A DNA stretch of 64,000 nt from Baekduia soli (lineage in GTDB: Bacteria; Actinomycetota; Thermoleophilia; Solirubrobacterales; Solirubrobacteraceae), in contig NZ_CP042430.1 in the NCBI RefSeq assembly GCF_007970665.1, positions 2,666,001 to 2,730,000 on the forward strand. Reading direction: 5' to 3'. Position 1 is the first letter of the stretch, and each line of letters opens with the position of its first letter. This document shows positions 1-64,000 of the stretch, in pieces. The position numbers and the translations under genes are program-made. Below the pieces are notes generated by a model. The model was not told the origin of the DNA and ran no database searches. It saw nothing but the letters and a program-made list of their open reading frames with translations.

Positions 1-1
1 C

Positions 2-697
2 CTGGTCGGCAACATCCGCGAGCTCGACTACGACCGCCACGACCTGCCCGAGAGCGTCCACTACGTCGGCAACTGCCTGTGGTTCCCGCCCGAGGCGGCG
101 GGCGCCGCGGCCTGGCTGGACGCGATCCCGGCCGAGCGCCCGTGGGTCCACGTGACCGAGAGCACGCTGGCCTACGGCGACCCGTTCCTGCTGCGCATGG
201 CCGCCGAGGCGCTGGCCGACGAGCCCGTCGAGGTCATCGTCACCACGGGCCGCCAGCGCGACTCCGTGGTGCAGGCGCTCGGCGCGCTGCCGCCCAACGT
301 CCACGTCACCGACTGGCTCAACCACGGCGACCTGCTCCCGCGCTGCGCCGCGGTGGTCACCGTCGGCGGCAAGGCCACGATCCTCTCGGCCATGGAGGCC
401 GGGGTGCCGCTCGTGCTCGTCCCGACGACGTGGGACAAGCCCGACAACGCGCGGCGCGTGACGCGCGTCGGCGCGGGCGTGCGGATCCCCGCACGGCGCT
501 GCACCGCGCCCGACCTGCGCGCCGCCGTGCGTCAGGTGCTCGACGACCCGCGCCACCGCGCCGCGGCGCGCGACATGGCCGCCCGGCTGGCCGCCGCCCC
601 CGGCCCCGCCGCGGCCGCGGACCTGCTCGAGGCGCTCGTCGGCGCCCCGGCGCCCGCGCCGGCCCCGGGGCCCGTGCTGCAGGAGGGCCACGCATGA
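2..697 (+). CDS. MGT-type glycosyltransferase, C-terminal part (cut by window edge)
   Basis: This is the 3' part of a GT1/MGT-like glycosyltransferase; the reading frame is open from base 2, so its start lies outside the window. It contains the C-terminal nucleotide-sugar-binding half, including TDWLNH, LLPRC and the block VTVGGKATI...GVPLVLVP.TWDKP. The usual HGG motif is VGG here, so the conserved His is absent. It is clearly a tandem paralogue of the next gene: ELDY, HYVG.CLW, RPWVHVTE and TDWL.H motifs recur in the same order. It overlaps that gene by 4 bp (ATGA), so the two are co-translated. The acceptor is unknown; actinobacterial relatives glycosylate lipids, carotenoids or secondary metabolites. 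Confidence 0.85.
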   Translation: MVGNIRELDYDRHDLPESVHYVGNCLWFPPEAAGAAAWLDAIPAERPWVHVTESTLAYGDPFLLRMAAEALADEPVEVIVTTGRQRDSVVQALGALPPNVHVTDWLNHGDLLPRCAAVVTVGGKATILSAMEAGVPLVLVPTTWDKPDNARRVTRVGAGVRIPARRCTAPDLRAAVRQVLDDPRHRAAARDMAARLAAAPGPAAAADLLEALVGAPAPAPAPGPVLQEGHA

Positions 698-2013
698 CGC
701 GCGTGCTGTTCTGCTGCTGGCCGTTCGAGGGCCACGTCTTCCCGCAGATGAGCATGGCGTTGGCGCTGCGCGAGCGCGGCCACGAGGTCGCGTTCTGGAC
801 CGACGCATCCCAGCGCGAGCTCGTCGAGGGCCAGGGGTTCGAGCTCTTCCCGTTCCGCCGTGTCGCGCCCGCGTGGCTGCGCGTGCACGGCACCGACCGC
901 GGCACGGCGGGCCGGCGCCAGGCGCTGCAGCAGCTGCGCGACGCGCGCGAGTGGATCATCGGGACGATCCCCGACCAGGTCGCCGACCTGCGCGACGTCG
1001 TCGCGGCCTACGGCCCCGACGTCGTCGGCGCCGAGGCCTCCATGTGGGGTCCCACGCTGCTGCCCGAGACCCTGCCCGTGCCGGTCGCGCTCGTCTCGCC
1101 GCTGACGGGCGCCGAGCTGCCCGGCCCCGACGCGCCGGTGCCCGGTGGGCTCGCGCCGCGGGGCAGCGCCCGCGCGGGCGCCCTGCGCGCGGTCGCCGCG
1201 CAGGTCACCACGCTCGTCACGCGCCGGATGCGCACGCGCATCGACGGCTACCGGGCCGACCAGGGCCTCGGCCCGCTCGGTGGCACGGTGCACGAGGCGC
1301 TGGGCCGCCTCCCGCTGTATCTCGTGCTGAGCACGCCCGAGCTGGACTACCGCCGCACCGACCTTCCGCCCAACGTGCACTACGTCGGCGCGTGCCTGTG
1401 GCACCCGCCCGAGCCGCCCGGGACGCTGGCCGCGCTGGACGCGATCCCCGCCGGGCGCCCGTGGGTCCACGTCACCGAGGGCACGTCGCACTTCAGGGAC
1501 CACGTCGTCCTGCGCGCCGCCGCGCAGGGCCTGGGCGGTGGACCCTACGAGGCGATCCTGACGACCGGCCGCGGCCGCGACGCCGCGACGATGGGCCTCG
1601 GCGCCCCCGCGGCCAACGTCCACATCACCGACTGGCTCAGCCACGACGTGCTGCTGCCGCGCTGCCGCGCGATCGTCACCACCGGCGGCATGGGCACCGT
1701 CATGGCCGCGCTGCGCGACGGCGTGCCGCTCGTCGTCGTGCCCACCGACTGGGACAAGCCGGCCAGCGCCGCGCGCATCGTCGCCGCCGGGGCGGGCCTC
1801 CGGCTCATGCCGCGCCGCTGCACGCCCGAGCGCCTGCGCGACGCGGTCGAGGAGGTCCTCGGCGATCCGCGTCACCTGGCCGGCGCGCAACGCGCCGCCC
1901 AGCAGCTCGCCGCCGCGCCCGGGCCGGCAGGCGCCGCCCGGCTCATCGCGAACCTTGCCACGACCGGCGGGTCTGCCCCCCGCTCCACGCCGTTTACGAG
2001 GTCAGCCTCATGA
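694..2013 (+). CDS. MGT-type glycosyltransferase
   Basis: A complete 439-aa GT-B glycosyltransferase. The N-terminus has the acceptor-domain opening VLFCCWPFEGHVFPQMSMALALRERGHEVAFWT written across residues 4-36, with the GH..P motif typical of the family. The C-terminal donor domain carries TDWLSHDVLLPRC and VTTGGMGTVMAALRDGVPLVVVP, where the usual HGG is TGG. The ATG overlaps the stop of the upstream paralogue by 4 bp, and the stop overlaps the ATG of the next gene. A longer open frame exists upstream but would run through the preceding gene. Substrate unknown; the operon partners (another GT, secreted proteins, a methyltransferase) suggest decoration of a lipid or surface compound. Confidence 0.9.
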   Translation: MTRVLFCCWPFEGHVFPQMSMALALRERGHEVAFWTDASQRELVEGQGFELFPFRRVAPAWLRVHGTDRGTAGRRQALQQLRDAREWIIGTIPDQVADLRDVVAAYGPDVVGAEASMWGPTLLPETLPVPVALVSPLTGAELPGPDAPVPGGLAPRGSARAGALRAVAAQVTTLVTRRMRTRIDGYRADQGLGPLGGTVHEALGRLPLYLVLSTPELDYRRTDLPPNVHYVGACLWHPPEPPGTLAALDAIPAGRPWVHVTEGTSHFRDHVVLRAAAQGLGGGPYEAILTTGRGRDAATMGLGAPAANVHITDWLSHDVLLPRCRAIVTTGGMGTVMAALRDGVPLVVVPTDWDKPASAARIVAAGAGLRLMPRRCTPERLRDAVEEVLGDPRHLAGAQRAAQQLAAAPGPAGAARLIANLATTGGSAPRSTPFTRSAS

Positions 2014-4208
2014 ACCCCCGTCGCCCGGGCACGCCCCGGACCCTCCGAGCGCTCGTCGCCCGCGTCGTCGTGCCCGCCGTCCTGCTGGCCTGCGTGCTCG
2101 GCACGAGCGCCCAGGCCGCGGTCCCCGGCGTCGACGTGATCGCCCAGCGCGGCTTCGGCAACGTGCACAACAGCTACGCCTGGGGCATGGCGTGGTTCAA
2201 GGGCGCGCTCTACGTGGGCACGGGCCGCTACGTGGCGTGCATGGAGGCGGCGACGACCGACTTCTACTTCCCGGTCGCCAAGACCTACCGGCCGTACAAG
2301 ATGCCCAGCATCCACTGCCCGCGCAACCGCTGGAACATGGACCTGCGGGCGGAGATCTGGCGCTACACGCCGTGGAACAAGACCTGGGTGCGCGTCTATC
2401 GCTCGCCCGCGGTCAACAACCCGCGGTCGCCCGGCAAGCTCATCGCCCGCGACATCGCCTACCGCGGGATGAGCGTGCGCAAGGGCCCCGACGGCCGCGA
2501 GGCGCTGTTCGTCAGCGGCGTCTCGCCCGACGAGATCGTGCCCGAGCTGCGCCACAAGGCGTCGCCCCGCCTGCTGCGCACCTACGACGGCCTGACCTAC
2601 ACGAACCTCGCGCACTCCTTCGTGGTGGACAAGACCGGCTCGCTGCGCGACCAGCGCGTGATGGGCTTCCGCGGCATCACGTGGTGGCGCGGGCGCATGT
2701 ACGCGCTGGCCTCGACCGCCTACGCGGGCGACGGCGCCCTCTTCGAGGTCCTCGATCCCTGGCGGACCGACCACAAGCCGTCGCGCTTCCGCCAGGTCTC
2801 GGCGCCCTGGATGCACGTCTTCGAGATCGAGGTCTACCGGGGCGGCCTGTACATCGGCTCGGGCAGCGCCAAGAAGGGCTACTCGGTCTGGAAGACCACG
2901 CGGACGAGCAAGCCGTTCCACTTCAAGCCGATCGTCACCGACGGCGCGGGGCGCGGGCCGAAGATGACCGGCGTCATCGCCATGCACGTCTTCAAGGACC
3001 ACCTCTACGTCAGCGCGGTGAGCTGGTACGCGACGGACGACATCCCGACGACGGAGATGATCCGCATCGACCACCGGGACGACTGGCAGGTCGTCGTCGG
3101 GCGCCCGCGCGTCGCGGCCGACGGCATCTACCGCTACCCGATCAGCGGCCTGATGGACGGGTTCGAGAACGTGTTCATGCCCCACATCTGGCGGATCTCC
3201 GACCAGAACGGTGCGCTGTACGCCGGCACGCTGGACTGGAGCTACCTGCTGCAGGACAGCAAGAACTGGCCGCCGGACGACAAGCCCAACAACGACCAGT
3301 TCTCCGGGCTGCTCAGCCAGGTGCTCGCCGGCGAGCTGGGCTTCGACGTCTGGACGACGTGCGACGGCATCGACTGGTTCCCGGCCACCCGCACCTCGTT
3401 CAGCGGCGACGAGTACGACTTCGGCGTGCGGACGATGCAGCCGGCCCCCAACGGCAAGATGTACATCGGCACGGCGGACCACGCCCACGGCACGCGGATC
3501 TTCTCCAGCGACGCCAACGACTGCCAGGCGTTCCCCGGCACCAACGGCACGCCGGTCAGGTCCAGCCCGACGCCGACGGTGTCGGCGACCACCGCCGCCA
3601 TGCGGCCCCAGCACCTGCTCACCGACGTCCAGCGCGACGGGACCGTGCTCTCGTGGGAGCGTGGCGCCAGGGCCGCCCGGTACGACGTGGTCCGCACGAC
3701 GCCGACCGACATCGTGTTGAACTTCATGGCGCCGCTGACCGATCCCGACGGCTTCACCTACGACGGACAGCTGCCGCAGATCGTGCCCTACGGCACGCCG
3801 AACGCCACCCCGATCGACGTGCCGCTGCCCGGCAAGTCCGAGGTCATCGGGACCACGACGGGCTCGTTCTTCGTCGACCGCACCGCGGTGCCCGGCGCGC
3901 GCTACACCTACTCCGTCGTGGCGCAGGGCCCGGCCGGGCAGCGTCCGGCGTCGAACTTCCAGGCCGTGCCCGACCCGCGGCCGGCCGCGACGTTCGCCCA
4001 GCTGCAGAAGGTGCTGCCGACGGCACGGGCCGCGTCCCTGCAGGACGACCGGGCCCTCTGGGACGGGGCCGACCGGGCCCAGGCGCTGGCCGGCGTGCGG
4101 CAGCTGGCGCGCACCGCCGACAGCGACACCGCGCGCGACATCGCCCGCCGGCTCGCGCGGCGCCTGCAGTACGCCGACGTGGCCGGCCGACCGGTCGGGG
4201 GGCGCTGA
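2010..4208 (+). CDS. large secreted protein of unknown function, likely beta-rich
   Basis: A 732-aa protein with a clear export signal: basic MNPRRPGTPRTLR, a hydrophobic stretch around residues 17-34 and an AQA cleavage site. The mature part repeats short motifs of the type ALYVGTGRY, GLYIGSGSA, HLYVSAVSW, ALYAGTLDW and KMYIGTADH, spaced through the protein, as in beta-propellers in which each blade contributes one such strand. The last ~170 residues (RDGTVLSWERGARAARYDVVRT and following) look like a fibronectin-III-type domain. The ATG overlaps the upstream GT stop, and the next GT starts 1 bp after this stop, so it belongs to the glycosyltransferase operon. I do not recognise the family; a role at the cell surface is inference. 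Confidence 0.75.
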   Translation: MNPRRPGTPRTLRALVARVVVPAVLLACVLGTSAQAAVPGVDVIAQRGFGNVHNSYAWGMAWFKGALYVGTGRYVACMEAATTDFYFPVAKTYRPYKMPSIHCPRNRWNMDLRAEIWRYTPWNKTWVRVYRSPAVNNPRSPGKLIARDIAYRGMSVRKGPDGREALFVSGVSPDEIVPELRHKASPRLLRTYDGLTYTNLAHSFVVDKTGSLRDQRVMGFRGITWWRGRMYALASTAYAGDGALFEVLDPWRTDHKPSRFRQVSAPWMHVFEIEVYRGGLYIGSGSAKKGYSVWKTTRTSKPFHFKPIVTDGAGRGPKMTGVIAMHVFKDHLYVSAVSWYATDDIPTTEMIRIDHRDDWQVVVGRPRVAADGIYRYPISGLMDGFENVFMPHIWRISDQNGALYAGTLDWSYLLQDSKNWPPDDKPNNDQFSGLLSQVLAGELGFDVWTTCDGIDWFPATRTSFSGDEYDFGVRTMQPAPNGKMYIGTADHAHGTRIFSSDANDCQAFPGTNGTPVRSSPTPTVSATTAAMRPQHLLTDVQRDGTVLSWERGARAARYDVVRTTPTDIVLNFMAPLTDPDGFTYDGQLPQIVPYGTPNATPIDVPLPGKSEVIGTTTGSFFVDRTAVPGARYTYSVVAQGPAGQRPASNFQAVPDPRPAATFAQLQKVLPTARAASLQDDRALWDGADRAQALAGVRQLARTADSDTARDIARRLARRLQYADVAGRPVGGR

Positions 4209-4209
4209 C

Positions 4210-5514
4210 ATGCGCCTCACGCTGCTGACCGTCGGGTCCCGCGGCGACGTCCAGCCGTTCGTCGCGCTCGGCGCGGGCCTGGCCCGCGCGGGCCACGAGG
4301 TGCGTCTGGCCACCCACCCGCGCTACGAGCGTCTGGTGACCGGCGCCGGCCTGGAGTTCGCCCCGCTGGCCGAGGGCCATCTCAGCCGCGGCACCGAGAC
4401 CGCCGCGGGCCGCGCCTGGATCGAGAAGGGCTCCTACCGCCTGCCGACCTGGGTCGGCTTCCTGCGCGACGCCCGGTCGGTCGCCGACCGGCGCCTGGCC
4501 GACGCCGCGGCCGCCTGCGAGGGCGCGCAGGCCATCGTGGCCTCCAACCTGGCCTTCGTGCTCGGCTGGCAGATGGCCGACCACCTCCGCGTGCCGCTCG
4601 TGCGCGCCTACATCGAGCCCCCGGCCTGGATGTTCCCGTCCAAGCGCCGCGCGGCGCGGCTGGCGCCGGCGATCCGCCAGGTCGCCTGGGCCGCCGCGAA
4701 GCCGTGGCTCGACGGGGTGCGCCGGCGCGCCATCGGGATCGGCCGGGTGCCCCTGCGCGAGCCGTTCGCCGGCCTGGACCGCTCCGGCTCGCTGGTCCTG
4801 TACGCGTTCAGCCGCGAGGTGCTCGACCCGCCGGCGACCGCGGGCCGGCGGGCCGAGGTCACGGGCTACTGGTTCACCGACACCACGTTCGACCCCGAGC
4901 CGCCGCCCGGGCTCGAGGCCTTCCTGGCCGACGGGGCGCCGCCGGTGTCCATCGGCTTCGCCACGATGATCGACCCCGACCCGGCGGCCTCCACCGCGTT
5001 CGTGGTCAAGGCGCTGGCGCTGGCCGGGCGGCGCGCGGTCCTCATCCGCGGCGACCAGCCCATCGACGCGGCGGCGCTGCCCGACGAGGTGTTCGTGATC
5101 GACACGGTCTCGCACGCCTGGCTGTTCCCGCGCTGCGCCGCCGCCGTGCACTACGCCCCGGCCGGCACGACCGCCGCGGCGCTGCGGGCCGGCATCCCCT
5201 CGGTGACGATCCCGCACATGACCGACCAGTTCCTCTGGGCGCGACGGCTGCACGAGCTCGGCGTGGCCCCCGAGCCGATCCCGCGCCTGGAGCTGACGGC
5301 CGAGCGGCTGGGCGAGGCGATCCGCGTGGCCTCCGGCGGCGTCGAGATGCGCGGCCGTGCCGCCGCGCTGGGCCAGCGGATCCGCGCCGAGGACGGCGTC
5401 GGCCGCGCCGTCGAGCTCATCGGGCGCGAGCTCGGCGTCCCGCCTCCCGGGCCCGGCGCACCCGCTCGCGCCGAGCGACCGGCAAGCACCCTTGCTGCGA
5501 ACCCCCATCCGTAG
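4210..5514 (+). CDS. UGT/sterol-glucosyltransferase-like glycosyltransferase
   Basis: A 434-aa GT1-family enzyme. The N-terminus LTLLTVGSRGDVQPFVALGAG is the family-28-type signature shared by sterol 3-beta-glucosyltransferases and vancomycin-type GTs. The C-terminal donor-binding region reads VHYAPAGTTAAALRAGIPSV followed by DQFLWARRLHELGV and PRLELTAERL. Relatives usually have HHGGAGTT at this place; the two glycines are replaced by AP here. It starts 1 bp after the secreted protein, in the same operon as two other glycosyltransferases but from a different subfamily. Acceptor unknown; a hydrophobic lipid or terpenoid is plausible from family knowledge. Confidence 0.9.
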   Translation: MRLTLLTVGSRGDVQPFVALGAGLARAGHEVRLATHPRYERLVTGAGLEFAPLAEGHLSRGTETAAGRAWIEKGSYRLPTWVGFLRDARSVADRRLADAAAACEGAQAIVASNLAFVLGWQMADHLRVPLVRAYIEPPAWMFPSKRRAARLAPAIRQVAWAAAKPWLDGVRRRAIGIGRVPLREPFAGLDRSGSLVLYAFSREVLDPPATAGRRAEVTGYWFTDTTFDPEPPPGLEAFLADGAPPVSIGFATMIDPDPAASTAFVVKALALAGRRAVLIRGDQPIDAAALPDEVFVIDTVSHAWLFPRCAAAVHYAPAGTTAAALRAGIPSVTIPHMTDQFLWARRLHELGVAPEPIPRLELTAERLGEAIRVASGGVEMRGRAAALGQRIRAEDGVGRAVELIGRELGVPPPGPGAPARAERPASTLAANPHP

Positions 5515-5524
5515 AGGAGACCGC

Positions 5525-6252
5525 ATGCGTCGTCTGTTCCCCTCACCCTGGTGGCCACCCTGGCCGTCGCCGCACCCGCCGGCGCGCAGGCGGTGGCCAC
5601 GGCCACGCCGCCCAAGGCCGGCGGTGCCACCAAGCTGCACTACGCCATCGACGGCACGCTGGATCCCGTGACCCTGCGGATCCCGACCGCGCTGACGTTC
5701 AGCGCGCCCACCGGGTTCACGTTCGACACGCGCGCGCTGGCCGCGCGCTGCAGCCGCGAGCGCGCGGTCCTCAACGAGTGCCCGAAGGGCAGCGCCATGG
5801 GCGGCGGCCAGCTCGTGATCGGCGTGACGCTGCCCGACGGCAGCGAGCGCGATGCCGTCTTCGCCCTGCACCCCTACATGTCGACCGGCAACCGCGTGTG
5901 GATGCTCGCCTACGTCACCGGCTGGCGTGTCGTCCCGGGGACCCTCGTGAAGTCGGCCGCCGGGCTGTCGCTCGTGTTCGACCCGCTGCCGGTCCCGCCG
6001 CCGTTCCCCAACGTCGGCTATGCCTTCAAGTCGATCACGCTCGACGTCGGCGCGACGCGCACCGTCAAGAAGGTCGTCAAGCTCAAGGCCAGGGCGAGGT
6101 CCAAGAAGGCGCGGAAGCGCACCACGAAGACCCGCTACGACCTCATCCACGCCCCGGCGCAGTGCGCGGGCTCGTGGGCGGCCACCGTCGACCTGACGTT
6201 CCCCGACGGCTCGGCGCTCCCGCTGCCCGCTCCCATGCCCTGCACGCCATGA
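5525..6252 (+). CDS. secreted hypothetical protein with a frameshifted signal peptide
   Basis: The body of this protein (frame 1, from about 5551 to the stop) encodes about 230 aa without a recognised domain; it ends in a Lys/Arg-rich stretch and PLPAPMPCTP. The only good start, ATG 5525 behind GAGGAGA, is in frame 2 and gives MRRLFP before running into unrelated sequence. Adding one C to the CCCC run at 5539-5542 fuses MRRLFP to LTLVATLAVAAPAGAQA, a perfect signal peptide in frame with the rest. As written, the only in-frame start is GTG 5551. It overlaps the methyltransferase start by 4 bp. The frameshift may be a sequencing error. Confidence 0.65.
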
Positions 6253-7144
6253 GCGCCCGGGCGGACACCCGCGGCCGCGACGTGGGGTTCCGCCCGGTGC
6301 GCTCGGCCGCGGGCGCCGTCCTGCGGCGGGCGCCGGGGCTCCGGCAGCGCGGCGAGAAGCTCGTGTGGCGCGCGGTCTACGAGCTGGGGACCAGCGGCCG
6401 CCGCCGCGCGACGACCACGATGATGAACTACGGCTACGCCGCGCTGGAGGGCGCGGCGTCGCCGGACGCCGACGCCGACGACCGCTTCGGCCTGCAGCTC
6501 TACGCCGAGGTCGCCCGGCCCGGGCAGCTGGCCGGCAACGACGTCCTCGAGGTCGGCTGCGGCCGGGGCGGCGGGACCGCGTTCGTGATGCAGCGCTTCG
6601 CGCCGCGCTCGATGGTCGGCCTCGACCTCGCCGCCGGCGCGATCAAGGGCTGCACGAAGCGCCACGCGCGGCCCGGGCTGCGCTTCGTCCGCGGTGACGC
6701 GGAGGACCTGCCGTTCGCCGACGCGACGTTCGACGCGGTCCTCAGCGTCGAGTCCAGCCACTGCTACGCCGACGCGCCGCGCTTCCTGCGCGAAGTGCAC
6801 CGCGTGCTGCGCCCGGGCGGCGTGCTGCTGCTCGCCGACTTCCGCCACAGCGTGCTGCCGCCGGGCGCCGAGGACGCGCTCGTGCCCCAGGAGGACGTGG
6901 CCACGCTGCGCCGTCAGATCACCGAGGGGGGATTCGCGATGGATGAGGAACACGACATCACCCCAACGTCGTCCGCGCGCTGCAGCTCGACACGCCGCGC
7001 CGGCGCGAGCGGATCGAGCGCGGGGTCCCGCGCTTCGCGCGCCGTCACGCGCTGGCGTTCGCCGCGGTCGAGGGCAGCGCGATGTACGACGCCTACGCGG
7101 AAGGCCGCTGGACCTACCTCCGGCTCGTGGCGCGGCGGCCATGA
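6249..7144 (+). pseudogene. class I SAM-dependent methyltransferase, frameshifted near the C-terminus
   Basis: Starts at ATG 6249, overlapping the upstream stop. It has a class I methyltransferase core: DVLEVGCGRGGG (motif I), LDLAAGAI, GDAEDLPFADATFDAVLSVES and VLRPGGVLLLADF. It resembles phthiotriol/phenolphthiocerol-type and other lipid methyltransferases of actinobacteria. At the CCCC run near 6961-6964 the frame is lost; adding one C restores NVVRALQLDTP and a normal C-terminus ending LRLVARRP with a TGA at 7142-7144 that overlaps the ATG of the next gene. The perfect restoration, including the overlap, suggests a recent single-base loss or a sequence error. Substrate unknown; it probably modifies the product of the adjacent glycosyltransferases. 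Confidence 0.8.
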
Positions 7145-9075
7145 TCCGCGCCGCGGCGGTGGCCCTGACCGTCGCCGGCGTGCTCGCCGTGCCCGCGGCC
7201 GCCCCGGCGGCCGAGCCGGCGCTGACCGTCACGCCCGCCCGGCTGCACGCCGCGCTGCAGTGCTGGGGCCGGATCGGCCCGCACGCCCCCGCGCCGATCG
7301 TCTTCGCCCCGGGGACGGGGTCCGACGGCTCCCAGGTCCACACGCTCGGCGGCCCGGCGTTCGCGCGCATCGGCCACCCGTACTGCGCCGTCACGTTCCC
7401 CCAGCACGCCACGGCCGACCTCCAGGTCTCCGTCCAGTACCTCGTCGCCGCCATCCGCACGACGGCTCGCCGCGCGGGTCGGCCCGTCGCGGTGGCCGGC
7501 GTCAGCCAGGGCGGCCTGCTGGCGCGCATGGCGCTCACGGTGTGGCCGAGCCTGCGCGCCCGCGTCTCCGACGTCGTCTCGGTCTCGGGCACCCAGCACG
7601 GGGCGCCGGCCTCGCCGTCCTGCGCGACGCAGGGCTGCCCGCCGGCGTTCTGGCAGCAGGCCCAGGGCTCCAACCTGCTGCGGGCGCTGAACAACGGCCG
7701 CGACGAGACGCCCGGCCGCGACACCGCCTGGACGACGGTCCGGTCGGCGACCGACGAGATCGTGCGCCCCCAGACCGGCGCACACCCCACCTCCGCGCTG
7801 CGGGGCGCCTCCAACATCCTGATCCAGTCCGTGTGCCCGGGGCGGCAGGTGTCGCACCTGGCGACGACGGTCGACTCCGTCACGCTCGCCGTCCTGCGCG
7901 ACGCGGTGCGGCACGCGGGGCCGGCCAGGGCCTCGCGCCTGCCCAGGACGGTGTGCTCGCACCCCTACGGCGACGGCCTGGACCCGACGCGCACCGCACG
8001 GTTCCTGGCGCTCGCGCCGGCGGTGGTCGGCCAGAGCGAGGCCGGCGTGCCCACCGTGACCGCCGAGCCGCCCGTGCGTGCGTGGCTCGGCCGGCCCCGG
8101 TCGCCGAAGCCGTCGGCGGTGCCCTCGCGCCCGGTGTCGGCGCAGTCGGGCACGCCGGTGGCGGCGGCCCCGGGCACGACGCCGGCGCCGGCGACCCCGG
8201 CCCCGGCGCCGATCCCCGCGCCCGCGCCGGTCTGGACGGTGCCCGTCCCGCCCGGCGTGGCGTCGTTCACCGACACCTACCGCGACTTCGACGTCTACAC
8301 CGACGAGGCGCAGCAGGCCTGCAGCGAGACCGAAGGGGTCTACGGCGCCGAGCCCGCCGCCGCCGGTCGCTACCCCGTGCTGGTCTACGTGCACGGCTCG
8401 GCGGCCGACTGGGAGGGCAACCTCGAGGGCCAGGCGGTCGCGGCCGCCGCGGCGGCCCAGGGCTTCGTCGTGGCGGCGTTCACCTACGACAGCACCGCGA
8501 CGGGGCTCTGGCCGCCGTTCATGGACGGCCACGCACGGTGCATGTTCGACGCCGCGCAGCCCGGCAACGGGCTGGCGAAGGTGTGCGCCCGCGCCAAGGC
8601 CGACTGCTCGCGTGGCGTGCTCGTCAGCGGCTTCAGCCAGGGCGGGGTGATCGCGGCGCTGGCCCGCAACCACTCCGCGATGGTGCGCGCGGCGTGGCTC
8701 ATCGGGGTCAACACGCCGATCGAGGCCGCGACGCTGGCCGCGCCGTCGGGCACCCGCGCGCTGCCCGACGACCGGGTCCGGATCACGATCGGGCGTGCCG
8801 ACGTCGACACGCTCGACGCCCTCAACCAGCTCACGGGCCAGAGCTGCGCCGCGTCGCCGTGCCTGCGGGCCGACGGCTCGGGCTACGACGTCGTGGAGCA
8901 CTCGCAGGTCGCCGACGGCTTCGCCGACCACTGCTTCTGGGAGAGCTCGACGCCGTCGTGGCCGTACTGGAGCTGCGCGTCGCCGCCGACCTTCGATCCC
9001 GGCTTCGCGTCCCCGAGCACGCTGCCCTGGTCGCTGGCGACCAACCTCACGTGGCTGCGCGGGAAGCTGGGCTGA
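7141..9075 (+). CDS. secreted tandem alpha/beta-hydrolase (two lipase-type domains)
   Basis: A 644-aa exported protein; residues 1-24 form a signal peptide ending APAAEP. Domain 1 (about 30-310) is a CalB/lipase-like hydrolase with the nucleophile elbow GVSQGG around Ser122 and the block VSVSGTQHGAP. A Pro/Ala/Thr linker (about 315-375) joins it to domain 2, an alpha/beta-hydrolase with VLVYVHGSAADWEGN (oxyanion region) and GFSQGG around Ser499. A possible His is in EHSQVADGF near the end. Several Cys pairs fit extracellular disulfides. It starts 4 bp inside the restored methyltransferase end and converges on the sulfotransferase gene, overlapping it by 29 bp. Two complete catalytic domains in one chain are unusual. 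Confidence 0.8.
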   Translation: MIRAAAVALTVAGVLAVPAAAPAAEPALTVTPARLHAALQCWGRIGPHAPAPIVFAPGTGSDGSQVHTLGGPAFARIGHPYCAVTFPQHATADLQVSVQYLVAAIRTTARRAGRPVAVAGVSQGGLLARMALTVWPSLRARVSDVVSVSGTQHGAPASPSCATQGCPPAFWQQAQGSNLLRALNNGRDETPGRDTAWTTVRSATDEIVRPQTGAHPTSALRGASNILIQSVCPGRQVSHLATTVDSVTLAVLRDAVRHAGPARASRLPRTVCSHPYGDGLDPTRTARFLALAPAVVGQSEAGVPTVTAEPPVRAWLGRPRSPKPSAVPSRPVSAQSGTPVAAAPGTTPAPATPAPAPIPAPAPVWTVPVPPGVASFTDTYRDFDVYTDEAQQACSETEGVYGAEPAAAGRYPVLVYVHGSAADWEGNLEGQAVAAAAAAQGFVVAAFTYDSTATGLWPPFMDGHARCMFDAAQPGNGLAKVCARAKADCSRGVLVSGFSQGGVIAALARNHSAMVRAAWLIGVNTPIEAATLAAPSGTRALPDDRVRITIGRADVDTLDALNQLTGQSCAASPCLRADGSGYDVVEHSQVADGFADHCFWESSTPSWPYWSCASPPTFDPGFASPSTLPWSLATNLTWLRGKLG

Positions 9076-10009
9076 CCGGGCCGGCGGGCCCGGCCAGGAT
9101 GCCGGCGCGCGCCTGCGCCGCGCGGACCTGCGCCCAGGCGCGCGCCCAGCGCCGGTCGAGGGCGCGCTGCACGAGCGAGGCCGGGGCCGCCCCGTCGTGC
9201 TCGGCGAACGCGTGCCGGGCGAAGGCCTGCGCCAGCGCCTGCGGGTCGATGAGGTGAGCGGCCCACGCAGCGCCTGCCGCCGGGTCGGACCGCAGCTCGT
9301 CGTAGGAGAGCAGCGCGACGCGGTCGGGCGGCAGGCGCCGCACGCTGGCCGCCAGGCGGAAGGCCCGGCCGCGCAGCGCCATCCGCAGGACCCAGCGCCA
9401 CAGCGGCCGCCGCCACCGGGAGGCGAGCAGGGCCTCGAGCCGCACGCTGTCGCCGTCGAGCGCCCGCAGGTAGGCGGACGTGCTCGCGCGCGGCAGCGCC
9501 CGGTCGATGCTGCGCTCGATGTCGGCCAGCCGCCGGCGCAGCAGGATGATGTGGGCGTCGGGGTAGTCGGCCAGCAGCCGGGCCTCGTGCCCGACCTCCC
9601 AGGGGTTCTTGAGCACGATGGTGGCGTCGGGCGCCTCGGCGGCGAGGCTGGCGATGTGCTCGCGCAGCAGCGGCACGCCCCCCGGGTGGCCGTACAGCGC
9701 CCGCTTGCCGGTGAGGTGGTGCAGCAGGAAGCCGTACTCCTCGGCGGTCTGCGGCGTCACGGGCAGGCGGTCGACGCCGCGATCGGCCGGGCCGGCGTCC
9801 AGCGCCTTGAGGAACGAGTCCAGCGATGGGATGGAGCGCGCGAGCACCCCGACCGTCGTGGTGATGCCGCCGACCGCGTCGGTCACGGCGCAGGCCATGA
9901 CCGTGGTTCCGCTGCGGTGGAACCCGTTGATGAACAGCGGTCCCCGTGCGGGGACGCCGACCGGTCGTGTGGAGTTCGAGGCGGCCATCACGCACCCGCC
10001 GCGGATCAT
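9047..10009 (-). CDS. sulfotransferase family protein
   Basis: A 320-aa cytoplasmic sulfotransferase that would move sulfate from PAPS to an unknown acceptor. The 5'-phosphosulfate loop is FINGFHRSGTTVMACAV (about residues 26-42). A later strand, AHIILLRRRLADIERSIDRALPRAS, sits where the 3'-phosphate-binding element is found. ATG 10009 follows GGAG at 5 nt spacing and is preferred; ATG 9988 (MAASNS) is an alternative. The 3' end overlaps the convergent double-hydrolase gene by 29 bp. A sulfatase (46.9-48.5 kb) and an arylsulfotransferase-like gene (49.3 kb) also occur in this window, but nothing ties them directly. Confidence 0.8.
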   Translation of the reverse strand: MIRGGCVMAASNSTRPVGVPARGPLFINGFHRSGTTVMACAVTDAVGGITTTVGVLARSIPSLDSFLKALDAGPADRGVDRLPVTPQTAEEYGFLLHHLTGKRALYGHPGGVPLLREHIASLAAEAPDATIVLKNPWEVGHEARLLADYPDAHIILLRRRLADIERSIDRALPRASTSAYLRALDGDSVRLEALLASRWRRPLWRWVLRMALRGRAFRLAASVRRLPPDRVALLSYDELRSDPAAGAAWAAHLIDPQALAQAFARHAFAEHDGAAPASLVQRALDRRWARAWAQVRAAQARAGILAGPAGPVSPASRAAT

Positions 10010-10055
10010 CCCACTCCGGAGGCGTCGCGCGAACGGGCCACCCGCGCGGAGGCCT

Positions 10056-11453
10056 CTAGACCCGCCCGACCGTCCCGCCGATCGCGCGGCCGCGCAGCCC
10101 CTCGACCCCCGGCGCTCCCGCCAGCGACAGGATCGTCGGCGCGATGTCGTAGATCGTGAGGTCGGTGCGGTGCTCGGCCGGCACGCCGGGCCCGGAGACG
10201 ATGCAGATGCCGTCGCGGTCGTGGTTGGCGTCGTCGGGACCCGTGTCGTTGTCGAAGGTCCAGTGGCGGCCGTGGCCGAGGCTGCCCGCGCTGCGCCAGC
10301 CCAGGTCGCCGAAGTACACGACGAGGTCGGGCGGGATCCCGCGCTGCTCGCGCCACAGGTCCTCGGGGCGCAGCGCGCGGGTGCCGATCGGGGTCCCGTC
10401 GGGGCCGCCCAGGGCCTCGAGCCTGGCGGCGATCTCGTCGCGGACGCGCTCGTAGTCGGCCGGGTCGACGAGCCCCTGGGGCTCGCGGCCGGCCACGTTG
10501 AGGCACAGGCGGCAGTAGTACCCGCCCTCGCCCCAGGCGGTGGTCTTCTCCCAGTCCACGACGGCGTCGCGGAACGCCGTCGGCCCCTCGACGGGCTCGC
10601 GCAGCACGAGGTAGCCCTCCCGCAGGAGCCACTCGTTGACGCAGATCGCGCCCTCCATCGGCCGCGCCCCGTGGTCGGAGACCACGAGCACCGTCGTCTC
10701 GTCGTCGAAGCGCTCCAGCAGCTCGCCGATCTCGTCGTCGAGGTAGCGGTAGTAGCTGTGGATGACGTCCGCGTAGCGGTGGCCGGGCTCGTAGCGCGGA
10801 TGCGCGGGGTCGGTGAAGCGCCAGAAGGCGTGGTGGAGGCGGTCCACGCCGATCTCCACCATCATGAAGAAGTCCCAGGGCCGGGTGTCGAGCAGGTGCC
10901 GGCACACCGTGAACCGCTGCTCGGTCATCGCGTACACCTCGGCGAGGATCCGGTCGCGGTCCTCGCTGCGGAAGTTGCGCACGTCGACCTGGTAGGTGCC
11001 CACGAGGCGCTCGATCTCCGTGCGCAGCCCGGTGGGATGGGTGAACGGGTCGCGCCGCGTGTCGCCGGTCAAGAAGCACGACACGAGGTCGCCGTTGACC
11101 TCGGGCGGGGGGGAGGTCTGCGGGACGCCGACGACGACGACGTGCCGGCCCTCGCGTCCGAGCCGGTCCCAGACGCGGTCGACGTGCACCGCGCGCGCGT
11201 CGGCGATCATCAGCGCGTCGTAGCTGTGGTCGGCGCGGTTGCGGAACCCGTAGATGCCCAGCTCACCCGGGTCGTGGCCGCTGGTCATGCAGCTCCAGGC
11301 GGGCACGGTGATCGGCGGGTCGACGCTGCGCAGCGGGCCCCACGTCCCGCTCTGGACGAGCCGCCGGATGTTGGGCAGGTCCTCCAGCCAGGGGCCGAAG
11401 ACGAGGGCGGGGTCGGCGCAGTCCAGGCCGATGACGGCGACCTTCGGGGTCAT
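10056..11453 (-). CDS. alkaline-phosphatase-superfamily phosphodiesterase/phosphatase
   Basis: A 465-aa member of the type I phosphodiesterase/nucleotide pyrophosphatase branch. It shows the metal-binding and nucleophile motifs in order: VAVIGLDCADP (first Asp), VPAWSCMTSGHDPGELGIYGF (nucleophile region), VEIGVDRLHHAFWRF, VLVVSDHGARP (Asp-His metal pair) and GRHWTF / YDIAPTILSLAG near the end. It lacks a signal peptide. Bacterial relatives are often annotated as AP-family proteins next to glycan- or lipid-processing genes; the true substrate is unknown. It lies just downstream of tandem LuxR regulators on the same strand. Confidence 0.85.
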   Translation of the reverse strand: MTPKVAVIGLDCADPALVFGPWLEDLPNIRRLVQSGTWGPLRSVDPPITVPAWSCMTSGHDPGELGIYGFRNRADHSYDALMIADARAVHVDRVWDRLGREGRHVVVVGVPQTSPPPEVNGDLVSCFLTGDTRRDPFTHPTGLRTEIERLVGTYQVDVRNFRSEDRDRILAEVYAMTEQRFTVCRHLLDTRPWDFFMMVEIGVDRLHHAFWRFTDPAHPRYEPGHRYADVIHSYYRYLDDEIGELLERFDDETTVLVVSDHGARPMEGAICVNEWLLREGYLVLREPVEGPTAFRDAVVDWEKTTAWGEGGYYCRLCLNVAGREPQGLVDPADYERVRDEIAARLEALGGPDGTPIGTRALRPEDLWREQRGIPPDLVVYFGDLGWRSAGSLGHGRHWTFDNDTGPDDANHDRDGICIVSGPGVPAEHRTDLTIYDIAPTILSLAGAPGVEGLRGRAIGGTVGRV

Positions 11454-11463
11454 GCCGGGCGGC

Positions 11464-12063
11464 TCAGATCACGCCGCTGCGGGCGGCGACGGCTACGGCG
11501 TGGGCACGGGTGCGCCCGCGCAGCTTGACGAGCACGTCGTGGACGATGTGCTTCACCGTGCGCTCCGAGTAGTTCATCCGCTGGGCGATGTCGCGGGTGG
11601 TCGCCCCGTCGGCGAGCAGGCGCAGGACGTCGATCTCGCGGGGGGTGAACCGCGCGGCGCAGGGCGGGGAGGTCCCGACGAGCATCCGCCGCGGCCGCGA
11701 CGGCGGCCCCGGGAGCCGCTGCACGGCCTGGATGCAGGTCAGCAGGCGCGAGGGGGTCAGGGCGGTCGTGCCGAGCACCGCGCTGAGGCCGGCGCGCTGC
11801 AGGTCGCGCAGCCCGTCGGAGCCCGGACCGCCGAACAGGCCGACGAGCCGAAGGTCCCGCCCGCGCGCCAGCGCGACGGCCCGGTCGACGCCGCTGCCCT
11901 CGATGTCGAAGATGAGCAGGGACACCCCGGCGAGGTCCGGGACGGGCCGCAGGCCGGCTCCGGACCCGGCGACGTCGTGCGACGCCTCCCGGAGGCAGCC
12001 GACGATCCCGTGACGCAGGACGGGGTTGCTGTGGTCCACCCAGATCCGTCCGAGTGATGACAT
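11464..12063 (-). CDS. LuxR-family regulator with a divergent receiver-like N-terminus
   Basis: A 199-aa protein. The C-terminal 65 residues are a LuxR/GerE helix-turn-helix: FTPREIDVLRLLADGATTRDIAQRMNYSERTVKHIVHDVLVKL. The N-terminal ~120 residues follow the receiver fold (IWVDHSNPVLRHGIVGCLREA...LLIFDIEG) with an Asp at the usual phosphoacceptor strand, but the acidic pair near the N-terminus is reduced to VDHS. ATG 12063 is chosen because it gives a complete receiver strand; longer frames run into the intergenic hairpin region. It is a tandem paralogue of the next gene (YGLVGCL / HGIVGCL, YSERT motifs). Target genes unknown; it ends 10 bp before the phosphatase start. Confidence 0.82.
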   Translation of the reverse strand: MSSLGRIWVDHSNPVLRHGIVGCLREASHDVAGSGAGLRPVPDLAGVSLLIFDIEGSGVDRAVALARGRDLRLVGLFGGPGSDGLRDLQRAGLSAVLGTTALTPSRLLTCIQAVQRLPGPPSRPRRMLVGTSPPCAARFTPREIDVLRLLADGATTRDIAQRMNYSERTVKHIVHDVLVKLRGRTRAHAVAVAARSGVI

Positions 12064-12091
12064 GCGGGCATCCCATCGCGCGCCGGCCGTG

Positions 12092-12105
12092 CGGACTAGG
12101 GTCCG
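12092..12105. promoter_or_regulatory. short dyad in the LuxR upstream region
   Basis: CGGAC, a 4-bp TAGG spacer and GTCCG form a perfect inverted repeat 29 bp upstream of the LuxR-type gene that starts at 12063. It could be an autoregulatory operator; no experimental or comparative support is available here. Confidence 0.3.
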
Positions 12106-12142
12106 TCGCGTCGAGGCGGGGGACCGAACGGGCGCTGTGCGT

Positions 12143-12176
12143 GCACGATCGGGAGCCGTGCGGCTCCCGTTCGTGC
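12143..12176. terminator. long GC-rich hairpin between the two LuxR-type genes
   Basis: Arms GCACGA / TCGTGC and CGGGAGCCG / CGGCTCCCG pair perfectly apart from one T:T mismatch, with a 2-base centre. It lies about 35 bp after the stop of the upstream LuxR gene (minus strand). No U-tract follows, so it is either an actinobacterial-style terminator without a tail or a DNA dyad bound by a regulator. Confidence 0.55.
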
Positions 12177-12209
12177 AACCGGTCGTCCGGAGAGGTGATC
12201 CGGGCATGG

Positions 12210-12779
12210 TCAGATCAGCCCGCGCCGGATGGCCTGGGCGACGATCTGGGGACGGCTGCGGGCGTCGAGCCGGTCCTCGAGGCCCGTGATGAGCTTCTTG
12301 ATCGTCCGCTCGGAGTAGCTCATCTGCTCGGCGATCTCGCGCGTCGAGCACCCGTCGGCGATGAGCTCGAGCAGCCGGATCTCGCGGGAGTCGACCGGCG
12401 GCGCGTGGCCGTTGGCGTGGCTGTTGACGCGCAGCCCGGCCGCGGCGGCGTGGACGGTCGCGTGGAGCTGGGCGATGGTCAGCGAGCTCCGGTGCAGGGC
12501 GCCGGCGATGTCGTTGTGCCCGGCGGTCGTCGCGGCGTGCGCGATGTCGCCGTAGATGATGATCGGGCACGCGAAGAGGTGCTCGCGCGCGACGCTGCTG
12601 GAGACGATGGCGATGTCGGCCTCATGGCGCTCCAGCGTCTCGGGCGTGGCCACCATGACCTCGAGGCGCTGGTCCTCGTTGAGGCACCCGACCAACCCGT
12701 AGCGGAGGAGGTCGTCCTCCTCGATCACTGCCACCCGCGTCCGGCGGCGCGCCCCGGTTGAAGCCCTGGCGTGCGACAA
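12210..12779 (-). CDS. LuxR-family regulator with receiver-like domain lacking the phospho-Asp
   Basis: A 189-aa paralogue of the neighbouring LuxR protein. The N-terminal half begins VAVIEEDDLLRYGLVGCLNED like a receiver, with the acidic pair present, but the strand that should hold the phosphoacceptor reads ADIAIVSSS, without Asp. The C-terminus is a GerE helix-turn-helix: VDSREIRLLELIADGCSTREIAEQMSYSERTIKKLITGLEDRL. The start is assigned to TTG 12779, which follows AAGGAGG at 10 nt; no ATG or GTG nearby has such a site. A TATGGT hexamer about 37 nt upstream fits a -10 box. It is likely a phosphorylation-independent regulator. Confidence 0.78.
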   Translation of the reverse strand: MSHARASTGARRRTRVAVIEEDDLLRYGLVGCLNEDQRLEVMVATPETLERHEADIAIVSSSVAREHLFACPIIIYGDIAHAATTAGHNDIAGALHRSSLTIAQLHATVHAAAAGLRVNSHANGHAPPVDSREIRLLELIADGCSTREIAEQMSYSERTIKKLITGLEDRLDARSRPQIVAQAIRRGLI

Positions 12780-12815
12780 CGTCCGATCGCCTCCTTGCTC
12801 CCGTGTCCGTGGCGT

Positions 12816-12821
12816 ACCATA
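12816..12821 (-). promoter_or_regulatory. -10 box for the TTG-started LuxR gene
   Basis: TATGGT on the minus strand, about 37 nt before TTG 12779, leaves a leader of about 30 nt holding the AAGGAGG site. No convincing -35 is visible. Confidence 0.4.
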
Positions 12822-12895
12822 TCCACCGGCACATCCACCATGGAGACGGTCTGCTCGAGGACTGGACGAAGGTCGTGCCGCCGGGTTGCGCAGCC

Positions 12896-13279
12896 TCACC
12901 GCAGGATGAGCGTGGCTCGTGAGAGATCGTCGGGGCCGCCGCCGCTGATGCGCACCGGCCGGCTCCCGAGCCGGCCGCTTCCGCTCGCGACGTACCGCGT
13001 ACCGCCCGACGCCTGACGCGTGCGGAACGTCCCGCTCAGCGCGCGGCCGCCGATCCGTCCCGTCAGGCGGTAGTGCCGCTTGCCGATCCAGGTCGCGGCG
13101 AACGTCCCCCGGCTCGACGTGTAGGTCGCCGTGAGGCCCCTCATGTGCTGCAACCTGCCGTGCAGGACGATCGCCGCCGCGGCCTGCGCCACCGGCGCCG
13201 GACCCGCCGCGATCGCGACGGCCGGCCCCGCTGCGACGGCCATGACCACGGCGACCGCCAGCCCTCGCACCTTCGACAT
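12896..13279 (-). CDS. small secreted protein of unknown function
   Basis: A 127-aa protein starting at ATG 13279. MSKVRGLAVAVVMAVAAGPAVA is a typical signal peptide with Ala-rich cleavage region. The mature ~90 residues are Gly/Thr/Arg-rich and contain alternating strands (HGRLQHMRGLTATYTSSRGTFAATW and HYRLTGRIGGRALSGTF), suggesting a small beta-barrel or beta-sandwich. I do not recognise the family. It is divergent from the aldehyde dehydrogenase gene, sharing a 182-bp upstream region with it. A longer open frame to 13441 exists but would lose the N-terminal position of the signal peptide. Confidence 0.65.
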   Translation of the reverse strand: MSKVRGLAVAVVMAVAAGPAVAIAAGPAPVAQAAAAIVLHGRLQHMRGLTATYTSSRGTFAATWIGKRHYRLTGRIGGRALSGTFRTRQASGGTRYVASGSGRLGSRPVRISGGGPDDLSRATLILR

Positions 13280-13331
13280 GGGCGGCGAGCATACGGGGGT
13301 GTGCCGGGGTGTCCAGGCCGACCGCCGCCTC

Positions 13332-13412
13332 ATTGCACCAACGGGCATCGCGAGGACGCGTGCGGGCAGCCCGGGAGCGGCGCACGGCGGGGCGGCGGCG
13401 ATGTGGTGCAAT
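13332..13412. promoter_or_regulatory. paired inverted 9-bp sites in a divergent promoter region
   Basis: ATTGCACCA at 13332-13340 and its exact reverse complement TGGTGCAAT at 13404-13412 lie 63 bp apart between the divergent secreted-protein and aldehyde-dehydrogenase genes. Such spacing (six helical turns) could suit a looping repressor or two half-sites; chance occurrence of a 9-bp match within about 180 bp is low but not negligible. Confidence 0.35.
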
Positions 13413-13461
13413 AGCGACGCCGTGGGCAGCGGTCCCACCACGACGAGAGCCAGGAGCCTTC

Positions 13462-14832
13462 ATGAGTGACTACGCAGTGGTCGACCCGGCGACGGGTGAG
13501 ACGATCAGGCGCTACCCGACGATCGGCGACGCCGACCTCGAGGCCGCGATCGGGCGCGCCCACGCGGCGCACGAGCCCTGGGGGCGGGGCACCTCCGTCG
13601 CCGAGCGCGCGGCGCTGATCCGCCGCGTCGGAGAGCTGCACACCGAGCGCCGCCAGGCGCTGGCCGAGATCATCTGCCGCGAGATGGGCAAGCCGGTCGA
13701 GCAGGCCCTCGGCGAGGTGGACTTCAGCGCTGCGATCTACGAGTACTACGCCGACAACGCCGAGTCGCTGCTGGCCGACGAGCCGATCGAGCTGCTCGAG
13801 GGCGAGGGCTCGGCGTTCATCCGGCGCACCTCGCTGGGCGTCCTGCTCGGGATCATGCCGTGGAACTACCCCTACTACCAGGTGGCGCGCTTCGCCGGCC
13901 CCAACCTGGTCATCGGCAACACGATCCTGCTCAAGCACGCGCCGCAGTGCCCGGAGTCGGCGGCGGCGATCGAGCAGATCTACCACGACGCCGGCGTGCC
14001 GGTCGACGCCTACATCAACATCTACGCCACCAACGACCAGATCGCCACGGTCATCGCCGACCCGCGCGTGCAGGGGGTGTCGCTGACGGGCTCGGGCCGC
14101 GCCGGCGCGGCCGTGGCCGAGATCGCCGGCCGCAACCTCAAGAAGGTCGTGCTCGAGCTCGGCGGGTCCGATCCGTTCATCGTGCTGGCCACCGACGACC
14201 TCGATGCGGTCGTCGAGGCCGCGGTCGGCGGGCGGCTGGAGAACGGCGGCCAGGCGTGCAACGCCGCCAAGCGCTTCATCGTCGTCGACGACCTCTACGA
14301 GCCGTTCCTGGAGAAGTTCACCGCCGCGCTGACCAAGATCGAGCCGGGCGACCCCAAGTCGGCCGGCACCGTCCTGGGCCCGCTGTCGTCGTCGGGTGCG
14401 ACCGACCGCCTGGAGGACCAGGTCAAGCGCGCGACCGCCCAGGGCGCGACGCTCGTCGCCGGCGGCAGCCGGGAGGGCAACTTCTTCGGGACGACCGTCC
14501 TGACCGGCATCACGCCGGACAACGACGCCTACAAGGAGGAGTTCTTCGGCCCGGTCGCCTCCGTCTACCGCGTCGCCTCCGAGGACGAGGCCGTCAAGCT
14601 GGCCAACGACACCGAATACGGCCTGGGGTCCTACGTGTTCACGAACGACCCCGACCAGGCGCTGCGCGTCGCCGACCGCATCGAGGCGGGCATGGTGTTC
14701 GTCAACGCCGTCGGGGCCGAGGGCGTCGAGCTGCCGTTCGGCGGCGTCAAGGGCTCGGGCTTCGGCCGCGAGCTCGGGCGCTTCGGCGCCGACGAGTTCG
14801 TCAACAAGAAGCTGATCCGCGTCGCCGGCTGA
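13462..14832 (+). CDS. NAD(P)-dependent aldehyde dehydrogenase, succinate-semialdehyde dehydrogenase type
   Basis: A 456-aa aldehyde dehydrogenase, the length of mycobacterial GabD1-type succinate-semialdehyde dehydrogenases. It has IMPWNYPYYQV (cofactor-binding region), SLTGSGRAG, general base Glu232 in LELGGSDPF and nucleophile Cys266 in ENGGQACNAAKRF, the context usual for the SSADH subgroup. The C-terminus has EEFFGPVASVYRV and LPFGGVKGSGFGREL. ATG 13462 follows CAGGAGCC at a suitable distance. It stands alone, convergent with a PAP2 phosphatase, so the aldehyde (succinate semialdehyde or another short omega-carboxy aldehyde) is inferred from subgroup features only. Confidence 0.9.
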   Translation: MSDYAVVDPATGETIRRYPTIGDADLEAAIGRAHAAHEPWGRGTSVAERAALIRRVGELHTERRQALAEIICREMGKPVEQALGEVDFSAAIYEYYADNAESLLADEPIELLEGEGSAFIRRTSLGVLLGIMPWNYPYYQVARFAGPNLVIGNTILLKHAPQCPESAAAIEQIYHDAGVPVDAYINIYATNDQIATVIADPRVQGVSLTGSGRAGAAVAEIAGRNLKKVVLELGGSDPFIVLATDDLDAVVEAAVGGRLENGGQACNAAKRFIVVDDLYEPFLEKFTAALTKIEPGDPKSAGTVLGPLSSSGATDRLEDQVKRATAQGATLVAGGSREGNFFGTTVLTGITPDNDAYKEEFFGPVASVYRVASEDEAVKLANDTEYGLGSYVFTNDPDQALRVADRIEAGMVFVNAVGAEGVELPFGGVKGSGFGRELGRFGADEFVNKKLIRVAG

Positions 14833-14836
14833 GCGC

Positions 14837-14850
14837 CGGGAGGGCTCCCG
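14837..14850. terminator. putative bidirectional terminator hairpin
   Basis: CGGGAG-GG-CTCCCG sits in the 30-bp gap between the convergent aldehyde dehydrogenase and PAP2 genes. The effective stem is 5-6 bp with a small loop and there is no U-tract. Confidence 0.4.
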
Positions 14851-14862
14851 CCGGGCGTTCGC

Positions 14863-15411
14863 TCAGGCGCGCGTGACGAGCGGGAGCCGGATGTCGGGCA
14901 GGCGGCGGGCGAGGTGGGTGACGGCCACCGCGCTCGCCGCGCCCAGCGCCGCCCCGGCGGCGACGTCGCTGAGGTAGTGCACGCCGAGGAAGACCCGGCC
15001 GAGCGCCACCACGGTCGCGGCGAGCAGCACGAGCGTGCCGAGCCGGCGGTGGGCCAGGAGGATCGCGGTCCCGATGGCGAACGCCGCCGTGGCATGGTCG
15101 CTCGGCATGCCCGGGTCGGGCGCGTGGGCGAGGAAGTCGACGATGCTGTGGTGGCTGACGAACGGGCGCGGGCGGTCGGCGGCCGTGCTGATGACCTTGC
15201 CGATGAGCAGGGCCACGGCCGCGCTGGCGCCGGCGACGATCCCCGTGGCGCGTGTGAGGTGCTCGCGGCGCACGAGGGCGGCCAGGACGAGGACGACGAC
15301 GAGGGCGATGAACAGGTACTCCGACGCCATGACGTAGGCGCGCAGGACGTCCTCGAAGCCGTCGTGGCGCGTCGAGAAGCGGTCGAGGGCGTGAGCGATG
15401 CGGTAGTCCAC
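14863..15411 (-). CDS. PAP2-family membrane phosphatase
   Basis: A 182-aa integral membrane phosphatase. The three PAP2 signature blocks are present: the RPRPFVSHH block, MPSDHATAAF, and GRVFLGVHYLSDVAAG, with four to six hydrophobic segments between and around them. Members dephosphorylate lipid phosphates such as phosphatidic acid or undecaprenyl pyrophosphate outside the membrane. The start is taken as GTG 15411 (VDYRIAHALDRF), 12 nt after GAAGGAG; no ATG is available. A TACCGT -10 box and a hairpin precede it. Confidence 0.85.
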   Translation of the reverse strand: MDYRIAHALDRFSTRHDGFEDVLRAYVMASEYLFIALVVVLVLAALVRREHLTRATGIVAGASAAVALLIGKVISTAADRPRPFVSHHSIVDFLAHAPDPGMPSDHATAAFAIGTAILLAHRRLGTLVLLAATVVALGRVFLGVHYLSDVAAGAALGAASAVAVTHLARRLPDIRLPLVTRA

Positions 15412-15439
15412 GGTGGCGGTCGGCTCCTTCGTGCAGGGC

Positions 15440-15469
15440 GGCCGTTTCGCACGGCCTTCACATACGGTA
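15440..15469 (-). promoter_or_regulatory. PAP2 promoter and leader hairpin
   Basis: On the minus strand TACCGT (15469-15464) looks like a -10 box. The following leader contains GGCCGT-5 nt-ACGGCC (15456-15440), a GC-rich hairpin, ahead of GAAGGAG and GTG 15411. The hairpin could also terminate transcription from the upstream gene ending at 15522. Confidence 0.35.
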
Positions 15470-15521
15470 ACCGCCGACGCGGCGACCGGGCTGTCCGGAT
15501 GGGGGGGACGGGCGTCTGCGG

Positions 15522-16154
15522 TCAGGTCCCGCGTGCCGGGCGCGGCGCGCCGGGCGCGCGCGGAGCGGCGCGGATCCTTCGCCGGCGGCGCAGGAGGAGC
15601 AGCCCGGCCCCGACGCCGGCGACCGCGACCGCGATGGCGATCAGCCCGGCCTCGCGGGAGTTCCACCCGGCGTCGCGGGGGTGGACCGCCGAGGCGCCGA
15701 GGACGCGCTGCTGGACCGCCTGCCAGTCGGCGGGGCTCATCGCGCGCCAGCGCGACCCGGCCATCCAGCTCCACATGCCCGAGCCGGTGCCCATCATGGC
15801 GCCCCGGCCGCCCATCATCGTGCTCGCGCCGCCCGTGCCGGTGGCGCAGCCCACGTACTGCGCACCGAGCACCTGGTGCATCCGTGACTCGGCCGCGGCG
15901 CCCATCACGGCCGTCATCCGGGCGTCCATCGCCTCGTGCGCGGCCGTCGAGCCGACGGCGCGGCCCATGGCGAACTCTCCGACCTGGTCGAGATCCTCGG
16001 CCGACAGGCTCCCGCACGTGCGCGCGCCGGAGCGGACCTGCTGGGCCAGCGCCCCGCCGGCCTGCTGCTCGGCCGCGACGGAGGCCAGTGCGGGGGAGGA
16101 GGCGAGGCCGGACGCGACGGCTGCCAGGATCAGCGCCAGGGTGGTGCGGAGCAT
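15522..16154 (-). CDS. secreted/membrane-anchored Met-rich protein of unknown function
   Basis: A 210-aa protein from ATG 16154. It has a signal peptide (LRTTLALILAAVASGLASSPALA), a globular part with two Cys (TCGSLSAEDLDQVGEFAMGRAVG ... HQVLGAQYVGC), a Gly/Met-rich run containing MMGGRGAMMGTGSGMW, then one transmembrane helix near residues 175-195 (GLIAIAVAVAGVGAGLLLL) followed by Arg-rich cytoplasmic tail. The topology is that of a surface protein anchored at its C-terminus. Met-rich stretches often bind Cu(I), but metal binding is only a suggestion. I do not recognise a named domain. Confidence 0.65.
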   Translation of the reverse strand: MLRTTLALILAAVASGLASSPALASVAAEQQAGGALAQQVRSGARTCGSLSAEDLDQVGEFAMGRAVGSTAAHEAMDARMTAVMGAAAESRMHQVLGAQYVGCATGTGGASTMMGGRGAMMGTGSGMWSWMAGSRWRAMSPADWQAVQQRVLGASAVHPRDAGWNSREAGLIAIAVAVAGVGAGLLLLRRRRRIRAAPRAPGAPRPARGT

Positions 16155-16284
16155 GGGTCCAGGGTCCCGCGACCGCGGCCGCGGCACCTCCGTAGGACCC
16201 CGCACGGCCGACGCGAGGATCCCGCGGATCGCGTGCATGCTCGGGCCCGTGGATCGTGAGGCATCGCGGTGAGCGACGGCGTCC

Positions 16285-16480
16285 CTGCCCGTCCGAGGAG
16301 CACGCCGAGATCGTCGAGATCGCCAACGCGGCCGCGCAGGCCCACCGCGGCGTCATCCCGGCCGACCGCCGGCCCGGCCCCTGCATGTCGGCGACCTCAT
16401 CCTGCGGACCTCCTGGTCGATGCCGAGCGCCGGGTCGAGACGTCGGTCGTGCTCGTGCGGCCGCGCCGTGTCCGGCTAGG
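16285..16480 (+). pseudogene. remnant of a GNAT-family N-acetyltransferase
   Basis: Frame 2 reads SEEHAEIVEIANAAAQAHRGVIPADR, the typical opening of a GNAT acetyltransferase of the IANDAA.AYRGVIPADRW type. Shortly after, other frames read LILRTSWSMP and then ERRVETSVVLV, which match the usual C-terminal end (LLRTYWSIPERQVETSVVL) of the same family. The middle ~100 codons are missing and the ends are out of frame. It is therefore an internally deleted, dead gene. It runs into the 3' end of the convergent osmC-like gene. Confidence 0.55.
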
Positions 16481-16895
16481 CGACCCGCAGCTCTGGCGTC
16501 GGGACGACGAACTGCTCGTCGAACGCGAATCCGGCCTCGAGCGCGCGACGCACGGGGCAGGTGTCGGCCACGCGCCGCAGGCGCGTGTGCTGGGCCTCCG
16601 TCAGGCCGGCCGGCAGGTTGACGCGGATGTCGAACCGCCGAGGCTGGGACTGGGTGTCGTAGTCGACCTCGACGCTGAGGTCGTCCAGCGACCACCCGTT
16701 CCGGTTGGCGTACAGGGCGATCATCGTCGAGATGCACGAGGCCAGCGTGGCCGCGAGCAGCTCGTGCGGTGCCGGACCCTCGTCGGTGCCGCCGAGCGAC
16801 AGTGGCTCGTCGGTGACGAGGACATGGCGGCCGTTGACGTCGATCTCGTGCCTGAGCCCGCCGCCGGTGCGGCGGGCGATGGCGGTCATGCTCAT
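16476..16895 (-). CDS. OsmC-family peroxiredoxin-like protein
   Basis: A 139-aa protein of the OsmC/Ohr fold. It has the N-terminal beta-hairpin region (HEIDVNGRHVLVTDEP), the dimer helix GPAPHELLAATLASCISTMIALYANRNGW with the first redox Cys, and the second conserved Cys in VADTCPVRRAL. These two Cys normally reduce organic peroxides. Start ATG 16895 follows AGGAGAG at 8 nt; the in-frame Met two codons later is less well placed. It precedes the MmpL gene in the opposite sense of flow only by a 160-bp AT-richer gap. Confidence 0.88.
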   Translation of the reverse strand: MSMTAIARRTGGGLRHEIDVNGRHVLVTDEPLSLGGTDEGPAPHELLAATLASCISTMIALYANRNGWSLDDLSVEVDYDTQSQPRRFDIRVNLPAGLTEAQHTRLRRVADTCPVRRALEAGFAFDEQFVVPTPELRVA

Positions 16896-17056
16896 GGTGT
16901 CGACTCTCCTGGGGTATGCACAGCTTTACGCTTGTGTGGTTGTGATATTCGCGGCGGGGCGCCGCCGGCGCATCGGTGCATGCGTGCCGATCCGCTGCGG
17001 GGAACTACGGCGCGGGCGGTCCGGGCCCACGGCTCAGGCGACGGAGCGGGCCCAGG

Positions 17057-19219
17057 TCAGTGGCCGAACGTGACGTCGGGCAGGATGCGGTCCAGCCAGC
17101 GGGGCAGGTACCAGGCCTTGGTGCCGGTGAGGCGCAGGAGGATCGGCACGAGCAGCAGCCGGACCAGCAGCGCATCGAGCAGGACGGCGACGCCGAGGAT
17201 GATGCCCATCTCCTTGGGCGGCAGCGGGCCGGAGAGGGCGAAGGTGAAGAAGACGGCGACCATGACGGCGCCGGCGGCGAAGATCACGCGCCCGGAGTGC
17301 GCCAGGCCGCCGACCATGGCGTCCTTGGCGTCGCCGGTGCGGTCCCAGTGCTCCTTGGCGCTGGAGAGCAGGAACACGGTGTAGTCCATGCTGATCGCGA
17401 AGATCATCGCGAAGAAGAACACGGGTCCCCAGGCGTCGAGGAAGCCCTGGGGCTCGAAGCCCAGCAGGCTGGAGGCGTGGCCCTCCTGGAAGATGAGCTT
17501 GGCGATGCCGAAGGCGGCGCCGGTGGCCAGCAGGTTGGTCAGCACGCCGATGGCGGCGATGAGCGGGGCCTGCAGGGCGACCAGCAGCAGCAGGAAGCCG
17601 AGGCCGAGCACGACGCCGATGACGAGCGGGGTCTTGGCCGACAGCTCGGTCTCGAGGTCGTGGTTCTCGGCGGGGGCGCCGCCGACCATCGTGCCGGCGG
17701 GCAGCGTGGCGCGCAGGCGGTCGATCGCCGTGCCCAGCTGCTTGGAGGAGGGGTCGACCTTGGGGACGGCCTGCAGGAGGACGACCTGTCCGGAGGCGCC
17801 GGGCCGGGGCGGGGTGACCTGGGCGATGGAGGGGTCGGCGGCCAGCAGCGCGCGGACGCGAGCGGCGTCGGCGGCCGGGGCGGTGACCTGCAGGGCGCCG
17901 GGGGCGCCGATGCCGAACGCCTGCTGGACGAGCAGGTAGCCCTGTCGGCTGGTGTCGGTCTTGGGCACCACCTTGATGGAGGGCATGCCGGTGCTCAGCG
18001 AGAAGACCGGGATGGCCAGCGCGCCGAGCACGGCGACGGTGCCCAGGCCCAGGGCCCAGGGGCGCCGCCAGAGGTATTCGCCCCACGCGGCGAACCGCGC
18101 CGAGCGGTGCTCGCCGTGGTGGACCCATGGGAGGGAGAGGTTGTCGACCTTGGTGCCCAGCCTGCCCAGCACGGCGGGCAGCAGGGTCAACGTGGCGGCC
18201 AGGATGAAGAGGACCGAGAGCATGATGCCGACGGCCATCGAGCGGAAGGCGGGGCTGTCGACGAGCATGACGGCGGTCAGCGAGATCAGCACGGTGACGC
18301 CGCTGAACAGCACGGCCTTGCCGGCGGTGTCCATGGTCTCGGTCACGGCGTCGACGCGGTTCTCGTGTTGGCCGAAGAGCGCGCCGCGGAAGCGCATGAC
18401 GATGAACAGGGCGTAGTCGATGCCCAGCGCCAGCGCGAACATCAGCGCGAAGTTCATCGCCCAGATCGAGATGGGCGAGACCTTGGTCAGCAGGAACAGC
18501 GAGCCGGCCGAGGCCACGAGGCCGAGGATGGTCAGCAGCAGCGGCAGGCCGGCGGCGACCATCGAGCCGAAGGCCAGGACGAGGATGCCCATCGTCACCG
18601 GCCAGGAGAACATCTCCGAGCGCATCATCGCGCTGCGGTTGGCCTCGTTGAAGTCCGACCACATGCCCGAGGCGCCGGTCAGCGCGACCTGGACGTCCTT
18701 GGTGCCCAGGGCGGTGACGGGGGCCTTGAGGTCGTCGGCGGCGCGGACCATGGTGTTGGCGTCGGCCCTGGCGCCGGCCATGACGATGGCGGTGTGGCCG
18801 TCGGCGCTGATCGTCTGCCCGGCGACCGGCAGCGACACCGACGCCACGCGGCCGTCGCCCTTGAGCCTGGCCGCGACCTGGCCGATCGTGCGCTGGAAGG
18901 CGGGCGAGGCCGCCGTCTGGGCGGGGCTGTGGACCACGACCATCAGGCCCGTGCTGTTGAGCCCGGCGAACTCCCGCTTGACCAGATCGCGGACCTGCAC
19001 CGACTCCGAGCCGTTGGCCTGCCAGCCCGCGCCCGACAGGGCCTTCTCGACCCGCGGCGCGAAGGCCCCGAGCGCCACGGCCACGACGGCCCAGGCGATG
19101 AAGACCATCCGCGTGTGGGTGGCCGCGTAGCGGCCCAGCCGGCCGATCGGGCCTGACGGGCGGTCGGCCGGCGCCGGGGCGGATGTCGTCGTCTGGGCCC
19201 TGGGGGCGGTGGTGCTCAT
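17057..19219 (-). CDS. MMPL-family RND transporter
   Basis: A 720-aa membrane transporter with MmpL topology: a first TM helix near residues 35-57, a large periplasmic loop, five TM helices (about 190-330), a second loop and five more TM helices (about 530-700). The proton-relay Asp-Tyr pairs of TM4 and TM10 are visible in GIDYALFIVMRFRG (about residue 268) and SMDYTVFLLSSAKEHW (about residue 610). MmpL proteins export lipids, siderophores or toxic compounds across the inner membrane. ATG 19219 follows CGGAGAGA. Upstream lies a decayed ArsR-like regulator fragment, which may once have controlled it. Confidence 0.92.
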   Translation of the reverse strand: MSTTAPRAQTTTSAPAPADRPSGPIGRLGRYAATHTRMVFIAWAVVAVALGAFAPRVEKALSGAGWQANGSESVQVRDLVKREFAGLNSTGLMVVVHSPAQTAASPAFQRTIGQVAARLKGDGRVASVSLPVAGQTISADGHTAIVMAGARADANTMVRAADDLKAPVTALGTKDVQVALTGASGMWSDFNEANRSAMMRSEMFSWPVTMGILVLAFGSMVAAGLPLLLTILGLVASAGSLFLLTKVSPISIWAMNFALMFALALGIDYALFIVMRFRGALFGQHENRVDAVTETMDTAGKAVLFSGVTVLISLTAVMLVDSPAFRSMAVGIMLSVLFILAATLTLLPAVLGRLGTKVDNLSLPWVHHGEHRSARFAAWGEYLWRRPWALGLGTVAVLGALAIPVFSLSTGMPSIKVVPKTDTSRQGYLLVQQAFGIGAPGALQVTAPAADAARVRALLAADPSIAQVTPPRPGASGQVVLLQAVPKVDPSSKQLGTAIDRLRATLPAGTMVGGAPAENHDLETELSAKTPLVIGVVLGLGFLLLLVALQAPLIAAIGVLTNLLATGAAFGIAKLIFQEGHASSLLGFEPQGFLDAWGPVFFFAMIFAISMDYTVFLLSSAKEHWDRTGDAKDAMVGGLAHSGRVIFAAGAVMVAVFFTFALSGPLPPKEMGIILGVAVLLDALLVRLLLVPILLRLTGTKAWYLPRWLDRILPDVTFGH

Positions 19220-19244
19220 CAGCGTCTCTCCGAGAGGGTCAATC

Positions 19245-19500
19245 GGTTCAGCCTGGTGGAGCGCGGGGGCGGGCGCATCGGGGGCGACTACGGGCGGTGG
19301 CTGGGGAAAGTGCGCCGCCGCGGCCGAGGGCTCGGCCGGCTGGCTCTGGAGGCCGCCACAGACCAGCTCGTACAGCGTCGCCGACGAGGGCGTCCAGCCC
19401 GGTAGCGGGAGCTCGGACCCTCCTTGCGCCGCGCGACGATGCCGGCCTGCAGCAGGTCCGGAGGGTGACCCTCCACGCGCAACGTATCAACTCCACAACC
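19245..19500 (-). pseudogene. probable remnant of an ArsR-family repressor
   Basis: This 324-bp gap (19220-19543) has no intact gene. On the minus strand one frame reads LLQAGIVARRKEG (about 19456-19418), like the wing of ArsR helix-turn-helix proteins (HLKVLREAGLV..RREG). A second frame shortly after reads LYELVCGGLQSQ (19375-19340), a usual ArsR C-terminus. The two parts are out of frame and the recognition helix is unrecognisable, so it is a decayed gene. The last frame stays open into the MmpL start. Confidence 0.45.
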
Positions 19501-19516
19501 GTGAAGCGGTGATAGT

Positions 19517-19534
19517 TATACTCCAGGGGGGTAT
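19517..19534 (+). promoter_or_regulatory. -10 box overlapped by a CsoR-type palindrome
   Basis: TATACT (19517-19522) is a near-ideal -10 box. It overlaps ATACTCCAGGGGGGTAT (19518-19534), which fits the ATAC-CC...GG-GTAT palindrome recognised by CsoR/RcnR-family sensors of copper, persulfide or formaldehyde. The ATG of the DUF4396 gene follows 9 bp later, so bound repressor would block both promoter and ribosome access. Confidence 0.55.
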
Positions 19535-19543
19535 CATGGGCTC

Positions 19544-19996
19544 ATGCACGCCCATGGCTCGGAGCTCACCCGCACGGCGGTCGCCGCGACCCTGCACTGC
19601 CTGACGGGCTGCGCGATCGGCGAGGTCCTGGGGCTCGTGCTGGCCACGGCCTTCGGCTGGGGCAACGGCCTGTCGATCGCCGCCTCGGTGCTGCTGGCCT
19701 TCGTGTTCGGCTACGCGCTGACGATGGTGCCGCTGCTGCGGGCCGGGCTCGGCCCGCGCCGCGCGCTGCCGCTGGCGCTCGCATCCGACACGTTCTCCAT
19801 CGCCACGATGGAGCTGCTGGACTCCCTGACCGTGCTGGCCATCCCGGGGGCGATGGCCGCCGGGCTCGGCGACCCGCTGTTCTGGGGGTCGCTGGCCGGT
19901 GCGTTGTTCATCGCCTTCTGGGCGGCGGTGCCCGTCAACCGGTGGCTCATCGCCCGCGGCCGCGGCCACGCCGTCGTGCACCGGCTCCACCACTGA
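19544..19996 (+). CDS. DUF4396-family membrane protein
   Basis: A 150-aa integral membrane protein with four predicted helices. It shows the DUF4396 features: TAVAATLHCLTGCAIGEVLGLVLATAFGW near the N-terminus with a conserved His-Cys-x3-Cys cluster, LASDTFSIATMELLDSL in the middle and FWAAVPVNRWLIARGRGHAVVH at the end. The His/Cys cluster and C-terminal His residues suggest metal handling, and family members are often near copper genes. Start ATG 19544 is directly behind a CsoR-type operator. No csoR gene is in the window. The precise function is unknown. Confidence 0.82.
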   Translation: MHAHGSELTRTAVAATLHCLTGCAIGEVLGLVLATAFGWGNGLSIAASVLLAFVFGYALTMVPLLRAGLGPRRALPLALASDTFSIATMELLDSLTVLAIPGAMAAGLGDPLFWGSLAGALFIAFWAAVPVNRWLIARGRGHAVVHRLHH

Positions 19997-20013
19997 CCGC
20001 CGCGCACCGGGAG

Positions 20014-20019
20014 TACGCT
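20014..20019 (+). promoter_or_regulatory. TACGCT -10 box, leaderless-type promoter
   Basis: TACGCT lies 8 nt before GTG 20028, placing the transcription start at or next to the start codon. Confidence 0.45.
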
Positions 20020-20027
20020 CGCGCCTC

Positions 20028-21029
20028 GTGCGCGTCTGGCTGCGGGGCCATCCGTTCATCATGTCGGTGCTGGCGACGGCGATCGCCTCGGCGGGCGCGC
20101 TGCTCATCGCCCACGTCACCGGCGCCGACGCGGTCGGCCGCGCGTTCGAGGAGGTCGAGCCTGGGTGGATCGGCCTCATCGCCGTCGCCGAGGCGTGCAC
20201 CTATCCCGCGTACGCGATCGCCTACCGGTCCGTGGCGCGGACGCTCGGCCACGCGCCGCTCGGCCTGCCGATGGTCGGTCGCGTGGTCGCCGCCGGCTTC
20301 GGCCCGTTCCACGTCACGGGCGGGTTCGGGATCGACAAGCAGGCGCTGCACGCGTGGCACGAGGACGAGCGCAGCGCCCGCGTGCTCGTGCTCGGCCTCG
20401 GGATGCTGGAGTGGGCGATCCTGGCGCCGACGGCGGCGGTCACCGCCATCGCGCTCCTGGCCCAGCGCGCCGACATGCTGCCCTCGCTGCTGTGGCCCTG
20501 GGCCGTCGCGGTCCCGCTCGGCCTCGGCGCCGCGCTGTGGGCCAGCGCGCCCGGGCGCCGCCGGCGGCTCGCGCGCATCCGCGGCCAGCGCCGCCGGTGG
20601 CTGGCCGACCTGCTCGACGGCGCGGGCGTCCTGCACACGCTGGTGACCCGGCCGCGCACCTACGCCGCGGCCTGGCTGGGCACGGCCGCCTACTGGCTGG
20701 CCGACATCGTGGCCTTCTACGCGGCGTGCCGCACGTTCGGCCTGGACCTCGGACCCGGCAAGGTCATCATCGCCTACGCCACCGGCTACGCGGCGACCCG
20801 CCGGTCGCTGCCGCTCGCCGGCGCCGGGGTCACCGAGGTCCTCATGACCTACTCGCTGTACTGGGTGCGCCAGCCGCTGGCCCCCGCGCTGGCGGCCGTC
20901 GTCGCCTACCGCGCGTTCAACTTCCTGCTGGCCACGGTGCCCGCGCTGCTGGCGCGCCGCCACGTCGAGCCGCTGCTGGAGGCCTCCGACGAGCTGCGCC
21001 GGACCGAGCGCCGCCGGCGCCGCCGGTGA
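20028..21029 (+). CDS. lysylphosphatidylglycerol synthase TM-domain (UPF0104) membrane protein
   Basis: A 333-aa membrane protein of the flippase-like/UPF0104 group, with about eight hydrophobic helices and no soluble aminoacyl-transferase domain. Family hallmarks are the central AAGFGPFHVTGGFGIDKQAL and the late ATGYAATRRSLPLAGAGVTEVLMTYSLYWV, followed by FRAFNFLL-like YRAFNFLLATVPALL. Such proteins act in lipid or glycan translocation. GTG 20028 is selected because a TACGCT -10 box lies 8 nt upstream; ATG 20061 would remove part of the first helix. It is probably transcribed on its own, 32 bp after the DUF4396 gene. Confidence 0.8.
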   Translation: MRVWLRGHPFIMSVLATAIASAGALLIAHVTGADAVGRAFEEVEPGWIGLIAVAEACTYPAYAIAYRSVARTLGHAPLGLPMVGRVVAAGFGPFHVTGGFGIDKQALHAWHEDERSARVLVLGLGMLEWAILAPTAAVTAIALLAQRADMLPSLLWPWAVAVPLGLGAALWASAPGRRRRLARIRGQRRRWLADLLDGAGVLHTLVTRPRTYAAAWLGTAAYWLADIVAFYAACRTFGLDLGPGKVIIAYATGYAATRRSLPLAGAGVTEVLMTYSLYWVRQPLAPALAAVVAYRAFNFLLATVPALLARRHVEPLLEASDELRRTERRRRRR

Positions 21030-21060
21030 CGACGGCGGTCACAGATCGCCCCCGGACGCC

Positions 21061-21621
21061 ATGGACGTCCGGATGGACCAGCCGGACGACCGAGAGCTGC
21101 TCGTGGTCGCGCGCGCCGACCCGGCGGCGTTCGCCTGCTTCTACCGCCGCCACGTCCACGGCATCCAGCGCTGGTTCGCCCGGCGCGGGGTGGGCGCCGA
21201 GACCGCATTCGACCTGACCGCCGAGACGTTCGCCCGCGCGCTGCGCGGGCTGGACCGCTACGAGCCCGGGCCGTCGCCCGGGGTCGCCTGGCTCTACGGC
21301 ATCGCGCGCAACCTGTGGCGCGACGCCGCCCGCCGCGGGCGGGTGGAGGACACCGCGCGCCGGGCGCTGGCGATGGAGCCGATCGTGCTCGACGACGACG
21401 CGGTGGCCTGGCTCGTGGCCGACGGCGGCACGCCCGCCCTCGACGCGCTGGACCTGCTGCCGCCCGAGCAGCGCGACGCGATCGTCGCCCGGCACGTGCA
21501 GGAGGACGACTACCCCGAGATCGCCCGCCGGATGGGATGCTCGGAGAGCGTCGTGCGCCAGCGCGTCAGCCGCGGCCTGCGGACCCTGCGCGACCGGCTG
21601 GAGGACTGCGCGGATGTCTGA
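21061..21621 (+). CDS. ECF-type RNA polymerase sigma factor
   Basis: A 186-aa sigma-70 family factor of the extracytoplasmic-function type. Region 2 spans ADPAAFACFYRRHVHGIQRWFARRG...DLTAETFARAL and WLYGIARNLWRDAARRG. Region 4 is LDLLPPEQRDAIVARHVQEDDYPEIARRMGCSESVVRQRVSRGLRTLR, a helix-turn-helix for the -35 element. It overlaps the next gene by 8 bp; that gene encodes a single-pass membrane protein likely to sequester it. ATG 21061 gives the usual length; a second Met four codons later is possible. Confidence 0.9.
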   Translation: MDVRMDQPDDRELLVVARADPAAFACFYRRHVHGIQRWFARRGVGAETAFDLTAETFARALRGLDRYEPGPSPGVAWLYGIARNLWRDAARRGRVEDTARRALAMEPIVLDDDAVAWLVADGGTPALDALDLLPPEQRDAIVARHVQEDDYPEIARRMGCSESVVRQRVSRGLRTLRDRLEDCADV

Positions 21622-22894
21622 GCATCCCCTCGACACGCTCGAGCGCCGGCTCATGGCCGCGGCCGAGCGCCAGGTCGCCGCGCGGCGCGATCGCCGCACG
21701 CCGCGACGCGGGCGGATCCCGCGCTCGCGCCGTGCGCTCGCGCTCGTCGCCGCGCTCACCAGCCTGCTCGTCGGCGGGGGCGCGTGGGCGGCCACGTCGC
21801 TGCTGTCGGTCGGCTCGCCCGTGCCCGCCCCCTACCGGTTCGGCGCCCCCGCGCCCGGCAGGGGCCTCGGGCTGCCGGTGCCCGGCACGGTGCACCTGCT
21901 GACCACGACGGTCGCCGACCCCGCCGGCGGGCTGCCGTGGGGGCTGCGCAGCTTCGCGACGAGCCGCGGCTTCACCTGCGTGCAGGTCGGCCGGGTCCTG
22001 CAGGGCCGGATCGGCCTGCTGGGCACCCAGGGCGCCTTCGGCGGCGACGGGCGGTTCCACGAGCTGCGGGTGGGCGTCATCGCCGACGGCACGACGTGCG
22101 TCCCGCACGACGGTGCCGGGCAGGGGTTCCTGGGGGTCCACCTCGGCGCGGTGCCCGCGGGCGGCGCGGGCCCGTCGAAGTGCATCATCTACCAGTCGGG
22201 TCGGCAGACCTGCCCGGACCGCGACCTGCGCAGCCTGGACTACGGCCTGCTGGGGCCGCGGGCCACGCGGGTCACCTACCGCACGGCCACGGGGACACGG
22301 ACCGTCCGGGCGCTGGGCCCGGGCGGCGGCTACCTCGTCGTCGGCCCGCGCGCGCCGACGCGGGAGATCCGCACGAAGCGGGGCAGCCTGAGCTCGGACA
22401 TGTACCTCGCGACGCTCACGCCTGACTCCTCCGTGATCGCCCGTGTGGACTACGGCGCGGGGGAGAGCTGCCGCGTCGTGCCGACGCTGGGCCTGCGCGG
22501 CGCCTGCGCCGACCCGCCGGGGTTCGTGCCCGTCGCCCAGCCTGCGGTCGGCGCGGTGCGCACGCCGATCGCCGCTCGCGTGGTGGACCGCCGGGTCATG
22601 CGCGTCCGGTTCACGGCGCGCGTCGCCGTGGTCGACGCGACCAGCGCCTACACCATCATGGTGTACCCGCCGGCCTCGTGCGCGCCCCAGGGGGCGATCG
22701 GGACCGAGGTGGAGCACGACGTCGCCGCGGGCGGGCGCGTGATCAAGGACGTCCCGATGCCGTGCCGGCGCCCTGGCACCTACCGCGTCGTCGTCAGCTA
22801 CCGCACGCAGGCGCGCCATCCGCGCGTCGGCACGAGGCCGTCGCTGCAGGACCCGGGCAAGCGCGTCGGGACCCTCGCCGTCCGGCTGGGCTGA
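21614..22894 (+). CDS. single-pass membrane protein co-encoded with the ECF sigma factor (possible anti-sigma factor)
   Basis: A 426-aa protein whose start overlaps the sigma-factor gene by 8 bp. The first ~40 residues are a charged cytoplasmic segment (HPLDTLERRLMAAAERQVAARRDRR) followed by one TM helix at about 41-62 (RALALVAALTSLLVGGGAWAA). The remaining ~360 residues are extracytoplasmic, with several Cys (TCVQVG, TTCVPH, KCIIYQSGRQTCPD, SCRVVP, ACADPP) and beta-rich composition. The topology and translational coupling are those of a membrane anti-sigma factor, but no zinc-binding HXXXCXXC anti-sigma motif is visible. The assignment is therefore by context only. Confidence 0.65.
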   Translation: MSEHPLDTLERRLMAAAERQVAARRDRRTPRRGRIPRSRRALALVAALTSLLVGGGAWAATSLLSVGSPVPAPYRFGAPAPGRGLGLPVPGTVHLLTTTVADPAGGLPWGLRSFATSRGFTCVQVGRVLQGRIGLLGTQGAFGGDGRFHELRVGVIADGTTCVPHDGAGQGFLGVHLGAVPAGGAGPSKCIIYQSGRQTCPDRDLRSLDYGLLGPRATRVTYRTATGTRTVRALGPGGGYLVVGPRAPTREIRTKRGSLSSDMYLATLTPDSSVIARVDYGAGESCRVVPTLGLRGACADPPGFVPVAQPAVGAVRTPIAARVVDRRVMRVRFTARVAVVDATSAYTIMVYPPASCAPQGAIGTEVEHDVAAGGRVIKDVPMPCRRPGTYRVVVSYRTQARHPRVGTRPSLQDPGKRVGTLAVRLG

Positions 22895-22902
22895 CGCCGG
22901 CC

Positions 22903-23895
22903 TCAGCCCACCGCCACCACCGCGCGCCCCACGTGCTCGGACGCCAGGAGCGCGTCCATCGTCGCCGGGACCTCCTCGAGCGCGATCTCGTGGGCCAGCG
23001 CCCCGAGGTCGGCCGGGCGCAGGTCGCCGGCCATCCGGTCCCACACGGCTCGGCGGGGGCCCATCGGGGTGTCGACGGAGTTGATGCCCAGCAGGCCGAC
23101 GCCGCGCAGGATGAAGGGCAACACGGTGGTCTTGACCGCGAAGCCGCCGGCCATGCCGCTGGCGGCGACCGCGCCGCCGTAGCGCACGGCGGGCAGCAGT
23201 CCCGCGAGCACGTCGCCGCCGACGCAGTCGACCACGCCGGCCCAGCGCTGGCGCGCCAGCGGCTTGCCGCTCGGGGCGATCTCCTCGCGGCCGATCACCT
23301 CGGCGGCGCCGAGCTCCAGGAGCCGGGCGTGCTCGGCGGTCTTGCCCGTGCACGCCGTGACCTCGCACCCCAGGCGCGCGAGCATCGCCACCGCGCACAT
23401 GCCCACGCCGCCCGTGGCGCCGGTCACCAGGACCGGACCCCCGCCGGCGCGCAGCCCGTGGTGCTGGAGCGCGTCGATCGACGCCGCGGCCGTCCAGCCC
23501 GCCGTGCCGAGGACCATCGCGTCGCGAGGGGTCAGGCCGGCGGGCACCGGCAGGGCCCAGGCGGACGGGACGCGAGCGTACTCAGCGTACCCGCCGTGGC
23601 GGGCGGTGCCGAGGCCGTAGCCGTGCACGACGATCGCGTCGCCGGGTGCGAACGCGGCGTCGGCGCTCTCGACGACCTCACCCGCGAGGTCGATGCCGGG
23701 CACGAGCACGTCGATCTCGGCGACCCCGCCGGTCGCCGACGCCGCGAGGGCGTCCTTGTAGTTGACCCCCGACCACCCGACGCGGACGAGCAGCTCGCCC
23801 GCGGGCAGGTCGTCGAGCGTCAGCGTCCGCATCTCGCGCCGGTCCCGTCCATCCTGGGGCGCCGAGACCAGCGCGCGGAACTCCGTGACGTGCAT
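22903..23895 (-). CDS. YhdH/AcuI-type NADPH quinone or acrylyl-CoA reductase (MDR family)
   Basis: A 330-aa medium-chain reductase without zinc ligands. Features: VGWSGVNYKDALAASATGG, VPGIDLAGEVV, VHGYGLGTARHGGYAEYARVP, AMVLGTAGWTAAASIDAL and the Rossmann motif VLVTGATGGVGMCAVAML. NYKDAL and the GTARHGG block are typical of the YhdH/AcuI group, which reduces acryloyl-CoA or quinones with NADPH. The start is ATG 23895. It is divergent from an SDR gene and convergent, 8 bp apart, with the sigma-factor partner. The exact substrate cannot be read from sequence. Confidence 0.85.
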   Translation of the reverse strand: MHVTEFRALVSAPQDGRDRREMRTLTLDDLPAGELLVRVGWSGVNYKDALAASATGGVAEIDVLVPGIDLAGEVVESADAAFAPGDAIVVHGYGLGTARHGGYAEYARVPSAWALPVPAGLTPRDAMVLGTAGWTAAASIDALQHHGLRAGGGPVLVTGATGGVGMCAVAMLARLGCEVTACTGKTAEHARLLELGAAEVIGREEIAPSGKPLARQRWAGVVDCVGGDVLAGLLPAVRYGGAVAASGMAGGFAVKTTVLPFILRGVGLLGINSVDTPMGPRRAVWDRMAGDLRPADLGALAHEIALEEVPATMDALLASEHVGRAVVAVG

Positions 23896-23916
23896 CGGGC
23901 CAACCAACCAGATCCG

Positions 23917-23966
23917 GTGGCCGGCCACAACCGCGCCGCCGCCGCGCCGGCCCGACGACCTAGACT
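23917..23966. promoter_or_regulatory. divergent promoter region with palindrome and -10 box
   Basis: GTGGCC-GGCCAC (23917-23928) is a perfect 12-bp palindrome between the divergent reductase and SDR genes. TAGACT (23961-23966) is a likely -10 box for the plus-strand SDR. Confidence 0.35.
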
Positions 23967-24028
23967 CCGCCGCGCCGGGCGGCGGGGCCGCCCGGCCTGG
24001 GCACATGGGACCGGACGAGGAGCGGGGC

Positions 24029-24880
24029 GTGGGCAACGGCGGGCAGGCACAGGCGTCCTCGGGACGGGTCGTCGTCGTCACCGGCGCGGCGCGCGCCGGC
24101 GGCATCGGGCGGGCCAGCGCCGAGGCGCTGGCCCGCGCGGGCTGGCGGGTCGTGCTCTCCGACCACCCGAGCGCCCAGCACGCCGGCACCGCGCCCGAGG
24201 GCGCGCCCGACCTGCGCGCCGCCGTGCAGCACGTCGGCGCGATCACCGAGGCCTCCGGCCACGTCGCCGACGTCGCCGACCCGGCACAGGTCGAGGCCCT
24301 GGCCGACCATGCGCTCGAGCGCTTCGGGCGCCTGGACGGCTGGATCAACAACGCCGGGCTCAACGCGGGCGTGCGGCCGCTCGTCGACGTCACCGACGAG
24401 GAGTGGGACCTCAACCTGTCGGTCATGGCGACAGGCACCTTCTACGGCTCGCGCGCCGCGGCCCGGCGCATGATCGACGCGGGCACGGGGTGGGGGCGGA
24501 TCGTGAACATGTCCTCCCAGGCCGGCAAGACCGGCATGCCGCTGCTGTCGGCCTACTGCGCGGCGAAGTTCGCGATCATCGGCATCACCCAGGCGCTGTC
24601 GGGCGAGCTGGGCCGCCACGGGATCACGGTCAACGCCGTGTGCCCGGGCACCGTCGACACGCCGCTGCTGGAGCTGCCGGGCGGCATCGTGCCGACGTTC
24701 AGCGCCCAGGCCGGTCTCAGCGGCGAGGAGTACCGGGCGCGGCTGACCCGCCACATCCCGCTCGGGCGCTTCGTGCGCGCCGAGGAGATCGCCGCCACCG
24801 TCGCGTTCCTCTGCTCCGACGCCGCCGATGCCATCACGGGCGAGGCCGTCAACGTCACGGGCGGCCAGGAGGTCCACTGA
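24029..24880 (+). CDS. short-chain dehydrogenase/reductase
   Basis: A 283-aa classical SDR. Cofactor motif VVVTGAARAGGIGRASAEAL is a variant of TGxxxGxG with extra residues; NNAG appears in GWINNAGLNAG; the catalytic Ser is in VNMSSQAGKTG and the YxxxK pair in SAYCAAKFAIIG. The C-terminus has VNAVCPGTVDTPL and GEAVNVTGGQEVH. GTG 24029 is preferred because GAGGAG lies 7 nt upstream; ATG 24005 is in frame but has no such site. It is convergent, 8 bp apart, with the disrupted brkB gene. Substrate unknown. Confidence 0.85.
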   Translation: MGNGGQAQASSGRVVVVTGAARAGGIGRASAEALARAGWRVVLSDHPSAQHAGTAPEGAPDLRAAVQHVGAITEASGHVADVADPAQVEALADHALERFGRLDGWINNAGLNAGVRPLVDVTDEEWDLNLSVMATGTFYGSRAAARRMIDAGTGWGRIVNMSSQAGKTGMPLLSAYCAAKFAIIGITQALSGELGRHGITVNAVCPGTVDTPLLELPGGIVPTFSAQAGLSGEEYRARLTRHIPLGRFVRAEEIAATVAFLCSDAADAITGEAVNVTGGQEVH

Positions 24881-24888
24881 CCCGGCCC

Positions 24889-25888
24889 TCAGCGGTTCTC
24901 CTCGCGGGCCACGCGCGGCCCGGGGTCGCCCGCACGCACCGCCTCGAGCTGGGCGGCGAGCGCGAGACCGAGCAGCAGCGCGACCGACGTCGCGAACGTC
25001 CACAGCAGCACGCCGATCGTCCCCGCCAGCGGTCCGTAGGTCGCGCCGAACGAGCCCGTCAGCTCGACGTAGGCCTTCAGCACCCCCATGAACGCCAGCC
25101 ACAGGACGACCGCGACGGCGCCGCCGACGGCCAGCCACGACGGCTCGGGCTGACGCCGGCGCGGCGCGCGCTCGAACAGCAGCGCGACCGCGACCACCAC
25201 GAGGGCGAGCCCGGCCGGCCAGCGCAGGATCGCCCACGCCACGTCGGCGCCACCGCCCCAGCCGGCGCCGTCGCGGACCGCCGCGCCGCCGACGAGCAGC
25301 ACGACCGACGTCATCGCGGCCGCCCCGGCCGTCAGCGCCAGCGCCAGCGCGTTGAGGTACTTGCGCGCGAACGGCCGGGGCCGCCCCGGCCGTCAGCGCC
25401 AGCGCCAGCGCGTTGAGGTACTTGCGCGCGAACGGCCGGTCGCGCTCGGTGCCGTAGATGCGGTTGGCGGCCCGCTCGACCTGGGCCATCGCCGTCGTCC
25501 CCGCGACGACCGCGGCGACGAACCCGGCCAGCACCGCGGTCTCGCCGGAGTCCCGGCGCGCGCCCTCCTCGCCCTGGTGCAGCGCCTGCGTGAGCAGGTC
25601 CCCGACCGCGCCCGGCGCCACGTCGGCGATCGTGCCCGACACCACGCGGCTGACGCCCTTCTGGTCCAGCGCCGCCGCCGCGCCGATGAGCGCGATGAGG
25701 GCCGGCAGGATCGTCAGCGTGGTCTGGAAGGCCAGCGCGCGGGCGTGGCTGAAGCCGTCCGCCGCGCGGAAACGGGCGATCGCGTCGAGCACCAGCCGGC
25801 GGCGCCCGACCCGCCGCAGGGTCTCGATGGCCTCGTCGCCCTCCAGCTCCTCGTCGCGGGTCACGGGCACCGATCGCGCGGTCGTCAT
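24889..25888 (-). pseudogene. YihY/BrkB-family membrane protein disrupted by a 61-bp duplication
   Basis: The N-terminal part (from ATG 25888) reads a normal YihY/BrkB protein: DAIARFRAADGFSHARALAFQTTLTILPALIALIG and AMAQVERAANRIYGTERDRPFARKYLNALALALTAG. At 25439-25318 a perfect 61-bp tandem duplication shifts the frame by one. The C-terminal part then continues in another frame from MTSVVLLVGG to VAREENR, including the typical GVLLWTFATSVALLLGLALAAQLE. Removing one copy restores an uninterrupted protein with six TM helices. The family is a putative transporter once misnamed RNase BN. ATG 25900 is an alternative start. Confidence 0.8.
25318..25439. repeat. perfect 61-bp tandem duplication inside brkB
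   Basis: Bases 25318-25378 are repeated exactly at 25379-25439. Because 61 is not a multiple of three, the reading frame of the BrkB gene is broken at this point. Confidence 0.97.
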
Positions 25889-25934
25889 GGCCTGGGGCAT
25901 GCCCACCGCGGGCCCGCACCAGCCTCGGCACGAA

Positions 25935-26058
25935 CCCCACCCTGAGCGGCCGGAGGCCCAGGACGTCGCCGAGGCGATCGCGTTCGTCGTCACCGGCCCG
26001 GGCCGCGTCGCGTCGCCGTCGACGAGGTCCTCGTCCGGCCCCCCGAGCAGCAGCGGTG
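25935..26058 (+). pseudogene. C-terminal remnant of an SDR gene
   Basis: Frame 3 reads RPEAQDVAEAIAFVVTGPGRVA and, after a one-base shift near 26010, VDEVLVRPPEQQR followed by TGA at 26056-26058. This matches the C-termini of YdfG-like short-chain dehydrogenases (PEDVA.AIAFVVT.P..V.VDEVLVRPT.Q). No N-terminal two thirds is present; the fragment abuts the start region of brkB. It is a leftover of gene loss. Confidence 0.6.
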
Positions 26059-26064
26059 AGGCGG

Positions 26065-26070
26065 TAGGAT
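26065..26070 (+). promoter_or_regulatory. TAGGAT -10 box, leaderless-type promoter
   Basis: TAGGAT is 6 nt before ATG 26077 of the amidohydrolase, so the transcript should begin at the start codon. Confidence 0.5.
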
Positions 26071-26076
26071 CGGCCG

Positions 26077-27459
26077 ATGAGCGGGGGAGATCTGCTGCTG
26101 GTCAACGCCCGGCTCGTGTTCGCCGAGGGCGAGGAGGTCCACGGCGGGCTGACCTGCCGCGACGGGGTCATCACGACGGTCTTCGCCGGCGACCCCCCGC
26201 CGGGGTCCTTCGACGGCGAGGTCCTGGACGCCGGCGGCCGGCCCGTCCTGCCCGGGCTCATCGATCCGCACGTCCAGCTCTACCCGGCCGACGACTACGC
26301 CCACTACGCGACGGAGACCGGCTCGGCCGCGCTGGGCGGCGTGACGACGATCATCAAGATGCACCGCGACCTCGAGGGCTACCCCGACGACGCGTTCGCG
26401 GCCGAGGTCGCCGGGGCCGAGCGCCGCGCGCACGTGGACTTCTGCTTCCACGTCGCGGTGATGACCGACGCGCAGATCGCCGCGATCGGGCACTACGCCG
26501 AGGCGCTGGAGGTCTCGTCGTTCAAGCTGTTCATGGCCTACAAGGGCGAGGAGGGCCGGCGCATCGGCATCCAGGGCGTCGACGACGGGCAGCTGCACGA
26601 CGCGTTCCGGGCGGTCGCGGCCGCCGGCGGCGTGGCGCTCGTGCACTGCGAGAACCAGGACCTCGCCCAGCGCGCGCTGGACGCCGTGCGCGCCGCCGGC
26701 GAGGACGGGCTGCGCGCGTTCGAGCGCAGCCGCCCGGCGATCGTCGAGGCCGAGGCGGTGCGCCGGGCGGCCTTCCTGGCCGCCGAGGCCGGCTGCGAGC
26801 TCTACGTCGTGCACGTGACCTCGCGCCACAGCCTCGGTCACCTGGCCGCGCTGAAGGCGGGGGGTGCGCGGCTGCACCTGGAGACCGAGCCGCACTACCT
26901 CACCGAGACGGCCGACACGCCCGCGGGCACGCTGGCCAAGGTCATCCCGCCGATCCGCGAGCAGGCCGACGCCGACGCGCTCTGGGACGCGCTGGCCTCC
27001 GGCGCGCTGGACACGATCGGCTCCGACCACGTCGCGGCGACCCGCGCGCGCAAGAAGGGCAGCGTGTGGGACGCCCAGCTCGCGTTCCCCGGCATCGCGA
27101 CGATCCTGCCCGTCCTGCTGTCGGAGGGCGTGCACCGGCGCGGGCTGCCGCTCAGCCGCATCGCGTCGGTCACCAGCACCGCGCCCGCGCGCATCTTCGG
27201 CCTGCGGGCCAAGGGCGAGCTGCGTCCCGGCCGCGACGCCGACCTCGTCGTCGTCGACCTCGACGCGGTGCGCACCGTCGACGCCGCCGACCTGGGCTCG
27301 ACCTCGGACTTCTCGATCTACGAGGGCCGCGAGCTGCGCGGGTGGCCGGTGGCGACCGTCAGCCGCGGGCGCGTGGTCATGCGCGACGGCGAGCTCACGG
27401 GGCCGGAGGGCTGGGGGCGCTTCGTGCGCCGGCCGGCCCGGACGGGGGCGGCGGCATGA
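26077..27459 (+). CDS. dihydropyrimidinase/allantoinase-like amidohydrolase
   Basis: A 460-aa cyclic amidohydrolase. Conserved elements: PVLPGLIDPHVQLYPADDY, the candidate carboxylated Lys in SSFKLFMAYKG, metal His in LVHCEN and YVVHVTSRHS, and the catalytic Asp in IGSDHVAATRARK. The first motif is normally DPHVH; the second metal-binding His is Gln here, so the binuclear centre may be altered. The C-terminus has the usual LRPGRDADLVVVDLD. It opens an operon with a PEP-mutase-type lyase and a cyclase-like hydrolase (4-bp overlaps), which suggests breakdown of a cyclic imide, ureide or similar ring. Confidence 0.85.
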   Translation: MSGGDLLLVNARLVFAEGEEVHGGLTCRDGVITTVFAGDPPPGSFDGEVLDAGGRPVLPGLIDPHVQLYPADDYAHYATETGSAALGGVTTIIKMHRDLEGYPDDAFAAEVAGAERRAHVDFCFHVAVMTDAQIAAIGHYAEALEVSSFKLFMAYKGEEGRRIGIQGVDDGQLHDAFRAVAAAGGVALVHCENQDLAQRALDAVRAAGEDGLRAFERSRPAIVEAEAVRRAAFLAAEAGCELYVVHVTSRHSLGHLAALKAGGARLHLETEPHYLTETADTPAGTLAKVIPPIREQADADALWDALASGALDTIGSDHVAATRARKKGSVWDAQLAFPGIATILPVLLSEGVHRRGLPLSRIASVTSTAPARIFGLRAKGELRPGRDADLVVVDLDAVRTVDAADLGSTSDFSIYEGRELRGWPVATVSRGRVVMRDGELTGPEGWGRFVRRPARTGAAA

Positions 27460-28340
27460 GCGGCGCGCTGCTGCGCGCCGCGCTGGCCGGCCCGCGCTGC
27501 GCGATGGCCATCGGCGCGCACGACCCCGTCGTCGCCATGCTGGCCCACGAGGCCGGCGCGCCGGTCGTCTACGTCAGCGGCTCGGGGTCGGCGGCCGTCG
27601 TGGGCGGGATGGCCGACGTCGGGCTCATCTCGTTCACCGAGATGCTCGAGCACGCGCGGCATATCGTCGCCGCGACGCCGCTGCCGACGCTGTGCGACAT
27701 CGACACGGGCTTCGGCAACGAGACCAACGTCCGCCGCACGATCGCGGAGTACGAGGCCATCGGCGCCGCGGGCGTGCACCTCGAGGACCAGCTCTTCCCC
27801 AAGCGCTGCGGCCAGACGGAGGGCACCGCGCTCATCGGCGTGGCCGAGATGCAGCGCAAGATCGCCGCGGCCAAGGAGGCCCAGACCGACCCGGGCTTCG
27901 TCCTGGTCGTCCGCACCGACGCGCGCCAGACCGAGGGCGTCGACGGCGTCGTGAAGCGCTGCCGGGCCTACGTGGAGGGCGGCGCCGACGCGCTGTTCCC
28001 CGAGGCGCTGCTCAGCCCCGAGGAGTTCGTGCGCGTGCGCGCCGAGCTCGACGTCCCGCTCGTCATCGACCTGCCGGAGTGGGGGCGCACGCCGGCGACG
28101 TCGCTCGACGAGCTCGAGGGCTACGGCTGGAACCTGGGGATCTACGCGCTGTCGGCGATGCGGGTCGCCCACCACGCCGCCCGCGAGTTCATGGCGTCGC
28201 TCGTGCGCGAGCGCACCCAGGCGGGTTGGCTGGATCGCATGGTCACGCGCGACGAGCTGGCCGACCTCGTCGGGCTCACCGCGCTGCGCGCCGACGAGGA
28301 GCGCCTGCGCCGGCGCTTCCCCGACGCCGGGGAGCCGTGA
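27456..28340 (+). CDS. isocitrate lyase/PEP mutase superfamily enzyme
   Basis: A 294-aa TIM-barrel enzyme. It shows VYVSGSGSAAVVGGMADVGLISFTEML, the Mg-binding LCDIDTGFGN, GVHLEDQLFPKRCGQTEG and VLVVRTDARQTEGVDG, and ends near LPEWGRTPATSLDELEGYG. The loop motif of lyases, K-[KR]-C-G-H, is KRCGQ, so Cys is kept but His is Gln. Relatives include methylisocitrate lyase, dimethylmalate lyase and oxaloacetate decarboxylase; which reaction applies is not clear. It overlaps both neighbours by 4 bp and probably cleaves a C-C bond of the hydrolysed ring product. Confidence 0.85.
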   Translation: MSGALLRAALAGPRCAMAIGAHDPVVAMLAHEAGAPVVYVSGSGSAAVVGGMADVGLISFTEMLEHARHIVAATPLPTLCDIDTGFGNETNVRRTIAEYEAIGAAGVHLEDQLFPKRCGQTEGTALIGVAEMQRKIAAAKEAQTDPGFVLVVRTDARQTEGVDGVVKRCRAYVEGGADALFPEALLSPEEFVRVRAELDVPLVIDLPEWGRTPATSLDELEGYGWNLGIYALSAMRVAHHAAREFMASLVRERTQAGWLDRMVTRDELADLVGLTALRADEERLRRRFPDAGEP

Positions 28341-29287
28341 GCCGGCCGCGGTTCGACGAGCTGCCCGTCCGGCCCGGCGCGCCCGCGCGATCGTCGTGGG
28401 GCGTCTTCGGCGACGACGACCAGGTCGGCACGCTGAACTTCATCGAGCCCCGGCACGCGCGCGCGGCCGCCGCCCTGGTCCGCGACGGCGACGTGCACCC
28501 GCTCAACTGGGACCTCACGCTGCCGGCGCCGGGCTTCTTCGGCCGCCACCCGCCGAGCCACACGTTGTTCTCCAAGTTCGACGGCAACGTCGTCGACGAC
28601 CGGCTCGACGGGTTCTACCCGCAGGGCTCTTCGCAGTGGGACGGGCTGCGCCACTTCGCGGCGGCCGGCCACGGCTTCTACAACGGCGCGACGCTCGAGG
28701 AGGTCACCACGCCGGGGCCCGGCCCGCTGGGGATGGAGCACTGGGCGCGGCGGGGGATCGCCGCGCGGGCGGTCCTGCTCGACGTCGCGGGCGCCCTGGC
28801 CCGCGAGGGCGCGGCGCCCGACCCGTTCGACCGCTTCGTCATCGACGCCCCGCTGCTGGAGCGCGTCGCCGCCGCCCAGGGCGTGGAGCTGCGCGAGGGC
28901 GACGTCCTGCTCGTGCGCACGGGCTGGGTGGAGGCCTACGCCGCGCTCGGCGACGACGCGCGCGCGGCGCTGGCCGCCGCCGGGCGGCCCGGCAGCCCGG
29001 GCCTGTACGGCGACACGATCCCGCGCTTCCTGTGGGACCACGGCATCGCGGCGGTCGCGGCCGACAACCCGGCGCTGGAGGCCGCCGCCCCGGGCGACGG
29101 CGCCGACCTCAGCCTGCACGAGGCGCTCATCGGCCGGCTCGGGATGCCGCTCGGCGAGCTCTGGGCGCTGGCCGGCCTGGCACAGGCGTGCGCGGCGGAC
29201 GGCCGCTACGAGATGTTCCTGACCAGCGCGCCGATGCACCTGCCCGGCGCCTCCGGGACGCCGGCCAACGCGATCGCCGTCCGGTGA
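28337..29287 (+). CDS. cyclase-family (kynurenine formamidase-like) metal hydrolase
   Basis: A 316-aa protein of the cyclase/kynurenine-formamidase fold. N-terminal GVFGDDDQVGTLNFIEPRHARAAAALV is the usual opening of the longer subgroup. The metal-binding region is SSQWDGLRHFAAAGHGFYNG, and MEHWARRGIAARAVLLDVAG and LLVRTGW follow at expected spacing; AVAADNPALEAA is near the end. Start GTG 28337 overlaps the upstream stop (GTGA). Such enzymes hydrolyse amides or lactones or act in ring opening. Together with the amidohydrolase it supports a ring-cleavage operon. Confidence 0.85.
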   Translation: MSRPRFDELPVRPGAPARSSWGVFGDDDQVGTLNFIEPRHARAAAALVRDGDVHPLNWDLTLPAPGFFGRHPPSHTLFSKFDGNVVDDRLDGFYPQGSSQWDGLRHFAAAGHGFYNGATLEEVTTPGPGPLGMEHWARRGIAARAVLLDVAGALAREGAAPDPFDRFVIDAPLLERVAAAQGVELREGDVLLVRTGWVEAYAALGDDARAALAAAGRPGSPGLYGDTIPRFLWDHGIAAVAADNPALEAAAPGDGADLSLHEALIGRLGMPLGELWALAGLAQACAADGRYEMFLTSAPMHLPGASGTPANAIAVR

Positions 29288-29299
29288 CGGCACCGGCGC

Positions 29300-29794
29300 T
29301 CAGCCCAGCGCGATCAGCGTGAAGGCCGGCGGCCCGCCGTCGACCGTCGCGGTGCCCATCGTGTGCTGCGGCTGGCGGCGGCGGTCGGTCGGGCTGCCGG
29401 GGTTGAAGATCTGGAACGCGCCGTCGGCGGAGGTCTCGTGCAGCGGGATGTGGCTGTGGCCGAAGACCACGGCGTCGCAGTCGCCGAACGCGCGGCGCAG
29501 TCGCTCCAGGCGCCCGGCCGCCGGGCCCGCGTCGTGGACCATCCCGATGCGGGCACCGCCGGCCGCCACGACGCGGCGCTCCGGCAGCCGGGCCAGGACG
29601 CCGGCGTCGTCGACGTTGCCGTGTACGGCGGCCACGGGCGGCCCCAGCGCCTCGAGCGCGTCGAGCACCTCGGCGCGCATGAGGTCGCCGGCGTGCAGGA
29701 TGAGGTCGGCGGCCCGCAGCCGCGCCACGCAGGCCTCGGGCAGCACGCGCGCACCACGCGGCAGGTGGGTGTCGGAGATGATCGCCAGCTCCAT
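29300..29794 (-). CDS. YfcE/MJ0936-type metallophosphoesterase
   Basis: A 164-aa calcineurin-like phosphoesterase. Metal motifs: ISDTHLP, LILHAGDLM, VHGNVDD, GMVHDAG and FGHSHIP, followed by FNPGSPTDRR, the family end. It probably hydrolyses phosphodiesters. The start is ATG 29794. It follows the SDR gene by 23 bp on the same strand and converges on the cyclase gene with a 12-bp gap. Confidence 0.88.
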   Translation of the reverse strand: MELAIISDTHLPRGARVLPEACVARLRAADLILHAGDLMRAEVLDALEALGPPVAAVHGNVDDAGVLARLPERRVVAAGGARIGMVHDAGPAAGRLERLRRAFGDCDAVVFGHSHIPLHETSADGAFQIFNPGSPTDRRRQPQHTMGTATVDGGPPAFTLIALG

Positions 29795-29817
29795 CGGCGC
29801 CGGCGCGGGCGGGGCGG

Positions 29818-30627
29818 TCAGCGGCCCGCGCCGGGCCGGGCGAGCTGCCGCGTCTGGGCCGCCGCGGCGAAGCCGCCGTCGACGTTGAGCAGCGCGCCGG
29901 TCACGTAGGAGGCCAGGTCGCTGGCCAGGAAGACGATCGCGTCGGCCTGCTGCTGGGGCGTGGCCGGGACGCCCGCGACGCTGGAGATGCGCTCGATGAC
30001 CTCGGCGCCGCTGTGGGCGATGAACGCCTCGGACATCGGCGTCGTCGTATTGCCGGGGCAGACGGCGTTCATGCGGATCCCCGGCTCGACGAGCTGGGGC
30101 GCGCGGCGCAGGGTGTACAGGTTGAGCGCCATCTTGGACCAGACGTAGGGGTCGCCGAGGTCCGGGTGGCCGTCGATCCAGTCCAGGGCGTCGTCCATCG
30201 TCGGCGTGTCGAGCAGCTCGCCGAGCGTCTCGGCGTGCTTGGACCAGGGCAGCCCGGCGATGGAGCTGATGTTCACGATCGCCGCGCCGCGCGGCATGCC
30301 CGGGACGAGGGACTCGGTGAGGTGGCGCAGCCCCGCGAGGTTGCAGGCCAGCACGTCGCGGTAGCCGGCGGTCTGGGGCATCCCGGCCGCGTTGACCAGG
30401 ACGTCGACGCCGTCGCCGATCCGCGCGACGGCGGCGTCGATCGAGGCTGGGTCGCGCAGGTCGGCGATGTGGGCCCGCACGCCGCCGGGCACGTCGTCGC
30501 GGACGTCGACGACCTCCACATCGGCGCCGAGCTCGCGCAGCGTCGCCACGGCGGCCGCGCCCATGCCCGAGGCCCCGCCCGTGACGACGGCGCGCCGCCC
30601 GGTGAAGTTCAGTTGGTCCAGCCACAT
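29818..30627 (-). CDS. short-chain dehydrogenase (hydroxysteroid dehydrogenase-like)
   Basis: A 269-aa SDR. RRAVVTGGASGMGAAAVATL is the NAD-binding motif, VLVNAAGMPQ the NAG strand, IVNISSIAGLPWSKHAE the catalytic Ser region, and DPYVWSKMALNLYTLRR the YxxxK pair. The insertion between Ser and Tyr (ETLGELLDTPTMDDALDWIDGHP) and the motif MNAVCPGNTTTPM resemble 3-alpha-hydroxysteroid/alcohol SDRs with a long substrate loop. ATG 30627. Its promoter shares a TetR-type palindrome with the divergent phosphoesterase, so it is likely repressor-controlled. Confidence 0.85.
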   Translation of the reverse strand: MWLDQLNFTGRRAVVTGGASGMGAAAVATLRELGADVEVVDVRDDVPGGVRAHIADLRDPASIDAAVARIGDGVDVLVNAAGMPQTAGYRDVLACNLAGLRHLTESLVPGMPRGAAIVNISSIAGLPWSKHAETLGELLDTPTMDDALDWIDGHPDLGDPYVWSKMALNLYTLRRAPQLVEPGIRMNAVCPGNTTTPMSEAFIAHSGAEVIERISSVAGVPATPQQQADAIVFLASDLASYVTGALLNVDGGFAAAAQTRQLARPGAGR

Positions 30628-30662
30628 GGCAGCCTCGCGATCGGGGGAGGGCACCGCCTTTG

Positions 30663-30687
30663 CGCAACCATACGGTTGCGTTATTCT
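30663..30687. promoter_or_regulatory. TetR-type operator within a divergent promoter
   Basis: CGCAACCATACGGTTGCG (30663-30680) is a perfect palindrome with 7-bp arms and a 4-bp centre, close to the AACCRTAYGGTT core of many TetR operators. On the minus strand TATGGT inside it can act as the SDR -10 box. On the plus strand TATTCT (30682-30687) is 7 nt before GTG 30695. One repressor could therefore silence both genes. The only TetR gene in the window is at 48.5-49.1 kb. Confidence 0.6.
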
Positions 30688-30694
30688 CGTGCGG

Positions 30695-31444
30695 GTGGAC
30701 ATCCTCGCGCTGTACGACATCCATGGCAACGTCGACGCGCTGACGGCGGTGCTCGCCGATCCCCGGACCGCGGGCCCCGACGCCGTCGTCGTCGGCGGCG
30801 ACGCCGTCCCCGGCCCGTTCGCCGCGCAGGCGCTCGAGCGGCTCGACGCGCTCGGGCCGCCCGTGCACTGGGTACGCGGCAACGGCGAGCGCGAGGTCGG
30901 CGCCGCGGTCGGCGCCCCGGCCCCGGATCCCGGCGACGCCGTCGCGGTCACCGCCGCGCTGTCGGCCGCCGCGGTCGGCGACGAGCGCGCCCGTGCGCTC
31001 GGGGCCCTGCCGCTCACCGCCGTGCTCGACGGCGTGCGCTTCTGCCACGCCAGCCCGCGGCGCGACGACGAGCTGCTGACCCCGCTGTCGCCGCCGGCGC
31101 GCTGGGCGCAGGCGCTGGAGGGCGTCACGGAGGAGGCCCTGGTCGTGGCGGGGCACACCCACCGCCAGGATGACCGCCGTGTCGGCGCCGTGCGCTTCGT
31201 CAACGCGGGCAGCGTCGGCCTGCCCTACGAGGGCGACGGCGCGGCCCGCTGGCTGTGGATCGCCGACGGCACGCCGCATCTGCGCCGCACGGCCTACGAC
31301 GCCGCCGGCGCCGGCGCGCGGATGCTCGAGGCCGGCTGGCCCGACGAGGACAGCGTCCGCGCCGCGCTCGTCGCTCCCCTGCCCGCCGACGAGATCACCC
31401 GGCTCTTCGAGGAGCAGGCGCGGGGTAGGGCCCGGGGCGTCTGA
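30695..31444 (+). CDS. calcineurin-like metallophosphoesterase
   Basis: A 249-aa phosphoesterase: LYDIHGNVDAL (first Asp-x-His), VVVGGDAVPGP, VRGNGER, FCHASPRRDDEL and VVAGHTHRQDDRR complete the five metal motifs, and FVNAGSVGLPYEGD follows as in the YfcE/Ppp-like group. GTG 30695 is chosen since TATTCT lies 7 nt upstream; GTG 30689 would be only 1 nt from it. It is divergent from the SDR gene and shares the TetR-type operator. Substrate unknown. Confidence 0.85.
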   Translation: MDILALYDIHGNVDALTAVLADPRTAGPDAVVVGGDAVPGPFAAQALERLDALGPPVHWVRGNGEREVGAAVGAPAPDPGDAVAVTAALSAAAVGDERARALGALPLTAVLDGVRFCHASPRRDDELLTPLSPPARWAQALEGVTEEALVVAGHTHRQDDRRVGAVRFVNAGSVGLPYEGDGAARWLWIADGTPHLRRTAYDAAGAGARMLEAGWPDEDSVRAALVAPLPADEITRLFEEQARGRARGV

Positions 31445-31462
31445 TCGGCCCGACGACGGATG

Positions 31463-31477
31463 AGACGCCCGGCGTCT
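31463..31477. terminator. hairpin after the phosphoesterase
   Basis: AGACGC-3 nt-GCGTCT begins 18 bp after the phosphoesterase stop. There is no U-tract; it may be a weak intrinsic terminator. Confidence 0.4.
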
Positions 31478-31612
31478 GGGCGTGGGTCGGATCGGGTGTC
31501 ATCTGGACGCTCGCACCGACCCAGAGCCCCGCGGTCGCCGGCACGTCCCCGACGCGGGCACGACCTGCCCCGGACCCTCGCTGGCGGTTCCGCGAGTGGT
31601 CAGGAGCCGATC

Positions 31613-31642
31613 TTGACACGTTTGGTCCAATCTTTGTACCGT
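31613..31642 (+). promoter_or_regulatory. leaderless promoter of the catabolic operon with a dyad in the spacer
   Basis: TTGACA (31613-31618), an 18-bp spacer and TACCGT (31637-31642) form a consensus promoter 7 nt from ATG 31650. The spacer holds TTGG-T-CCAA (31622-31630), a likely operator for the FadR-type regulator encoded immediately downstream. Confidence 0.65.
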
Positions 31643-31649
31643 CGTTGCC

Positions 31650-32414
31650 ATGGGTCGGGTCCCCCACGTCGAGGTGCAGCGCGTACGCGTCCCGAAGGCC
31701 TCCGACGTGTTCGCCGCCGAGCTGCGCGGCCGCATCCTGGACGGCGACCTCGAGCCCGGGGTCGCGCTGCCCAACGAGCGCGCGCTGGCCGAGGCTGCCG
31801 GGCTCAGCCGCACCGTCGTGCGCGAGGCCCTGCGCATCCTGGAGATCGAGGGGCTCGTCGTCACGCGGCCCGGGCGCGGCGGCGGGACCGTCGTCGACCG
31901 CCCCGACCCCCAGTCGCTGACGCGCTCGGTCGACATCTTCATCCGTGGCCGCGGCGTGCGCTTCCGCGAGCTGCTCGAGGCCCGCGAGCAGATCGAGCCG
32001 GCCTGCGCCGAGCTCGCCGCGCGCCACCGCACCGACGACGACCTGCGCGCGCTGGACGCCGCGACGGAGGCCGTGCGCGCGGTCGCCGCCGAGGTCCCGG
32101 CCTTCCTGACCGCCAACGCCGCGTGGCACGTGACGGTCGCGCGCATCAGCCACAACGAGCTGCTGGCCTCGTTCATGCGCGCCCTGTCGGACGCCGTCCG
32201 CGCGGCCACCGACATCGCCGACTTCAACTCCGACGAGGTCCGCGCCGGTGCGCTGCGCGCCCACGATCGGGTCGCGCGCGCGATCCGCGACGGCGACGGC
32301 GGCGCCGCCCGAGCGGCGATGGCCCACCACGTGGGCGCCTATCGCGAGCAGGTACTGAAGTACCCCGTGCCCGAGGAGCTCGGGCTCGAGCACGAGAGGG
32401 AGGAACGCCAGTGA
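31650..32414 (+). CDS. GntR/FadR-subfamily transcriptional regulator
   Basis: A 254-aa regulator. The N-terminal winged helix is ASDVFAAELRGRILDGDLEPGVALPNERALAEAAGLSRTVVREALRILEIEGLVVTRPGRGGGTVV. The C-terminal all-helical FCD-type domain has the expected Asp/His metal pattern (FLTANAAWHVTVARISHNELL, and HDRVARAIRDGD..AARAAMAHHV). FCD regulators usually sense carboxylate pathway intermediates. It is the first gene of the hyu/acyl-CoA operon and overlaps hyuA by 4 bp, so it probably autoregulates through the dyad in its own promoter. Confidence 0.9.
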   Translation: MGRVPHVEVQRVRVPKASDVFAAELRGRILDGDLEPGVALPNERALAEAAGLSRTVVREALRILEIEGLVVTRPGRGGGTVVDRPDPQSLTRSVDIFIRGRGVRFRELLEAREQIEPACAELAARHRTDDDLRALDAATEAVRAVAAEVPAFLTANAAWHVTVARISHNELLASFMRALSDAVRAATDIADFNSDEVRAGALRAHDRVARAIRDGDGGAARAAMAHHVGAYREQVLKYPVPEELGLEHEREERQ

Positions 32415-34447
32415 GCACGCTCGTCGGCATCGACGTCGGAGGCACCTTCACCGACCTGTTCCAGGTCGACGAGGAGGGCACGCCCCGCATCCTGAAGGTC
32501 CCCTCCACGCCGGAGGACCCGTCGATCGGCGTCATGAACGCCCTGACCGAGGCCGGGGCCTCCGGCGCGGAGCTCACGCAGTTCCTGCACGGCACGACCA
32601 TCGCCACCAACGCGCTCATCGAGCGCCGCGGCGCCGCCTGCGCGCTCATCACCACGCGCGGCTTCCGCGACGTGCTCGAGCTCGGCCGCCGCGACCGCCC
32701 GCACATCTACGGCCTGACCGGCAAGCACGTCCCACTCATCGCCCGCGACATGCGCTGGGAGGTCGACGAGCGCCTGGACCACGAGGGGCGCGTCCTGACC
32801 CCGCTGGACGAGGACCAGGTCCGCGCGCTGGCGCTGGAGCTGCGCGACGAGGGCCTGGAGACCGTCGTCGTCGCGTTCATCCACTCCTACCGCAACGCCG
32901 CCCACGAGGACCGCGCCCGCGAGATCCTGCTCGAGGTCCAGCCCGACTGGCACGTCGTGACCTCGTCCTCGGTGCTGCGCGAGTACTACGAGTTCGAGCG
33001 CACGAGCACCGCGGTCGTGCAGGGCTACCTCGAGCCGCTCGTCTCCCGCTACGCCGACCACCTCGTCACGCGCCTGGCGGACTGGGGCTTCACGCGCGAC
33101 GCGCTCATCATGCAGTCCAACGGCGGGCTCATCCCGGCCGCGCGGGCCGGCGAGCGCGCGAGCCACATGATCCGCTCGGGCCCCGCCGCCGGCGTCATCG
33201 CGGCGGTCAGCGTCGCAGCCGACGCCGGCTTCGACCGCGTGATCACCGGCGACATGGGCGGCACGAGCTTCGACGTGTCCATCAGCCTCGACGGCCGGCC
33301 GTCTGAGGCCGAGACGACGCTGCTGGACTTCCGGCTGCCCGTGCGGGTGCCGATGCTCGACGTCCGCACGATCGGCGCCGGCGGCGGCTCGATCGCCTGG
33401 ATCGACCGCGGCGGCATCCTGCAGGTCGGCCCGCGCAGCGCCGGGTCGGTTCCCGGCCCGGTCGCGTTCGGCCGCGGCGGGACCGAGCCGACGGTCAGCG
33501 ACGCCAACGTCGTGCTCGGCCGCATCAACGCCGAGGCGCCGATCGGTGCCGACGGCCGCGGACGCCTGGATCTGGAGGGCGCCCGGCGCGCGCTGGCCAT
33601 GCTCGGCGCCGAGTTCGGGATGGACGCCGAGGAGGCCGCCGACGCGGTGCTCACCGTCGTCAACACCCGCATGGCCGGCGAGATCCGGCTCATGACCGTC
33701 GAGCAGGGCCACGACCCGCGGGAGTTCGCGCTCGTGGCCTTCGGCGGGGCGGGGCCGCTGCACGGCGCCGCGCTGCTGCGCGAGATGGAGATCGGCACGA
33801 TGCTGCTGCCGGCCTTCCCCGGCGTGCTGTGCGCCATGGGCTGCACGGTGGCCGACATGCGCCACGACCTCTCCGAGACGATCGAGCGCGTGCTGCCCGC
33901 CGACGGCACACCCGGCCCCGACCGGCTGGACACCGAGGAGCTCGCAGCCGTCCTGCGCGCCCAGCGCGCCCACGGCGAGGACCAGCTGCGCCGCGACGAC
34001 GTCGACTTCGAGGAGGTCGAGATCCGTCACTTCGCCGACATGGCCTACCAGGGCCAGGTCCACCGGCTGCGCGTGCCGGTCCAGGCCGGCTGGGACGCCG
34101 AGCAGCTGCGCGCCGCGTTCGTGGCCCAGTACCAGGCCGAGTACGGCACCGAGCTCGGCGCGCTGTCGGTCGTCGTGGTCAACGCCCGCACCGCGGTCGT
34201 CGGGCGCCGCGCGCCGCTGCGCACGCCCGCCGGCGCATCGAGCTCGACCACGCCGCAGCCCCGCGAGCACCGGCGCGTGCGCTTCGACGACTGGCACGAG
34301 ACGCCGATCTACGCCCGGGCCGACCTCGCGCCGGGCGCCGAGCTGCAGGGCCCGCTCATCGTCGAGCAGGCCGACACGACCGCGGTGATCGAACCGGGCA
34401 TGACCGTCCGCGTCGACGCCGCCTCCAACCTGGTGGTGACGCGATGA
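32411..34447 (+). CDS. hyuA: hydantoinase/oxoprolinase/acetone-carboxylase family subunit A
   Basis: A 678-aa ATP-binding subunit. N-terminal GIDVGGTFTDLF is the ASKHA-type ATP-binding loop, followed by FLHGTTIATNALIERRGA, LITTRGFRDVLELGRRDRP and MQSNGGLIPAARA. The hydantoinase_A domain shows TGDMGGTSFDVS and IGAGGGSIAWID, and the end has VAFGGAGPLHGAALLREM. The family includes ATP-dependent N-methylhydantoin amidohydrolase, 5-oxoprolinase, acetone and acetophenone carboxylases. The acyl-CoA partners downstream favour a carboxylase or lactam-opening role, which is inference. GTG 32411 overlaps the gntR stop. Confidence 0.93.
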   Translation: MSTLVGIDVGGTFTDLFQVDEEGTPRILKVPSTPEDPSIGVMNALTEAGASGAELTQFLHGTTIATNALIERRGAACALITTRGFRDVLELGRRDRPHIYGLTGKHVPLIARDMRWEVDERLDHEGRVLTPLDEDQVRALALELRDEGLETVVVAFIHSYRNAAHEDRAREILLEVQPDWHVVTSSSVLREYYEFERTSTAVVQGYLEPLVSRYADHLVTRLADWGFTRDALIMQSNGGLIPAARAGERASHMIRSGPAAGVIAAVSVAADAGFDRVITGDMGGTSFDVSISLDGRPSEAETTLLDFRLPVRVPMLDVRTIGAGGGSIAWIDRGGILQVGPRSAGSVPGPVAFGRGGTEPTVSDANVVLGRINAEAPIGADGRGRLDLEGARRALAMLGAEFGMDAEEAADAVLTVVNTRMAGEIRLMTVEQGHDPREFALVAFGGAGPLHGAALLREMEIGTMLLPAFPGVLCAMGCTVADMRHDLSETIERVLPADGTPGPDRLDTEELAAVLRAQRAHGEDQLRRDDVDFEEVEIRHFADMAYQGQVHRLRVPVQAGWDAEQLRAAFVAQYQAEYGTELGALSVVVVNARTAVVGRRAPLRTPAGASSSTTPQPREHRRVRFDDWHETPIYARADLAPGAELQGPLIVEQADTTAVIEPGMTVRVDAASNLVVTR

Positions 34448-36243
34448 GCATCGACCCGATCACGCTGTCGGTCGTCCGCAGCAGCCTCGAGCAGATCTGC
34501 GACGAGATGGACCTGCTGCTCATCCGCTCGGCGATGTCGCCGATCATCTCCGAGACCAACGACTGCGCGCACGGCATCTACGACCCCCACACGGGCGAGA
34601 CGATCGCCCAGGGGCGGCTCGGCCTGCCGGTCTTCCTGGCCAACATGCAGTTCGCGGTGCAGTCGACGATCGCCGAGGCCCGGGCCACGGGCGGCTTCCG
34701 CCCCGGCGACGTGTGGATCCTCAACGACGTCTACCGCGGCGGCACGCACCTCAACGACGTCAACCTGGTCACGCCCGTCTTCGTCGGCGACGAGCTGTTC
34801 GCGCTGATCGCCAGCACGGGCCACTGGATGGACATCGGCGGCTCGGCGCCCGGCGGCTGGAACCCCGAGGCCCAGGACATCCACCAGGAGGGCGTGTTCA
34901 TCCCGGCCGTGCGGCTCTACGACGAGGGCCGCCGCAACGACGCGCTCGTGTCGATGATCCTCGCCAACCTGCGCCTCCCGCGCGAGATCCTCGGGGACCT
35001 CACGGCGATGGCCAGCGCCGTGCGCACCGGCCAGGACCGCCTCGGCCACGTCATCGACCACCATGGCCGCGACGTCGTCCGCGACTGCCTGACCGAGCTC
35101 ATCGACCGCTCCGAGCGCCAGATGCGCTCCTACATCTCCGACATCCCCGACGGCACCTACACGTACGTCGACAGCCTCGACAACGATGGCATCGTCGACG
35201 AGCCGATGAGGATCCAGGTCGAGATCGTCATCGCCGGCAGCGACATGACGATCGACTTCGCCGGCACGTCGCCGGCGGCGCGCGGGCCGCTGAACCTCGC
35301 GCGCAACTCGACGATCTCCATGTGCTACGTCGCGCTGAAGCACATCTTCCCCGACGTGCCCATCAACGGCGGGACGTTCCGGCCCGCGAGGGTGCTCGTG
35401 CCCGACGGCACGGTGACCTCGGCCGAGTACCCGTCGCCGGTCAGCGGCTACCTCGAGGTCGCCGGCCGCGTGCTCGACGTGATGTTCGGGGCCCTGGCGC
35501 CGGCGATCCCCGACCTCGTGCCCGCCGCGCCGTTCGGCACCACCGGCGTGGTGACCGTGGGCGGCGTGCACCCCGAGCGCGGGACGTACTACGTCGGCGT
35601 CTTCCCCTACCCCGGCGGCTACGGCGCCACCGCGGAGGGCGACGGCCTGGTGCACGGCAACACGCCGCAGTCCATGGCCAACTTCGTCGCCCTGGAGGCC
35701 TCCGAGCACCGCTACCCGGTCCGCTTCGACTGGTTCGCCCTGCGCGAGGACTCCGGCGGCGGCGGGCGTCACCGCGGCGGCGACGGCACGACCTACCGCA
35801 TCCGGGCGCTGGCCGACTGCGTCGTCTCCGTCCTGGGCGACCGCGCCGACGAGGCGCCGTTCGGGCTGCACGGCGGTACGCACGGCGCCCCCAACAGCGT
35901 GGAGCTGACGACGGGCGGGGAGACGTGGCGCCCGCCCATGCGCACCAAGCTGGCCAAGCAGGAGCTGACCGCCGGCGACGCGGTGACCGTCGCCTCGCCG
36001 GGCGGCGGCGGCTTCGGCGACCCGCTCGAGCGCGAGCTCGAGGCGGTCCAGAACGACCTCAACCTGGGCTACATCGCCCTCATGACGGCGCAGGACGTCT
36101 ACGGCGTCGTCGTGGCGAAGACCACCAAGATCGCCGGGCGGACCCGGTACGACCTCGATCCGCAGGGCACCGCGGAGCGGCGCGCGGAGCTGCGCCGTCA
36201 GCCGGCGCTCGCCGCGGACACCTCGACCATGGAGCAGACATGA
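34444..36243 (+). CDS. hyuB: hydantoinase/oxoprolinase/acetone-carboxylase family subunit B
   Basis: A 599-aa subunit that forms a complex with HyuA. Family motifs: ITLSVVRSSLEQICDEMDLLLIRSAMSPIISE at the N-terminus, LNDVYRGGTHLNDVNLVTPVF, STGHWMDIGGSAPGGWN, DFAGTSPAARGPLNLARNST, and the C-terminal ASPGGGGFGDPLERE. The length is usual for HyuB. It overlaps hyuA by 4 bp and the acyl-CoA dehydrogenase by 4 bp. No gamma subunit of acetone carboxylase is seen nearby. Reaction as for the A subunit: ATP-driven ring opening or carboxylation of an unknown substrate. Confidence 0.93.
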   Translation: MSIDPITLSVVRSSLEQICDEMDLLLIRSAMSPIISETNDCAHGIYDPHTGETIAQGRLGLPVFLANMQFAVQSTIAEARATGGFRPGDVWILNDVYRGGTHLNDVNLVTPVFVGDELFALIASTGHWMDIGGSAPGGWNPEAQDIHQEGVFIPAVRLYDEGRRNDALVSMILANLRLPREILGDLTAMASAVRTGQDRLGHVIDHHGRDVVRDCLTELIDRSERQMRSYISDIPDGTYTYVDSLDNDGIVDEPMRIQVEIVIAGSDMTIDFAGTSPAARGPLNLARNSTISMCYVALKHIFPDVPINGGTFRPARVLVPDGTVTSAEYPSPVSGYLEVAGRVLDVMFGALAPAIPDLVPAAPFGTTGVVTVGGVHPERGTYYVGVFPYPGGYGATAEGDGLVHGNTPQSMANFVALEASEHRYPVRFDWFALREDSGGGGRHRGGDGTTYRIRALADCVVSVLGDRADEAPFGLHGGTHGAPNSVELTTGGETWRPPMRTKLAKQELTAGDAVTVASPGGGGFGDPLERELEAVQNDLNLGYIALMTAQDVYGVVVAKTTKIAGRTRYDLDPQGTAERRAELRRQPALAADTSTMEQT

Positions 36244-37433
36244 GCGACACCCAGACGCGCGGCGCGATCCCCGAGGGCACGTGGGAGCTGCCGCATGAGC
36301 TGCAGCTGCTCGGCCAGACCGTGGCCGACTTCGTGCGCAAGGAGATCCTGCCCGAGGAGGCCAAGCTCGACACCGAGGCCTACAAGCTGCCCCCGGACGT
36401 GCTGGCGCGCGTGCAGGCCGACGCCAAGGCGGCGGGCCTGTGGTGCGTGCAGACGCCCGAGGAGCACGGCGGCGCGGGCCTGAGCCTGCTGGCGCAGTGC
36501 GTGGTGGCCGAGGAGGCCGCCAAGTGCCGGATGGGCGCCTACGTGCCCGCGGGCGCGGCGTTCGGCTGGGATCCGCCCAACGTGATCTTCAAGGGCACCC
36601 AGGACCAGATCGACCGCTACGCCAACCCCGACGTGCTCGGCGAGAAGACCTACGTCGCGATCAGCGAGCCCAACGGCGGCGCCGATCCGGGCCGCTCGAT
36701 CCAGTCGACGGCCAAGCGCGACGGCGACCACTACATCCTCAACGGCCAGAAGACCTGGATCACCGGCGGCGACGCGTCGCGCTGGGGCGTGGTGTTCGCC
36801 CGCACCGGCGGCCCGGGGCGCAAGGGGATCAGCTGCTTCGTGGTCGAGCCGGAGTGGGAGGGCGTGACGGTCGAGACGATCCCGGTCATCCGGCCGCTGT
36901 CGCCGGTGGAGATGTTCTTCGACAACGTCAAGGTGCCGGTCGAGAACCTGCTGGGCGAGGAGGGCCGCGGGTTCGAGCTGGCCGAGAGCTGGCTCGTCCA
37001 CGGGCGCGTGCCCTACGCGGCGGGGACCATCGGCGTCGCGCAGGCCGCGCTGCAGATGGCCATCGACTACTCCAAGGAGCGCTCGACGTTCGGCAAGCGC
37101 CTGGCCCAGCGCCAGGCCATCCAGTGGATGCTGGCCGACTCCGACATCGAGCTGCGCGCCGCGCGGCTGCTGACCTACCAGGCGGCCTGGAAGGCCGACG
37201 CGGGCAAGAACTACAAGCTGGAGGCCTCCATCGCCAAGGTCTACGCCACCGAGACGGCCGGGCGCGTCGTGGACCGCGCGATGCAGGTGCTCGGCGGCAT
37301 GGGCGTGGCCAAGGAGCTCCCGCTGGAGCGCTGGTACCGCGAGATGCGCATCAAGCGCATCGGCGAGGGCCCGTCGGAGATCCACCGCATGGTCATCGCG
37401 CGCGAGCTCCTCGGCGCCGCGGCCAAGGACTGA
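36240..37433 (+). CDS. acyl-CoA dehydrogenase
   Basis: A 397-aa FAD-dependent acyl-CoA dehydrogenase, introducing an alpha-beta double bond into an acyl-CoA. It shows YVAISEPNGGADPGRSIQSTA, GQKTWITGGDASRWGVVFA, MFFDNVKVPVENLLGEEGRGFEL, SKERSTFGKRLAQRQAIQWMLAD and the end QVLGGMGVAKELPLERWYREMRIKRIGEGPSEIHRMVIAREL, with the catalytic Glu in IGEGPSE. Such enzymes hand electrons to ETF. The gene lies between hyuB (4-bp overlap) and an enoyl-CoA hydratase (4-bp gap), giving consecutive beta-oxidation steps. Confidence 0.93.
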   Translation: MSDTQTRGAIPEGTWELPHELQLLGQTVADFVRKEILPEEAKLDTEAYKLPPDVLARVQADAKAAGLWCVQTPEEHGGAGLSLLAQCVVAEEAAKCRMGAYVPAGAAFGWDPPNVIFKGTQDQIDRYANPDVLGEKTYVAISEPNGGADPGRSIQSTAKRDGDHYILNGQKTWITGGDASRWGVVFARTGGPGRKGISCFVVEPEWEGVTVETIPVIRPLSPVEMFFDNVKVPVENLLGEEGRGFELAESWLVHGRVPYAAGTIGVAQAALQMAIDYSKERSTFGKRLAQRQAIQWMLADSDIELRAARLLTYQAAWKADAGKNYKLEASIAKVYATETAGRVVDRAMQVLGGMGVAKELPLERWYREMRIKRIGEGPSEIHRMVIARELLGAAAKD

Positions 37434-37437
37434 GACG

Positions 37438-38211
37438 GTGGGCGTCGAGTTCGAGGTCGACGAGGGCGTCGCGCTCATCACGATCAACCGCCCCGAGCGG
37501 ATGAACGCGATGGACGCCGACGCCTACCAGGCGCTGTCGGAGGCGTGGAAGCGGGTGCGCGACGACGGTGCGATCCGCGCCGCGGTCATCACGGGTGCCG
37601 GCGACCGTGCGTTCAGCACGGGCGCCGACATCAAGAGCTTCCTCACGGCGCCGTCCGATCTGTCGGAGTTCTGGCTGACCCAGAAGGACCAGCTGCTCAA
37701 CCGTGGCCTGGAGGTCTTCAAGCCCATCATCGCCGCCGTCAACGGCTACTGCCTGGGCGGCGGGATGACGCTGCTGCTGGCCACCGACATCCGCGTCGCG
37801 GCCGAGCACGCCTCCTTCGGGCTGTCGGAGGTCAAGCGCGGCGTCATCGCCGGCAACGGCGGCACCCAGCGGGTCATGGGCCAACTGCCCCACGCCGTCG
37901 GCATGGAGCTGCTGCTCACCGGCGACCGCATCGACGCGGCCACCGCCGAGCGTTGGGGCCTGGTCAACAAGGTCGTGCCGATGGAGGGCCTGCTCGACGC
38001 CGCGATGGAGTACGCCCAGCGCATCGTCGTCAACGCCCCGCTGGCCGTCCAGGCGGCCAAGGAGCTGGCGCTGCGCTCGCGCGACATGGGCCTCGACGAG
38101 GGCCTGCGGCTCGAGCAGACGATGAACCGCCTGCTCATGGTCACCGAGGACGCCAAGGAGGGCCCCGCGGCCTTCGCCGAGAAGCGCGCCCCGCAGTTCA
38201 AGGGGCGCTAG
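37438..38211 (+). CDS. enoyl-CoA hydratase/isomerase family protein
   Basis: A 257-aa crotonase-fold enzyme starting at GTG 37438. The oxyanion-hole motifs are AFSTGADIKSF and NGYCLGGGMTLLLATDIRVAAEHASFGLSEVKRGVIAGNGGTQRVMGQLPHAVGMELLLTGDRI. It would hydrate the enoyl-CoA made by the adjacent dehydrogenase. Gap of 4 bp to the dehydrogenase and 2 bp to the CoA-transferase. Some crotonases do other chemistry (hydrolysis, isomerisation), so hydratase activity is inferred from context. Confidence 0.9.
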   Translation: MGVEFEVDEGVALITINRPERMNAMDADAYQALSEAWKRVRDDGAIRAAVITGAGDRAFSTGADIKSFLTAPSDLSEFWLTQKDQLLNRGLEVFKPIIAAVNGYCLGGGMTLLLATDIRVAAEHASFGLSEVKRGVIAGNGGTQRVMGQLPHAVGMELLLTGDRIDAATAERWGLVNKVVPMEGLLDAAMEYAQRIVVNAPLAVQAAKELALRSRDMGLDEGLRLEQTMNRLLMVTEDAKEGPAAFAEKRAPQFKGR

Positions 38212-38213
38212 GC

Positions 38214-39416
38214 GTGGGCGAGGGAAGGCACCCGCTGGAGGGCATCGTCGTCCTCGACCTCGGCCAGATCTACAACGCGCCCTACGCGACGCTGCTGCTG
38301 GCACTGGGCGGCGCCCACGTCATCAAGGTCGAGCCCAAGCACGGCGAGAACCTGCGCGGCCGCACCCAGGGCGCCGGGGCGGGCGCGCCGTTCGTGATGC
38401 TCAACTCCAACAAGCAGGGCATCACGATCGACCTGCGCACCGACCGCGGCCGCGAGCTGCTGCTGCAGCTCGCCGACCGCGCCGACGTGCTCGTCGAGAA
38501 CTTCCGTCCCGGCGTGATGGAGAAGCTCGGCGCCGGCCCCGACGTCGTGCGCGCGCGCAACCCGCGGATCATCTACGGCTCGGGCTCGGGCTTCGGGCAC
38601 TCCGGGCCCTACCGCGACTTCGCCGCGATGGACCTCACGATCCAGGCCATGGCCGGGATCATGAGCGTGACGGGCTTCCCCGACCGCCCGCCGGTCAAGG
38701 CCGGCCCGGCGGTCGCGGACTTCTTCGGCGGCATCCACCTCTACGGCGCGATCGTCACCGCGCTGTTCGACCGCGAGCGCACGGGGGAGGGGCGCACGGT
38801 CGAGGCCTCGATGTTCGAGTCGGTCTACCCGTCGCTCATGTCGAGCCTGGGGCTCTTCTTCGGTGCGGGGCAGGGGGAGTCGCCGATGCGCACGGGCAAC
38901 CGGCACGCCGGGCTGGCCGAGGCGCCCTACAACGTCTACCCGGCCGCCGACGGGCACGTCGCGATCATCTGCGTCAGCGACGCGCACTGGCGCGGGCTGG
39001 CCGGGCTGCTCGGCCGCCCCGAGCTCGCCGACCATCCCGACTACGCGACCCGCCGCGCGCGCGTGGAGCGCATCGACGAGGTCGACGAGCTGGTCGGCGC
39101 CTTCACGTCCCGGCACGACCGCGACCCGCTGTGCGCGCTGCTGCGCGAGCACCGCGTCCCGTGCGCGCCCGTGCGCGAGCTCGGCGAGGTCGTCGCCGAC
39201 GAGCACCTGCACGCCCGCGGCATGCTCCAGGAGATCGAGCATCCCGAGCTCGGGACGGTCACCGTCCCGCACACCCCGCTGCGCTACGACGGCGAGGAGC
39301 GCACGCCGCTGGTCCTCGCGCCGGGGCTGGGCGAGCACAACGAGGCGGTCCTCTTGGACTGGCTCGGGCTGGACCCCGCGGAGTACGCATCCCTCGTCGA
39401 GCAGGAGGTCATCTAG
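38214..39416 (+). CDS. CaiB/BaiF (family III) CoA-transferase
   Basis: A 400-aa family III CoA-transferase that moves CoA between carboxylic acids. Features: VVLDLGQIYNAPYATLLLALGGAHVIKVEPKHGENLRG, MLNSNKQGITIDLRTDRGRELLLQLADRADVLVENFRPGVMEKLG, and the catalytic Asp in RDFAAMDLTIQAMAGIMSVTG. C-terminal AEAPYNVYPAADGHVAIICVSDAHWRGL is typical. GTG 38214 is 2 bp after the hydratase. It probably activates the pathway acid or recycles CoA, complementing the ATP-dependent ligase downstream. Confidence 0.92.
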   Translation: MGEGRHPLEGIVVLDLGQIYNAPYATLLLALGGAHVIKVEPKHGENLRGRTQGAGAGAPFVMLNSNKQGITIDLRTDRGRELLLQLADRADVLVENFRPGVMEKLGAGPDVVRARNPRIIYGSGSGFGHSGPYRDFAAMDLTIQAMAGIMSVTGFPDRPPVKAGPAVADFFGGIHLYGAIVTALFDRERTGEGRTVEASMFESVYPSLMSSLGLFFGAGQGESPMRTGNRHAGLAEAPYNVYPAADGHVAIICVSDAHWRGLAGLLGRPELADHPDYATRRARVERIDEVDELVGAFTSRHDRDPLCALLREHRVPCAPVRELGEVVADEHLHARGMLQEIEHPELGTVTVPHTPLRYDGEERTPLVLAPGLGEHNEAVLLDWLGLDPAEYASLVEQEVI

Positions 39417-40541
39417 ATGCGCGGCAAGGCCGTCATCGCCGGATTCGGGCACACCGCCCACGGGAAGCTGCCCGGGCGCACGCCGCTCTCGATGACCGTC
39501 GAGGCGGTCGCGGGCGCACTGGCCGACGCCCAGGTCGAGAAGGACGCCGTCGACGCCGTCTTCGTCAAGTACCCCACCTCGGGATTCCAGACGATGTTCG
39601 GCCAGACCGTCGCCGAAGCCCTGGGGCTGCAGCCGCGCATCGGCGGCGTCTGGGACCAGGGCGGTGCGACGAACATCAGCATGATCTCGTTCGCCGCGAT
39701 GGCCATCGAGCACGGCCAGTGCGAGGTGGCGCTCGTCACGACCGCCGACAACCCGCGCACGGGGACCCGGCAGGCCTACGAGCGCGGATGGGGCGACGAT
39801 GCCGTCTACGGCTGGTTCGGGACGCCCGCCGGCTACGCGATGATCGCCCAGCGCCACATGGCCGAGTACGGGACCACTCACGAGCAGCTCGGCGCGATCG
39901 CCGTCGCCTGCCGCAAGCACGGGGCGGCCAACCCCGCCGCGCACCTGCGCAAGCCGCTGACCATGGACGAGTACATGGACGCGGCGTGGGTCGTCGAGCC
40001 GCTGCGCCGCGACGACTGCTGCCTGATCTCCGACGGTGGCGCGGCCGTCGTGGTCATGAGCGCCGAGCGCGCCGCGCAGCTCGGCGTGCCCGACCCCGTG
40101 CCGATCCTCGGCTTCGGGCAGGGCCAGACCTCCTACGAGGTCCCGCTGCGCCCCACGCTGACCGAGACGCAGGCGGCGATCTCCGCCCGGACCGCGTTCG
40201 CGATGGCCGGCATCGGCCCCGCCGACGTCGACGTCGCGCAGATCTACGACTGCTTCACCCCGACCGTCCTGCTGGCCCTGGAGGACTACGGGTTCTGCAG
40301 GAAGGGCCAGGGCGGCAGCTTCGTGGAGGACGGGGCGCTGGAGGTCGGCGGCGCGCTGCCGCTGAACACGAGCGGCGGGCTGCTGTCGGAGACCGGCATG
40401 CCGGGCATGCAGCTCGTCATCGAGGGCGTGCGGCAGATCCGCGGCACGTCGACGACGCAGGTCCCCGACGCCGGGATCTGCGTGGTGGCCAACCAGGGAG
40501 GCATCATGCACACCCACTCGACGCTGGTGCTGGGCCGATGA
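39417..40541 (+). CDS. thiolase-like (SCP-x/Ltp2-type) protein without an obvious nucleophilic Cys
   Basis: A 374-aa thiolase-fold protein starting directly after the CoA-transferase stop. It has VIAGFGHTAHGKLPGRTPLSM, VDAVFVKYPTSG, the loop DQGGATNISMISFAAMAIEHGQCEVALV and late NTSGGLLSETGMPGMQLVIEGVRQIRGT. In classical thiolases the loop carries the acylated Cys (GACASG) and the late motif an H in GHPxGA; both are missing. That is the state of Ltp2-type proteins, which with a DUF35 partner act as retro-aldolases in steroid side-chain degradation. The DUF35 gene is next, so a heteromeric aldolase or acyltransferase is likely. Confidence 0.87.
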   Translation: MRGKAVIAGFGHTAHGKLPGRTPLSMTVEAVAGALADAQVEKDAVDAVFVKYPTSGFQTMFGQTVAEALGLQPRIGGVWDQGGATNISMISFAAMAIEHGQCEVALVTTADNPRTGTRQAYERGWGDDAVYGWFGTPAGYAMIAQRHMAEYGTTHEQLGAIAVACRKHGAANPAAHLRKPLTMDEYMDAAWVVEPLRRDDCCLISDGGAAVVVMSAERAAQLGVPDPVPILGFGQGQTSYEVPLRPTLTETQAAISARTAFAMAGIGPADVDVAQIYDCFTPTVLLALEDYGFCRKGQGGSFVEDGALEVGGALPLNTSGGLLSETGMPGMQLVIEGVRQIRGTSTTQVPDAGICVVANQGGIMHTHSTLVLGR

Positions 40542-40590
40542 GGTCGAACGGAGCCGGCGCGCCGGTCGACCGGCGAGGAGGACACGTTCG

Positions 40591-41010
40591 ATGAGCGAGA
40601 CGCCCGACACCACCATCGACCTGCCCGAGCCGTCCGAGCTGCTCGCCGCGCACCGCGGGGCGCTCGCCGACGGCCGGCTGACGTTCCAGCGCTGCTCGGC
40701 CTGCCAGAACGCCTGGCTGCCCCCGCGCGACCGCTGCCCGCGCTGCCTGGCCGACACATGGGCGTGGGAGACCGCCTCGGGCCGCGCCACCGTCGTGAGC
40801 TGGGTCGTCTACCACCGCGCCTACCACCCGGCCTTCGCCGACCGCGTCCCCTACAACGTGGTCCTCGTCGACCTCGAGGAGGGCCCGCGGATGCTGTCGA
40901 CGGTCATCGGGATCGACGGCGGCGAGGGGCTGGCCATCGACCTCCCGCTGCAGGCCGAGGTCGGCCACGAGGGCGAGGTCCCCGTCGCCCGGTTCCGGCT
41001 CGCCACATGA
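40591..41010 (+). CDS. DUF35 Zn-ribbon/OB-fold protein
   Basis: A 139-aa partner protein. After a helical N-terminus it has a rubredoxin-like zinc ribbon, CSACQNAWLPPRDRCPRC (four Cys at about residues 36, 39, 50 and 53), then an OB-fold (GRATVVSWVVYHRAYHPAFADRVPYNVVLVDLEEGPRMLSTVIG). DUF35 proteins bind thiolase-like partners and shape acyl-CoA binding. GAGGAGG lies 8 nt before ATG 40591. It overlaps the following SDR by 4 bp. Confidence 0.92.
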   Translation: MSETPDTTIDLPEPSELLAAHRGALADGRLTFQRCSACQNAWLPPRDRCPRCLADTWAWETASGRATVVSWVVYHRAYHPAFADRVPYNVVLVDLEEGPRMLSTVIGIDGGEGLAIDLPLQAEVGHEGEVPVARFRLAT

Positions 41011-41798
41011 GCGAGCCGGTGGCGGGCGCGCGCGGCGCGGCCATCGTCACCGGCGCCGGCCAGGGCATCGGGCGACGCATCGCGGTCCGGCTGGCCGCCG
41101 AGGGCCACGCCGTCGCGCTGGCCGCGCGCTCGGCCGGCGCGCTGGACGAGGCGGCCGCCGAGATCGCCGCGGCCGGCGGCCGCGCGCTCGCCGTGCCGAC
41201 CGACGTCACCGACGCCGCGCAGGTCGACCACCTGGCCGCGATCGCCGAGGCCGAGCTGGGCCCGGTCGCGGTCGTCGTCAGCGCCGCGGGCATCGCCGGG
41301 CCCACCGCGCCGCTGTGGGAGATCACGCCCGAGCAGTGGGAGGAGACGTTCGCGGTCAACGTGACGGGGACCTACCTCCTGTGCCGCGCGGCGCTGCCGG
41401 CGATGCTGCAGCGCGGGGCGGGCAGCGTGGTCGTCATCGGCTCGGTCACCGGCAAGCGGCCGCTGCTGGGCCGCACGCCCTACGCGGCCAGCAAGACCGC
41501 GCTCATCGGCCTCGTGCGCACGCTGGCCTGGGACGCGGGCCCGCACGGCGTGCGCGTCAACCTCGTCTCGCCCGGGCCGATCAGCGGCGATCGGCTGGAC
41601 CGCGTCATCGCGGCCCAGGCGCAGGCGCTGGGGGTCGAGCCCGAGGTGGTCCGCGACGGGATGCTCGAGGGCACCCCGCTGCGGCGGCTGACCAGCGCCG
41701 ACGAGGTGGCCGACGCCGTGCTCTACCTGGCCGGGGACGGCGCGCGTGCCGTCACCGGCGACGACCTCAACGTGGCGAGTGGATGGGTGATGTCATGA
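41007..41798 (+). CDS. short-chain dehydrogenase/reductase (FabG-like)
   Basis: A 263-aa SDR: GAAIVTGAGQGIGRRIAVRLAAEGHAV, VSAAGIAGPTAPLWE (NAG strand varied to SAAG), VVIGSVTGKRPLLGRTPYAASKTALIGLVRTLA with Ser and YxxxK, and VNLVSPGPISGDRLDR. It ends ARAVTGDDLNVASGWVMS. In the operon it could oxidise the 3-hydroxyacyl-CoA made by the hydratase. It overlaps DUF35 and the acyl-CoA ligase genes by 4 bp each. Confidence 0.88.
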   Translation: MSEPVAGARGAAIVTGAGQGIGRRIAVRLAAEGHAVALAARSAGALDEAAAEIAAAGGRALAVPTDVTDAAQVDHLAAIAEAELGPVAVVVSAAGIAGPTAPLWEITPEQWEETFAVNVTGTYLLCRAALPAMLQRGAGSVVVIGSVTGKRPLLGRTPYAASKTALIGLVRTLAWDAGPHGVRVNLVSPGPISGDRLDRVIAAQAQALGVEPEVVRDGMLEGTPLRRLTSADEVADAVLYLAGDGARAVTGDDLNVASGWVMS

Positions 41799-43408
41799 CC
41801 GACGCCGACTGGGCGCAGCTGCGCGAGCTGCCGGGGGACGAGACCCCGCTGCAGATGTTCGACCGCACGGTGGGCGAGCTCGGCGAGCGACCCCTGCTGT
41901 ACAGCTTCGAGACGCCGCTGCCCGCCGCGCAGGTCGCCGAGCTGGTCGACGGCGTGGCCGCCGGCCTGGCCGCGATGGGCGCCGGGCGCGGCGACCGCGT
42001 CGGGCTCTACCTGCAGAACGACCCGCAGTTCGTCATCGCCATGCTCGCGGCGTGGCGGATCGGCGCCGTCGCGGTGCCGTGCAACCCCATGCTGCGCGAG
42101 CGCGAGCTCGCCCACCACCTCCACGACGCCGGCGCCACGCTGCTCGTCACGCTCGACGAGCTGTACCGCGACGTCGCCCGCGCCGCGGTGCAGGCCGACG
42201 GCATCCGCGTGATCACGACGTCGGCGCGCGCGCTGGCCGGCGCGGAGGCTCCGGTGCCCGAGGGCACCACCGACCTGCTGGCGCTCGCGCGCGAGCACGC
42301 CGGCGCGCCCGTGCCCGGGCCGGCGCCCGGGCCCGGCGACGTGGCGGTGCTCACCTACACCTCGGGGACCACCGGGCCGCCCAAGGGCGCGATGAACACC
42401 CACGGCAACATCGCGTTCGGCTCCCGGGTCTACCGCGACGCGCTCGGCGTCGGCCCGCAGGACATCATCCTGGGCATCGCCCCGCTGTACCACGTGACCG
42501 GGCTGGTCGGGCACATCGGGCTGTCGGTCGCCTCCGGGGCGTCGATGGTCCTCGCGCACCGCTTCGACGCGGCCGAGGCCGCCCGGCTGGCCGAGCACCA
42601 CCGCACGACGGTGACGATCGCGGCGATCACCGCCTACCTGGCCATCGCCAACGACGAGCAGGCACGCGGCCACGACCTCGGCGCGATGCGCCGCACCTAC
42701 AGCGGCGGCGCACCGATCCCGCCCGCCACGGTCCGCGTCATCGCGCAGGCCACCGGCATGGCCGTCAAGCCGGTGTACGGCCTGACGGAGACCACCGGGC
42801 CGACGCACCTGTGCCCCGTCGACCGGGAGGCGCCCGTCGACGCGGGCTCCGGCGCGCTGTCGGTCGGCCTCGCCGTGCCCGACACGTCCGTGAGGATCCT
42901 CGGCGACGACGGGACCGAGCTGCCCCACGGCGAGGTCGGCGAGGTCTGCATCCGCGGCCCCCAGGTCGTGCCGGGCTACTGGGAGCGCCCGGAGGAGACC
43001 GCCCACGCGATCCCCGGCGGCGAGCTGCACACCGGCGACGTCGGCGTCGTCGACGCCGACGGCTGGCTCTACCTCGTCGACCGCCGCAAGGACATGATCG
43101 TGGCGTCGGGGTTCAAGGTGTGGCCGCGCGAGGTCGAGGACGTGCTCTACGAGCACGCGGCGGTCCACGAGGCCGCGGTCATCGGGGTGCCCGACGACTA
43201 CCGCGGCGAGACCGTGTGGGCCTACGTGAGCCTGAAGGCGGGCGCCACATGCACCCCGGAGGAGCTCAAGGCCCATTGCAAGGAGCGGCTGGCCGCCTAC
43301 AAGTACCCGCGGGTCGTGCACGTGCTGCCCGAGCTGCCCAAGACGCCGACGGGCAAGATCCTGCGCCGCGAGCTGCGCGATGCGGCCGTGCCGCCGCCCG
43401 TCGGCTAG
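41795..43408 (+). CDS. AMP-dependent acyl-CoA synthetase/ligase
   Basis: A 537-aa ANL-family ligase that activates a carboxylic acid with ATP and CoA. P-loop motif VLTYTSGTTGPPKGAMNTHGNI, the hinge-side TYSGGAPIPPATVRVI, VYGLTETTGPTHLCP, adenylate-binding LHTGDVGVVDADGWLYLVDRRKDMIVASGFKVWPREVED and C-terminal Lys in LPKTPTGKILRREL are all present. It overlaps the SDR start by 4 bp. It is likely the entry enzyme of the acyl-CoA pathway encoded here. The acid is unknown. Confidence 0.93.
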   Translation: MTDADWAQLRELPGDETPLQMFDRTVGELGERPLLYSFETPLPAAQVAELVDGVAAGLAAMGAGRGDRVGLYLQNDPQFVIAMLAAWRIGAVAVPCNPMLRERELAHHLHDAGATLLVTLDELYRDVARAAVQADGIRVITTSARALAGAEAPVPEGTTDLLALAREHAGAPVPGPAPGPGDVAVLTYTSGTTGPPKGAMNTHGNIAFGSRVYRDALGVGPQDIILGIAPLYHVTGLVGHIGLSVASGASMVLAHRFDAAEAARLAEHHRTTVTIAAITAYLAIANDEQARGHDLGAMRRTYSGGAPIPPATVRVIAQATGMAVKPVYGLTETTGPTHLCPVDREAPVDAGSGALSVGLAVPDTSVRILGDDGTELPHGEVGEVCIRGPQVVPGYWERPEETAHAIPGGELHTGDVGVVDADGWLYLVDRRKDMIVASGFKVWPREVEDVLYEHAAVHEAAVIGVPDDYRGETVWAYVSLKAGATCTPEELKAHCKERLAAYKYPRVVHVLPELPKTPTGKILRRELRDAAVPPPVG

Positions 43409-43411
43409 GTT
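43406..43411 (+). promoter_or_regulatory. TAGGTT -10 box overlapping the ligase stop codon
   Basis: TAGGTT includes the TAG stop of the acyl-CoA ligase and ends 6 nt before ATG 43418, so the SDR can also be made from its own leaderless mRNA. Confidence 0.45.
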
Positions 43412-43417
43412 GCGCCG

Positions 43418-44200
43418 ATGGAGCTGGGTCTGCGCGACAGGATCTGCGTCGTCACCGGCGCGAGCAAGGGCATCGGGCTGGAGGTCAGCCGCCGGCTCGT
43501 CGGCGAGGGCGCCCGCGTGCTCATGGTCGCCCGGACGCAGGACGCGCTGGCCGCGGCCGCCGAGGAGGTCGGCGCCGAGTGGCTCGCCGCCGACGTCACC
43601 GACCCCGACTGCGACGAGCGCATCATCGCCACGTGCGCCGAGCAGATGGGCGGCATCGACGTCCTGGTCAACAACGCGGGGACTTCGCGGGTCACGGCGC
43701 TGGAGGACCTCACCGACGACGACTGGCGCGACCAGCTCGAGCTCAACGTGATGGCCTCGATGCGCCTCATGCGCGCCGCCGCCCCACGGATGGCCGAGCG
43801 CGGCTGGGGGCGCATCGTCAACGTCGCCTCCTCGTCGGGCAAGCGGCCGTCGAACACCAACGGCGCCTACTCGGTCGCCAAGGCCGCCCAGCTCTCGCTC
43901 TCGCGCGTCTTCGCCGACGCCTACGCCCCGCTGGGCGTGCTCGTCAACGCCGTCACGCCGGGCCCCGTGGCCACCCCGCTGTGGACCGCGCCGGGCGGCA
44001 TGGGGGAGCAGACCGCGGCGCTGCAGGGCGTCACGCTGCAGGAGGCGCTGGACGGTGTCGGCGCGGGCGTGCCGATCAAGCGGCTGGGGGAGCCGGGGGA
44101 GATCGCCGACGTCATCGTCTTCCTGTGTTCGGAGCGCTCGTCCTACGTGACCGGCGCGGCCTGGTCGGCCGACGGCGGCCGCGTCGCGATCTTCATCTGA
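43418..44200 (+). CDS. short-chain dehydrogenase/reductase
   Basis: A 260-aa SDR: RICVVTGASKGIGLEVSRRLVGEGARVLMVART, VLVNNAGTSRVTALEDL, IVNVASSSGKRPSNTNGAYSVAKAAQLSLSRVFAD with Ser and YxxxK, and VNAVTPGPVATPLW. C-terminus SSYVTGAAWSADGGRVAIFI. It differs in sequence from the SDR upstream, so the two probably act on different intermediates. It is 9 bp after the ligase and has its own -10 box; the emfourin gene follows 7 bp later. Confidence 0.88.
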   Translation: MELGLRDRICVVTGASKGIGLEVSRRLVGEGARVLMVARTQDALAAAAEEVGAEWLAADVTDPDCDERIIATCAEQMGGIDVLVNNAGTSRVTALEDLTDDDWRDQLELNVMASMRLMRAAAPRMAERGWGRIVNVASSSGKRPSNTNGAYSVAKAAQLSLSRVFADAYAPLGVLVNAVTPGPVATPLWTAPGGMGEQTAALQGVTLQEALDGVGAGVPIKRLGEPGEIADVIVFLCSERSSYVTGAAWSADGGRVAIFI

Positions 44201-44207
44201 GTCCGCC

Positions 44208-44528
44208 GTGGCCCGCGCCGACGCACGATTGTGGCTGCGGCGCAGCGGCGGCCTGGCCGGCGTGGCCCTGGAGGCCGACCTGGACACGAGCACCCTGGAC
44301 GAGACCGAGCGCGCGGCCGTGCTCGGCGCCCTGGACATCGCCGACCTGCCCGCGCTGGCCGGCCGGCCCGCCACACCGCCGGTGCCCGACGCCTTCACCT
44401 ACGAGCTGCGCGTGCGGCGCGGCGGCGCCGAGCACCGCCTCGCCTTCGCCGAGCGCGACGCGCCCGCCGCCCTGGGACCGGTGGTCGCCGCGCTGCGCGC
44501 CCGCGCGCGCCCGGCGGGCAGACACTGA
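44208..44528 (+). CDS. emfourin-type inhibitor of M4 metallopeptidase
   Basis: A 106-aa protein matching emfourin, the protealysin inhibitor: LWLRRSGGLAGVALEADLDTSTLDETERAAVLGALD at the N-terminus and FTYELRVRRGGAEHRLAFAERDAPAALGPVVAAL at the C-terminus. It has no signal peptide. The R-SGG-L-AGV opening is the part that in studied emfourins enters the peptidase active site. Start GTG 44208. The gene lies 38 bp ahead of the M4 peptidase, the usual inhibitor-enzyme order. Small size and divergent sequence leave some doubt. Confidence 0.83.
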   Translation: MARADARLWLRRSGGLAGVALEADLDTSTLDETERAAVLGALDIADLPALAGRPATPPVPDAFTYELRVRRGGAEHRLAFAERDAPAALGPVVAALRARARPAGRH

Positions 44529-44566
44529 GCGGTTGCGCCGCGGGGCCGCGCGGGGATCATCCCGCC

Positions 44567-45610
44567 ATGACCCGGCACGGCCCCTCGCACCGGATCCTGC
44601 CGCCCGGCCTGCTGTACCGCCTGGCCCGCACCGGGGACGCCGAGGTGCGCCGTGCCGCGCTGGACACCCTCGCGCTCGACGGGCGCCTGCGCCTCGCGCG
44701 CGCCGAGGCGGCGGGCCGCCGTGGCGGCCGCGCGGCGCAGCCCGTCACCCACGCGCGGGTCGGCGGGCGGCCCAACCGCGTGATCTACGACCAGCAGCAC
44801 GCCGAGACCCAGACGCCGGGGGTCGTCGTGCGCGCCGAGGGACAGCCCGCCCCCGCCGACCCCGCCGCCAACCAGGCCTACGACGGCCTGGGCGCGACCT
44901 ACGACTTCTGGTGGAGCGTCTTCGGCCGCGACTCGATCGATGGCCAGGGCATGATGCTGCAGGGCCTCATCCACTTCGGCGAGGCCTATGACAACGCGTT
45001 CTACGACGGGGCCGGGCACATGGTCTTCGGCGACGGCGACGGGCGGCTGCTCACGCAGACGACCGCGGGCGTGGACGTCATCGGCCACGAGCTGACCCAC
45101 GGCATCACGCAGCACGAGGCCAACCTGGTGTACTCGGGGCAGTCCGGCGCGCTGAACGAGTCGATCTCCGACGTCTTCGGGGTCCAGGTCAAGCAGCGCC
45201 TGCTCGGCCAGGACACCGCGGCCTCGGACTGGCTCATCGGCGCCGACATCGTCGGGCCCGAGCTCGCGCCCGCGCTGCGGTCCATGCGGGCGCCGGGGAC
45301 CGCCAACCGCCACGACGACCAGCCCGCGACGATGGACGGCTACGTCGCCGGCGGCGACGTGCACACGAACTCGGGCATCCCCAACCACGCGTTCTACGTC
45401 GCCGCGACCACGCTCGGCGGCCACGCCTGGGACGCGGCGGGCCCGATCTGGTACGCCGCGCTGACCGACGCGAGCCTGTCGCCGAACGCCACGTTCACGG
45501 CCTTCGCGGCGCTCACGGTGCGCCACGCCGTCCAGCGCCACGGCGCCACGAGCGCCGAGGCCGAGGCGGTGCGCGCGGGTTGGGAGGCCGTCAAGGTCGC
45601 GGCGGCCTGA
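44567..45610 (+). CDS. protealysin-like M4 family metallopeptidase
   Basis: A 347-aa thermolysin-family zinc protease. There is no signal peptide; a short propeptide with the HRILPPGLLYRLA motif is that of protealysin-type precursors. The mature domain begins near residue 60 and has HELTH (His174, Glu175, His178), the third zinc ligand Glu198 in LNESISDVFG, and NSGIPNHAFYVAA with the conserved catalytic-side residues. It is predicted to work in the cytoplasm or after non-classical release, held in check by the adjacent emfourin. Confidence 0.93.
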   Translation: MTRHGPSHRILPPGLLYRLARTGDAEVRRAALDTLALDGRLRLARAEAAGRRGGRAAQPVTHARVGGRPNRVIYDQQHAETQTPGVVVRAEGQPAPADPAANQAYDGLGATYDFWWSVFGRDSIDGQGMMLQGLIHFGEAYDNAFYDGAGHMVFGDGDGRLLTQTTAGVDVIGHELTHGITQHEANLVYSGQSGALNESISDVFGVQVKQRLLGQDTAASDWLIGADIVGPELAPALRSMRAPGTANRHDDQPATMDGYVAGGDVHTNSGIPNHAFYVAATTLGGHAWDAAGPIWYAALTDASLSPNATFTAFAALTVRHAVQRHGATSAEAEAVRAGWEAVKVAAA

Positions 45611-45637
45611 GCGGGCGGGGCCGCACGCGGGCCGCCG

Positions 45638-46408
45638 CTACCGTGCCACGATCAGCCGCACCGCGCCCACGTGCTCGGGCTGCGTGCGCAGGTGGCCGTG
45701 GCGGGCGTCCCAGGCGCCCCGGGCCAGCGCGTCGCCCAGCCGCGCGACGCCGCGCGCCACCGCCTCGGGATCCGTGAGCACCCAGCCCGACTGCGCCGCG
45801 CGCACCGCCGGGTCCAGGAACGCCTCGGGGCGGGCGTAGTAGGCCTCGCCGAACCCGTCGGTGCAGTCGATCGGGACCGGGACCGGGCTCACCGTCACCT
45901 CGCCGCCCAGGACGGCGGCCACGTGGTCGATCGCCGGGAAGCGCGTGCGCTCGGTCGCGATGAGCTCGGGCACGTACTCCTGCAGCCAGAACCGCGTCAG
46001 TGCCTCGCCGTCGAAGGTCAGCACGACCGCCGGGCCGCGGCTGACGCGCCGCAGCTCCCGCAGCCCGCGGTCCAGGTCGGCCCACTGGTGGATCGTCACC
46101 GTGGCCATCGCGGCGTCGACGCTGTCGTCGTCGAGCGGCAGGCGCTCGGCGGTGGCGTCGATCGCGGGCGCCAGGTGCGCGGGGCGCTGGGCGCGCATGG
46201 CCGCCGCCGGCTCCACGGCGACCACGTGGCGGTCCTCGGGCTCGTAGGACCCCGCGCCCGCGCCGACGTTGACGACGGTGCGGGCGTCGCCCAGGGCGGC
46301 GTGCACGCGGGCCGCGATCCGCGGATCGGCCTGCCGTCGCACCGCGTAGCCGGCCCCGCCGCGCTCGTAGTCGAAGTCCCCGGCCGGGGTCGCGCGCACG
46401 TCGCCCAT
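45638..46408 (-). CDS. class I SAM-dependent methyltransferase
   Basis: A 256-aa methyltransferase. Motif I is VVNVGAGAGSYEP, followed by VVAVEPAAAMRAQRP, AERLPLDDDSVDAAMATVTIHQW and LRELRRVSRGPAVVLTFDG, all in order for a Methyltransf_11-type fold. It lacks features that would name a substrate. The start ATG 46408 gives the complete N-terminus (DFDYERGGAGYAVRRQADPRIA). It is convergent with the M4 peptidase gene. Confidence 0.85.
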   Translation of the reverse strand: MGDVRATPAGDFDYERGGAGYAVRRQADPRIAARVHAALGDARTVVNVGAGAGSYEPEDRHVVAVEPAAAMRAQRPAHLAPAIDATAERLPLDDDSVDAAMATVTIHQWADLDRGLRELRRVSRGPAVVLTFDGEALTRFWLQEYVPELIATERTRFPAIDHVAAVLGGEVTVSPVPVPIDCTDGFGEAYYARPEAFLDPAVRAAQSGWVLTDPEAVARGVARLGDALARGAWDARHGHLRTQPEHVGAVRLIVAR

Positions 46409-46533
46409 CGCGCCGATCAAAGCACAACGGCCCGGCCGCGGATGCCGCTCGCGGCGTCGGGCCCCGCGTGAGAGGCCCGGCCCACGCACCTGGCCGCGCC
46501 GGCCCCGCGATCCGCGACCTCTGGCCCGCGGGC

Positions 46534-46845
46534 TCAGGTGGCGGGCCCGACGGTGACGCCCTTCCAGAACGCGATGCGGTCCCGGATCTCGCCCGCGGCG
46601 GCCCTGGGCTCGGGGTAGTACCAGGCCGCCCCCGGGTTGACGTCGTCGCCGACCACGACGTCGTGGTAGGAGGCCGTGCCCTTCCACGGGCAGACCGACG
46701 TGCGGTCCGAGGCCCGCAGCACGGCCGGGTCGACGGCGTCGGCCGGGAAGTAGTGGTTGCCCTCGACGACCACCGTGCGGTCGCTCTCGGCCAGGGTCGC
46801 GCCGTTCCACACGGCGCGCACGGGGATGCCCTCGCTGGTGCTCAT
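46534..46845 (-). CDS. DUF427 domain protein
   Basis: A 103-aa protein that is nearly all DUF427 domain: VRAVWNGATLAESDRTVVVEGNHYFPADAVD, then TSVCPWKGTASYHDVVVGDDVNPGAAWYYPEPRAAAGEIRDRIAFWKGVTV. The CPWKG and AWYYPEP motifs are diagnostic. The function of the family is not established. ATG 46845. It follows the sulfatase by 31 bp on the same strand. Confidence 0.92.
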   Translation of the reverse strand: MSTSEGIPVRAVWNGATLAESDRTVVVEGNHYFPADAVDPAVLRASDRTSVCPWKGTASYHDVVVGDDVNPGAAWYYPEPRAAAGEIRDRIAFWKGVTVGPAT

Positions 46846-46876
46846 GACCACGGTCCGGCGCAGCCCGCGCCAGGGA

Positions 46877-48501
46877 TCAGTCGGCGGCCGGGGCCGGGGT
46901 GGGGCCGGGCACGGCGGCGGCCGCGCACGCGCGCTCGAGCTCGGCGTGCAGCCGCACGGCCTCGCGGCCCGCGGCGGCGTTGCGCCCGCGCCCGGTCCAC
47001 TTGTCCAGCAGGTTGAGCGCCTCGTCGGGGTCGGACTGCAGGTCGTAGAGCTCGTACTCGGCCGGCGCGGTCCCCGCCGGGTCGACGTAGATCGCGTACT
47101 TCCACCGGCGGTCGCGCACGCAGCGGATCCGGTTGGGCTGCCCGGGCGCCTCCTGCATGAACGTGCCGGCCTGGTGGTCGTCGTAGGTGAACAGCACGGC
47201 GTCACGCACCCCGTCGCGCTCGCCGCGAAGGACCGGGCCGAGGTCGATGCCGTCGAAGGCGGCCGGATCGCCCGGCGCGCCGCTCAGGCCCAGCAGCGTG
47301 GGGACCAGGTCGACGAGCGACACGAGCGCGTCGCTCGTGCGCGGCTCCGGGAACAGGACCGGGCTCGAGACGACCAGGGGGACGCGGATCGCCTCCTCGT
47401 AGGCGTTGAACATCTTCTGGCGCAGCCCGCCGTGCGAGAGCCCCAGCTCGCCGTGGTCCGACGTGCGCACCACGACGGTGCGCGAGCGCAGCGACGCCGG
47501 GTCGCCGGGGTCGCCGAGCAGGGTGACGAGCCGGCCGAGCTTCTCGTCGACGACGCGGTGCAGATGCGCATAGAAGTCGGCGTAGCGCTGCTGCTCGGCG
47601 CGCCCGCGCAGACCGCCCAGGTAGGAGGTCTGGCCGATCTTGGTCATCGCGTGCACCGTCGGCTTGTCGCGCAGGTCCTCGTCGATCGTCGCCGGAAGCG
47701 GCACGTGCAGGTCGGCGAACTCCGCCGGCGAGTAGCCGCCGTCGAGCATCGCCGACGGGTAGCCGAGGACGTCGTGCGGGTTGACCAGGCACCACACGAG
47801 GCAGAACGGCTCGGGCAGGTCGGCGCGGCCCAGCCAGCCCTCCATCTGGCGCGTGTAGTCCTCGTCCCAGCCGCGCCCGCTGAGCCCCGCGATGCCGCCG
47901 CCGAACGACGAGGCCTTGGCGTCGCCGCCGGCGTCGGTCGGGTCCCAGTCGGCGAAGCCGAAGTCGCGCTCGATGCGCGCCGGGTCGCCGGGGCCCCAGC
48001 GCTCGCCGTCCAGCGGCTTGGTCAGGTGCCACTTGCCCTTGAGCGCCACGTGGTAGCCGCGCTCACGCAGCAGCGTGGCGAGCGTGGCGATGCCTGCCGG
48101 CAGCTCGGGCTCGTCGCCGCTGCGCGGCCCGAGGCGCAGCAGGCCGCGGCCGAACGCCCTGGCCAGGCGCCGGCGGGGCACCTGGCCGCTGGCCGCCAGC
48201 CGGCCGGCGACGCGCAGCACGTCGGGGACGTTGGCCGGGTCGGGGAACAGGTCGCCGCGCGTCAGCGTGAGCGTCACGCCGTGGCGCGGGGGTAGGTGCC
48301 CGTGAGGATGCTCGCGCGGCTGGGCGAGCACATGGCCGTCGGGATGAAGGCGTGCGTGAACGCCATGCCCGTGCGGCGCAGCTCGGCGTCGTTGGGCATG
48401 AGCGCGTCGAGCCAGCCGGGATCGGCCGGCCAGTGCTGGGGCGCGCGCTGCTGGTCGGTGACGACCAGGATGAGGTTCGGGGGCCGTTCGGCTGCGCCCA
48501 T
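46877..48501 (-). pseudogene. type I sulfatase, frameshifted after the catalytic motif
   Basis: From ATG 48501 the frame reads PPNLILVVTDQQRAPQHWP and TAMCSPSRASILTGTYP, which contains the C-x-P-S-R formylglycine motif, then stops at 48274. The rest of the enzyme continues in another frame (HGVTLTLTRGD, LLRERGYHVALKGKWHLTKP, VVVRTSDHGELGLSHGGLRQKMFNAYEEAIRVPLVV). One additional base near the CCCCC run at about 48288-48292 joins both parts into a normal ~540-aa sulfatase with the family pattern TGxYPxxHGV. It starts 1 bp after the TetR gene ends, so it is probably the regulated target. Confidence 0.82.
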
Positions 48502-48502
48502 G

Positions 48503-49147
48503 TCAGCGCTCCACGCCGGCGTCGCCGAGGGCCGGCAGGGACGGGATGACGTCGCGGATGAGCCGGCGGCCGGTGCTCAGCAGCAGCGCCTCGACCTCCT
48601 CGCGGCTGCGCTCGCCCAGCAGCCAGAGGCGCGTGGCCTCGATCGTGAACTCGTTGAAGCAGCGCAGCGCGAAGCGCGCCTGCGGCGTGTCGCGCAGCAG
48701 GTCGGCGTTGGCCTGCAGCGTGCGCTGCACCGCGTGCTCCTTGGAGGCCAGCAGGAGCGCGTGGATGTCGGTGTCGGTCGGGTCCGGGGCGTGCCCGGCG
48801 ATCGCCAGCCACGTCTCGCGGTTGTCGGCGATGACGTCGAGGCTCGCGGCCAGGTTGCGCGCCGTGCGCTCCTCGAACGGCACCTCGGCCCCGGCCGTCC
48901 GCGCGGCGCTGAGCGCCGCCGCGCCGTCGGCGGCCACGGCGAGGAAGACGTCGCGGATCCCGCCGAAGTAGTGGTGCACGAGCGAGCGCGCGACGCCCGC
49001 GGCGTCGGCGATCTCCGCGGTGGTCACGGTCCGGTAGGGCCGCTGTGCGAACAGCCGGCGCGCGGCCTCCAGGATCTCCTGGCGCCGGTCGTCGGGGGCC
49101 AGGCGCCGTCGGCGGGGCGCGTCGGGCCGGGGGCGCTGGGCGGGCAC
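48503..49147 (-). CDS. TetR/AcrR-family transcriptional regulator
   Basis: A 214-aa regulator. The helix-turn-helix domain is RRQEILEAARRLFAQRPYRTVTTAEIADAAGVARSLVHHYFGGIRDVFLAV (about residues 20-70), followed by an all-helical ligand domain. GTG 49147 is chosen because TACGCT (a -10 box) lies 7 nt upstream; TTG 49177 would extend it by ten residues. It is divergent from the arylsulfotransferase-like gene and directly upstream of the sulfatase, so these are the likely targets. Confidence 0.85.
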   Translation of the reverse strand: MPAQRPRPDAPRRRRLAPDDRRQEILEAARRLFAQRPYRTVTTAEIADAAGVARSLVHHYFGGIRDVFLAVAADGAAALSAARTAGAEVPFEERTARNLAASLDVIADNRETWLAIAGHAPDPTDTDIHALLLASKEHAVQRTLQANADLLRDTPQARFALRCFNEFTIEATRLWLLGERSREEVEALLLSTGRRLIRDVIPSLPALGDAGVER

Positions 49148-49154
49148 GGGACGA

Positions 49155-49160
49155 AGCGTA
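49155..49160 (-). promoter_or_regulatory. TACGCT -10 box of the TetR gene
   Basis: On the minus strand TACGCT ends 7 nt before GTG 49147, fitting a leaderless transcript. Confidence 0.4.
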
Positions 49161-49255
49161 GTTGACGCGCGTTCCAATAGGGTGGTTCAATGGCCGACGG
49201 CGCGGTCGGCTCCCCGGTCTGCGGTCGCGCCGCCCTCAGACGTCAAGGAGTTGCC

Positions 49256-51073
49256 GTGCCCCACCGGCTCAGGGGATTCCGAGTCGCCATGTCCCGTCCC
49301 GCCGGTCGCGCCCTCGCCGTCGCGGCCGTCCTCGCCGTGCTCGGCGCCGCGCCCGCGGCGGCCGCGCCCCTCGCGATCTCCCCGGCGCCCGGAACCCCGG
49401 ACGCCTCGCCCGCGACGCAGATCAGCGTGCTCGGCATCGCCCCGGGGCGGATCGCCGCGGTCCGCGCCGCCGGGGCGCGCACCGGCGTGCACGCGGGCCG
49501 GCTACGGCCCTACTCCGGCGCCCGCGGGGCCAGCTTCGTCCCCGCCCGCCCGTTCGCCGTGGGCGAGCGCGTCGCCGTCGTGGTGCGCCTGCGCGGCCGG
49601 CGGGCGCTGCGCACGCGCTTCACCGTCGCACGGCCCGGCGCGACCCCGCCGGTGTTGACGATCACCGCCACGCAGCCCGACAAGCTCGAGCACTTCGTCA
49701 CCGCGCCCGGGCTGCGGGCGCCGCTGGTCACGCTCCTGCGCGGCGGGTCGGCCGCGGCGGACCCGATCTTCCTGACCCCGCTGCCCTCGCCGATCATCCA
49801 TCCCGAGAGCGACAACACCGTCACGATCGAGCCGGTCGGGCCCGGCGGCCCCATGATCGTCGACGGGCTCGGGCGCCTGGTCTGGTTCCGGCAGCTCACG
49901 CCCCCGGCCGTGGCCGCCAACCTCGCCGTCGCCCGCTACCGCGGGCGGCGCGTGCTGACCTGGTGGCAGGGCCCGGTGACCGCCCAGGCCTTCGGCCTGG
50001 GCAAGGGGATCATCGCCGACAGCGCCTATCGGACCGTGGCCGAGGTCCAGGCCGGCAACGGCTACCGCATGGACATCCACGAGTTCGCGCTGGCGCCCGG
50101 CGGCGACGCGATCTTCACCGTCTACTCGCCCGTGCTCATGCACCTGCCCGGCACACCGGCCGGCACCCGCTCCCCCGTGCTGGACGCGATCGTCCAGGAG
50201 GTCGACATCCGCACGGGCCTGGTCGTCTGGGAGTGGCACGCGCTGGGCCACATCCCGCTGGCCGACTCCTACGCCACGCCGGCCAACAGCGCGTCCTACG
50301 ACGCGTTCCACATCAACTCGATCCAGCCCCTGGGGCGTGGGCGCCTCCTGATCTCGGCGCGCGACACCTCCGCCGTCTACGAGGTCGACCGCGCGACGGG
50401 CCGGATCCTGTGGACGCTCGGCGGCCGGGCGAGCACGTTCCGGATGGGGCCCGGCGCGCGCTTCTGGCTGCAGCACGACGTCCTGGCGCTGCCCGGCGGG
50501 CGCATCAGCATGTTCGACGACCAGGCCGGGCCGCCCCGCAAGGGCGCCTCGCGCGGGCTGGTCCTGCGGCTGGACCACCGGCGCCGCACGGCCGTCGTCG
50601 AGCGCTCGGTGACGCGGGCCCAGGACACGAGCGCCCAGAGCGAGGGCAGCGCGCGGCTGCTGCCCGGCGGCGGCCTCTTCGTGGGCTTCGGGGCCGCCGG
50701 CCCGTTCTCGGAGTTCTCGCGCAGCGGCCGGCTGCTGTTCGACGCCCGGCTGCCCGAGGGCGACGGCAGCTACCGCACGCTGCGGTTCCCCTGGCGGGGC
50801 CGGCCGCTGACGCGTCCGGCCGTCGTCGTGCGGCGCACCGACCCGGCGCACGTGACGGTGTCGGTCAGCTGGAACGGCGCCACGGGCGTCGCGCGCTGGC
50901 AGGTGCTGGCCGGCGCGGGCTCCGCCCCGGTGGCCTCGGCGCCCTCGGCCGGCTTCGAGACCACGATCGACGTGGCCGCCCCGGCCGGGCCGCTCGTCGT
51001 GCGCGCCCTCGACGCGCGCGGCCGCGTGCTCGCGGCCTCGGCGCCGGCGGCGCCCCGGGAGGCGGCCGGATGA
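49256..51073 (+). CDS. secreted arylsulfotransferase (ASST)-like protein
   Basis: A 605-aa exported protein. GTG 49256 sits 5 nt after AAGGAG; ATG 49289 is an alternative. The signal peptide is SRPAGRALAVAAVLAVLGAAPAAAAP. The body shows the arylsulfotransferase propeller features: YRMDIHEFALAPGGDAIFTVYSPV, VQEVDIRTGLVVWEWHAL, DAFHINSIQPLGRGRLLISARDTSAVYEVDRATGRILWTLGG and FWLQHDVLALPGGRISMFDDQ. DxHE, FHxNS and QHD blocks are typical of the actinobacterial branch. ASST enzymes transfer sulfate between phenols without PAPS; activity of this branch is unproven. Confidence 0.85.
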   Translation: MPHRLRGFRVAMSRPAGRALAVAAVLAVLGAAPAAAAPLAISPAPGTPDASPATQISVLGIAPGRIAAVRAAGARTGVHAGRLRPYSGARGASFVPARPFAVGERVAVVVRLRGRRALRTRFTVARPGATPPVLTITATQPDKLEHFVTAPGLRAPLVTLLRGGSAAADPIFLTPLPSPIIHPESDNTVTIEPVGPGGPMIVDGLGRLVWFRQLTPPAVAANLAVARYRGRRVLTWWQGPVTAQAFGLGKGIIADSAYRTVAEVQAGNGYRMDIHEFALAPGGDAIFTVYSPVLMHLPGTPAGTRSPVLDAIVQEVDIRTGLVVWEWHALGHIPLADSYATPANSASYDAFHINSIQPLGRGRLLISARDTSAVYEVDRATGRILWTLGGRASTFRMGPGARFWLQHDVLALPGGRISMFDDQAGPPRKGASRGLVLRLDHRRRTAVVERSVTRAQDTSAQSEGSARLLPGGGLFVGFGAAGPFSEFSRSGRLLFDARLPEGDGSYRTLRFPWRGRPLTRPAVVVRRTDPAHVTVSVSWNGATGVARWQVLAGAGSAPVASAPSAGFETTIDVAAPAGPLVVRALDARGRVLAASAPAAPREAAG

Positions 51074-51765
51074 GCGTCGCGGCGCCCGCCGACCGCCTGC
51101 GCCGCCGTGTCGCCCCACGCGCGGTCGTCGCGCTGTCGCGCATCGACGCCCCCGCCCGTGCCGGCGCCGCGCTGCGCCGGGCGGTGGGCCGCCGCGGCCG
51201 CGTCGAGCTCTACATCGCCTTCGACGACCCGTGCAGCGCCGTGGCGGTGCTCGACCTCGCCGAGCGACTCGACGGCGCCGGGGCCGACCTGCACGTCCTG
51301 CCCGTGGTGCACCGGGGCATCCCGGACGACCCCGCCGTCGAGCGCAAGCGCGAGCACGCCGTGCAGGACGCCCGGCGCCTGCTGCGCCGCAGCGGCCTGG
51401 TCCTCGGGCGCACCGGGCCCGTCGCCCCGGAGGAGGTGGCGTTCCTGGCCGAGTGGGCGGCGTCGGCGCCGCCGGGGCCGGCGCTGACGCGCTTCTGCGT
51501 GGCCGCGCTGCGGCGCCTGTGGCTCACGAGCGACGGGCCGGTGAGCCCGGCGCCCTACGCGCTGCTCTGGCGCCAGGCGTTCGGGACCGGGCCGGCGGCG
51601 GGCGGATCGCCCGACGCGGTGCGCCGCAACGAGCGGCGCATGGCGCGGCGGGGCCCCTACGACACGCCGGGGGCCTGGGTGCACGGCCGCTGGTTCTTCG
51701 CGCACGACCGGCCGGCCCAGATCGCCGCGCGCCTGGACGACCTGGGCTGGGGGAGGGGCGCATGA
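51070..51765 (+). CDS. divergent DsbA/HCCA-isomerase-fold protein
   Basis: A 231-aa protein that overlaps the ASST-like gene by 4 bp and the next gene by 4 bp. The thioredoxin-type strand VELYIAFDDPCSAVAVLDLAERL, helical middle and end PGAWVHGRWFFAHDRPAQIAARLDDLGW are arranged as in 2-hydroxychromene-2-carboxylate isomerases and DsbA-like proteins. There is a single Cys where DsbA has CxxC, and no signal peptide. It may form a heterodimer with its neighbour, which has the same fold. Function not known. Confidence 0.6.
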   Translation: MSVAAPADRLRRRVAPRAVVALSRIDAPARAGAALRRAVGRRGRVELYIAFDDPCSAVAVLDLAERLDGAGADLHVLPVVHRGIPDDPAVERKREHAVQDARRLLRRSGLVLGRTGPVAPEEVAFLAEWAASAPPGPALTRFCVAALRRLWLTSDGPVSPAPYALLWRQAFGTGPAAGGSPDAVRRNERRMARRGPYDTPGAWVHGRWFFAHDRPAQIAARLDDLGWGRGA

Positions 51766-52385
51766 CGCGCGCACGGCTGGACTTCTTCTTCTCGTTCCGC
51801 AGCCCGTACTCGTACCTGGCCGCGCCGCGGGCCTTCGCGCTGGCCGACCGCCACGACGTCGACGTCGTCTTCCGCGGCGTGATCCCGATGGCGATGCGCG
51901 GCCAGGCCGTGCCGCGCGCCAAGGCGCTGCACACCCTCCGCGACGCCGCCCGCGAGGCCAGGCGCCTGGGGATGCCCTTCGGGCGCATCCACGACCCCAT
52001 CGGCGACGGGGCGACGCGCTGCCTGCTGGTCGCCGAGCACGCGATCGACGTCGGTCGCGAGCGGGCGTTCGTCCTCCGCGCCTCGCGCGCGATCTGGGCC
52101 GAGGCGGTCGACGTGGCCCGCGACCACGGGCTGCGCCGCGTGTGCGAGGCCGCGGGGCTGGCGTGGGGCGACTGCCGGGCGGCGCTGCACGATCCGGTGC
52201 TGCACGCCCGGGTGCAGGCCTCGACGGCCGCGCTGGAGGCCCACGGCCAGTGGGGCGTGCCCGTGCTCGCCTTCGGGTCGGAGTGCTTCTGGGGCCAGGA
52301 CCGCATCGAGGACCTCGAGGTCGTCCTCCGCGATGCCGGCCTCGCGTCCGGCGCGCGCGAGGCGCGCGGCGCCGGGATGGCGTGA
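51762..52385 (+). CDS. 2-hydroxychromene-2-carboxylate isomerase-like (DsbA family) protein
   Basis: A 207-aa member of the HCCA isomerase/DsbA family: LDFFFSFRSPYSYLAAPRAFALADRHDVDVVFRGVIP at the N-terminus, with SPYSY at the place of the redox motif, and the C-terminal cis-Pro region QWGVPVLAFGSECFWGQDRIEDLE. HCCA isomerases are glutathione-dependent; family members in actinobacteria have unknown thiol cofactors. It is in an operon with a related protein and an ASST-like gene. Confidence 0.85.
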   Translation: MTRARLDFFFSFRSPYSYLAAPRAFALADRHDVDVVFRGVIPMAMRGQAVPRAKALHTLRDAAREARRLGMPFGRIHDPIGDGATRCLLVAEHAIDVGRERAFVLRASRAIWAEAVDVARDHGLRRVCEAAGLAWGDCRAALHDPVLHARVQASTAALEAHGQWGVPVLAFGSECFWGQDRIEDLEVVLRDAGLASGAREARGAGMA

Positions 52386-53056
52386 GCGCCGCGGGCGACG
52401 CCCTGCGGGCCGTGCTCCCGCTCGGGGTGGCGATCGCGGTGAGCCCGGTCCCGGTGCTGGCCGTGGTCCTGATGCTCGTCTCCGACGGCGGGCGGGGCAA
52501 CGCCTACGCCCTGCTCGCCGGCTGGGCGGCGACGCTCGCGGTCCTCGCCGGCGCGGTGGCGCTGCTGGGCGTGGGCAGCGGCTCCGCGGGCGGCGGGCGC
52601 GGGGTGGCCGCCGCCCAGCTCGTGCTCGCCGCGGCCCTGGCGGTCGTGCTGGCCGGGCAGTGGCGCGCCCGGCCGCGCCGCGGCGCGCCGCACGCGGTCC
52701 CGCCCTGGATGGCGTCGGTCACCGGCGGCCTGGGGCCGGCCCGCGCCGCCGGCCTCGGCGTGGGGCTCGTGGCCCTCAACGTCAAGGACGGCTCCCTGGC
52801 CGTCGCCGCCGGGGCGCGGCTCGGGCACGCGGTGCCGGGGCCCGCCGCCGGGGTCGCGTGCCTGGCGCTGTTCGTGCTCGTGGCCAGCGCGACGGTGATC
52901 GCCCCGGTCGCCGTCGACGTCGCCCTGGGCGAGCGCGCCGAGCCGGTGCTGCGCCGCTGGCACCGGTGGCTGCAGCGCCACGGCGCGGCCGCGGCGATGA
53001 CCACGCTCGCCGCCGTGGTCGTCGTGCTCGCCGTCCAGGGCGCGTCGGGCCTCTAG
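52382..53056 (+). CDS. GAP/SfLAP-type six-TM exporter protein
   Basis: A 224-aa membrane protein starting at GTG 52382 (4-bp overlap with the upstream gene). It has six hydrophobic helices with the opening LPLGVAIAVSPVPVLAVVLMLVSDGGRGNAYALLAGW and the mid motif GLGVGLVALNVKDGSLAVAAG, as in the GAP (sulfolipid-addressing, LysE-related) family. Such proteins move lipids or small molecules across the membrane. The substrate is unknown. Confidence 0.8.
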   Translation: MSAAGDALRAVLPLGVAIAVSPVPVLAVVLMLVSDGGRGNAYALLAGWAATLAVLAGAVALLGVGSGSAGGGRGVAAAQLVLAAALAVVLAGQWRARPRRGAPHAVPPWMASVTGGLGPARAAGLGVGLVALNVKDGSLAVAAGARLGHAVPGPAAGVACLALFVLVASATVIAPVAVDVALGERAEPVLRRWHRWLQRHGAAAAMTTLAAVVVVLAVQGASGL

Positions 53057-53182
53057 GCGGCGCGCAGGGGTGCGTCGCGCTCGGCGGCGTCGAGCCGGCG
53101 CTCCAGCGCGGGCCCGGCCGGCGGGCGGGCGAAGGGGAGGCCCTGGACGGTGGCGAAGCCGTGGCCGATCGACGCCGTCTCG

Positions 53183-53202
53183 CATGTCCATCGTCGGACA
53201 TG
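53183..53202. promoter_or_regulatory. inverted repeat upstream of the secreted glycosidase-like gene
   Basis: CATGTCC and GGACATG (7-bp arms, 6-bp spacer) lie about 90 bp before ATG 53290 in a 233-bp gap that otherwise holds no gene. It is a candidate operator. Confidence 0.4.
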
Positions 53203-53289
53203 AACAACCCTCGAGCAACATGTACGCGCACGGCCCGGACGTCCATGCCGACCGCAACCCGGGCCGGGGCATCGGAGTTGGGGTCCCTG

Positions 53290-54243
53290 ATGCCCCGCAC
53301 ACGCCTCCTCCTGCCCCTCGCGCTCCTGCTGGGGGCGCTCGCCGCTCCCGGAGCCGCCCACGCCCGCGTCCCCGTGCGCGTCGGCATCGGCGACCAGCAG
53401 GCATCCATGTTCGACCAGTCCGCGTTCCAGCGGGCCAAGCTCCGGCGCGTGCGCTACTTCATCGCCTGGGACGCGATGGACGACGACGCGCGCCGGCTGG
53501 CCGCACGGGCCTACGTCCTGCGCGCGCGCCGCGACGGCTTCTCGGTACTGCTGCACATCTCCAGCGACGACCTGACGATCCGCCGCGCGTCGCTGCCCTC
53601 CGTCGCGCAGTACCGCGCGAAGGTCGGCCGGCTCGTTCGCTACTTCCGCCGGCTCGGCGTGCGCGAGTTCGGCACGTGGAACGAGGCCAACCACGCCAGC
53701 CAGCCGACCTATCGCAGCCCGACCCGCGCCGCGCAGTACTTCCGCGCGATGTACCGGATGGTCAAGGGCCGCTGCGCGTCGTGCGTCGTCGTCGCCCTCG
53801 ACGTGCTCGACCAGGCCGGGGTGGAGCGCTACATGCGCACGTGGTACGGGGCGCTGTCGCCGACCTACCGCCGCCGGGCGACCGTCGTCGGCATCCACAA
53901 CTACGGCGACGTCAACCGCCGCCGGACGACGTTCACGCGCGCGATCATCCGCCAGGCGCACCGCTTCAACCGCTCGACGAAGATCTGGTTCACCGAGACG
54001 GGCGGGATCGTGAAGTTCGGCTCGAGCTTCCCCTGCAGCACGGCGCGGGCCGCGAGCCGGCTGAAGAACGTGTTCACCCTGGCGCGCACCTACCGCCGCA
54101 GCGGCGTCCAGCGCGTGTACATCTACAACTGGACCGGCGCCGGGTGCGACGCGCGCTTCGACGCCGGGCTGACGGCCCCCGACGGCACCCCGCGACCGGG
54201 GTACGCAGTGCTGCGGGCGCAGCTGCCGGGCTTCCTGCGCTAG
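53290..54243 (+). CDS. secreted glycoside-hydrolase-like TIM-barrel protein
   Basis: A 317-aa exported protein. RTRLLLPLALLLGALAAPGAAHA is the signal peptide. The mature part resembles clan GH-A hydrolases: strand VRYFIAWDAM, acid/base candidate in FGTWNEANHASQPTYRSP, HNYGDVNRRR, nucleophile candidate in IWFTETGGIVKFGSSFPC, and VYIYNWTGAGC near the end. The two Glu are separated as in GH5/GH39-type enzymes. The family number and the glycan are not determined. It stands alone behind a putative operator. Confidence 0.75.
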   Translation: MPRTRLLLPLALLLGALAAPGAAHARVPVRVGIGDQQASMFDQSAFQRAKLRRVRYFIAWDAMDDDARRLAARAYVLRARRDGFSVLLHISSDDLTIRRASLPSVAQYRAKVGRLVRYFRRLGVREFGTWNEANHASQPTYRSPTRAAQYFRAMYRMVKGRCASCVVVALDVLDQAGVERYMRTWYGALSPTYRRRATVVGIHNYGDVNRRRTTFTRAIIRQAHRFNRSTKIWFTETGGIVKFGSSFPCSTARAASRLKNVFTLARTYRRSGVQRVYIYNWTGAGCDARFDAGLTAPDGTPRPGYAVLRAQLPGFLR

Positions 54244-54344
54244 GGCCGGACCGGCCCGTTCCTCCAGCGCGGGAGCGGCCCTTCGCGCAGCATCCCTCAT
54301 CAGTGGGATCGAGACGAGCGGCCGCGTTGCGCCGCGAGATCGCG

Positions 54345-54498
54345 GCCGCCCGCCTCCTCGGCGGCCAGCGAGCAGGTCTCGGCCTCCACCCAGCAGACCG
54401 ACGCGTCGGCCCAGGAGATCTCGACGGCCGCCGCCCAGCCGGCCGGCAGCGCCGACCGCCTGCAGGCGCTCGTGGGGCGGTTCGGGCTGGCGGCGTGA
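54345..54498 (+). pseudogene. C-terminal remnant of a methyl-accepting chemotaxis protein
   Basis: In the 309-bp gap 54244-54552 one frame reads AASEQVSASTQQTDASAQEISTAAA...ADRLQALVGRFGLAA and stops at 54498. This is the unmistakable end of a chemoreceptor (AASEQVSASTQQTSASAQEI...LVGRF). No receptor, HAMP or signalling tip precedes it. It is a leftover of a deleted gene; no other chemotaxis gene is in the window. Confidence 0.65.
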
Positions 54499-54538
54499 GC
54501 CGCTCCCCGGGGGGCTGTGCGGCGCCGCCGGCGCGGGC

Positions 54539-54544
54539 TATGGT
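54539..54544 (+). promoter_or_regulatory. TATGGT -10 box of the RidA gene
   Basis: TATGGT ends 8 nt before ATG 54553, fitting a leaderless transcript. Confidence 0.45.
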
Positions 54545-54552
54545 CCGCGTCC

Positions 54553-54969
54553 ATGACCACCCGACCGCAGGACGCACGACGGATCACCACCGACCCCGAC
54601 CCGTTCGACCCGTTCAACATCGCGCTGGGCTACCGCCTCGGCGACCTGGTGATCACCTCGGGGCAGGCGGCGATCGACGAGCAGGGCGAGATCGTCGGCG
54701 CCGGCGACTTCGACGCCCAGGCCGAGCAGACGTTCGCCAACCTGCGCCGCGTCCTGGCGGCGGCGGGCTCCAGCCTGGACAAGGTCGTCAAGGTCACGAT
54801 CTACCTGACCGACATGACCAACTTCCCGAAGATCGTCGAGCTGCGGGCCAAGCACTTCAGCCGGCCGTGGCCGGCGGACACGATCGTCGAGGTCCGGTCG
54901 CTGGCGCTGCCCGAGCTCATGATCGAGATCGAGGCCATGGCGCTCGTCGAGGGCGACGTCGTCGAGTGA
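54553..54969 (+). CDS. RidA/YjgF-family protein
   Basis: A 138-aa protein with the RidA trimer fold: GDLVITSGQAAIDEQGEIVGAGDFDAQAEQTFANLRRVLAAAGSSLDKVVKVTIYLTDM and LPELMIEIEAMALVEG. In true imine deaminases the conserved Arg lies in PARSTVEV; here the segment is PADTIVEV, so that Arg is replaced by Asp. It is more likely one of the Rid subgroups without imine deaminase activity. ATG 54553 is supported by the -10 box. Confidence 0.88.
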   Translation: MTTRPQDARRITTDPDPFDPFNIALGYRLGDLVITSGQAAIDEQGEIVGAGDFDAQAEQTFANLRRVLAAAGSSLDKVVKVTIYLTDMTNFPKIVELRAKHFSRPWPADTIVEVRSLALPELMIEIEAMALVEGDVVE

Positions 54970-55115
54970 GCCGCGGGTCGTGTCCGGGCGCGGCCGGCCC
55001 GCTGGACTTCCACCTGTCGTGCCTGGCCGCCCTGACGATCGTCGGCCTCGGCCAGGGCCGCCCCACCTCGGTCACGCTGCTGTGGCTGGGGCCCGTCCTG
55101 GCCGCCGCGGCCTGA
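54966..55115 (+). CDS. possible small protein, 49 aa
   Basis: GTG 54966 overlaps the RidA stop by 4 bp and the frame runs 49 codons, with a hydrophobic end (LAALTIVGLGQGRPTSVTLLWLGPVLAAAA). Nothing similar is recognised. It may be a small membrane peptide or a chance frame. Confidence 0.25.
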   Translation: MSRGSCPGAAGPLDFHLSCLAALTIVGLGQGRPTSVTLLWLGPVLAAAA

Positions 55116-55160
55116 CGCCGCGGTTGACCGCGGCGCGCCCGCGCCGCCGGACTCCGGCCC

Positions 55161-55490
55161 ATGAGCAGCCCAGGGGAGCGCACCGCGCAGGCGGCCGACT
55201 GCGCCGACATCGGGCGGCTGCGCTGCGCTGCGCCCGCGAGCGTCGCCCCGGGCTGCTACGACATCGCCGGGCCCGACCGGCTGGCGTTCCGGGCGATGAC
55301 GGAGGAGATCGCACGGCTGCAGCGTCGCACGCCCCGCTCCGTCGACCTCCCGTTCACCGACAGCCGCCCGGAGGGTGCGGCGGCGGCGCTCATGACGGGG
55401 CCGACCGCGAGCTGCCGACCCCGTTGATGGCCGTCCTGGACGCCGACCTGGTCGTGGACCACAGCGCGCTGGAGCGCCCCGGCGTCACGC
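55161..55490 (+). pseudogene. remnant of an NmrA/NAD(P)H-binding protein
   Basis: One frame reads YDIAGPDRLAFRAMTEEIARLQRRTPRSVDLPFTDSRPEGAAAALMTG, and after one missing base in GGGG (about 55396-55399) another frame continues ADRELPTPLMAVLDADLVVDHSALER. This is the C-terminal half of an NmrA-like atypical SDR. The Rossmann half is missing, so the gene is dead regardless of the frameshift. Confidence 0.55.
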
Positions 55491-55906
55491 GCGGTGCTGG
55501 GCGGCGTCGGGCGACGCCTCCCAGAACGCGTCGATCTTCTCGGCGTCGGAGTGGTCCAGGCGCCGCGAGACGGCCCAGAGCTCGACGGGCTCGTCGCCCT
55601 CGTTGCGGTGCGAGCGCCGCGTCGTCGGCGCGACGCGCACCGCGCAGCCGGGCCCGACCCGCCTCACGTCGTCCTCGAAGCGCATCGTCAGCGTGCCGCG
55701 CACGACGAGGTAGAGCTCCTCGAGCTCGGCATGGCGGTGGCCCGTGCCCTGCTCGAAGTCGGAGTGGGCGGCACCCGGATGAGCGTGAGGGCCAGCTGCT
55801 CGGCCTCCAGCTCGTCGGTCAGCCGGCGGAACTCGCCGGGCACGTCGGTGCCGGCGTAGTGGTCGGGCACGGCGTCGGGGTGCACGATGCGGTAGGCGCT
55901 GCTCAT
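55485..55906 (-). pseudogene. small cupin protein, frameshifted
   Basis: From ATG 55906 the frame reads SSAYRIVHPDAVPDHYAGTDVPGEFRRLTDELEAEQLALTLIRVPP. The cupin core then continues in another frame: HSDFEQGTGHRHAELEELYLVVRGTLTMRFEDDVRRVGPGCAVRVAPTTRRSHRNEGDEPVELWAV, with metal-binding His in GHRHAELEE and RSHRN. One extra C in the CCC run near 55774-55776 restores a normal 140-aa cupin. The perfect restoration suggests a very recent lesion or a sequence error. Confidence 0.75.
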
Positions 55907-55934
55907 GGGCCGAGGCTACCCCGGCGCGCGCGGC

Positions 55935-56063
55935 TCAGGGGCACCAGCGCATGCGAGGCTGCGGTGCGGGCCGCCATGCGCCGGCCGGCCGTGCCTCGTC
56001 GCGGATCGACGGGTCGCGAGGCGGCAGGCGGCGCAGGCGGCGAGGGAGGCGGGCCAGCTTCAT
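55935..56063 (-). CDS. possible small Arg/Pro-rich protein, 42 aa
   Basis: ATG 56063 follows AGGA at 8 nt and encodes 42 residues (KLARLPRRLRRLPPRDPSIRDEA...MRWCP). It is divergent from the MarR gene and shares its palindromic upstream region. No family is recognised; it may be a chance frame. Confidence 0.3.
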   Translation of the reverse strand: MKLARLPRRLRRLPPRDPSIRDEARPAGAWRPAPQPRMRWCP

Positions 56064-56071
56064 CGATCGCA

Positions 56072-56094
56072 TCCTAGTACGTAGCGTCCTAGGA
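56072..56094. promoter_or_regulatory. inverted repeat upstream of the MarR gene
   Basis: TCCTAG and CTAGGA flank an 11-bp AT-richer centre, 40 bp upstream of ATG 56134. The length and position fit a MarR operator used for autoregulation. Confidence 0.5.
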
Positions 56095-56121
56095 AGCAAT
56101 GGACCGCGACGCGACCGCGGC

Positions 56122-56127
56122 TATCGT
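56122..56127 (+). promoter_or_regulatory. TATCGT -10 box of the MarR gene
   Basis: TATCGT ends 6 nt before ATG 56134, again the leaderless arrangement. Confidence 0.45.
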
Positions 56128-56133
56128 CCGCGC

Positions 56134-56631
56134 ATGCCCGAACGCGACGGCGTGGACGTCATCCTGGACCAGTGGCGCCGCGAGCGGCCCGACCTGGACC
56201 CAGCGCCCATCGCGGTCGTCGGGCGCATCTCCCGGCTCGCCCGTGAGCTCGAGGCGCGGCTGGAGCCCGTCTATCGCGAGCACGGCCTGGAGCCCGGCTG
56301 GTACGACGTGCTGGCCACGCTGCGCCGCGCGGGGCCGCCGTACCGGCTGCGCCCGTCGGAGTTCGCCCGCACGCTCATGCTGACCTCCAGCGGCACCACC
56401 AAGCGGCTGGACCGCCTCGAGCAGGCCGGGCTCATCGCGCGCGAGCCCGACCCGGGCGACCGCCGCGGCACGCTCATCACCCTGACCCCGGCCGGCCACC
56501 GCCTCGTCGACGACTCCGTCGCCGCCCACCTGGACAACGAGCGCCGGCTGCTGGCCGCCCTCACCGACGCCGAGCAGCGCCGCCTGGCCGACCTGCTGCG
56601 CCGGCTGCTCGTCGGGCTGCCGCCCGGGTAG
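56134..56631 (+). CDS. MarR-family transcriptional regulator
   Basis: A 165-aa winged-helix dimeric regulator. Dimer helix IAVVGRISRLARELEARLEPVYREHGLEPGWYDVLATLRRAG, recognition helix YRLRPSEFARTLMLTSSGTTKRLDRLEQAGLIAREPDPGDRRGTLITLTPAGHRLVD with the conserved wing DRR. ATG 56134. MarR proteins usually bind phenolic ligands and repress adjacent genes; the candidates are itself and the small divergent frame. Confidence 0.9.
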   Translation: MPERDGVDVILDQWRRERPDLDPAPIAVVGRISRLARELEARLEPVYREHGLEPGWYDVLATLRRAGPPYRLRPSEFARTLMLTSSGTTKRLDRLEQAGLIAREPDPGDRRGTLITLTPAGHRLVDDSVAAHLDNERRLLAALTDAEQRRLADLLRRLLVGLPPG

Positions 56632-56685
56632 CGGCGCCGCCCCGGGCTGGGTGGGCCGCAGCGCCCGGGGCTGGCCGTCGCGGCG

Positions 56686-56691
56686 TAGGGT
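56686..56691 (+). promoter_or_regulatory. TAGGGT -10 box
   Basis: TAGGGT ends 6 nt before ATG 56698; leaderless arrangement. Confidence 0.45.
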
Positions 56692-56697
56692 TGGGAC

Positions 56698-57039
56698 ATG
56701 GACCGACCGACCTTCCCGCTCATCGTGCACGACGACGAACGCCCGCTCCTGCGCCTGGCGCTGAAGGTCTACCGCGACGACCTCGGCCACGAGGAGCACG
56801 AGATCGCCGAGGTCGCCGAGGACGTCGCGGGCCGGATCGCCGACGACGAGCACGTGCCGGTCGTCCTGGACGCGGCCGCGATGAAGATCACCTGGAGCGC
56901 GCTGCACGCGCTGCTGGACAGCACGGGCCGCGGACAGGAGGACGAGCGCGAGCACCTGCGCGCGCTCCTGGACCGCCTGCCCGGCGAGCACGACATGCGC
57001 GCCATCGACCTCGACGCCGAGCTGCGGGGCCGGGACTGA
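56698..57039 (+). CDS. small acidic protein of unknown function
   Basis: A 113-aa acidic, mostly helical protein (FPLIVHDDERPLLRLALKVYRDDLGHEEHEIAEVAEDVAGRI ... DEREHLRALLDRLPGEHDMRAIDLD). No family recognised. The start is well supported by a -10 box 6 nt upstream, so it is a real gene. It has no signal peptide or TM helix. Confidence 0.6.
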   Translation: MDRPTFPLIVHDDERPLLRLALKVYRDDLGHEEHEIAEVAEDVAGRIADDEHVPVVLDAAAMKITWSALHALLDSTGRGQEDEREHLRALLDRLPGEHDMRAIDLDAELRGRD

Positions 57040-57171
57040 CCTACGAGGCGCCGGCGGGGCGGCGCGCGGCGATGCGCCACCAGGGCGGGGCTGCTCCTGC
57101 CCGCGTGCTCCGCAAGCCCCTTGCCCTCCGCGTGCCGGCGGTCGCAGCGGGCGACGCGCCGCGGGCCGTCG

Positions 57172-57177
57172 TAGGCT
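57172..57177 (+). promoter_or_regulatory. TAGGCT -10 box
   Basis: TAGGCT ends 6 nt before ATG 57184; leaderless arrangement. Confidence 0.45.
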
Positions 57178-57183
57178 CGCCCG

Positions 57184-57903
57184 ATGCCCGGCCACGCGGC
57201 GCTCGACCTGCGCGGACTGCGCGCGATCCCGCCCGCCACGTGGGGCCGCCGCGACCTGCGCCGCCTGGTCGCCGCCGAGATGGGGCTGGAGGCGCTGCCC
57301 GACGGCGTCGGCGCCCTCACGGCGCTCCAGACGCTCGATGTGGCCCACAACCGGCTCACGGACCTGCCCGCGGCGGTCGGCACGCTGGCCGGCCTGGAGA
57401 TCCTCTATGTGGGCGACAACCGCCTCGCAGCCCTGCCCGATGCCGTGCGCGGGCTGCGCCGGCTGGCCTACCTCGGCGCCGACGCCAACGCGATCACGTG
57501 GCTGCCCGGGTGGATCGGGGAGCTCTGTGCCCTCGTCGAGCTGCGCCTGCAGGGCAACGCGCTGCGCGCGCTGCCCGGCGCGCTCGGCGGCCTGGCCGGC
57601 CTGCGCGAGCTGCACCTGCGCGACAACGCACTGGAGGAACTGCCCGCCGCGCTCGGCAGACTGGGCGAGCTGCGCCACCTCGACCTGCGCGCCAACCGGC
57701 TGCGGGCGCTGCCCACCGAGCTGGGCGACCTGCGCCGGCTGCGCGTCCTCGACCTGCGAGCCAACCCGCTCGAGGGCCTGCCCGAGGCCCTCGCCGGCCT
57801 GCCCGCGCTCGAGAAGCTCGACCTGCGCTGGACGCCGATGTACCCCGAGTTGCCCGCGGTCGCGCGCGCGCTGCGCGACCGCGGCTGCGTCGTGCTGGCC
57901 TGA
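57184..57903 (+). CDS. leucine-rich repeat protein
   Basis: A 239-aa protein built almost entirely of about eight 23-residue leucine-rich repeats of the LP..LG.L..L..LDL..N.L type (for example LPAALGRLGELRHLDLRANRLRA and neighbours, about residues 30-215), similar to Shoc2/plant intracellular Ras-group LRRs. There is no signal peptide or enzyme domain, so it is probably a cytoplasmic protein-protein interaction scaffold. It has its own leaderless promoter. The partner is unknown. Confidence 0.88.
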   Translation: MPGHAALDLRGLRAIPPATWGRRDLRRLVAAEMGLEALPDGVGALTALQTLDVAHNRLTDLPAAVGTLAGLEILYVGDNRLAALPDAVRGLRRLAYLGADANAITWLPGWIGELCALVELRLQGNALRALPGALGGLAGLRELHLRDNALEELPAALGRLGELRHLDLRANRLRALPTELGDLRRLRVLDLRANPLEGLPEALAGLPALEKLDLRWTPMYPELPAVARALRDRGCVVLA

Positions 57904-57944
57904 GCGCGCTCAGGCGGCAGCCGTGCCGGGTACAGGCAGCTGCG

Positions 57945-58457
57945 ATGACGATCTCCACCCTGCCGGTCGTGCTCCACGTCAACGGTGACGAACGGCGCCT
58001 CGATCTCGACACCCGGACCACGCTGCTGGACGCCCTGCGCGAGGACCTCGGCCTCACCGGGGCCAAGAAGGGCTGCGACCACGGCCAGTGCGGCGCGTGC
58101 ACGGTGCTCGTCGACGGCCGGCGCGTGAACGCGTGCCTGGCGCTCGCGGTCGCCCACGACGGCGCGGAGGTCACCACGATCGAGGGGCTGGCCGACGGGG
58201 AGGACCTGCACCCGATGCAGGAGGCGTTCCTCGAGCACGATGCCTACCAGTGCGGCTACTGCACGCCGGGCCAGATCTGCAGCGCGGTCGGCATGCTCGA
58301 CGAGCTGCGCCGGGGCTGGCCCAGCGCCGCGACGCCCGACGTCGCCGCCGCGCCGGCGCTCGACGGCGACGAGGTGCGCGAGCGCATGAGCGGCAACCTG
58401 TGCCGCTGCGGCGCCTACATGAACATCGTGCCGGCGATCATGGAGGCCGGCGCATGA
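57945..58457 (+). CDS. paoA: [2Fe-2S] subunit of a PaoABC-like molybdenum aldehyde oxidoreductase
   Basis: A 170-aa electron-transfer subunit of the xanthine oxidase family. The plant-type cluster motif is KKGCDHGQCGACTVLVDGRRVNAC and the second cluster uses CGYCTPGQIC and SGNLCRCGAYMNI. It overlaps the FAD subunit gene by 4 bp. The N-terminus lacks an obvious Tat signal, unlike E. coli PaoA, so the complex is probably cytoplasmic. ATG 57945. Confidence 0.9.
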   Translation: MTISTLPVVLHVNGDERRLDLDTRTTLLDALREDLGLTGAKKGCDHGQCGACTVLVDGRRVNACLALAVAHDGAEVTTIEGLADGEDLHPMQEAFLEHDAYQCGYCTPGQICSAVGMLDELRRGWPSAATPDVAAAPALDGDEVRERMSGNLCRCGAYMNIVPAIMEAGA

Positions 58458-59436
58458 GGCCCTTCGCCTACGTCCGGGCCCAGGACGCCGACGACGCCAT
58501 CACCGCGGTCCTGCACCGCGACGACGCGGTGTTCCTCGGGGGCGGCACGAACCTCGTCGACCTCATGAAGCTCGGCGTCGCCACGCCCGCGACGCTGGTC
58601 GACGTCACGCGCCTGCCTCTGGGCGGCGTGGAGCCCACCGCCGGCGGCGGCCTGCACATCGGCGCCGGCGTGCGCAACGCCGACCTGGCCGCCGACCCCG
58701 CGGTGCGCGAGCGCTACCCCGTCCTGTCGCAGGCGCTGCTGGCCGGGGCCTCCGGGCAGCTGCGCAACCAGGCGACCGTCGGCGGCAACCTGCTGCAGCG
58801 CACCCGCTGCGCCTACTTCACCGACGTCACCAAGCCCTGCAACAAGCGCGCGCCCGGCAGCGGCTGCCCGGCGCGGGCGGGCGCCAACCGCGAGCTGGCG
58901 ATCCTCGGCCACTCCGAGCACTGCGTCGCGACGCACCCGTCCGACATGGCCGTCGCCCTGGCCGCCCTGGACGCCGAGGTGCACGTCCGGGGCCGCGACG
59001 GCGAGCGCCGCATCCCGCTCTCCGAGCTGCACCGGCTGCCCGCCGACGACCCCGCCCGCGACACGATCCTGGGTCGCGGCGACCTCATCACGGCCATCGA
59101 GCTGCCCGCGCGCGCCTGGGCCCGGCGCTCCCGGTACCGCAAGGTGCGCGACCGCGCCTCCTACGCGTTCGCGCTGGTCTCCGTCGCCGTGGCCGTCGAC
59201 GTGCGCGACGGCCAGGTCGCCGACGTGCGCATCGCGCTGGGCCAGGTCGCCCACCGGCCCTGGCGCGCGCGGGCCGCCGAGGACGCCCTGCGCGGCGGCC
59301 CGGCCACGCGGGAGGCGTTCCTGGACGCGGCCGAGGCCGAGCTGGCCCAGGCCCGGCCCCTGGCCGACAACGCGTTCAAGGTGCCGCTGGCCCGCAACCT
59401 CATCGTCGCCACCCTCGCCGAGCTCACGGACGCCGC

Positions 59437-59440
<4 letters not shown>
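58454..59440 (+). CDS. paoB: FAD subunit of the aldehyde oxidoreductase, with an extra Fe-S cluster motif
   Basis: A 328-aa FAD-binding subunit. VFLGGGTNLVDLMKLGV and LRNQATVGGNLLQRTRCAYF bind FAD. The block RTRCAYFTD...KPCNKRAPGSGC and EHCVATHPSDMAVALAAL includes the Cys residues that in PaoB and 4-hydroxybenzoyl-CoA reductase hold an additional [4Fe-4S] cluster, which distinguishes it from ordinary CO/xanthine dehydrogenase subunits. It overlaps both neighbours by 4 bp. Confidence 0.9.
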
Positions 59441-61542
<2,102 letters not shown>

Positions 61543-61871
61543 GACCCGGTCGGGACCGAGGTCCAGGCCCACCGGCCGATCAACCCCAGCATCGGGTGGT
61601 GTCTCGGCACGGACAACCCCGTCACGGTGCGTCGCGATGCGCGACTCCCGCGCCTCTCCGGTGCGTCGACGGCCGCCCCGATGGTCCCGACCCGGCCGCA
61701 CGCCGGCCGCCTCGCACAGCGCGCCGCGGTCGCGGTCGTGCGGCCGCCGTGCTCGTCGTGGCGGGCCACCGCCGCTCGGGTCCCGCGCTGCAGCGCCCGA
61801 GGCCTCGGGCACGACGCCCGGCGCCGCCCAGGGCTGACCGGGGCGGGACCGCACCGCGGCCGGGGCGCCGC
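61543..61871. other. intergenic region without a recognised gene
   Basis: This ~330-bp stretch after the molybdoenzyme operon holds no protein-coding signal that I recognise in any frame and no clear hairpin. A promoter for the next gene lies at its end. Confidence 0.5.
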
Positions 61872-61877
61872 TAGCGT
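61872..61877 (+). promoter_or_regulatory. TAGCGT -10 box
   Basis: TAGCGT precedes a leader of about 27 nt that carries GGAG 7 nt before TTG 61911; unlike many promoters here this one is not leaderless. Confidence 0.4.
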
Positions 61878-61910
61878 GGCGTGCGCTGCCGCGACGATCG
61901 GAGATACCCC

Positions 61911-62312
61911 TTGGCCAGCCCCGTCCTGCGCGACACCATCAAGAAGCTGAAGGACCGCCGCGCGGCGCTGCAGAAGCAGATCCGCGGCCCCCTGCGCGAG
62001 CTGGCCCAGATCGAGGAGGACCTCGCCGCCCTGGGCGCCGGCCTGGCACCGGCCCGCCCGCGCCGCGCGCCCGCCTCCCCGGCCCGGCGGGCGCCGCGCG
62101 GGGCCACGCTGATGGCCGTCCTGCGCGCGATCCGCAACGGCGCCACGACGCCGGAGGAGATCGCCGCCCGGGCCGGCCTGCCGGCGGCCACCGTGCGCCG
62201 CACCCTGTCCGGCGCCGCGGCCCGCGACCGCCTGGTCACCGAGGGGCCCAACGGGCTGACGCTCACGAAGGCCGGGCGCGAGCGGATGGCGCGTCTCGAG
62301 GCCCGGCCCTAG
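61911..62312 (+). CDS. small coiled-coil / winged-helix protein
   Basis: A 133-aa protein. The first ~45 residues form a coiled coil (RDTIKKLKDRRAALQKQIRGPLRELAQIEEDLAAL). After a Pro/Arg-rich linker the last ~60 form a winged helix (TLMAVLRAIRNGATTPEEIAARAGLPAATVRRTLSGAAARDRLVTEGPNGLTLTKAGRERM). This combination suggests a small DNA-binding regulator. The start is TTG 61911, 7 nt after GGAG; no ATG or GTG is better placed. It is convergent with the mutase gene, overlapping by 4 bp. Confidence 0.75.
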   Translation: MASPVLRDTIKKLKDRRAALQKQIRGPLRELAQIEEDLAALGAGLAPARPRRAPASPARRAPRGATLMAVLRAIRNGATTPEEIAARAGLPAATVRRTLSGAAARDRLVTEGPNGLTLTKAGRERMARLEARP

Positions 62313-63946
62313 CCGCCACGCCGCGCCAGGTCGGCGGCCAGCGCCTCCTGCAGCGCCTCCAGCAGCGTGCCCGCCTGCGCCCGCTGCGCGGCGAGGTCCG
62401 GGCCGGGCGGCCGCACGACCTCGAGGTAGGCCTTCAGCTTGGGCTCGGTCCCGCTCGGGCGCACGACGATCCTGGCGCCCGCGAGCGTGAGCACGAGCAC
62501 GTCGGCGCGGGGCAGCGGCCCGCCGTCGCGGTCGAGGTCCTCGACGCGCTCCACGGCCGCGGGCCCGACCGCCGCGGGCGGCCCGGCGCGCAGGGCGGCC
62601 ATGATGCGGGAGATCTGCTCGGGGCGCTGCACCCGGACGACGTGCTGGGCGGTGGCGTGCACGCCGTGGCGGCGCTCGAGGTCGTCGAGGCGGTCCAGCA
62701 GCGTGCGGCCCGCCGCGCGCTGCGCGGCGGCCAGCTCGGCGACGAGCAGCGCGGCCGAGATCCCGTCCTTGTCGCGCACCACGTCGGGCCCGACGGCGTA
62801 GCCCAGCGCCTCCTCGTAGGCGAAGACGAGGCCTCCGGCCGCGCGCATGAGCCACTTGAAGCCGGTCAGCGTGCGGTGGACGGGGACGCCGTGGGCCTCC
62901 GCGATGCGCTCGAGCATCGCCGAGCTCACGATCGTCGTGGCCACCGGGCCCGGGCGATGGGCGAGGACGTGGTCGGCCAGGAGCCGGCCGACCTCGTCGC
63001 CGGTCAGGACGCGGTCGCCGACCGCGACCGCCAGCCGGTCGGCGTCGGGGTCGTTCGCGAGCACGACATCGGCCCCGATCCGGGCGCCGAGGGCGAGCAC
63101 GCGGTCCATGGCGCCGGCCTCCTCCGGATTGGGGAACGCGACCGTCGGGAAGTCGGGGTCCGGGCGGGCCTGGGAGGGCTCGGCGACCGGGGGCGCGAAG
63201 CCCGCGCGCGCGAACGCGGCACGGAGCGTCTCGTCGCCGACGCCGTGCAGGGACGTCACGGCGACGAGGACGTCGCGGGCGTCGCCGGTCGTCAGGCCGC
63301 AGATCGCGGTCACGTAGGCCGTCACGAGGTCCTCGCCGGCAGTCTCGAAGCCCGGGTCCAGCGGGATCCGGGCGACGGGGCCCACGGCGGCGATCCGCGC
63401 CTCGATCTCGGCGTCGGTCGGGGAGACGATCTGCGCCCCCTCGTCGCCGGGGCCGCCGAGGTAGATCTTGTAGCCGTTGTCGGTGGGCGGGTTGTGGCTC
63501 GCGGTGACCATGACGCCGGCGTCGGCGGCCAGTGCACGCACCGCGAAGGCCAGGACGGGCGTGGGCAGTGCGCGGGGAAGCAGGACGGCGTGCAGCCCGG
63601 CGCCGGCCATGACCGCGGCGCTCTCGCGGGCGAAGACGTCGCTGCGGTGCCGGGCGTCGTGGCCGATGACCACGCGGCGACCCGGCCCGAGGTGGGCGGC
63701 CAGGGCGGCCGCCGCGCGGCGCACGACGGCGCGGTTCATGCCGCTGGGCCCGGCTTGCAGGGGACCGCGCAGCCCGGCCGTGCCGAAGGCCAGCGGGGCG
63801 GCGAAGCGGTCGGCCAGCGCCGGGCCGTCGCCGACGTCCAGCAGGGCCTGCAGCTCCGCGCGGTCACCGGGATCGGGGTCCCCGGCGATCCACGCGCGCA
63901 CGCGCGCGGCGAGGTCGGCGTCGACGGTCGTGGCGGGCGACGGCAT
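62309..63946 (-). CDS. phosphohexomutase (phosphoglucomutase/phosphomannomutase)
   Basis: A 545-aa alpha-D-phosphohexomutase. The four domain signatures are in order: FGTAGLRGPLQAGPSGMN, VMVTASHNPPTDNGYKIYLGG with the phosphoserine, VLANDPDADRLAVAVGD for Mg, TLTGFKWLM plus FAYEEALGYAVGPDVVRDKDGISAALL for sugar binding, and IVVRPSGTEPKLKAYLE for phosphate binding. The length and the EEALGY motif match PGM2/actinobacterial-type enzymes that interconvert hexose or pentose 1- and 6/5-phosphates. ATG 63946. Confidence 0.93.
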   Translation of the reverse strand: MPSPATTVDADLAARVRAWIAGDPDPGDRAELQALLDVGDGPALADRFAAPLAFGTAGLRGPLQAGPSGMNRAVVRRAAAALAAHLGPGRRVVIGHDARHRSDVFARESAAVMAGAGLHAVLLPRALPTPVLAFAVRALAADAGVMVTASHNPPTDNGYKIYLGGPGDEGAQIVSPTDAEIEARIAAVGPVARIPLDPGFETAGEDLVTAYVTAICGLTTGDARDVLVAVTSLHGVGDETLRAAFARAGFAPPVAEPSQARPDPDFPTVAFPNPEEAGAMDRVLALGARIGADVVLANDPDADRLAVAVGDRVLTGDEVGRLLADHVLAHRPGPVATTIVSSAMLERIAEAHGVPVHRTLTGFKWLMRAAGGLVFAYEEALGYAVGPDVVRDKDGISAALLVAELAAAQRAAGRTLLDRLDDLERRHGVHATAQHVVRVQRPEQISRIMAALRAGPPAAVGPAAVERVEDLDRDGGPLPRADVLVLTLAGARIVVRPSGTEPKLKAYLEVVRPPGPDLAAQRAQAGTLLEALQEALAADLARRGG

Positions 63947-64000
63947 GGAGGCAGGATGCCGACCGGGCCGCCCGCCTGCCGCCCGGCCTCGAGCGAGCCT

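What the first reader, a model, noticed from the sequence alone, without database searches (positions are those of the whole stretch)
31650..44200. Unassigned catabolic operon combining HyuAB with a full acyl-CoA pathway
A FadR-type regulator heads hyuA, hyuB, acyl-CoA dehydrogenase, crotonase, CoA-transferase, thiolase-like + DUF35, SDR, acyl-CoA ligase and SDR with almost no gaps. By analogy with acetophenone degradation, HyuAB could be an ATP-dependent carboxylase (or open a lactam ring), with the product activated to a CoA ester and cleaved by the thiolase-like/DUF35 pair. I know of no described pathway with exactly this set.
Basis: inference. Interest (0 to 1): 0.75.

Follow-up and report, generated by a model that had tools for sequence, protein, structure and literature searches.

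The report
Ring-opening plus retro-aldol catabolic operon
An 11-gene bacterial operon, conserved across phyla, appears to open a nitrogen-containing ring at the cost of ATP, load the product onto coenzyme A and split it by a retro-aldol reaction with an enzyme that only looks like a thiolase; the substrate is unknown.

Summary
The operon is real: 11 co-directional, nearly overlapping genes at 31650-44200, confirmed by family searches. It is not a one-off. The core gntR-hyuA-hyuB-ACAD-ECH-CaiB-THL-DUF35 recurs in Thermoleophilia relatives, Rhizobiales, Acetobacteraceae and Burkholderiales, usually with a Liv-type ABC transporter; the SDR and ligase genes are local additions.

Two parts of the interpretation change. 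First, the "thiolase" lacks the nucleophilic Cys (Gly-Gly instead) and carries an invariant YDCF motif, that of the steroid side-chain retro-aldolase Sal. It groups with Sal/Ltp2, not thiolases, and has a ChsH2-type DUF35 partner, so it most likely makes an aldehyde or ketone plus an acyl-CoA. Second, HyuAB looks like a two-subunit ATP-dependent cyclic amidohydrolase, not a ketone carboxylase: no gamma or alpha-prime subunit, short chains, and a tree position on the N-methylhydantoinase side. It forms an uncharacterised clade with a dedicated CaiB partner.

Best reading: import, ATP-driven ring opening, CoA transfer, dehydrogenation, hydration, retro-aldol cleavage. The nearest known logic is anaerobic indoleacetate degradation, but the mutase, its GGG dehydrogenase motif and the thiolase are all missing. 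No activity was measured and the substrate is open. Verdict: new variant of a known kind.

The parts
31650..32414 (+). gntR: GntR/FCD-type regulator, first gene of the operon
   Evidence: NCBIfam GntR hits; orthologues (45-59%) at L009, L010, L011, L013, L093, L143, L144
32411..34447 (+). hyuA: ATP-binding (ASKHA) subunit of the hydantoinase/oxoprolinase family, 678 aa; DVGGTFTD at 8, DMGGTSFD at 281, GSVPGP at 345
   Evidence: Pfam PF01968/PF05378/PF19278; motifs; own clade 100/99 in the tree
34444..36243 (+). hyuB: metal-binding subunit, 599 aa; ligands D40, H102, D105, H127 conserved
   Evidence: Pfam PF02538; conservation; model pLDDT 84, best match CapB Z 38.9, ApcB-type subunit 37.3
36240..37433 (+). 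acyl-CoA dehydrogenase with catalytic Glu376 in an invariant GEG motif
   Evidence: Pfam; GEG invariant in 14 sequences
37438..38211 (+). crotonase-type enoyl-CoA hydratase with both catalytic Glu (131, 157)
   Evidence: Pfam PF00378; both Glu invariant in 15 sequences
38214..39416 (+). CaiB/class III CoA-transferase, Asp169 invariant
   Evidence: Pfam PF02515; orthologue stays with hyuAB even on the Methylobacterium plasmid
39417..40541 (+). thiolase-like protein, predicted acyl-CoA retro-aldolase (YDCF at 277-280; Gly82-Gly83 at the thiolase Cys position)
40591..41010 (+). stand-alone DUF35 (zf-ChsH2 + OB_ChsH2_C) partner of the aldolase
   Evidence: Pfam PF12172, PF01796; four zinc-ribbon Cys invariant
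41007..41798 (+). SDR 1 (accessory; orthologue only in the same-family locus L092)
41783..43408 (+). AMP-forming acyl-CoA ligase (accessory; orthologue only in L092); an alternative start lies at 41792
   Evidence: Pfam PF00501
43418..44200 (+). SDR 2 (accessory; no orthologue at the other loci)

Best explanation
A self-contained catabolic pathway for a cyclic amide-type compound (lactam, cyclic imide or ureide) of unknown identity. HyuAB phosphorylates the ring carbonyl with ATP and hydrolyses the ring to a free carboxylic acid. CaiB (or, in this lineage, the ligase) makes the CoA thioester. The acyl-CoA dehydrogenase introduces an alpha,beta double bond and the crotonase hydrates it to a 3-hydroxyacyl-CoA. 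The THL/DUF35 complex then splits this by retro-aldol cleavage into an aldehyde or ketone plus acetyl-CoA (or propionyl-CoA if the thioester is alpha-methylated). The SDRs would oxidise or reduce the carbonyl product. Shown here: gene content, conserved linkage, and conserved catalytic residues. Inferred: every reaction, the order of steps and the substrate class.
For: Core module conserved across phyla. In THL, Gly replaces the nucleophilic Cys and YDCF is invariant in the module sequences, matching CtSal Tyr302/Cys304, whose mutation abolishes aldolase activity, and the CtSal Gly that rules out thiolysis (PMC12329534). THL splits from true thiolases 100/100 and falls with Ltp2/Sal; the top structure matches are the Ltp2-ChsH2(DUF35) and Sal-Shy(DUF35) aldolases, Z 48.0 and 47.4. 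No 3-hydroxyacyl-CoA dehydrogenase belongs to the conserved core. ACAD Glu376, both ECH Glu and CaiB Asp169 are invariant. HyuAB is a two-gene enzyme with 673-679 and about 590-599 aa subunits, conserved ATP and metal motifs, and a tree position on the N-methylhydantoinase side. caiB-hyuA-hyuB stay adjacent on the Methylobacterium plasmid without the rest; there a divergent operon carries a MaoC hydratase (RipB-like) and a CitE/RipC-like lyase, a plausible non-orthologous replacement of the hydration and cleavage steps. In L149/L150 the module sits next to a different HyuAB lineage with an aminotransferase, consistent with an N-containing substrate.
Against: No substrate or activity is known. 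The module also occurs without HyuAB (L145, L146, L147, L153), so HyuAB is not obligatory for it. Fold comparison alone does not separate hydrolase from carboxylase (CapB Z 38.9 against the acetophenone carboxylase subunit 37.3). No characterised enzyme lies inside the operon's HyuA clade, and the family's substrate range cannot be read from sequence (PMC5214803). Runner-up structures for THL include a true thiolase at Z 46.5, nearly tied. A 3-hydroxyacyl-CoA dehydrogenase-like gene lies divergently next to the operon in L093.
Confidence: 0.5

Rival explanations
1. HyuAB is an ATP-dependent ketone carboxylase: it carboxylates a ketone, possibly the ketone released by the retro-aldolase, to a beta-keto acid, which CaiB activates.
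For: HyuB model is nearly as close to the acetophenone carboxylase subunit (Z 37.3) as to CapB (38.9). The retro-aldolase could produce a ketone. BKACE genes, which act on beta-keto acids, accompany several loci.
Against: No gamma, alpha-prime or epsilon subunit gene; short subunits; HyuA is 39% identical to N-methylhydantoinase but 33% and 28% to ApcC and AcxB and is separated from them in the tree.
Confidence: 0.13
2. Thiolytic version: THL/DUF35 is a genuine thiolase and an SDR supplies the 3-oxoacyl-CoA, so the operon is ordinary beta-oxidation after ring opening.
For: SDRs are encoded in the window and L092; DUF35 pairs also with true thiolases such as BbsAB and the archaeal thiolase.
Against: Neither the nucleophilic Cys nor the GHP histidine nor the HD[AC]F histidine is present in any of the 14 module sequences; L012, whose HyuA is the sister branch, has all three. 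SDRs are not part of the conserved core.
Confidence: 0.12
3. Dicarboxylate-like variant: the ring-opened acid is a succinyl- or methylsuccinyl-type compound, and the module runs as methylsuccinyl-CoA to mesaconyl-CoA to a methylmalyl-type CoA to a glyoxylate-type aldehyde plus an acyl-CoA, HyuAB having opened an imide or pyrrolidinone ring.
For: ACAD GEG motif is the one reported for methylsuccinyl-CoA dehydrogenase (PMC8360864); CaiB's NCBIfam hits include succinyl-CoA:mesaconate CoA-transferase, below cut-off; the plasmid locus uses RipB/RipC-like hydratase and lyase.
Against: The CaiB, hydratase and lyase family scores are below equivalog cut-offs; the GEG motif is only suggestive of alpha-substituted or bulky substrates; the substrate pocket was not modelled.
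Confidence: 0.12
4. Co-transcribed but separate functions: HyuAB handles an unrelated cyclic amide and the acyl-CoA module degrades a branched acid on its own.
For: The module occurs without HyuAB at four loci, and the genome holds about 33 HyuA genes, most in other contexts.
Against: The orthologous HyuAB and module are linked in at least seven other genomes from two phyla, and a non-orthologous HyuAB is linked in two more.
Confidence: 0.13

Closest known systems
Anaerobic indoleacetate (iaa) pathway of Aromatoleum (hydantoinase-like IaaCE, CoA-transferase IaaL, mutase IaaGH, dehydrogenase IaaF)
   Same: HyuAB-type ATP-dependent lactam opening followed by class III CoA transfer and acyl-CoA oxidation in one gene cluster
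   Different: No B12 mutase; dehydrogenase has GEG, not GGG; cleavage enzyme is Sal-like, not a thiolase; the IaaC sequence could not be compared
Sal/Ltp2 steroid side-chain retro-aldolases with DUF35 partners
   Same: Thiolase fold, Gly for the nucleophilic Cys, YDC motif (as in Sal), ChsH2-type DUF35 partner, preceded by dehydrogenase and hydratase
   Different: Separate clade; stand-alone DUF35, crotonase instead of MaoC hydratase; single ACAD; linked to HyuAB and CaiB; substrate presumably small
Caprolactamase CapAB and N-methylhydantoinase (ATP-dependent cyclic amidohydrolases)
   Same: Two-part HyuA/HyuB architecture, ATP motifs, Asp-His-Asp-His metal site
   Different: 36-39% identity in HyuA; CapB Tyr136 aligns with Trp139; different pathway downstream
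Acetophenone and acetone carboxylases
   Same: Homologous alpha/beta subunits and similar HyuB fold
   Different: Additional subunits absent; shorter chains; distant in the tree

Membership tests
ATP-dependent cyclic amidohydrolase (hydantoinase/lactamase) | Only two subunits (alpha, beta), no gamma subunit gene | tested here: met
   No gene in the operon resembles a gamma subunit; the only small protein is zf-ChsH2/OB_ChsH2_C
ATP-dependent cyclic amidohydrolase (hydantoinase/lactamase) | ASKHA ATP motifs and Asp/His/Asp/His metal site | tested here: met
   compared with CapAB residues in PMC8453981; also conserved in carboxylases, so not discriminating
ATP-dependent cyclic amidohydrolase (hydantoinase/lactamase) | ATP-dependent ring hydrolysis | not testable with these tools
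   needs purified enzyme
Acetophenone/acetone carboxylase | Extra gamma (and alpha-prime, epsilon) subunits in the operon | tested here: not met
   gene content of window and orthologous loci
Acetophenone/acetone carboxylase | HyuA groups with ApcC/AcxB | tested here: not met
   tree: separated by supported branches
5-oxoprolinase | HyuA and HyuB fused in one chain of about 1290 aa (eukaryotic form) | tested here: not met
   separate genes
5-oxoprolinase | Clusters with characterised 5-oxoprolinases | tested here: inconclusive
   no verified 5-oxoprolinase sequence was available; the operon clade excludes the fused group around N-methylhydantoinase
Sal-type acyl-CoA retro-aldolase | Catalytic Tyr and Cys of the YDC[YF] motif | tested here: met
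   invariant Y277 and C279 in all module sequences
Sal-type acyl-CoA retro-aldolase | Gly at the position of the thiolase nucleophilic Cys | tested here: met
   Gly82-Gly83
Sal-type acyl-CoA retro-aldolase | Belongs to the Sal clade | tested here: not met
   own 14-member clade (97/99) beside Sal and Ltp2
Sal-type acyl-CoA retro-aldolase | DUF35 fused to a MaoC hydratase | tested here: not met
   stand-alone 139 aa DUF35
Canonical or SCP2 thiolase | Nucleophilic Cys and catalytic His residues | tested here: not met
   absent in all module sequences, present in L012
Indoleacetate (iaa) pathway | B12-dependent mutase IaaGH in the cluster | tested here: not met
   none seen in the operon or the orthologous loci inspected; L012/L156, a sister HyuA, has one
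Indoleacetate (iaa) pathway | Dehydrogenase IaaF with GGG active-site motif | tested here: not met
   GEG invariant (PMC8360864)

The most novel reading that the evidence does not exclude
An undescribed, horizontally spread degradation pathway in which ATP-driven opening of a cyclic amide is coupled to a CoA-bound dehydrogenation-hydration-retro-aldol sequence. It would use a third, non-steroid clade of DUF35-dependent aldolases.
Probability: 0.45. Interest if true: 0.68.

Novelty: new variant of a known kind. Interest (0 to 1): 0.5.

Why it matters
It would extend DUF35-dependent acyl-CoA aldolases, characterised so far in steroid side-chain degradation, to small-molecule catabolism. It gives a residue-level rule for re-annotating 'thiolase/lipid-transfer protein' genes. 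It also defines a HyuAB subfamily with a fixed metabolic partner, a foothold in a family whose many paralogues (about 33 in this genome) cannot be assigned from sequence.

Tried and rejected
Ketone carboxylase: rejected on subunits, length and tree. Ordinary thiolase: rejected on catalytic residues. iaa operon: rejected on mutase, dehydrogenase motif and cleavage enzyme. Steroid side-chain pathway: disfavoured because the hydratase is a crotonase, the DUF35 stands alone and there is a single ACAD. A shared GntR operator upstream of the operon and its orthologues was not found; one FadR-like palindrome was seen only at L009. Fold search of HyuB did not separate hydrolase from carboxylase. Literature searches for a pathway with this gene set found none, and a search on AtuA returned only unrelated Portuguese texts. 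BKACE neighbours reach NCBIfam cut-offs for 3,5-dioxohexanoate (L145, L094) or 3-oxoadipate (L150) cleavage; too inconsistent between loci to name the substrate.
Full report
Observation. The operon is as described. Eleven + strand genes run from 31650 to 44200 with gaps of -4,-4,-4,4,2,0,49,-4,-16,9 bases, and all families were confirmed. The regulator is GntR/FCD-type. The window lies in a 5.21 Mb single-contig genome (G000). That genome carries 36 matches to the HyuA domain, about 33 genes once split ones are joined.

Conservation. A scan with HyuA gave 58-63% identical relatives in Proteobacteria, well above the 43-51% of the next group. At three of these loci, and in two order-level relatives, the same neighbours follow: HyuB, ACAD, ECH, CaiB, THL and DUF35 (the Acidisphaera locus continues on a second contig). 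A THL-based search, not biased towards HyuAB, found nine further loci in Rhizobiales and Burkholderiales draws. Two carry the orthologous HyuAB (L143, L144). Two carry a different HyuAB lineage (L149, L150). Four carry none within the stretch fetched (L145, L146, L147, L153), and one contig is too short to tell (L148). The operon is patchy: 3 of 201 genomes in the order have a HyuA this close, and no other genome of the same genus does. That suggests horizontal transfer, though no transfer test was made. SDR1 and the ligase are shared only with the same-family locus L092, and SDR2 with none. Liv-type ABC transporters adjoin most orthologous loci, and an AtuA/AtuA_ferredoxin pair adjoins several.

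The thiolase-like protein. Its PDB sequence relatives include Ltp2 and a YDCY protein (9myr) that the fold search identifies as Sal. In all 14 module sequences used for the alignment the thiolase nucleophile is Gly and the motif is YDCF; the GHP histidine is missing too. The L012 comparison protein has all the canonical thiolase residues. In Sal, Tyr302 and Cys304 of YDCY are essential and a Gly at the Cys position rules out thiolysis (PMC12329534). A tree splits the module proteins, Ltp2, Sal and 4u4e from true thiolases with 100/100 support; the module proteins form their own clade (97/99; bootstrap not fully settled; Ltp2 and Sal are long branches). The model (pLDDT 82.5) matches Ltp2-DUF35 (Z 48.0, rmsd 2.3, 360 aligned) and Sal-DUF35 (47.4, 2.3, 366), but thiolases follow closely (46.5), so fold alone is not proof. 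The DUF35 is Pfam zf-ChsH2/OB_ChsH2_C. The conserved core contains no 3-hydroxyacyl-CoA dehydrogenase, which a thiolase would need; L093 has such a gene divergently beside the operon. I put retro-aldolase at about 0.8.

HyuAB. ATP motifs and metal ligands are intact (against CapAB in PMC8453981). By the criteria of PMC5214803, gene organisation and subunit length point to the hydantoinase branch. In a 59-sequence tree the operon HyuA proteins form a clade (100/99) inside a 24-row group with no characterised member. This group lies on the N-methylhydantoinase side (41 rows, 100/99), apart from CapA, ApcC and AcxB. HyuA identity is 39% to N-methylhydantoinase, 36% to CapA, 33% to ApcC and 28% to AcxB. 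The HyuB fold comparison (pLDDT 84.4) does not discriminate: CapB 38.9, ApcB-type 37.3, NMHase 33.4, acetone carboxylase 32.3. The nearest paralogue in the same genome is only 47% identical, so this is not a recent local duplication. Hydrolase rather than carboxylase: about 0.75.

Pathway logic. CaiB stays next to HyuAB even on the Methylobacterium aquaticum plasmid, where the other module genes are absent. There a divergent operon supplies a RipB-like MaoC hydratase and a RipC/CitE-like lyase, neither reaching cut-off. This looks like replacement of the same hydration and cleavage steps by other families. It supports the order ring opening, CoA transfer, dehydrogenation, hydration, cleavage; the order itself is inference. 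The dehydrogenase GEG motif (Glu376 kept) is that reported for methylsuccinyl-CoA dehydrogenase, and loss of the Tyr is linked there to alpha-substituted or bulky substrates (PMC8360864). That hints at, but does not show, an alpha-branched thioester, which would release propionyl-CoA rather than acetyl-CoA. An aminotransferase beside the L149/L150 modules fits a nitrogen-containing substrate.

Comparison with known systems. The iaa pathway shares lactam opening by a HyuAB-type enzyme and CoA transfer (PMC8453981, PMC8360864), but its mutase and GGG dehydrogenase are absent here. L012/L156, whose HyuA is sister to the operon clade (99/96), does have a B12 mutase, MeaB and a true thiolase. So two cleavage chemistries appear downstream of related HyuAB enzymes. 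That locus may be iaa-like, but this was not tested, because no IaaC sequence was available.

Verdict. A real, conserved, unassigned catabolic operon. The substrate remains unknown.

Noticed in passing
whole genome G000: About 33 hyuA genes (36 domain matches) in a 5.2 Mb genome, in many contexts; three appear split between frames (near 2379370, 2796208 and 4509986).
   Followed up: partly
window 44229-45610: An Emfourin-family gene directly upstream of an M4 thermolysin-type peptidase gene, the arrangement expected of a peptidase and its inhibitor.
   Followed up: partly
window 57945-61542: Three-gene molybdenum hydroxylase (2Fe-2S, FAD and MoCo subunits), a type of enzyme that can turn N-heterocycles into lactams; no direct link to the operon shown.
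   Followed up: partly
window 26077-29287: Amidohydrolase, PEP mutase/isocitrate lyase-family and cyclase-family genes in a row on the + strand shortly upstream of the operon.
   Followed up: partly
L143, L144, L098, L100, L103; own genome L127: AtuA plus AtuA_ferredoxin pairs beside HyuAB-linked clusters (Pfam-tested at L144 and, ferredoxin-like part only, L127; others read by eye); function unknown.
   Followed up: partly
L156 and L012 (Bradyrhizobiaceae MAG): Cluster with B12 mutase, MeaB, true thiolase, DUF35, ligase, Liv transporter and the sister HyuAB, possibly an indoleacetate-type pathway.
   Followed up: partly
L009 around 7986-8963: The ACAD of the Comamonadaceae MAG lacks an internal stretch after about residue 82, an assembly fault or a decayed gene.
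   Followed up: no
L149 and L150: The acyl-CoA module sits beside a HyuAB of another lineage, with an IlvE-like aminotransferase, Ldh_2 dehydrogenase and a 3-oxoadipate-type BKACE.
   Followed up: partly
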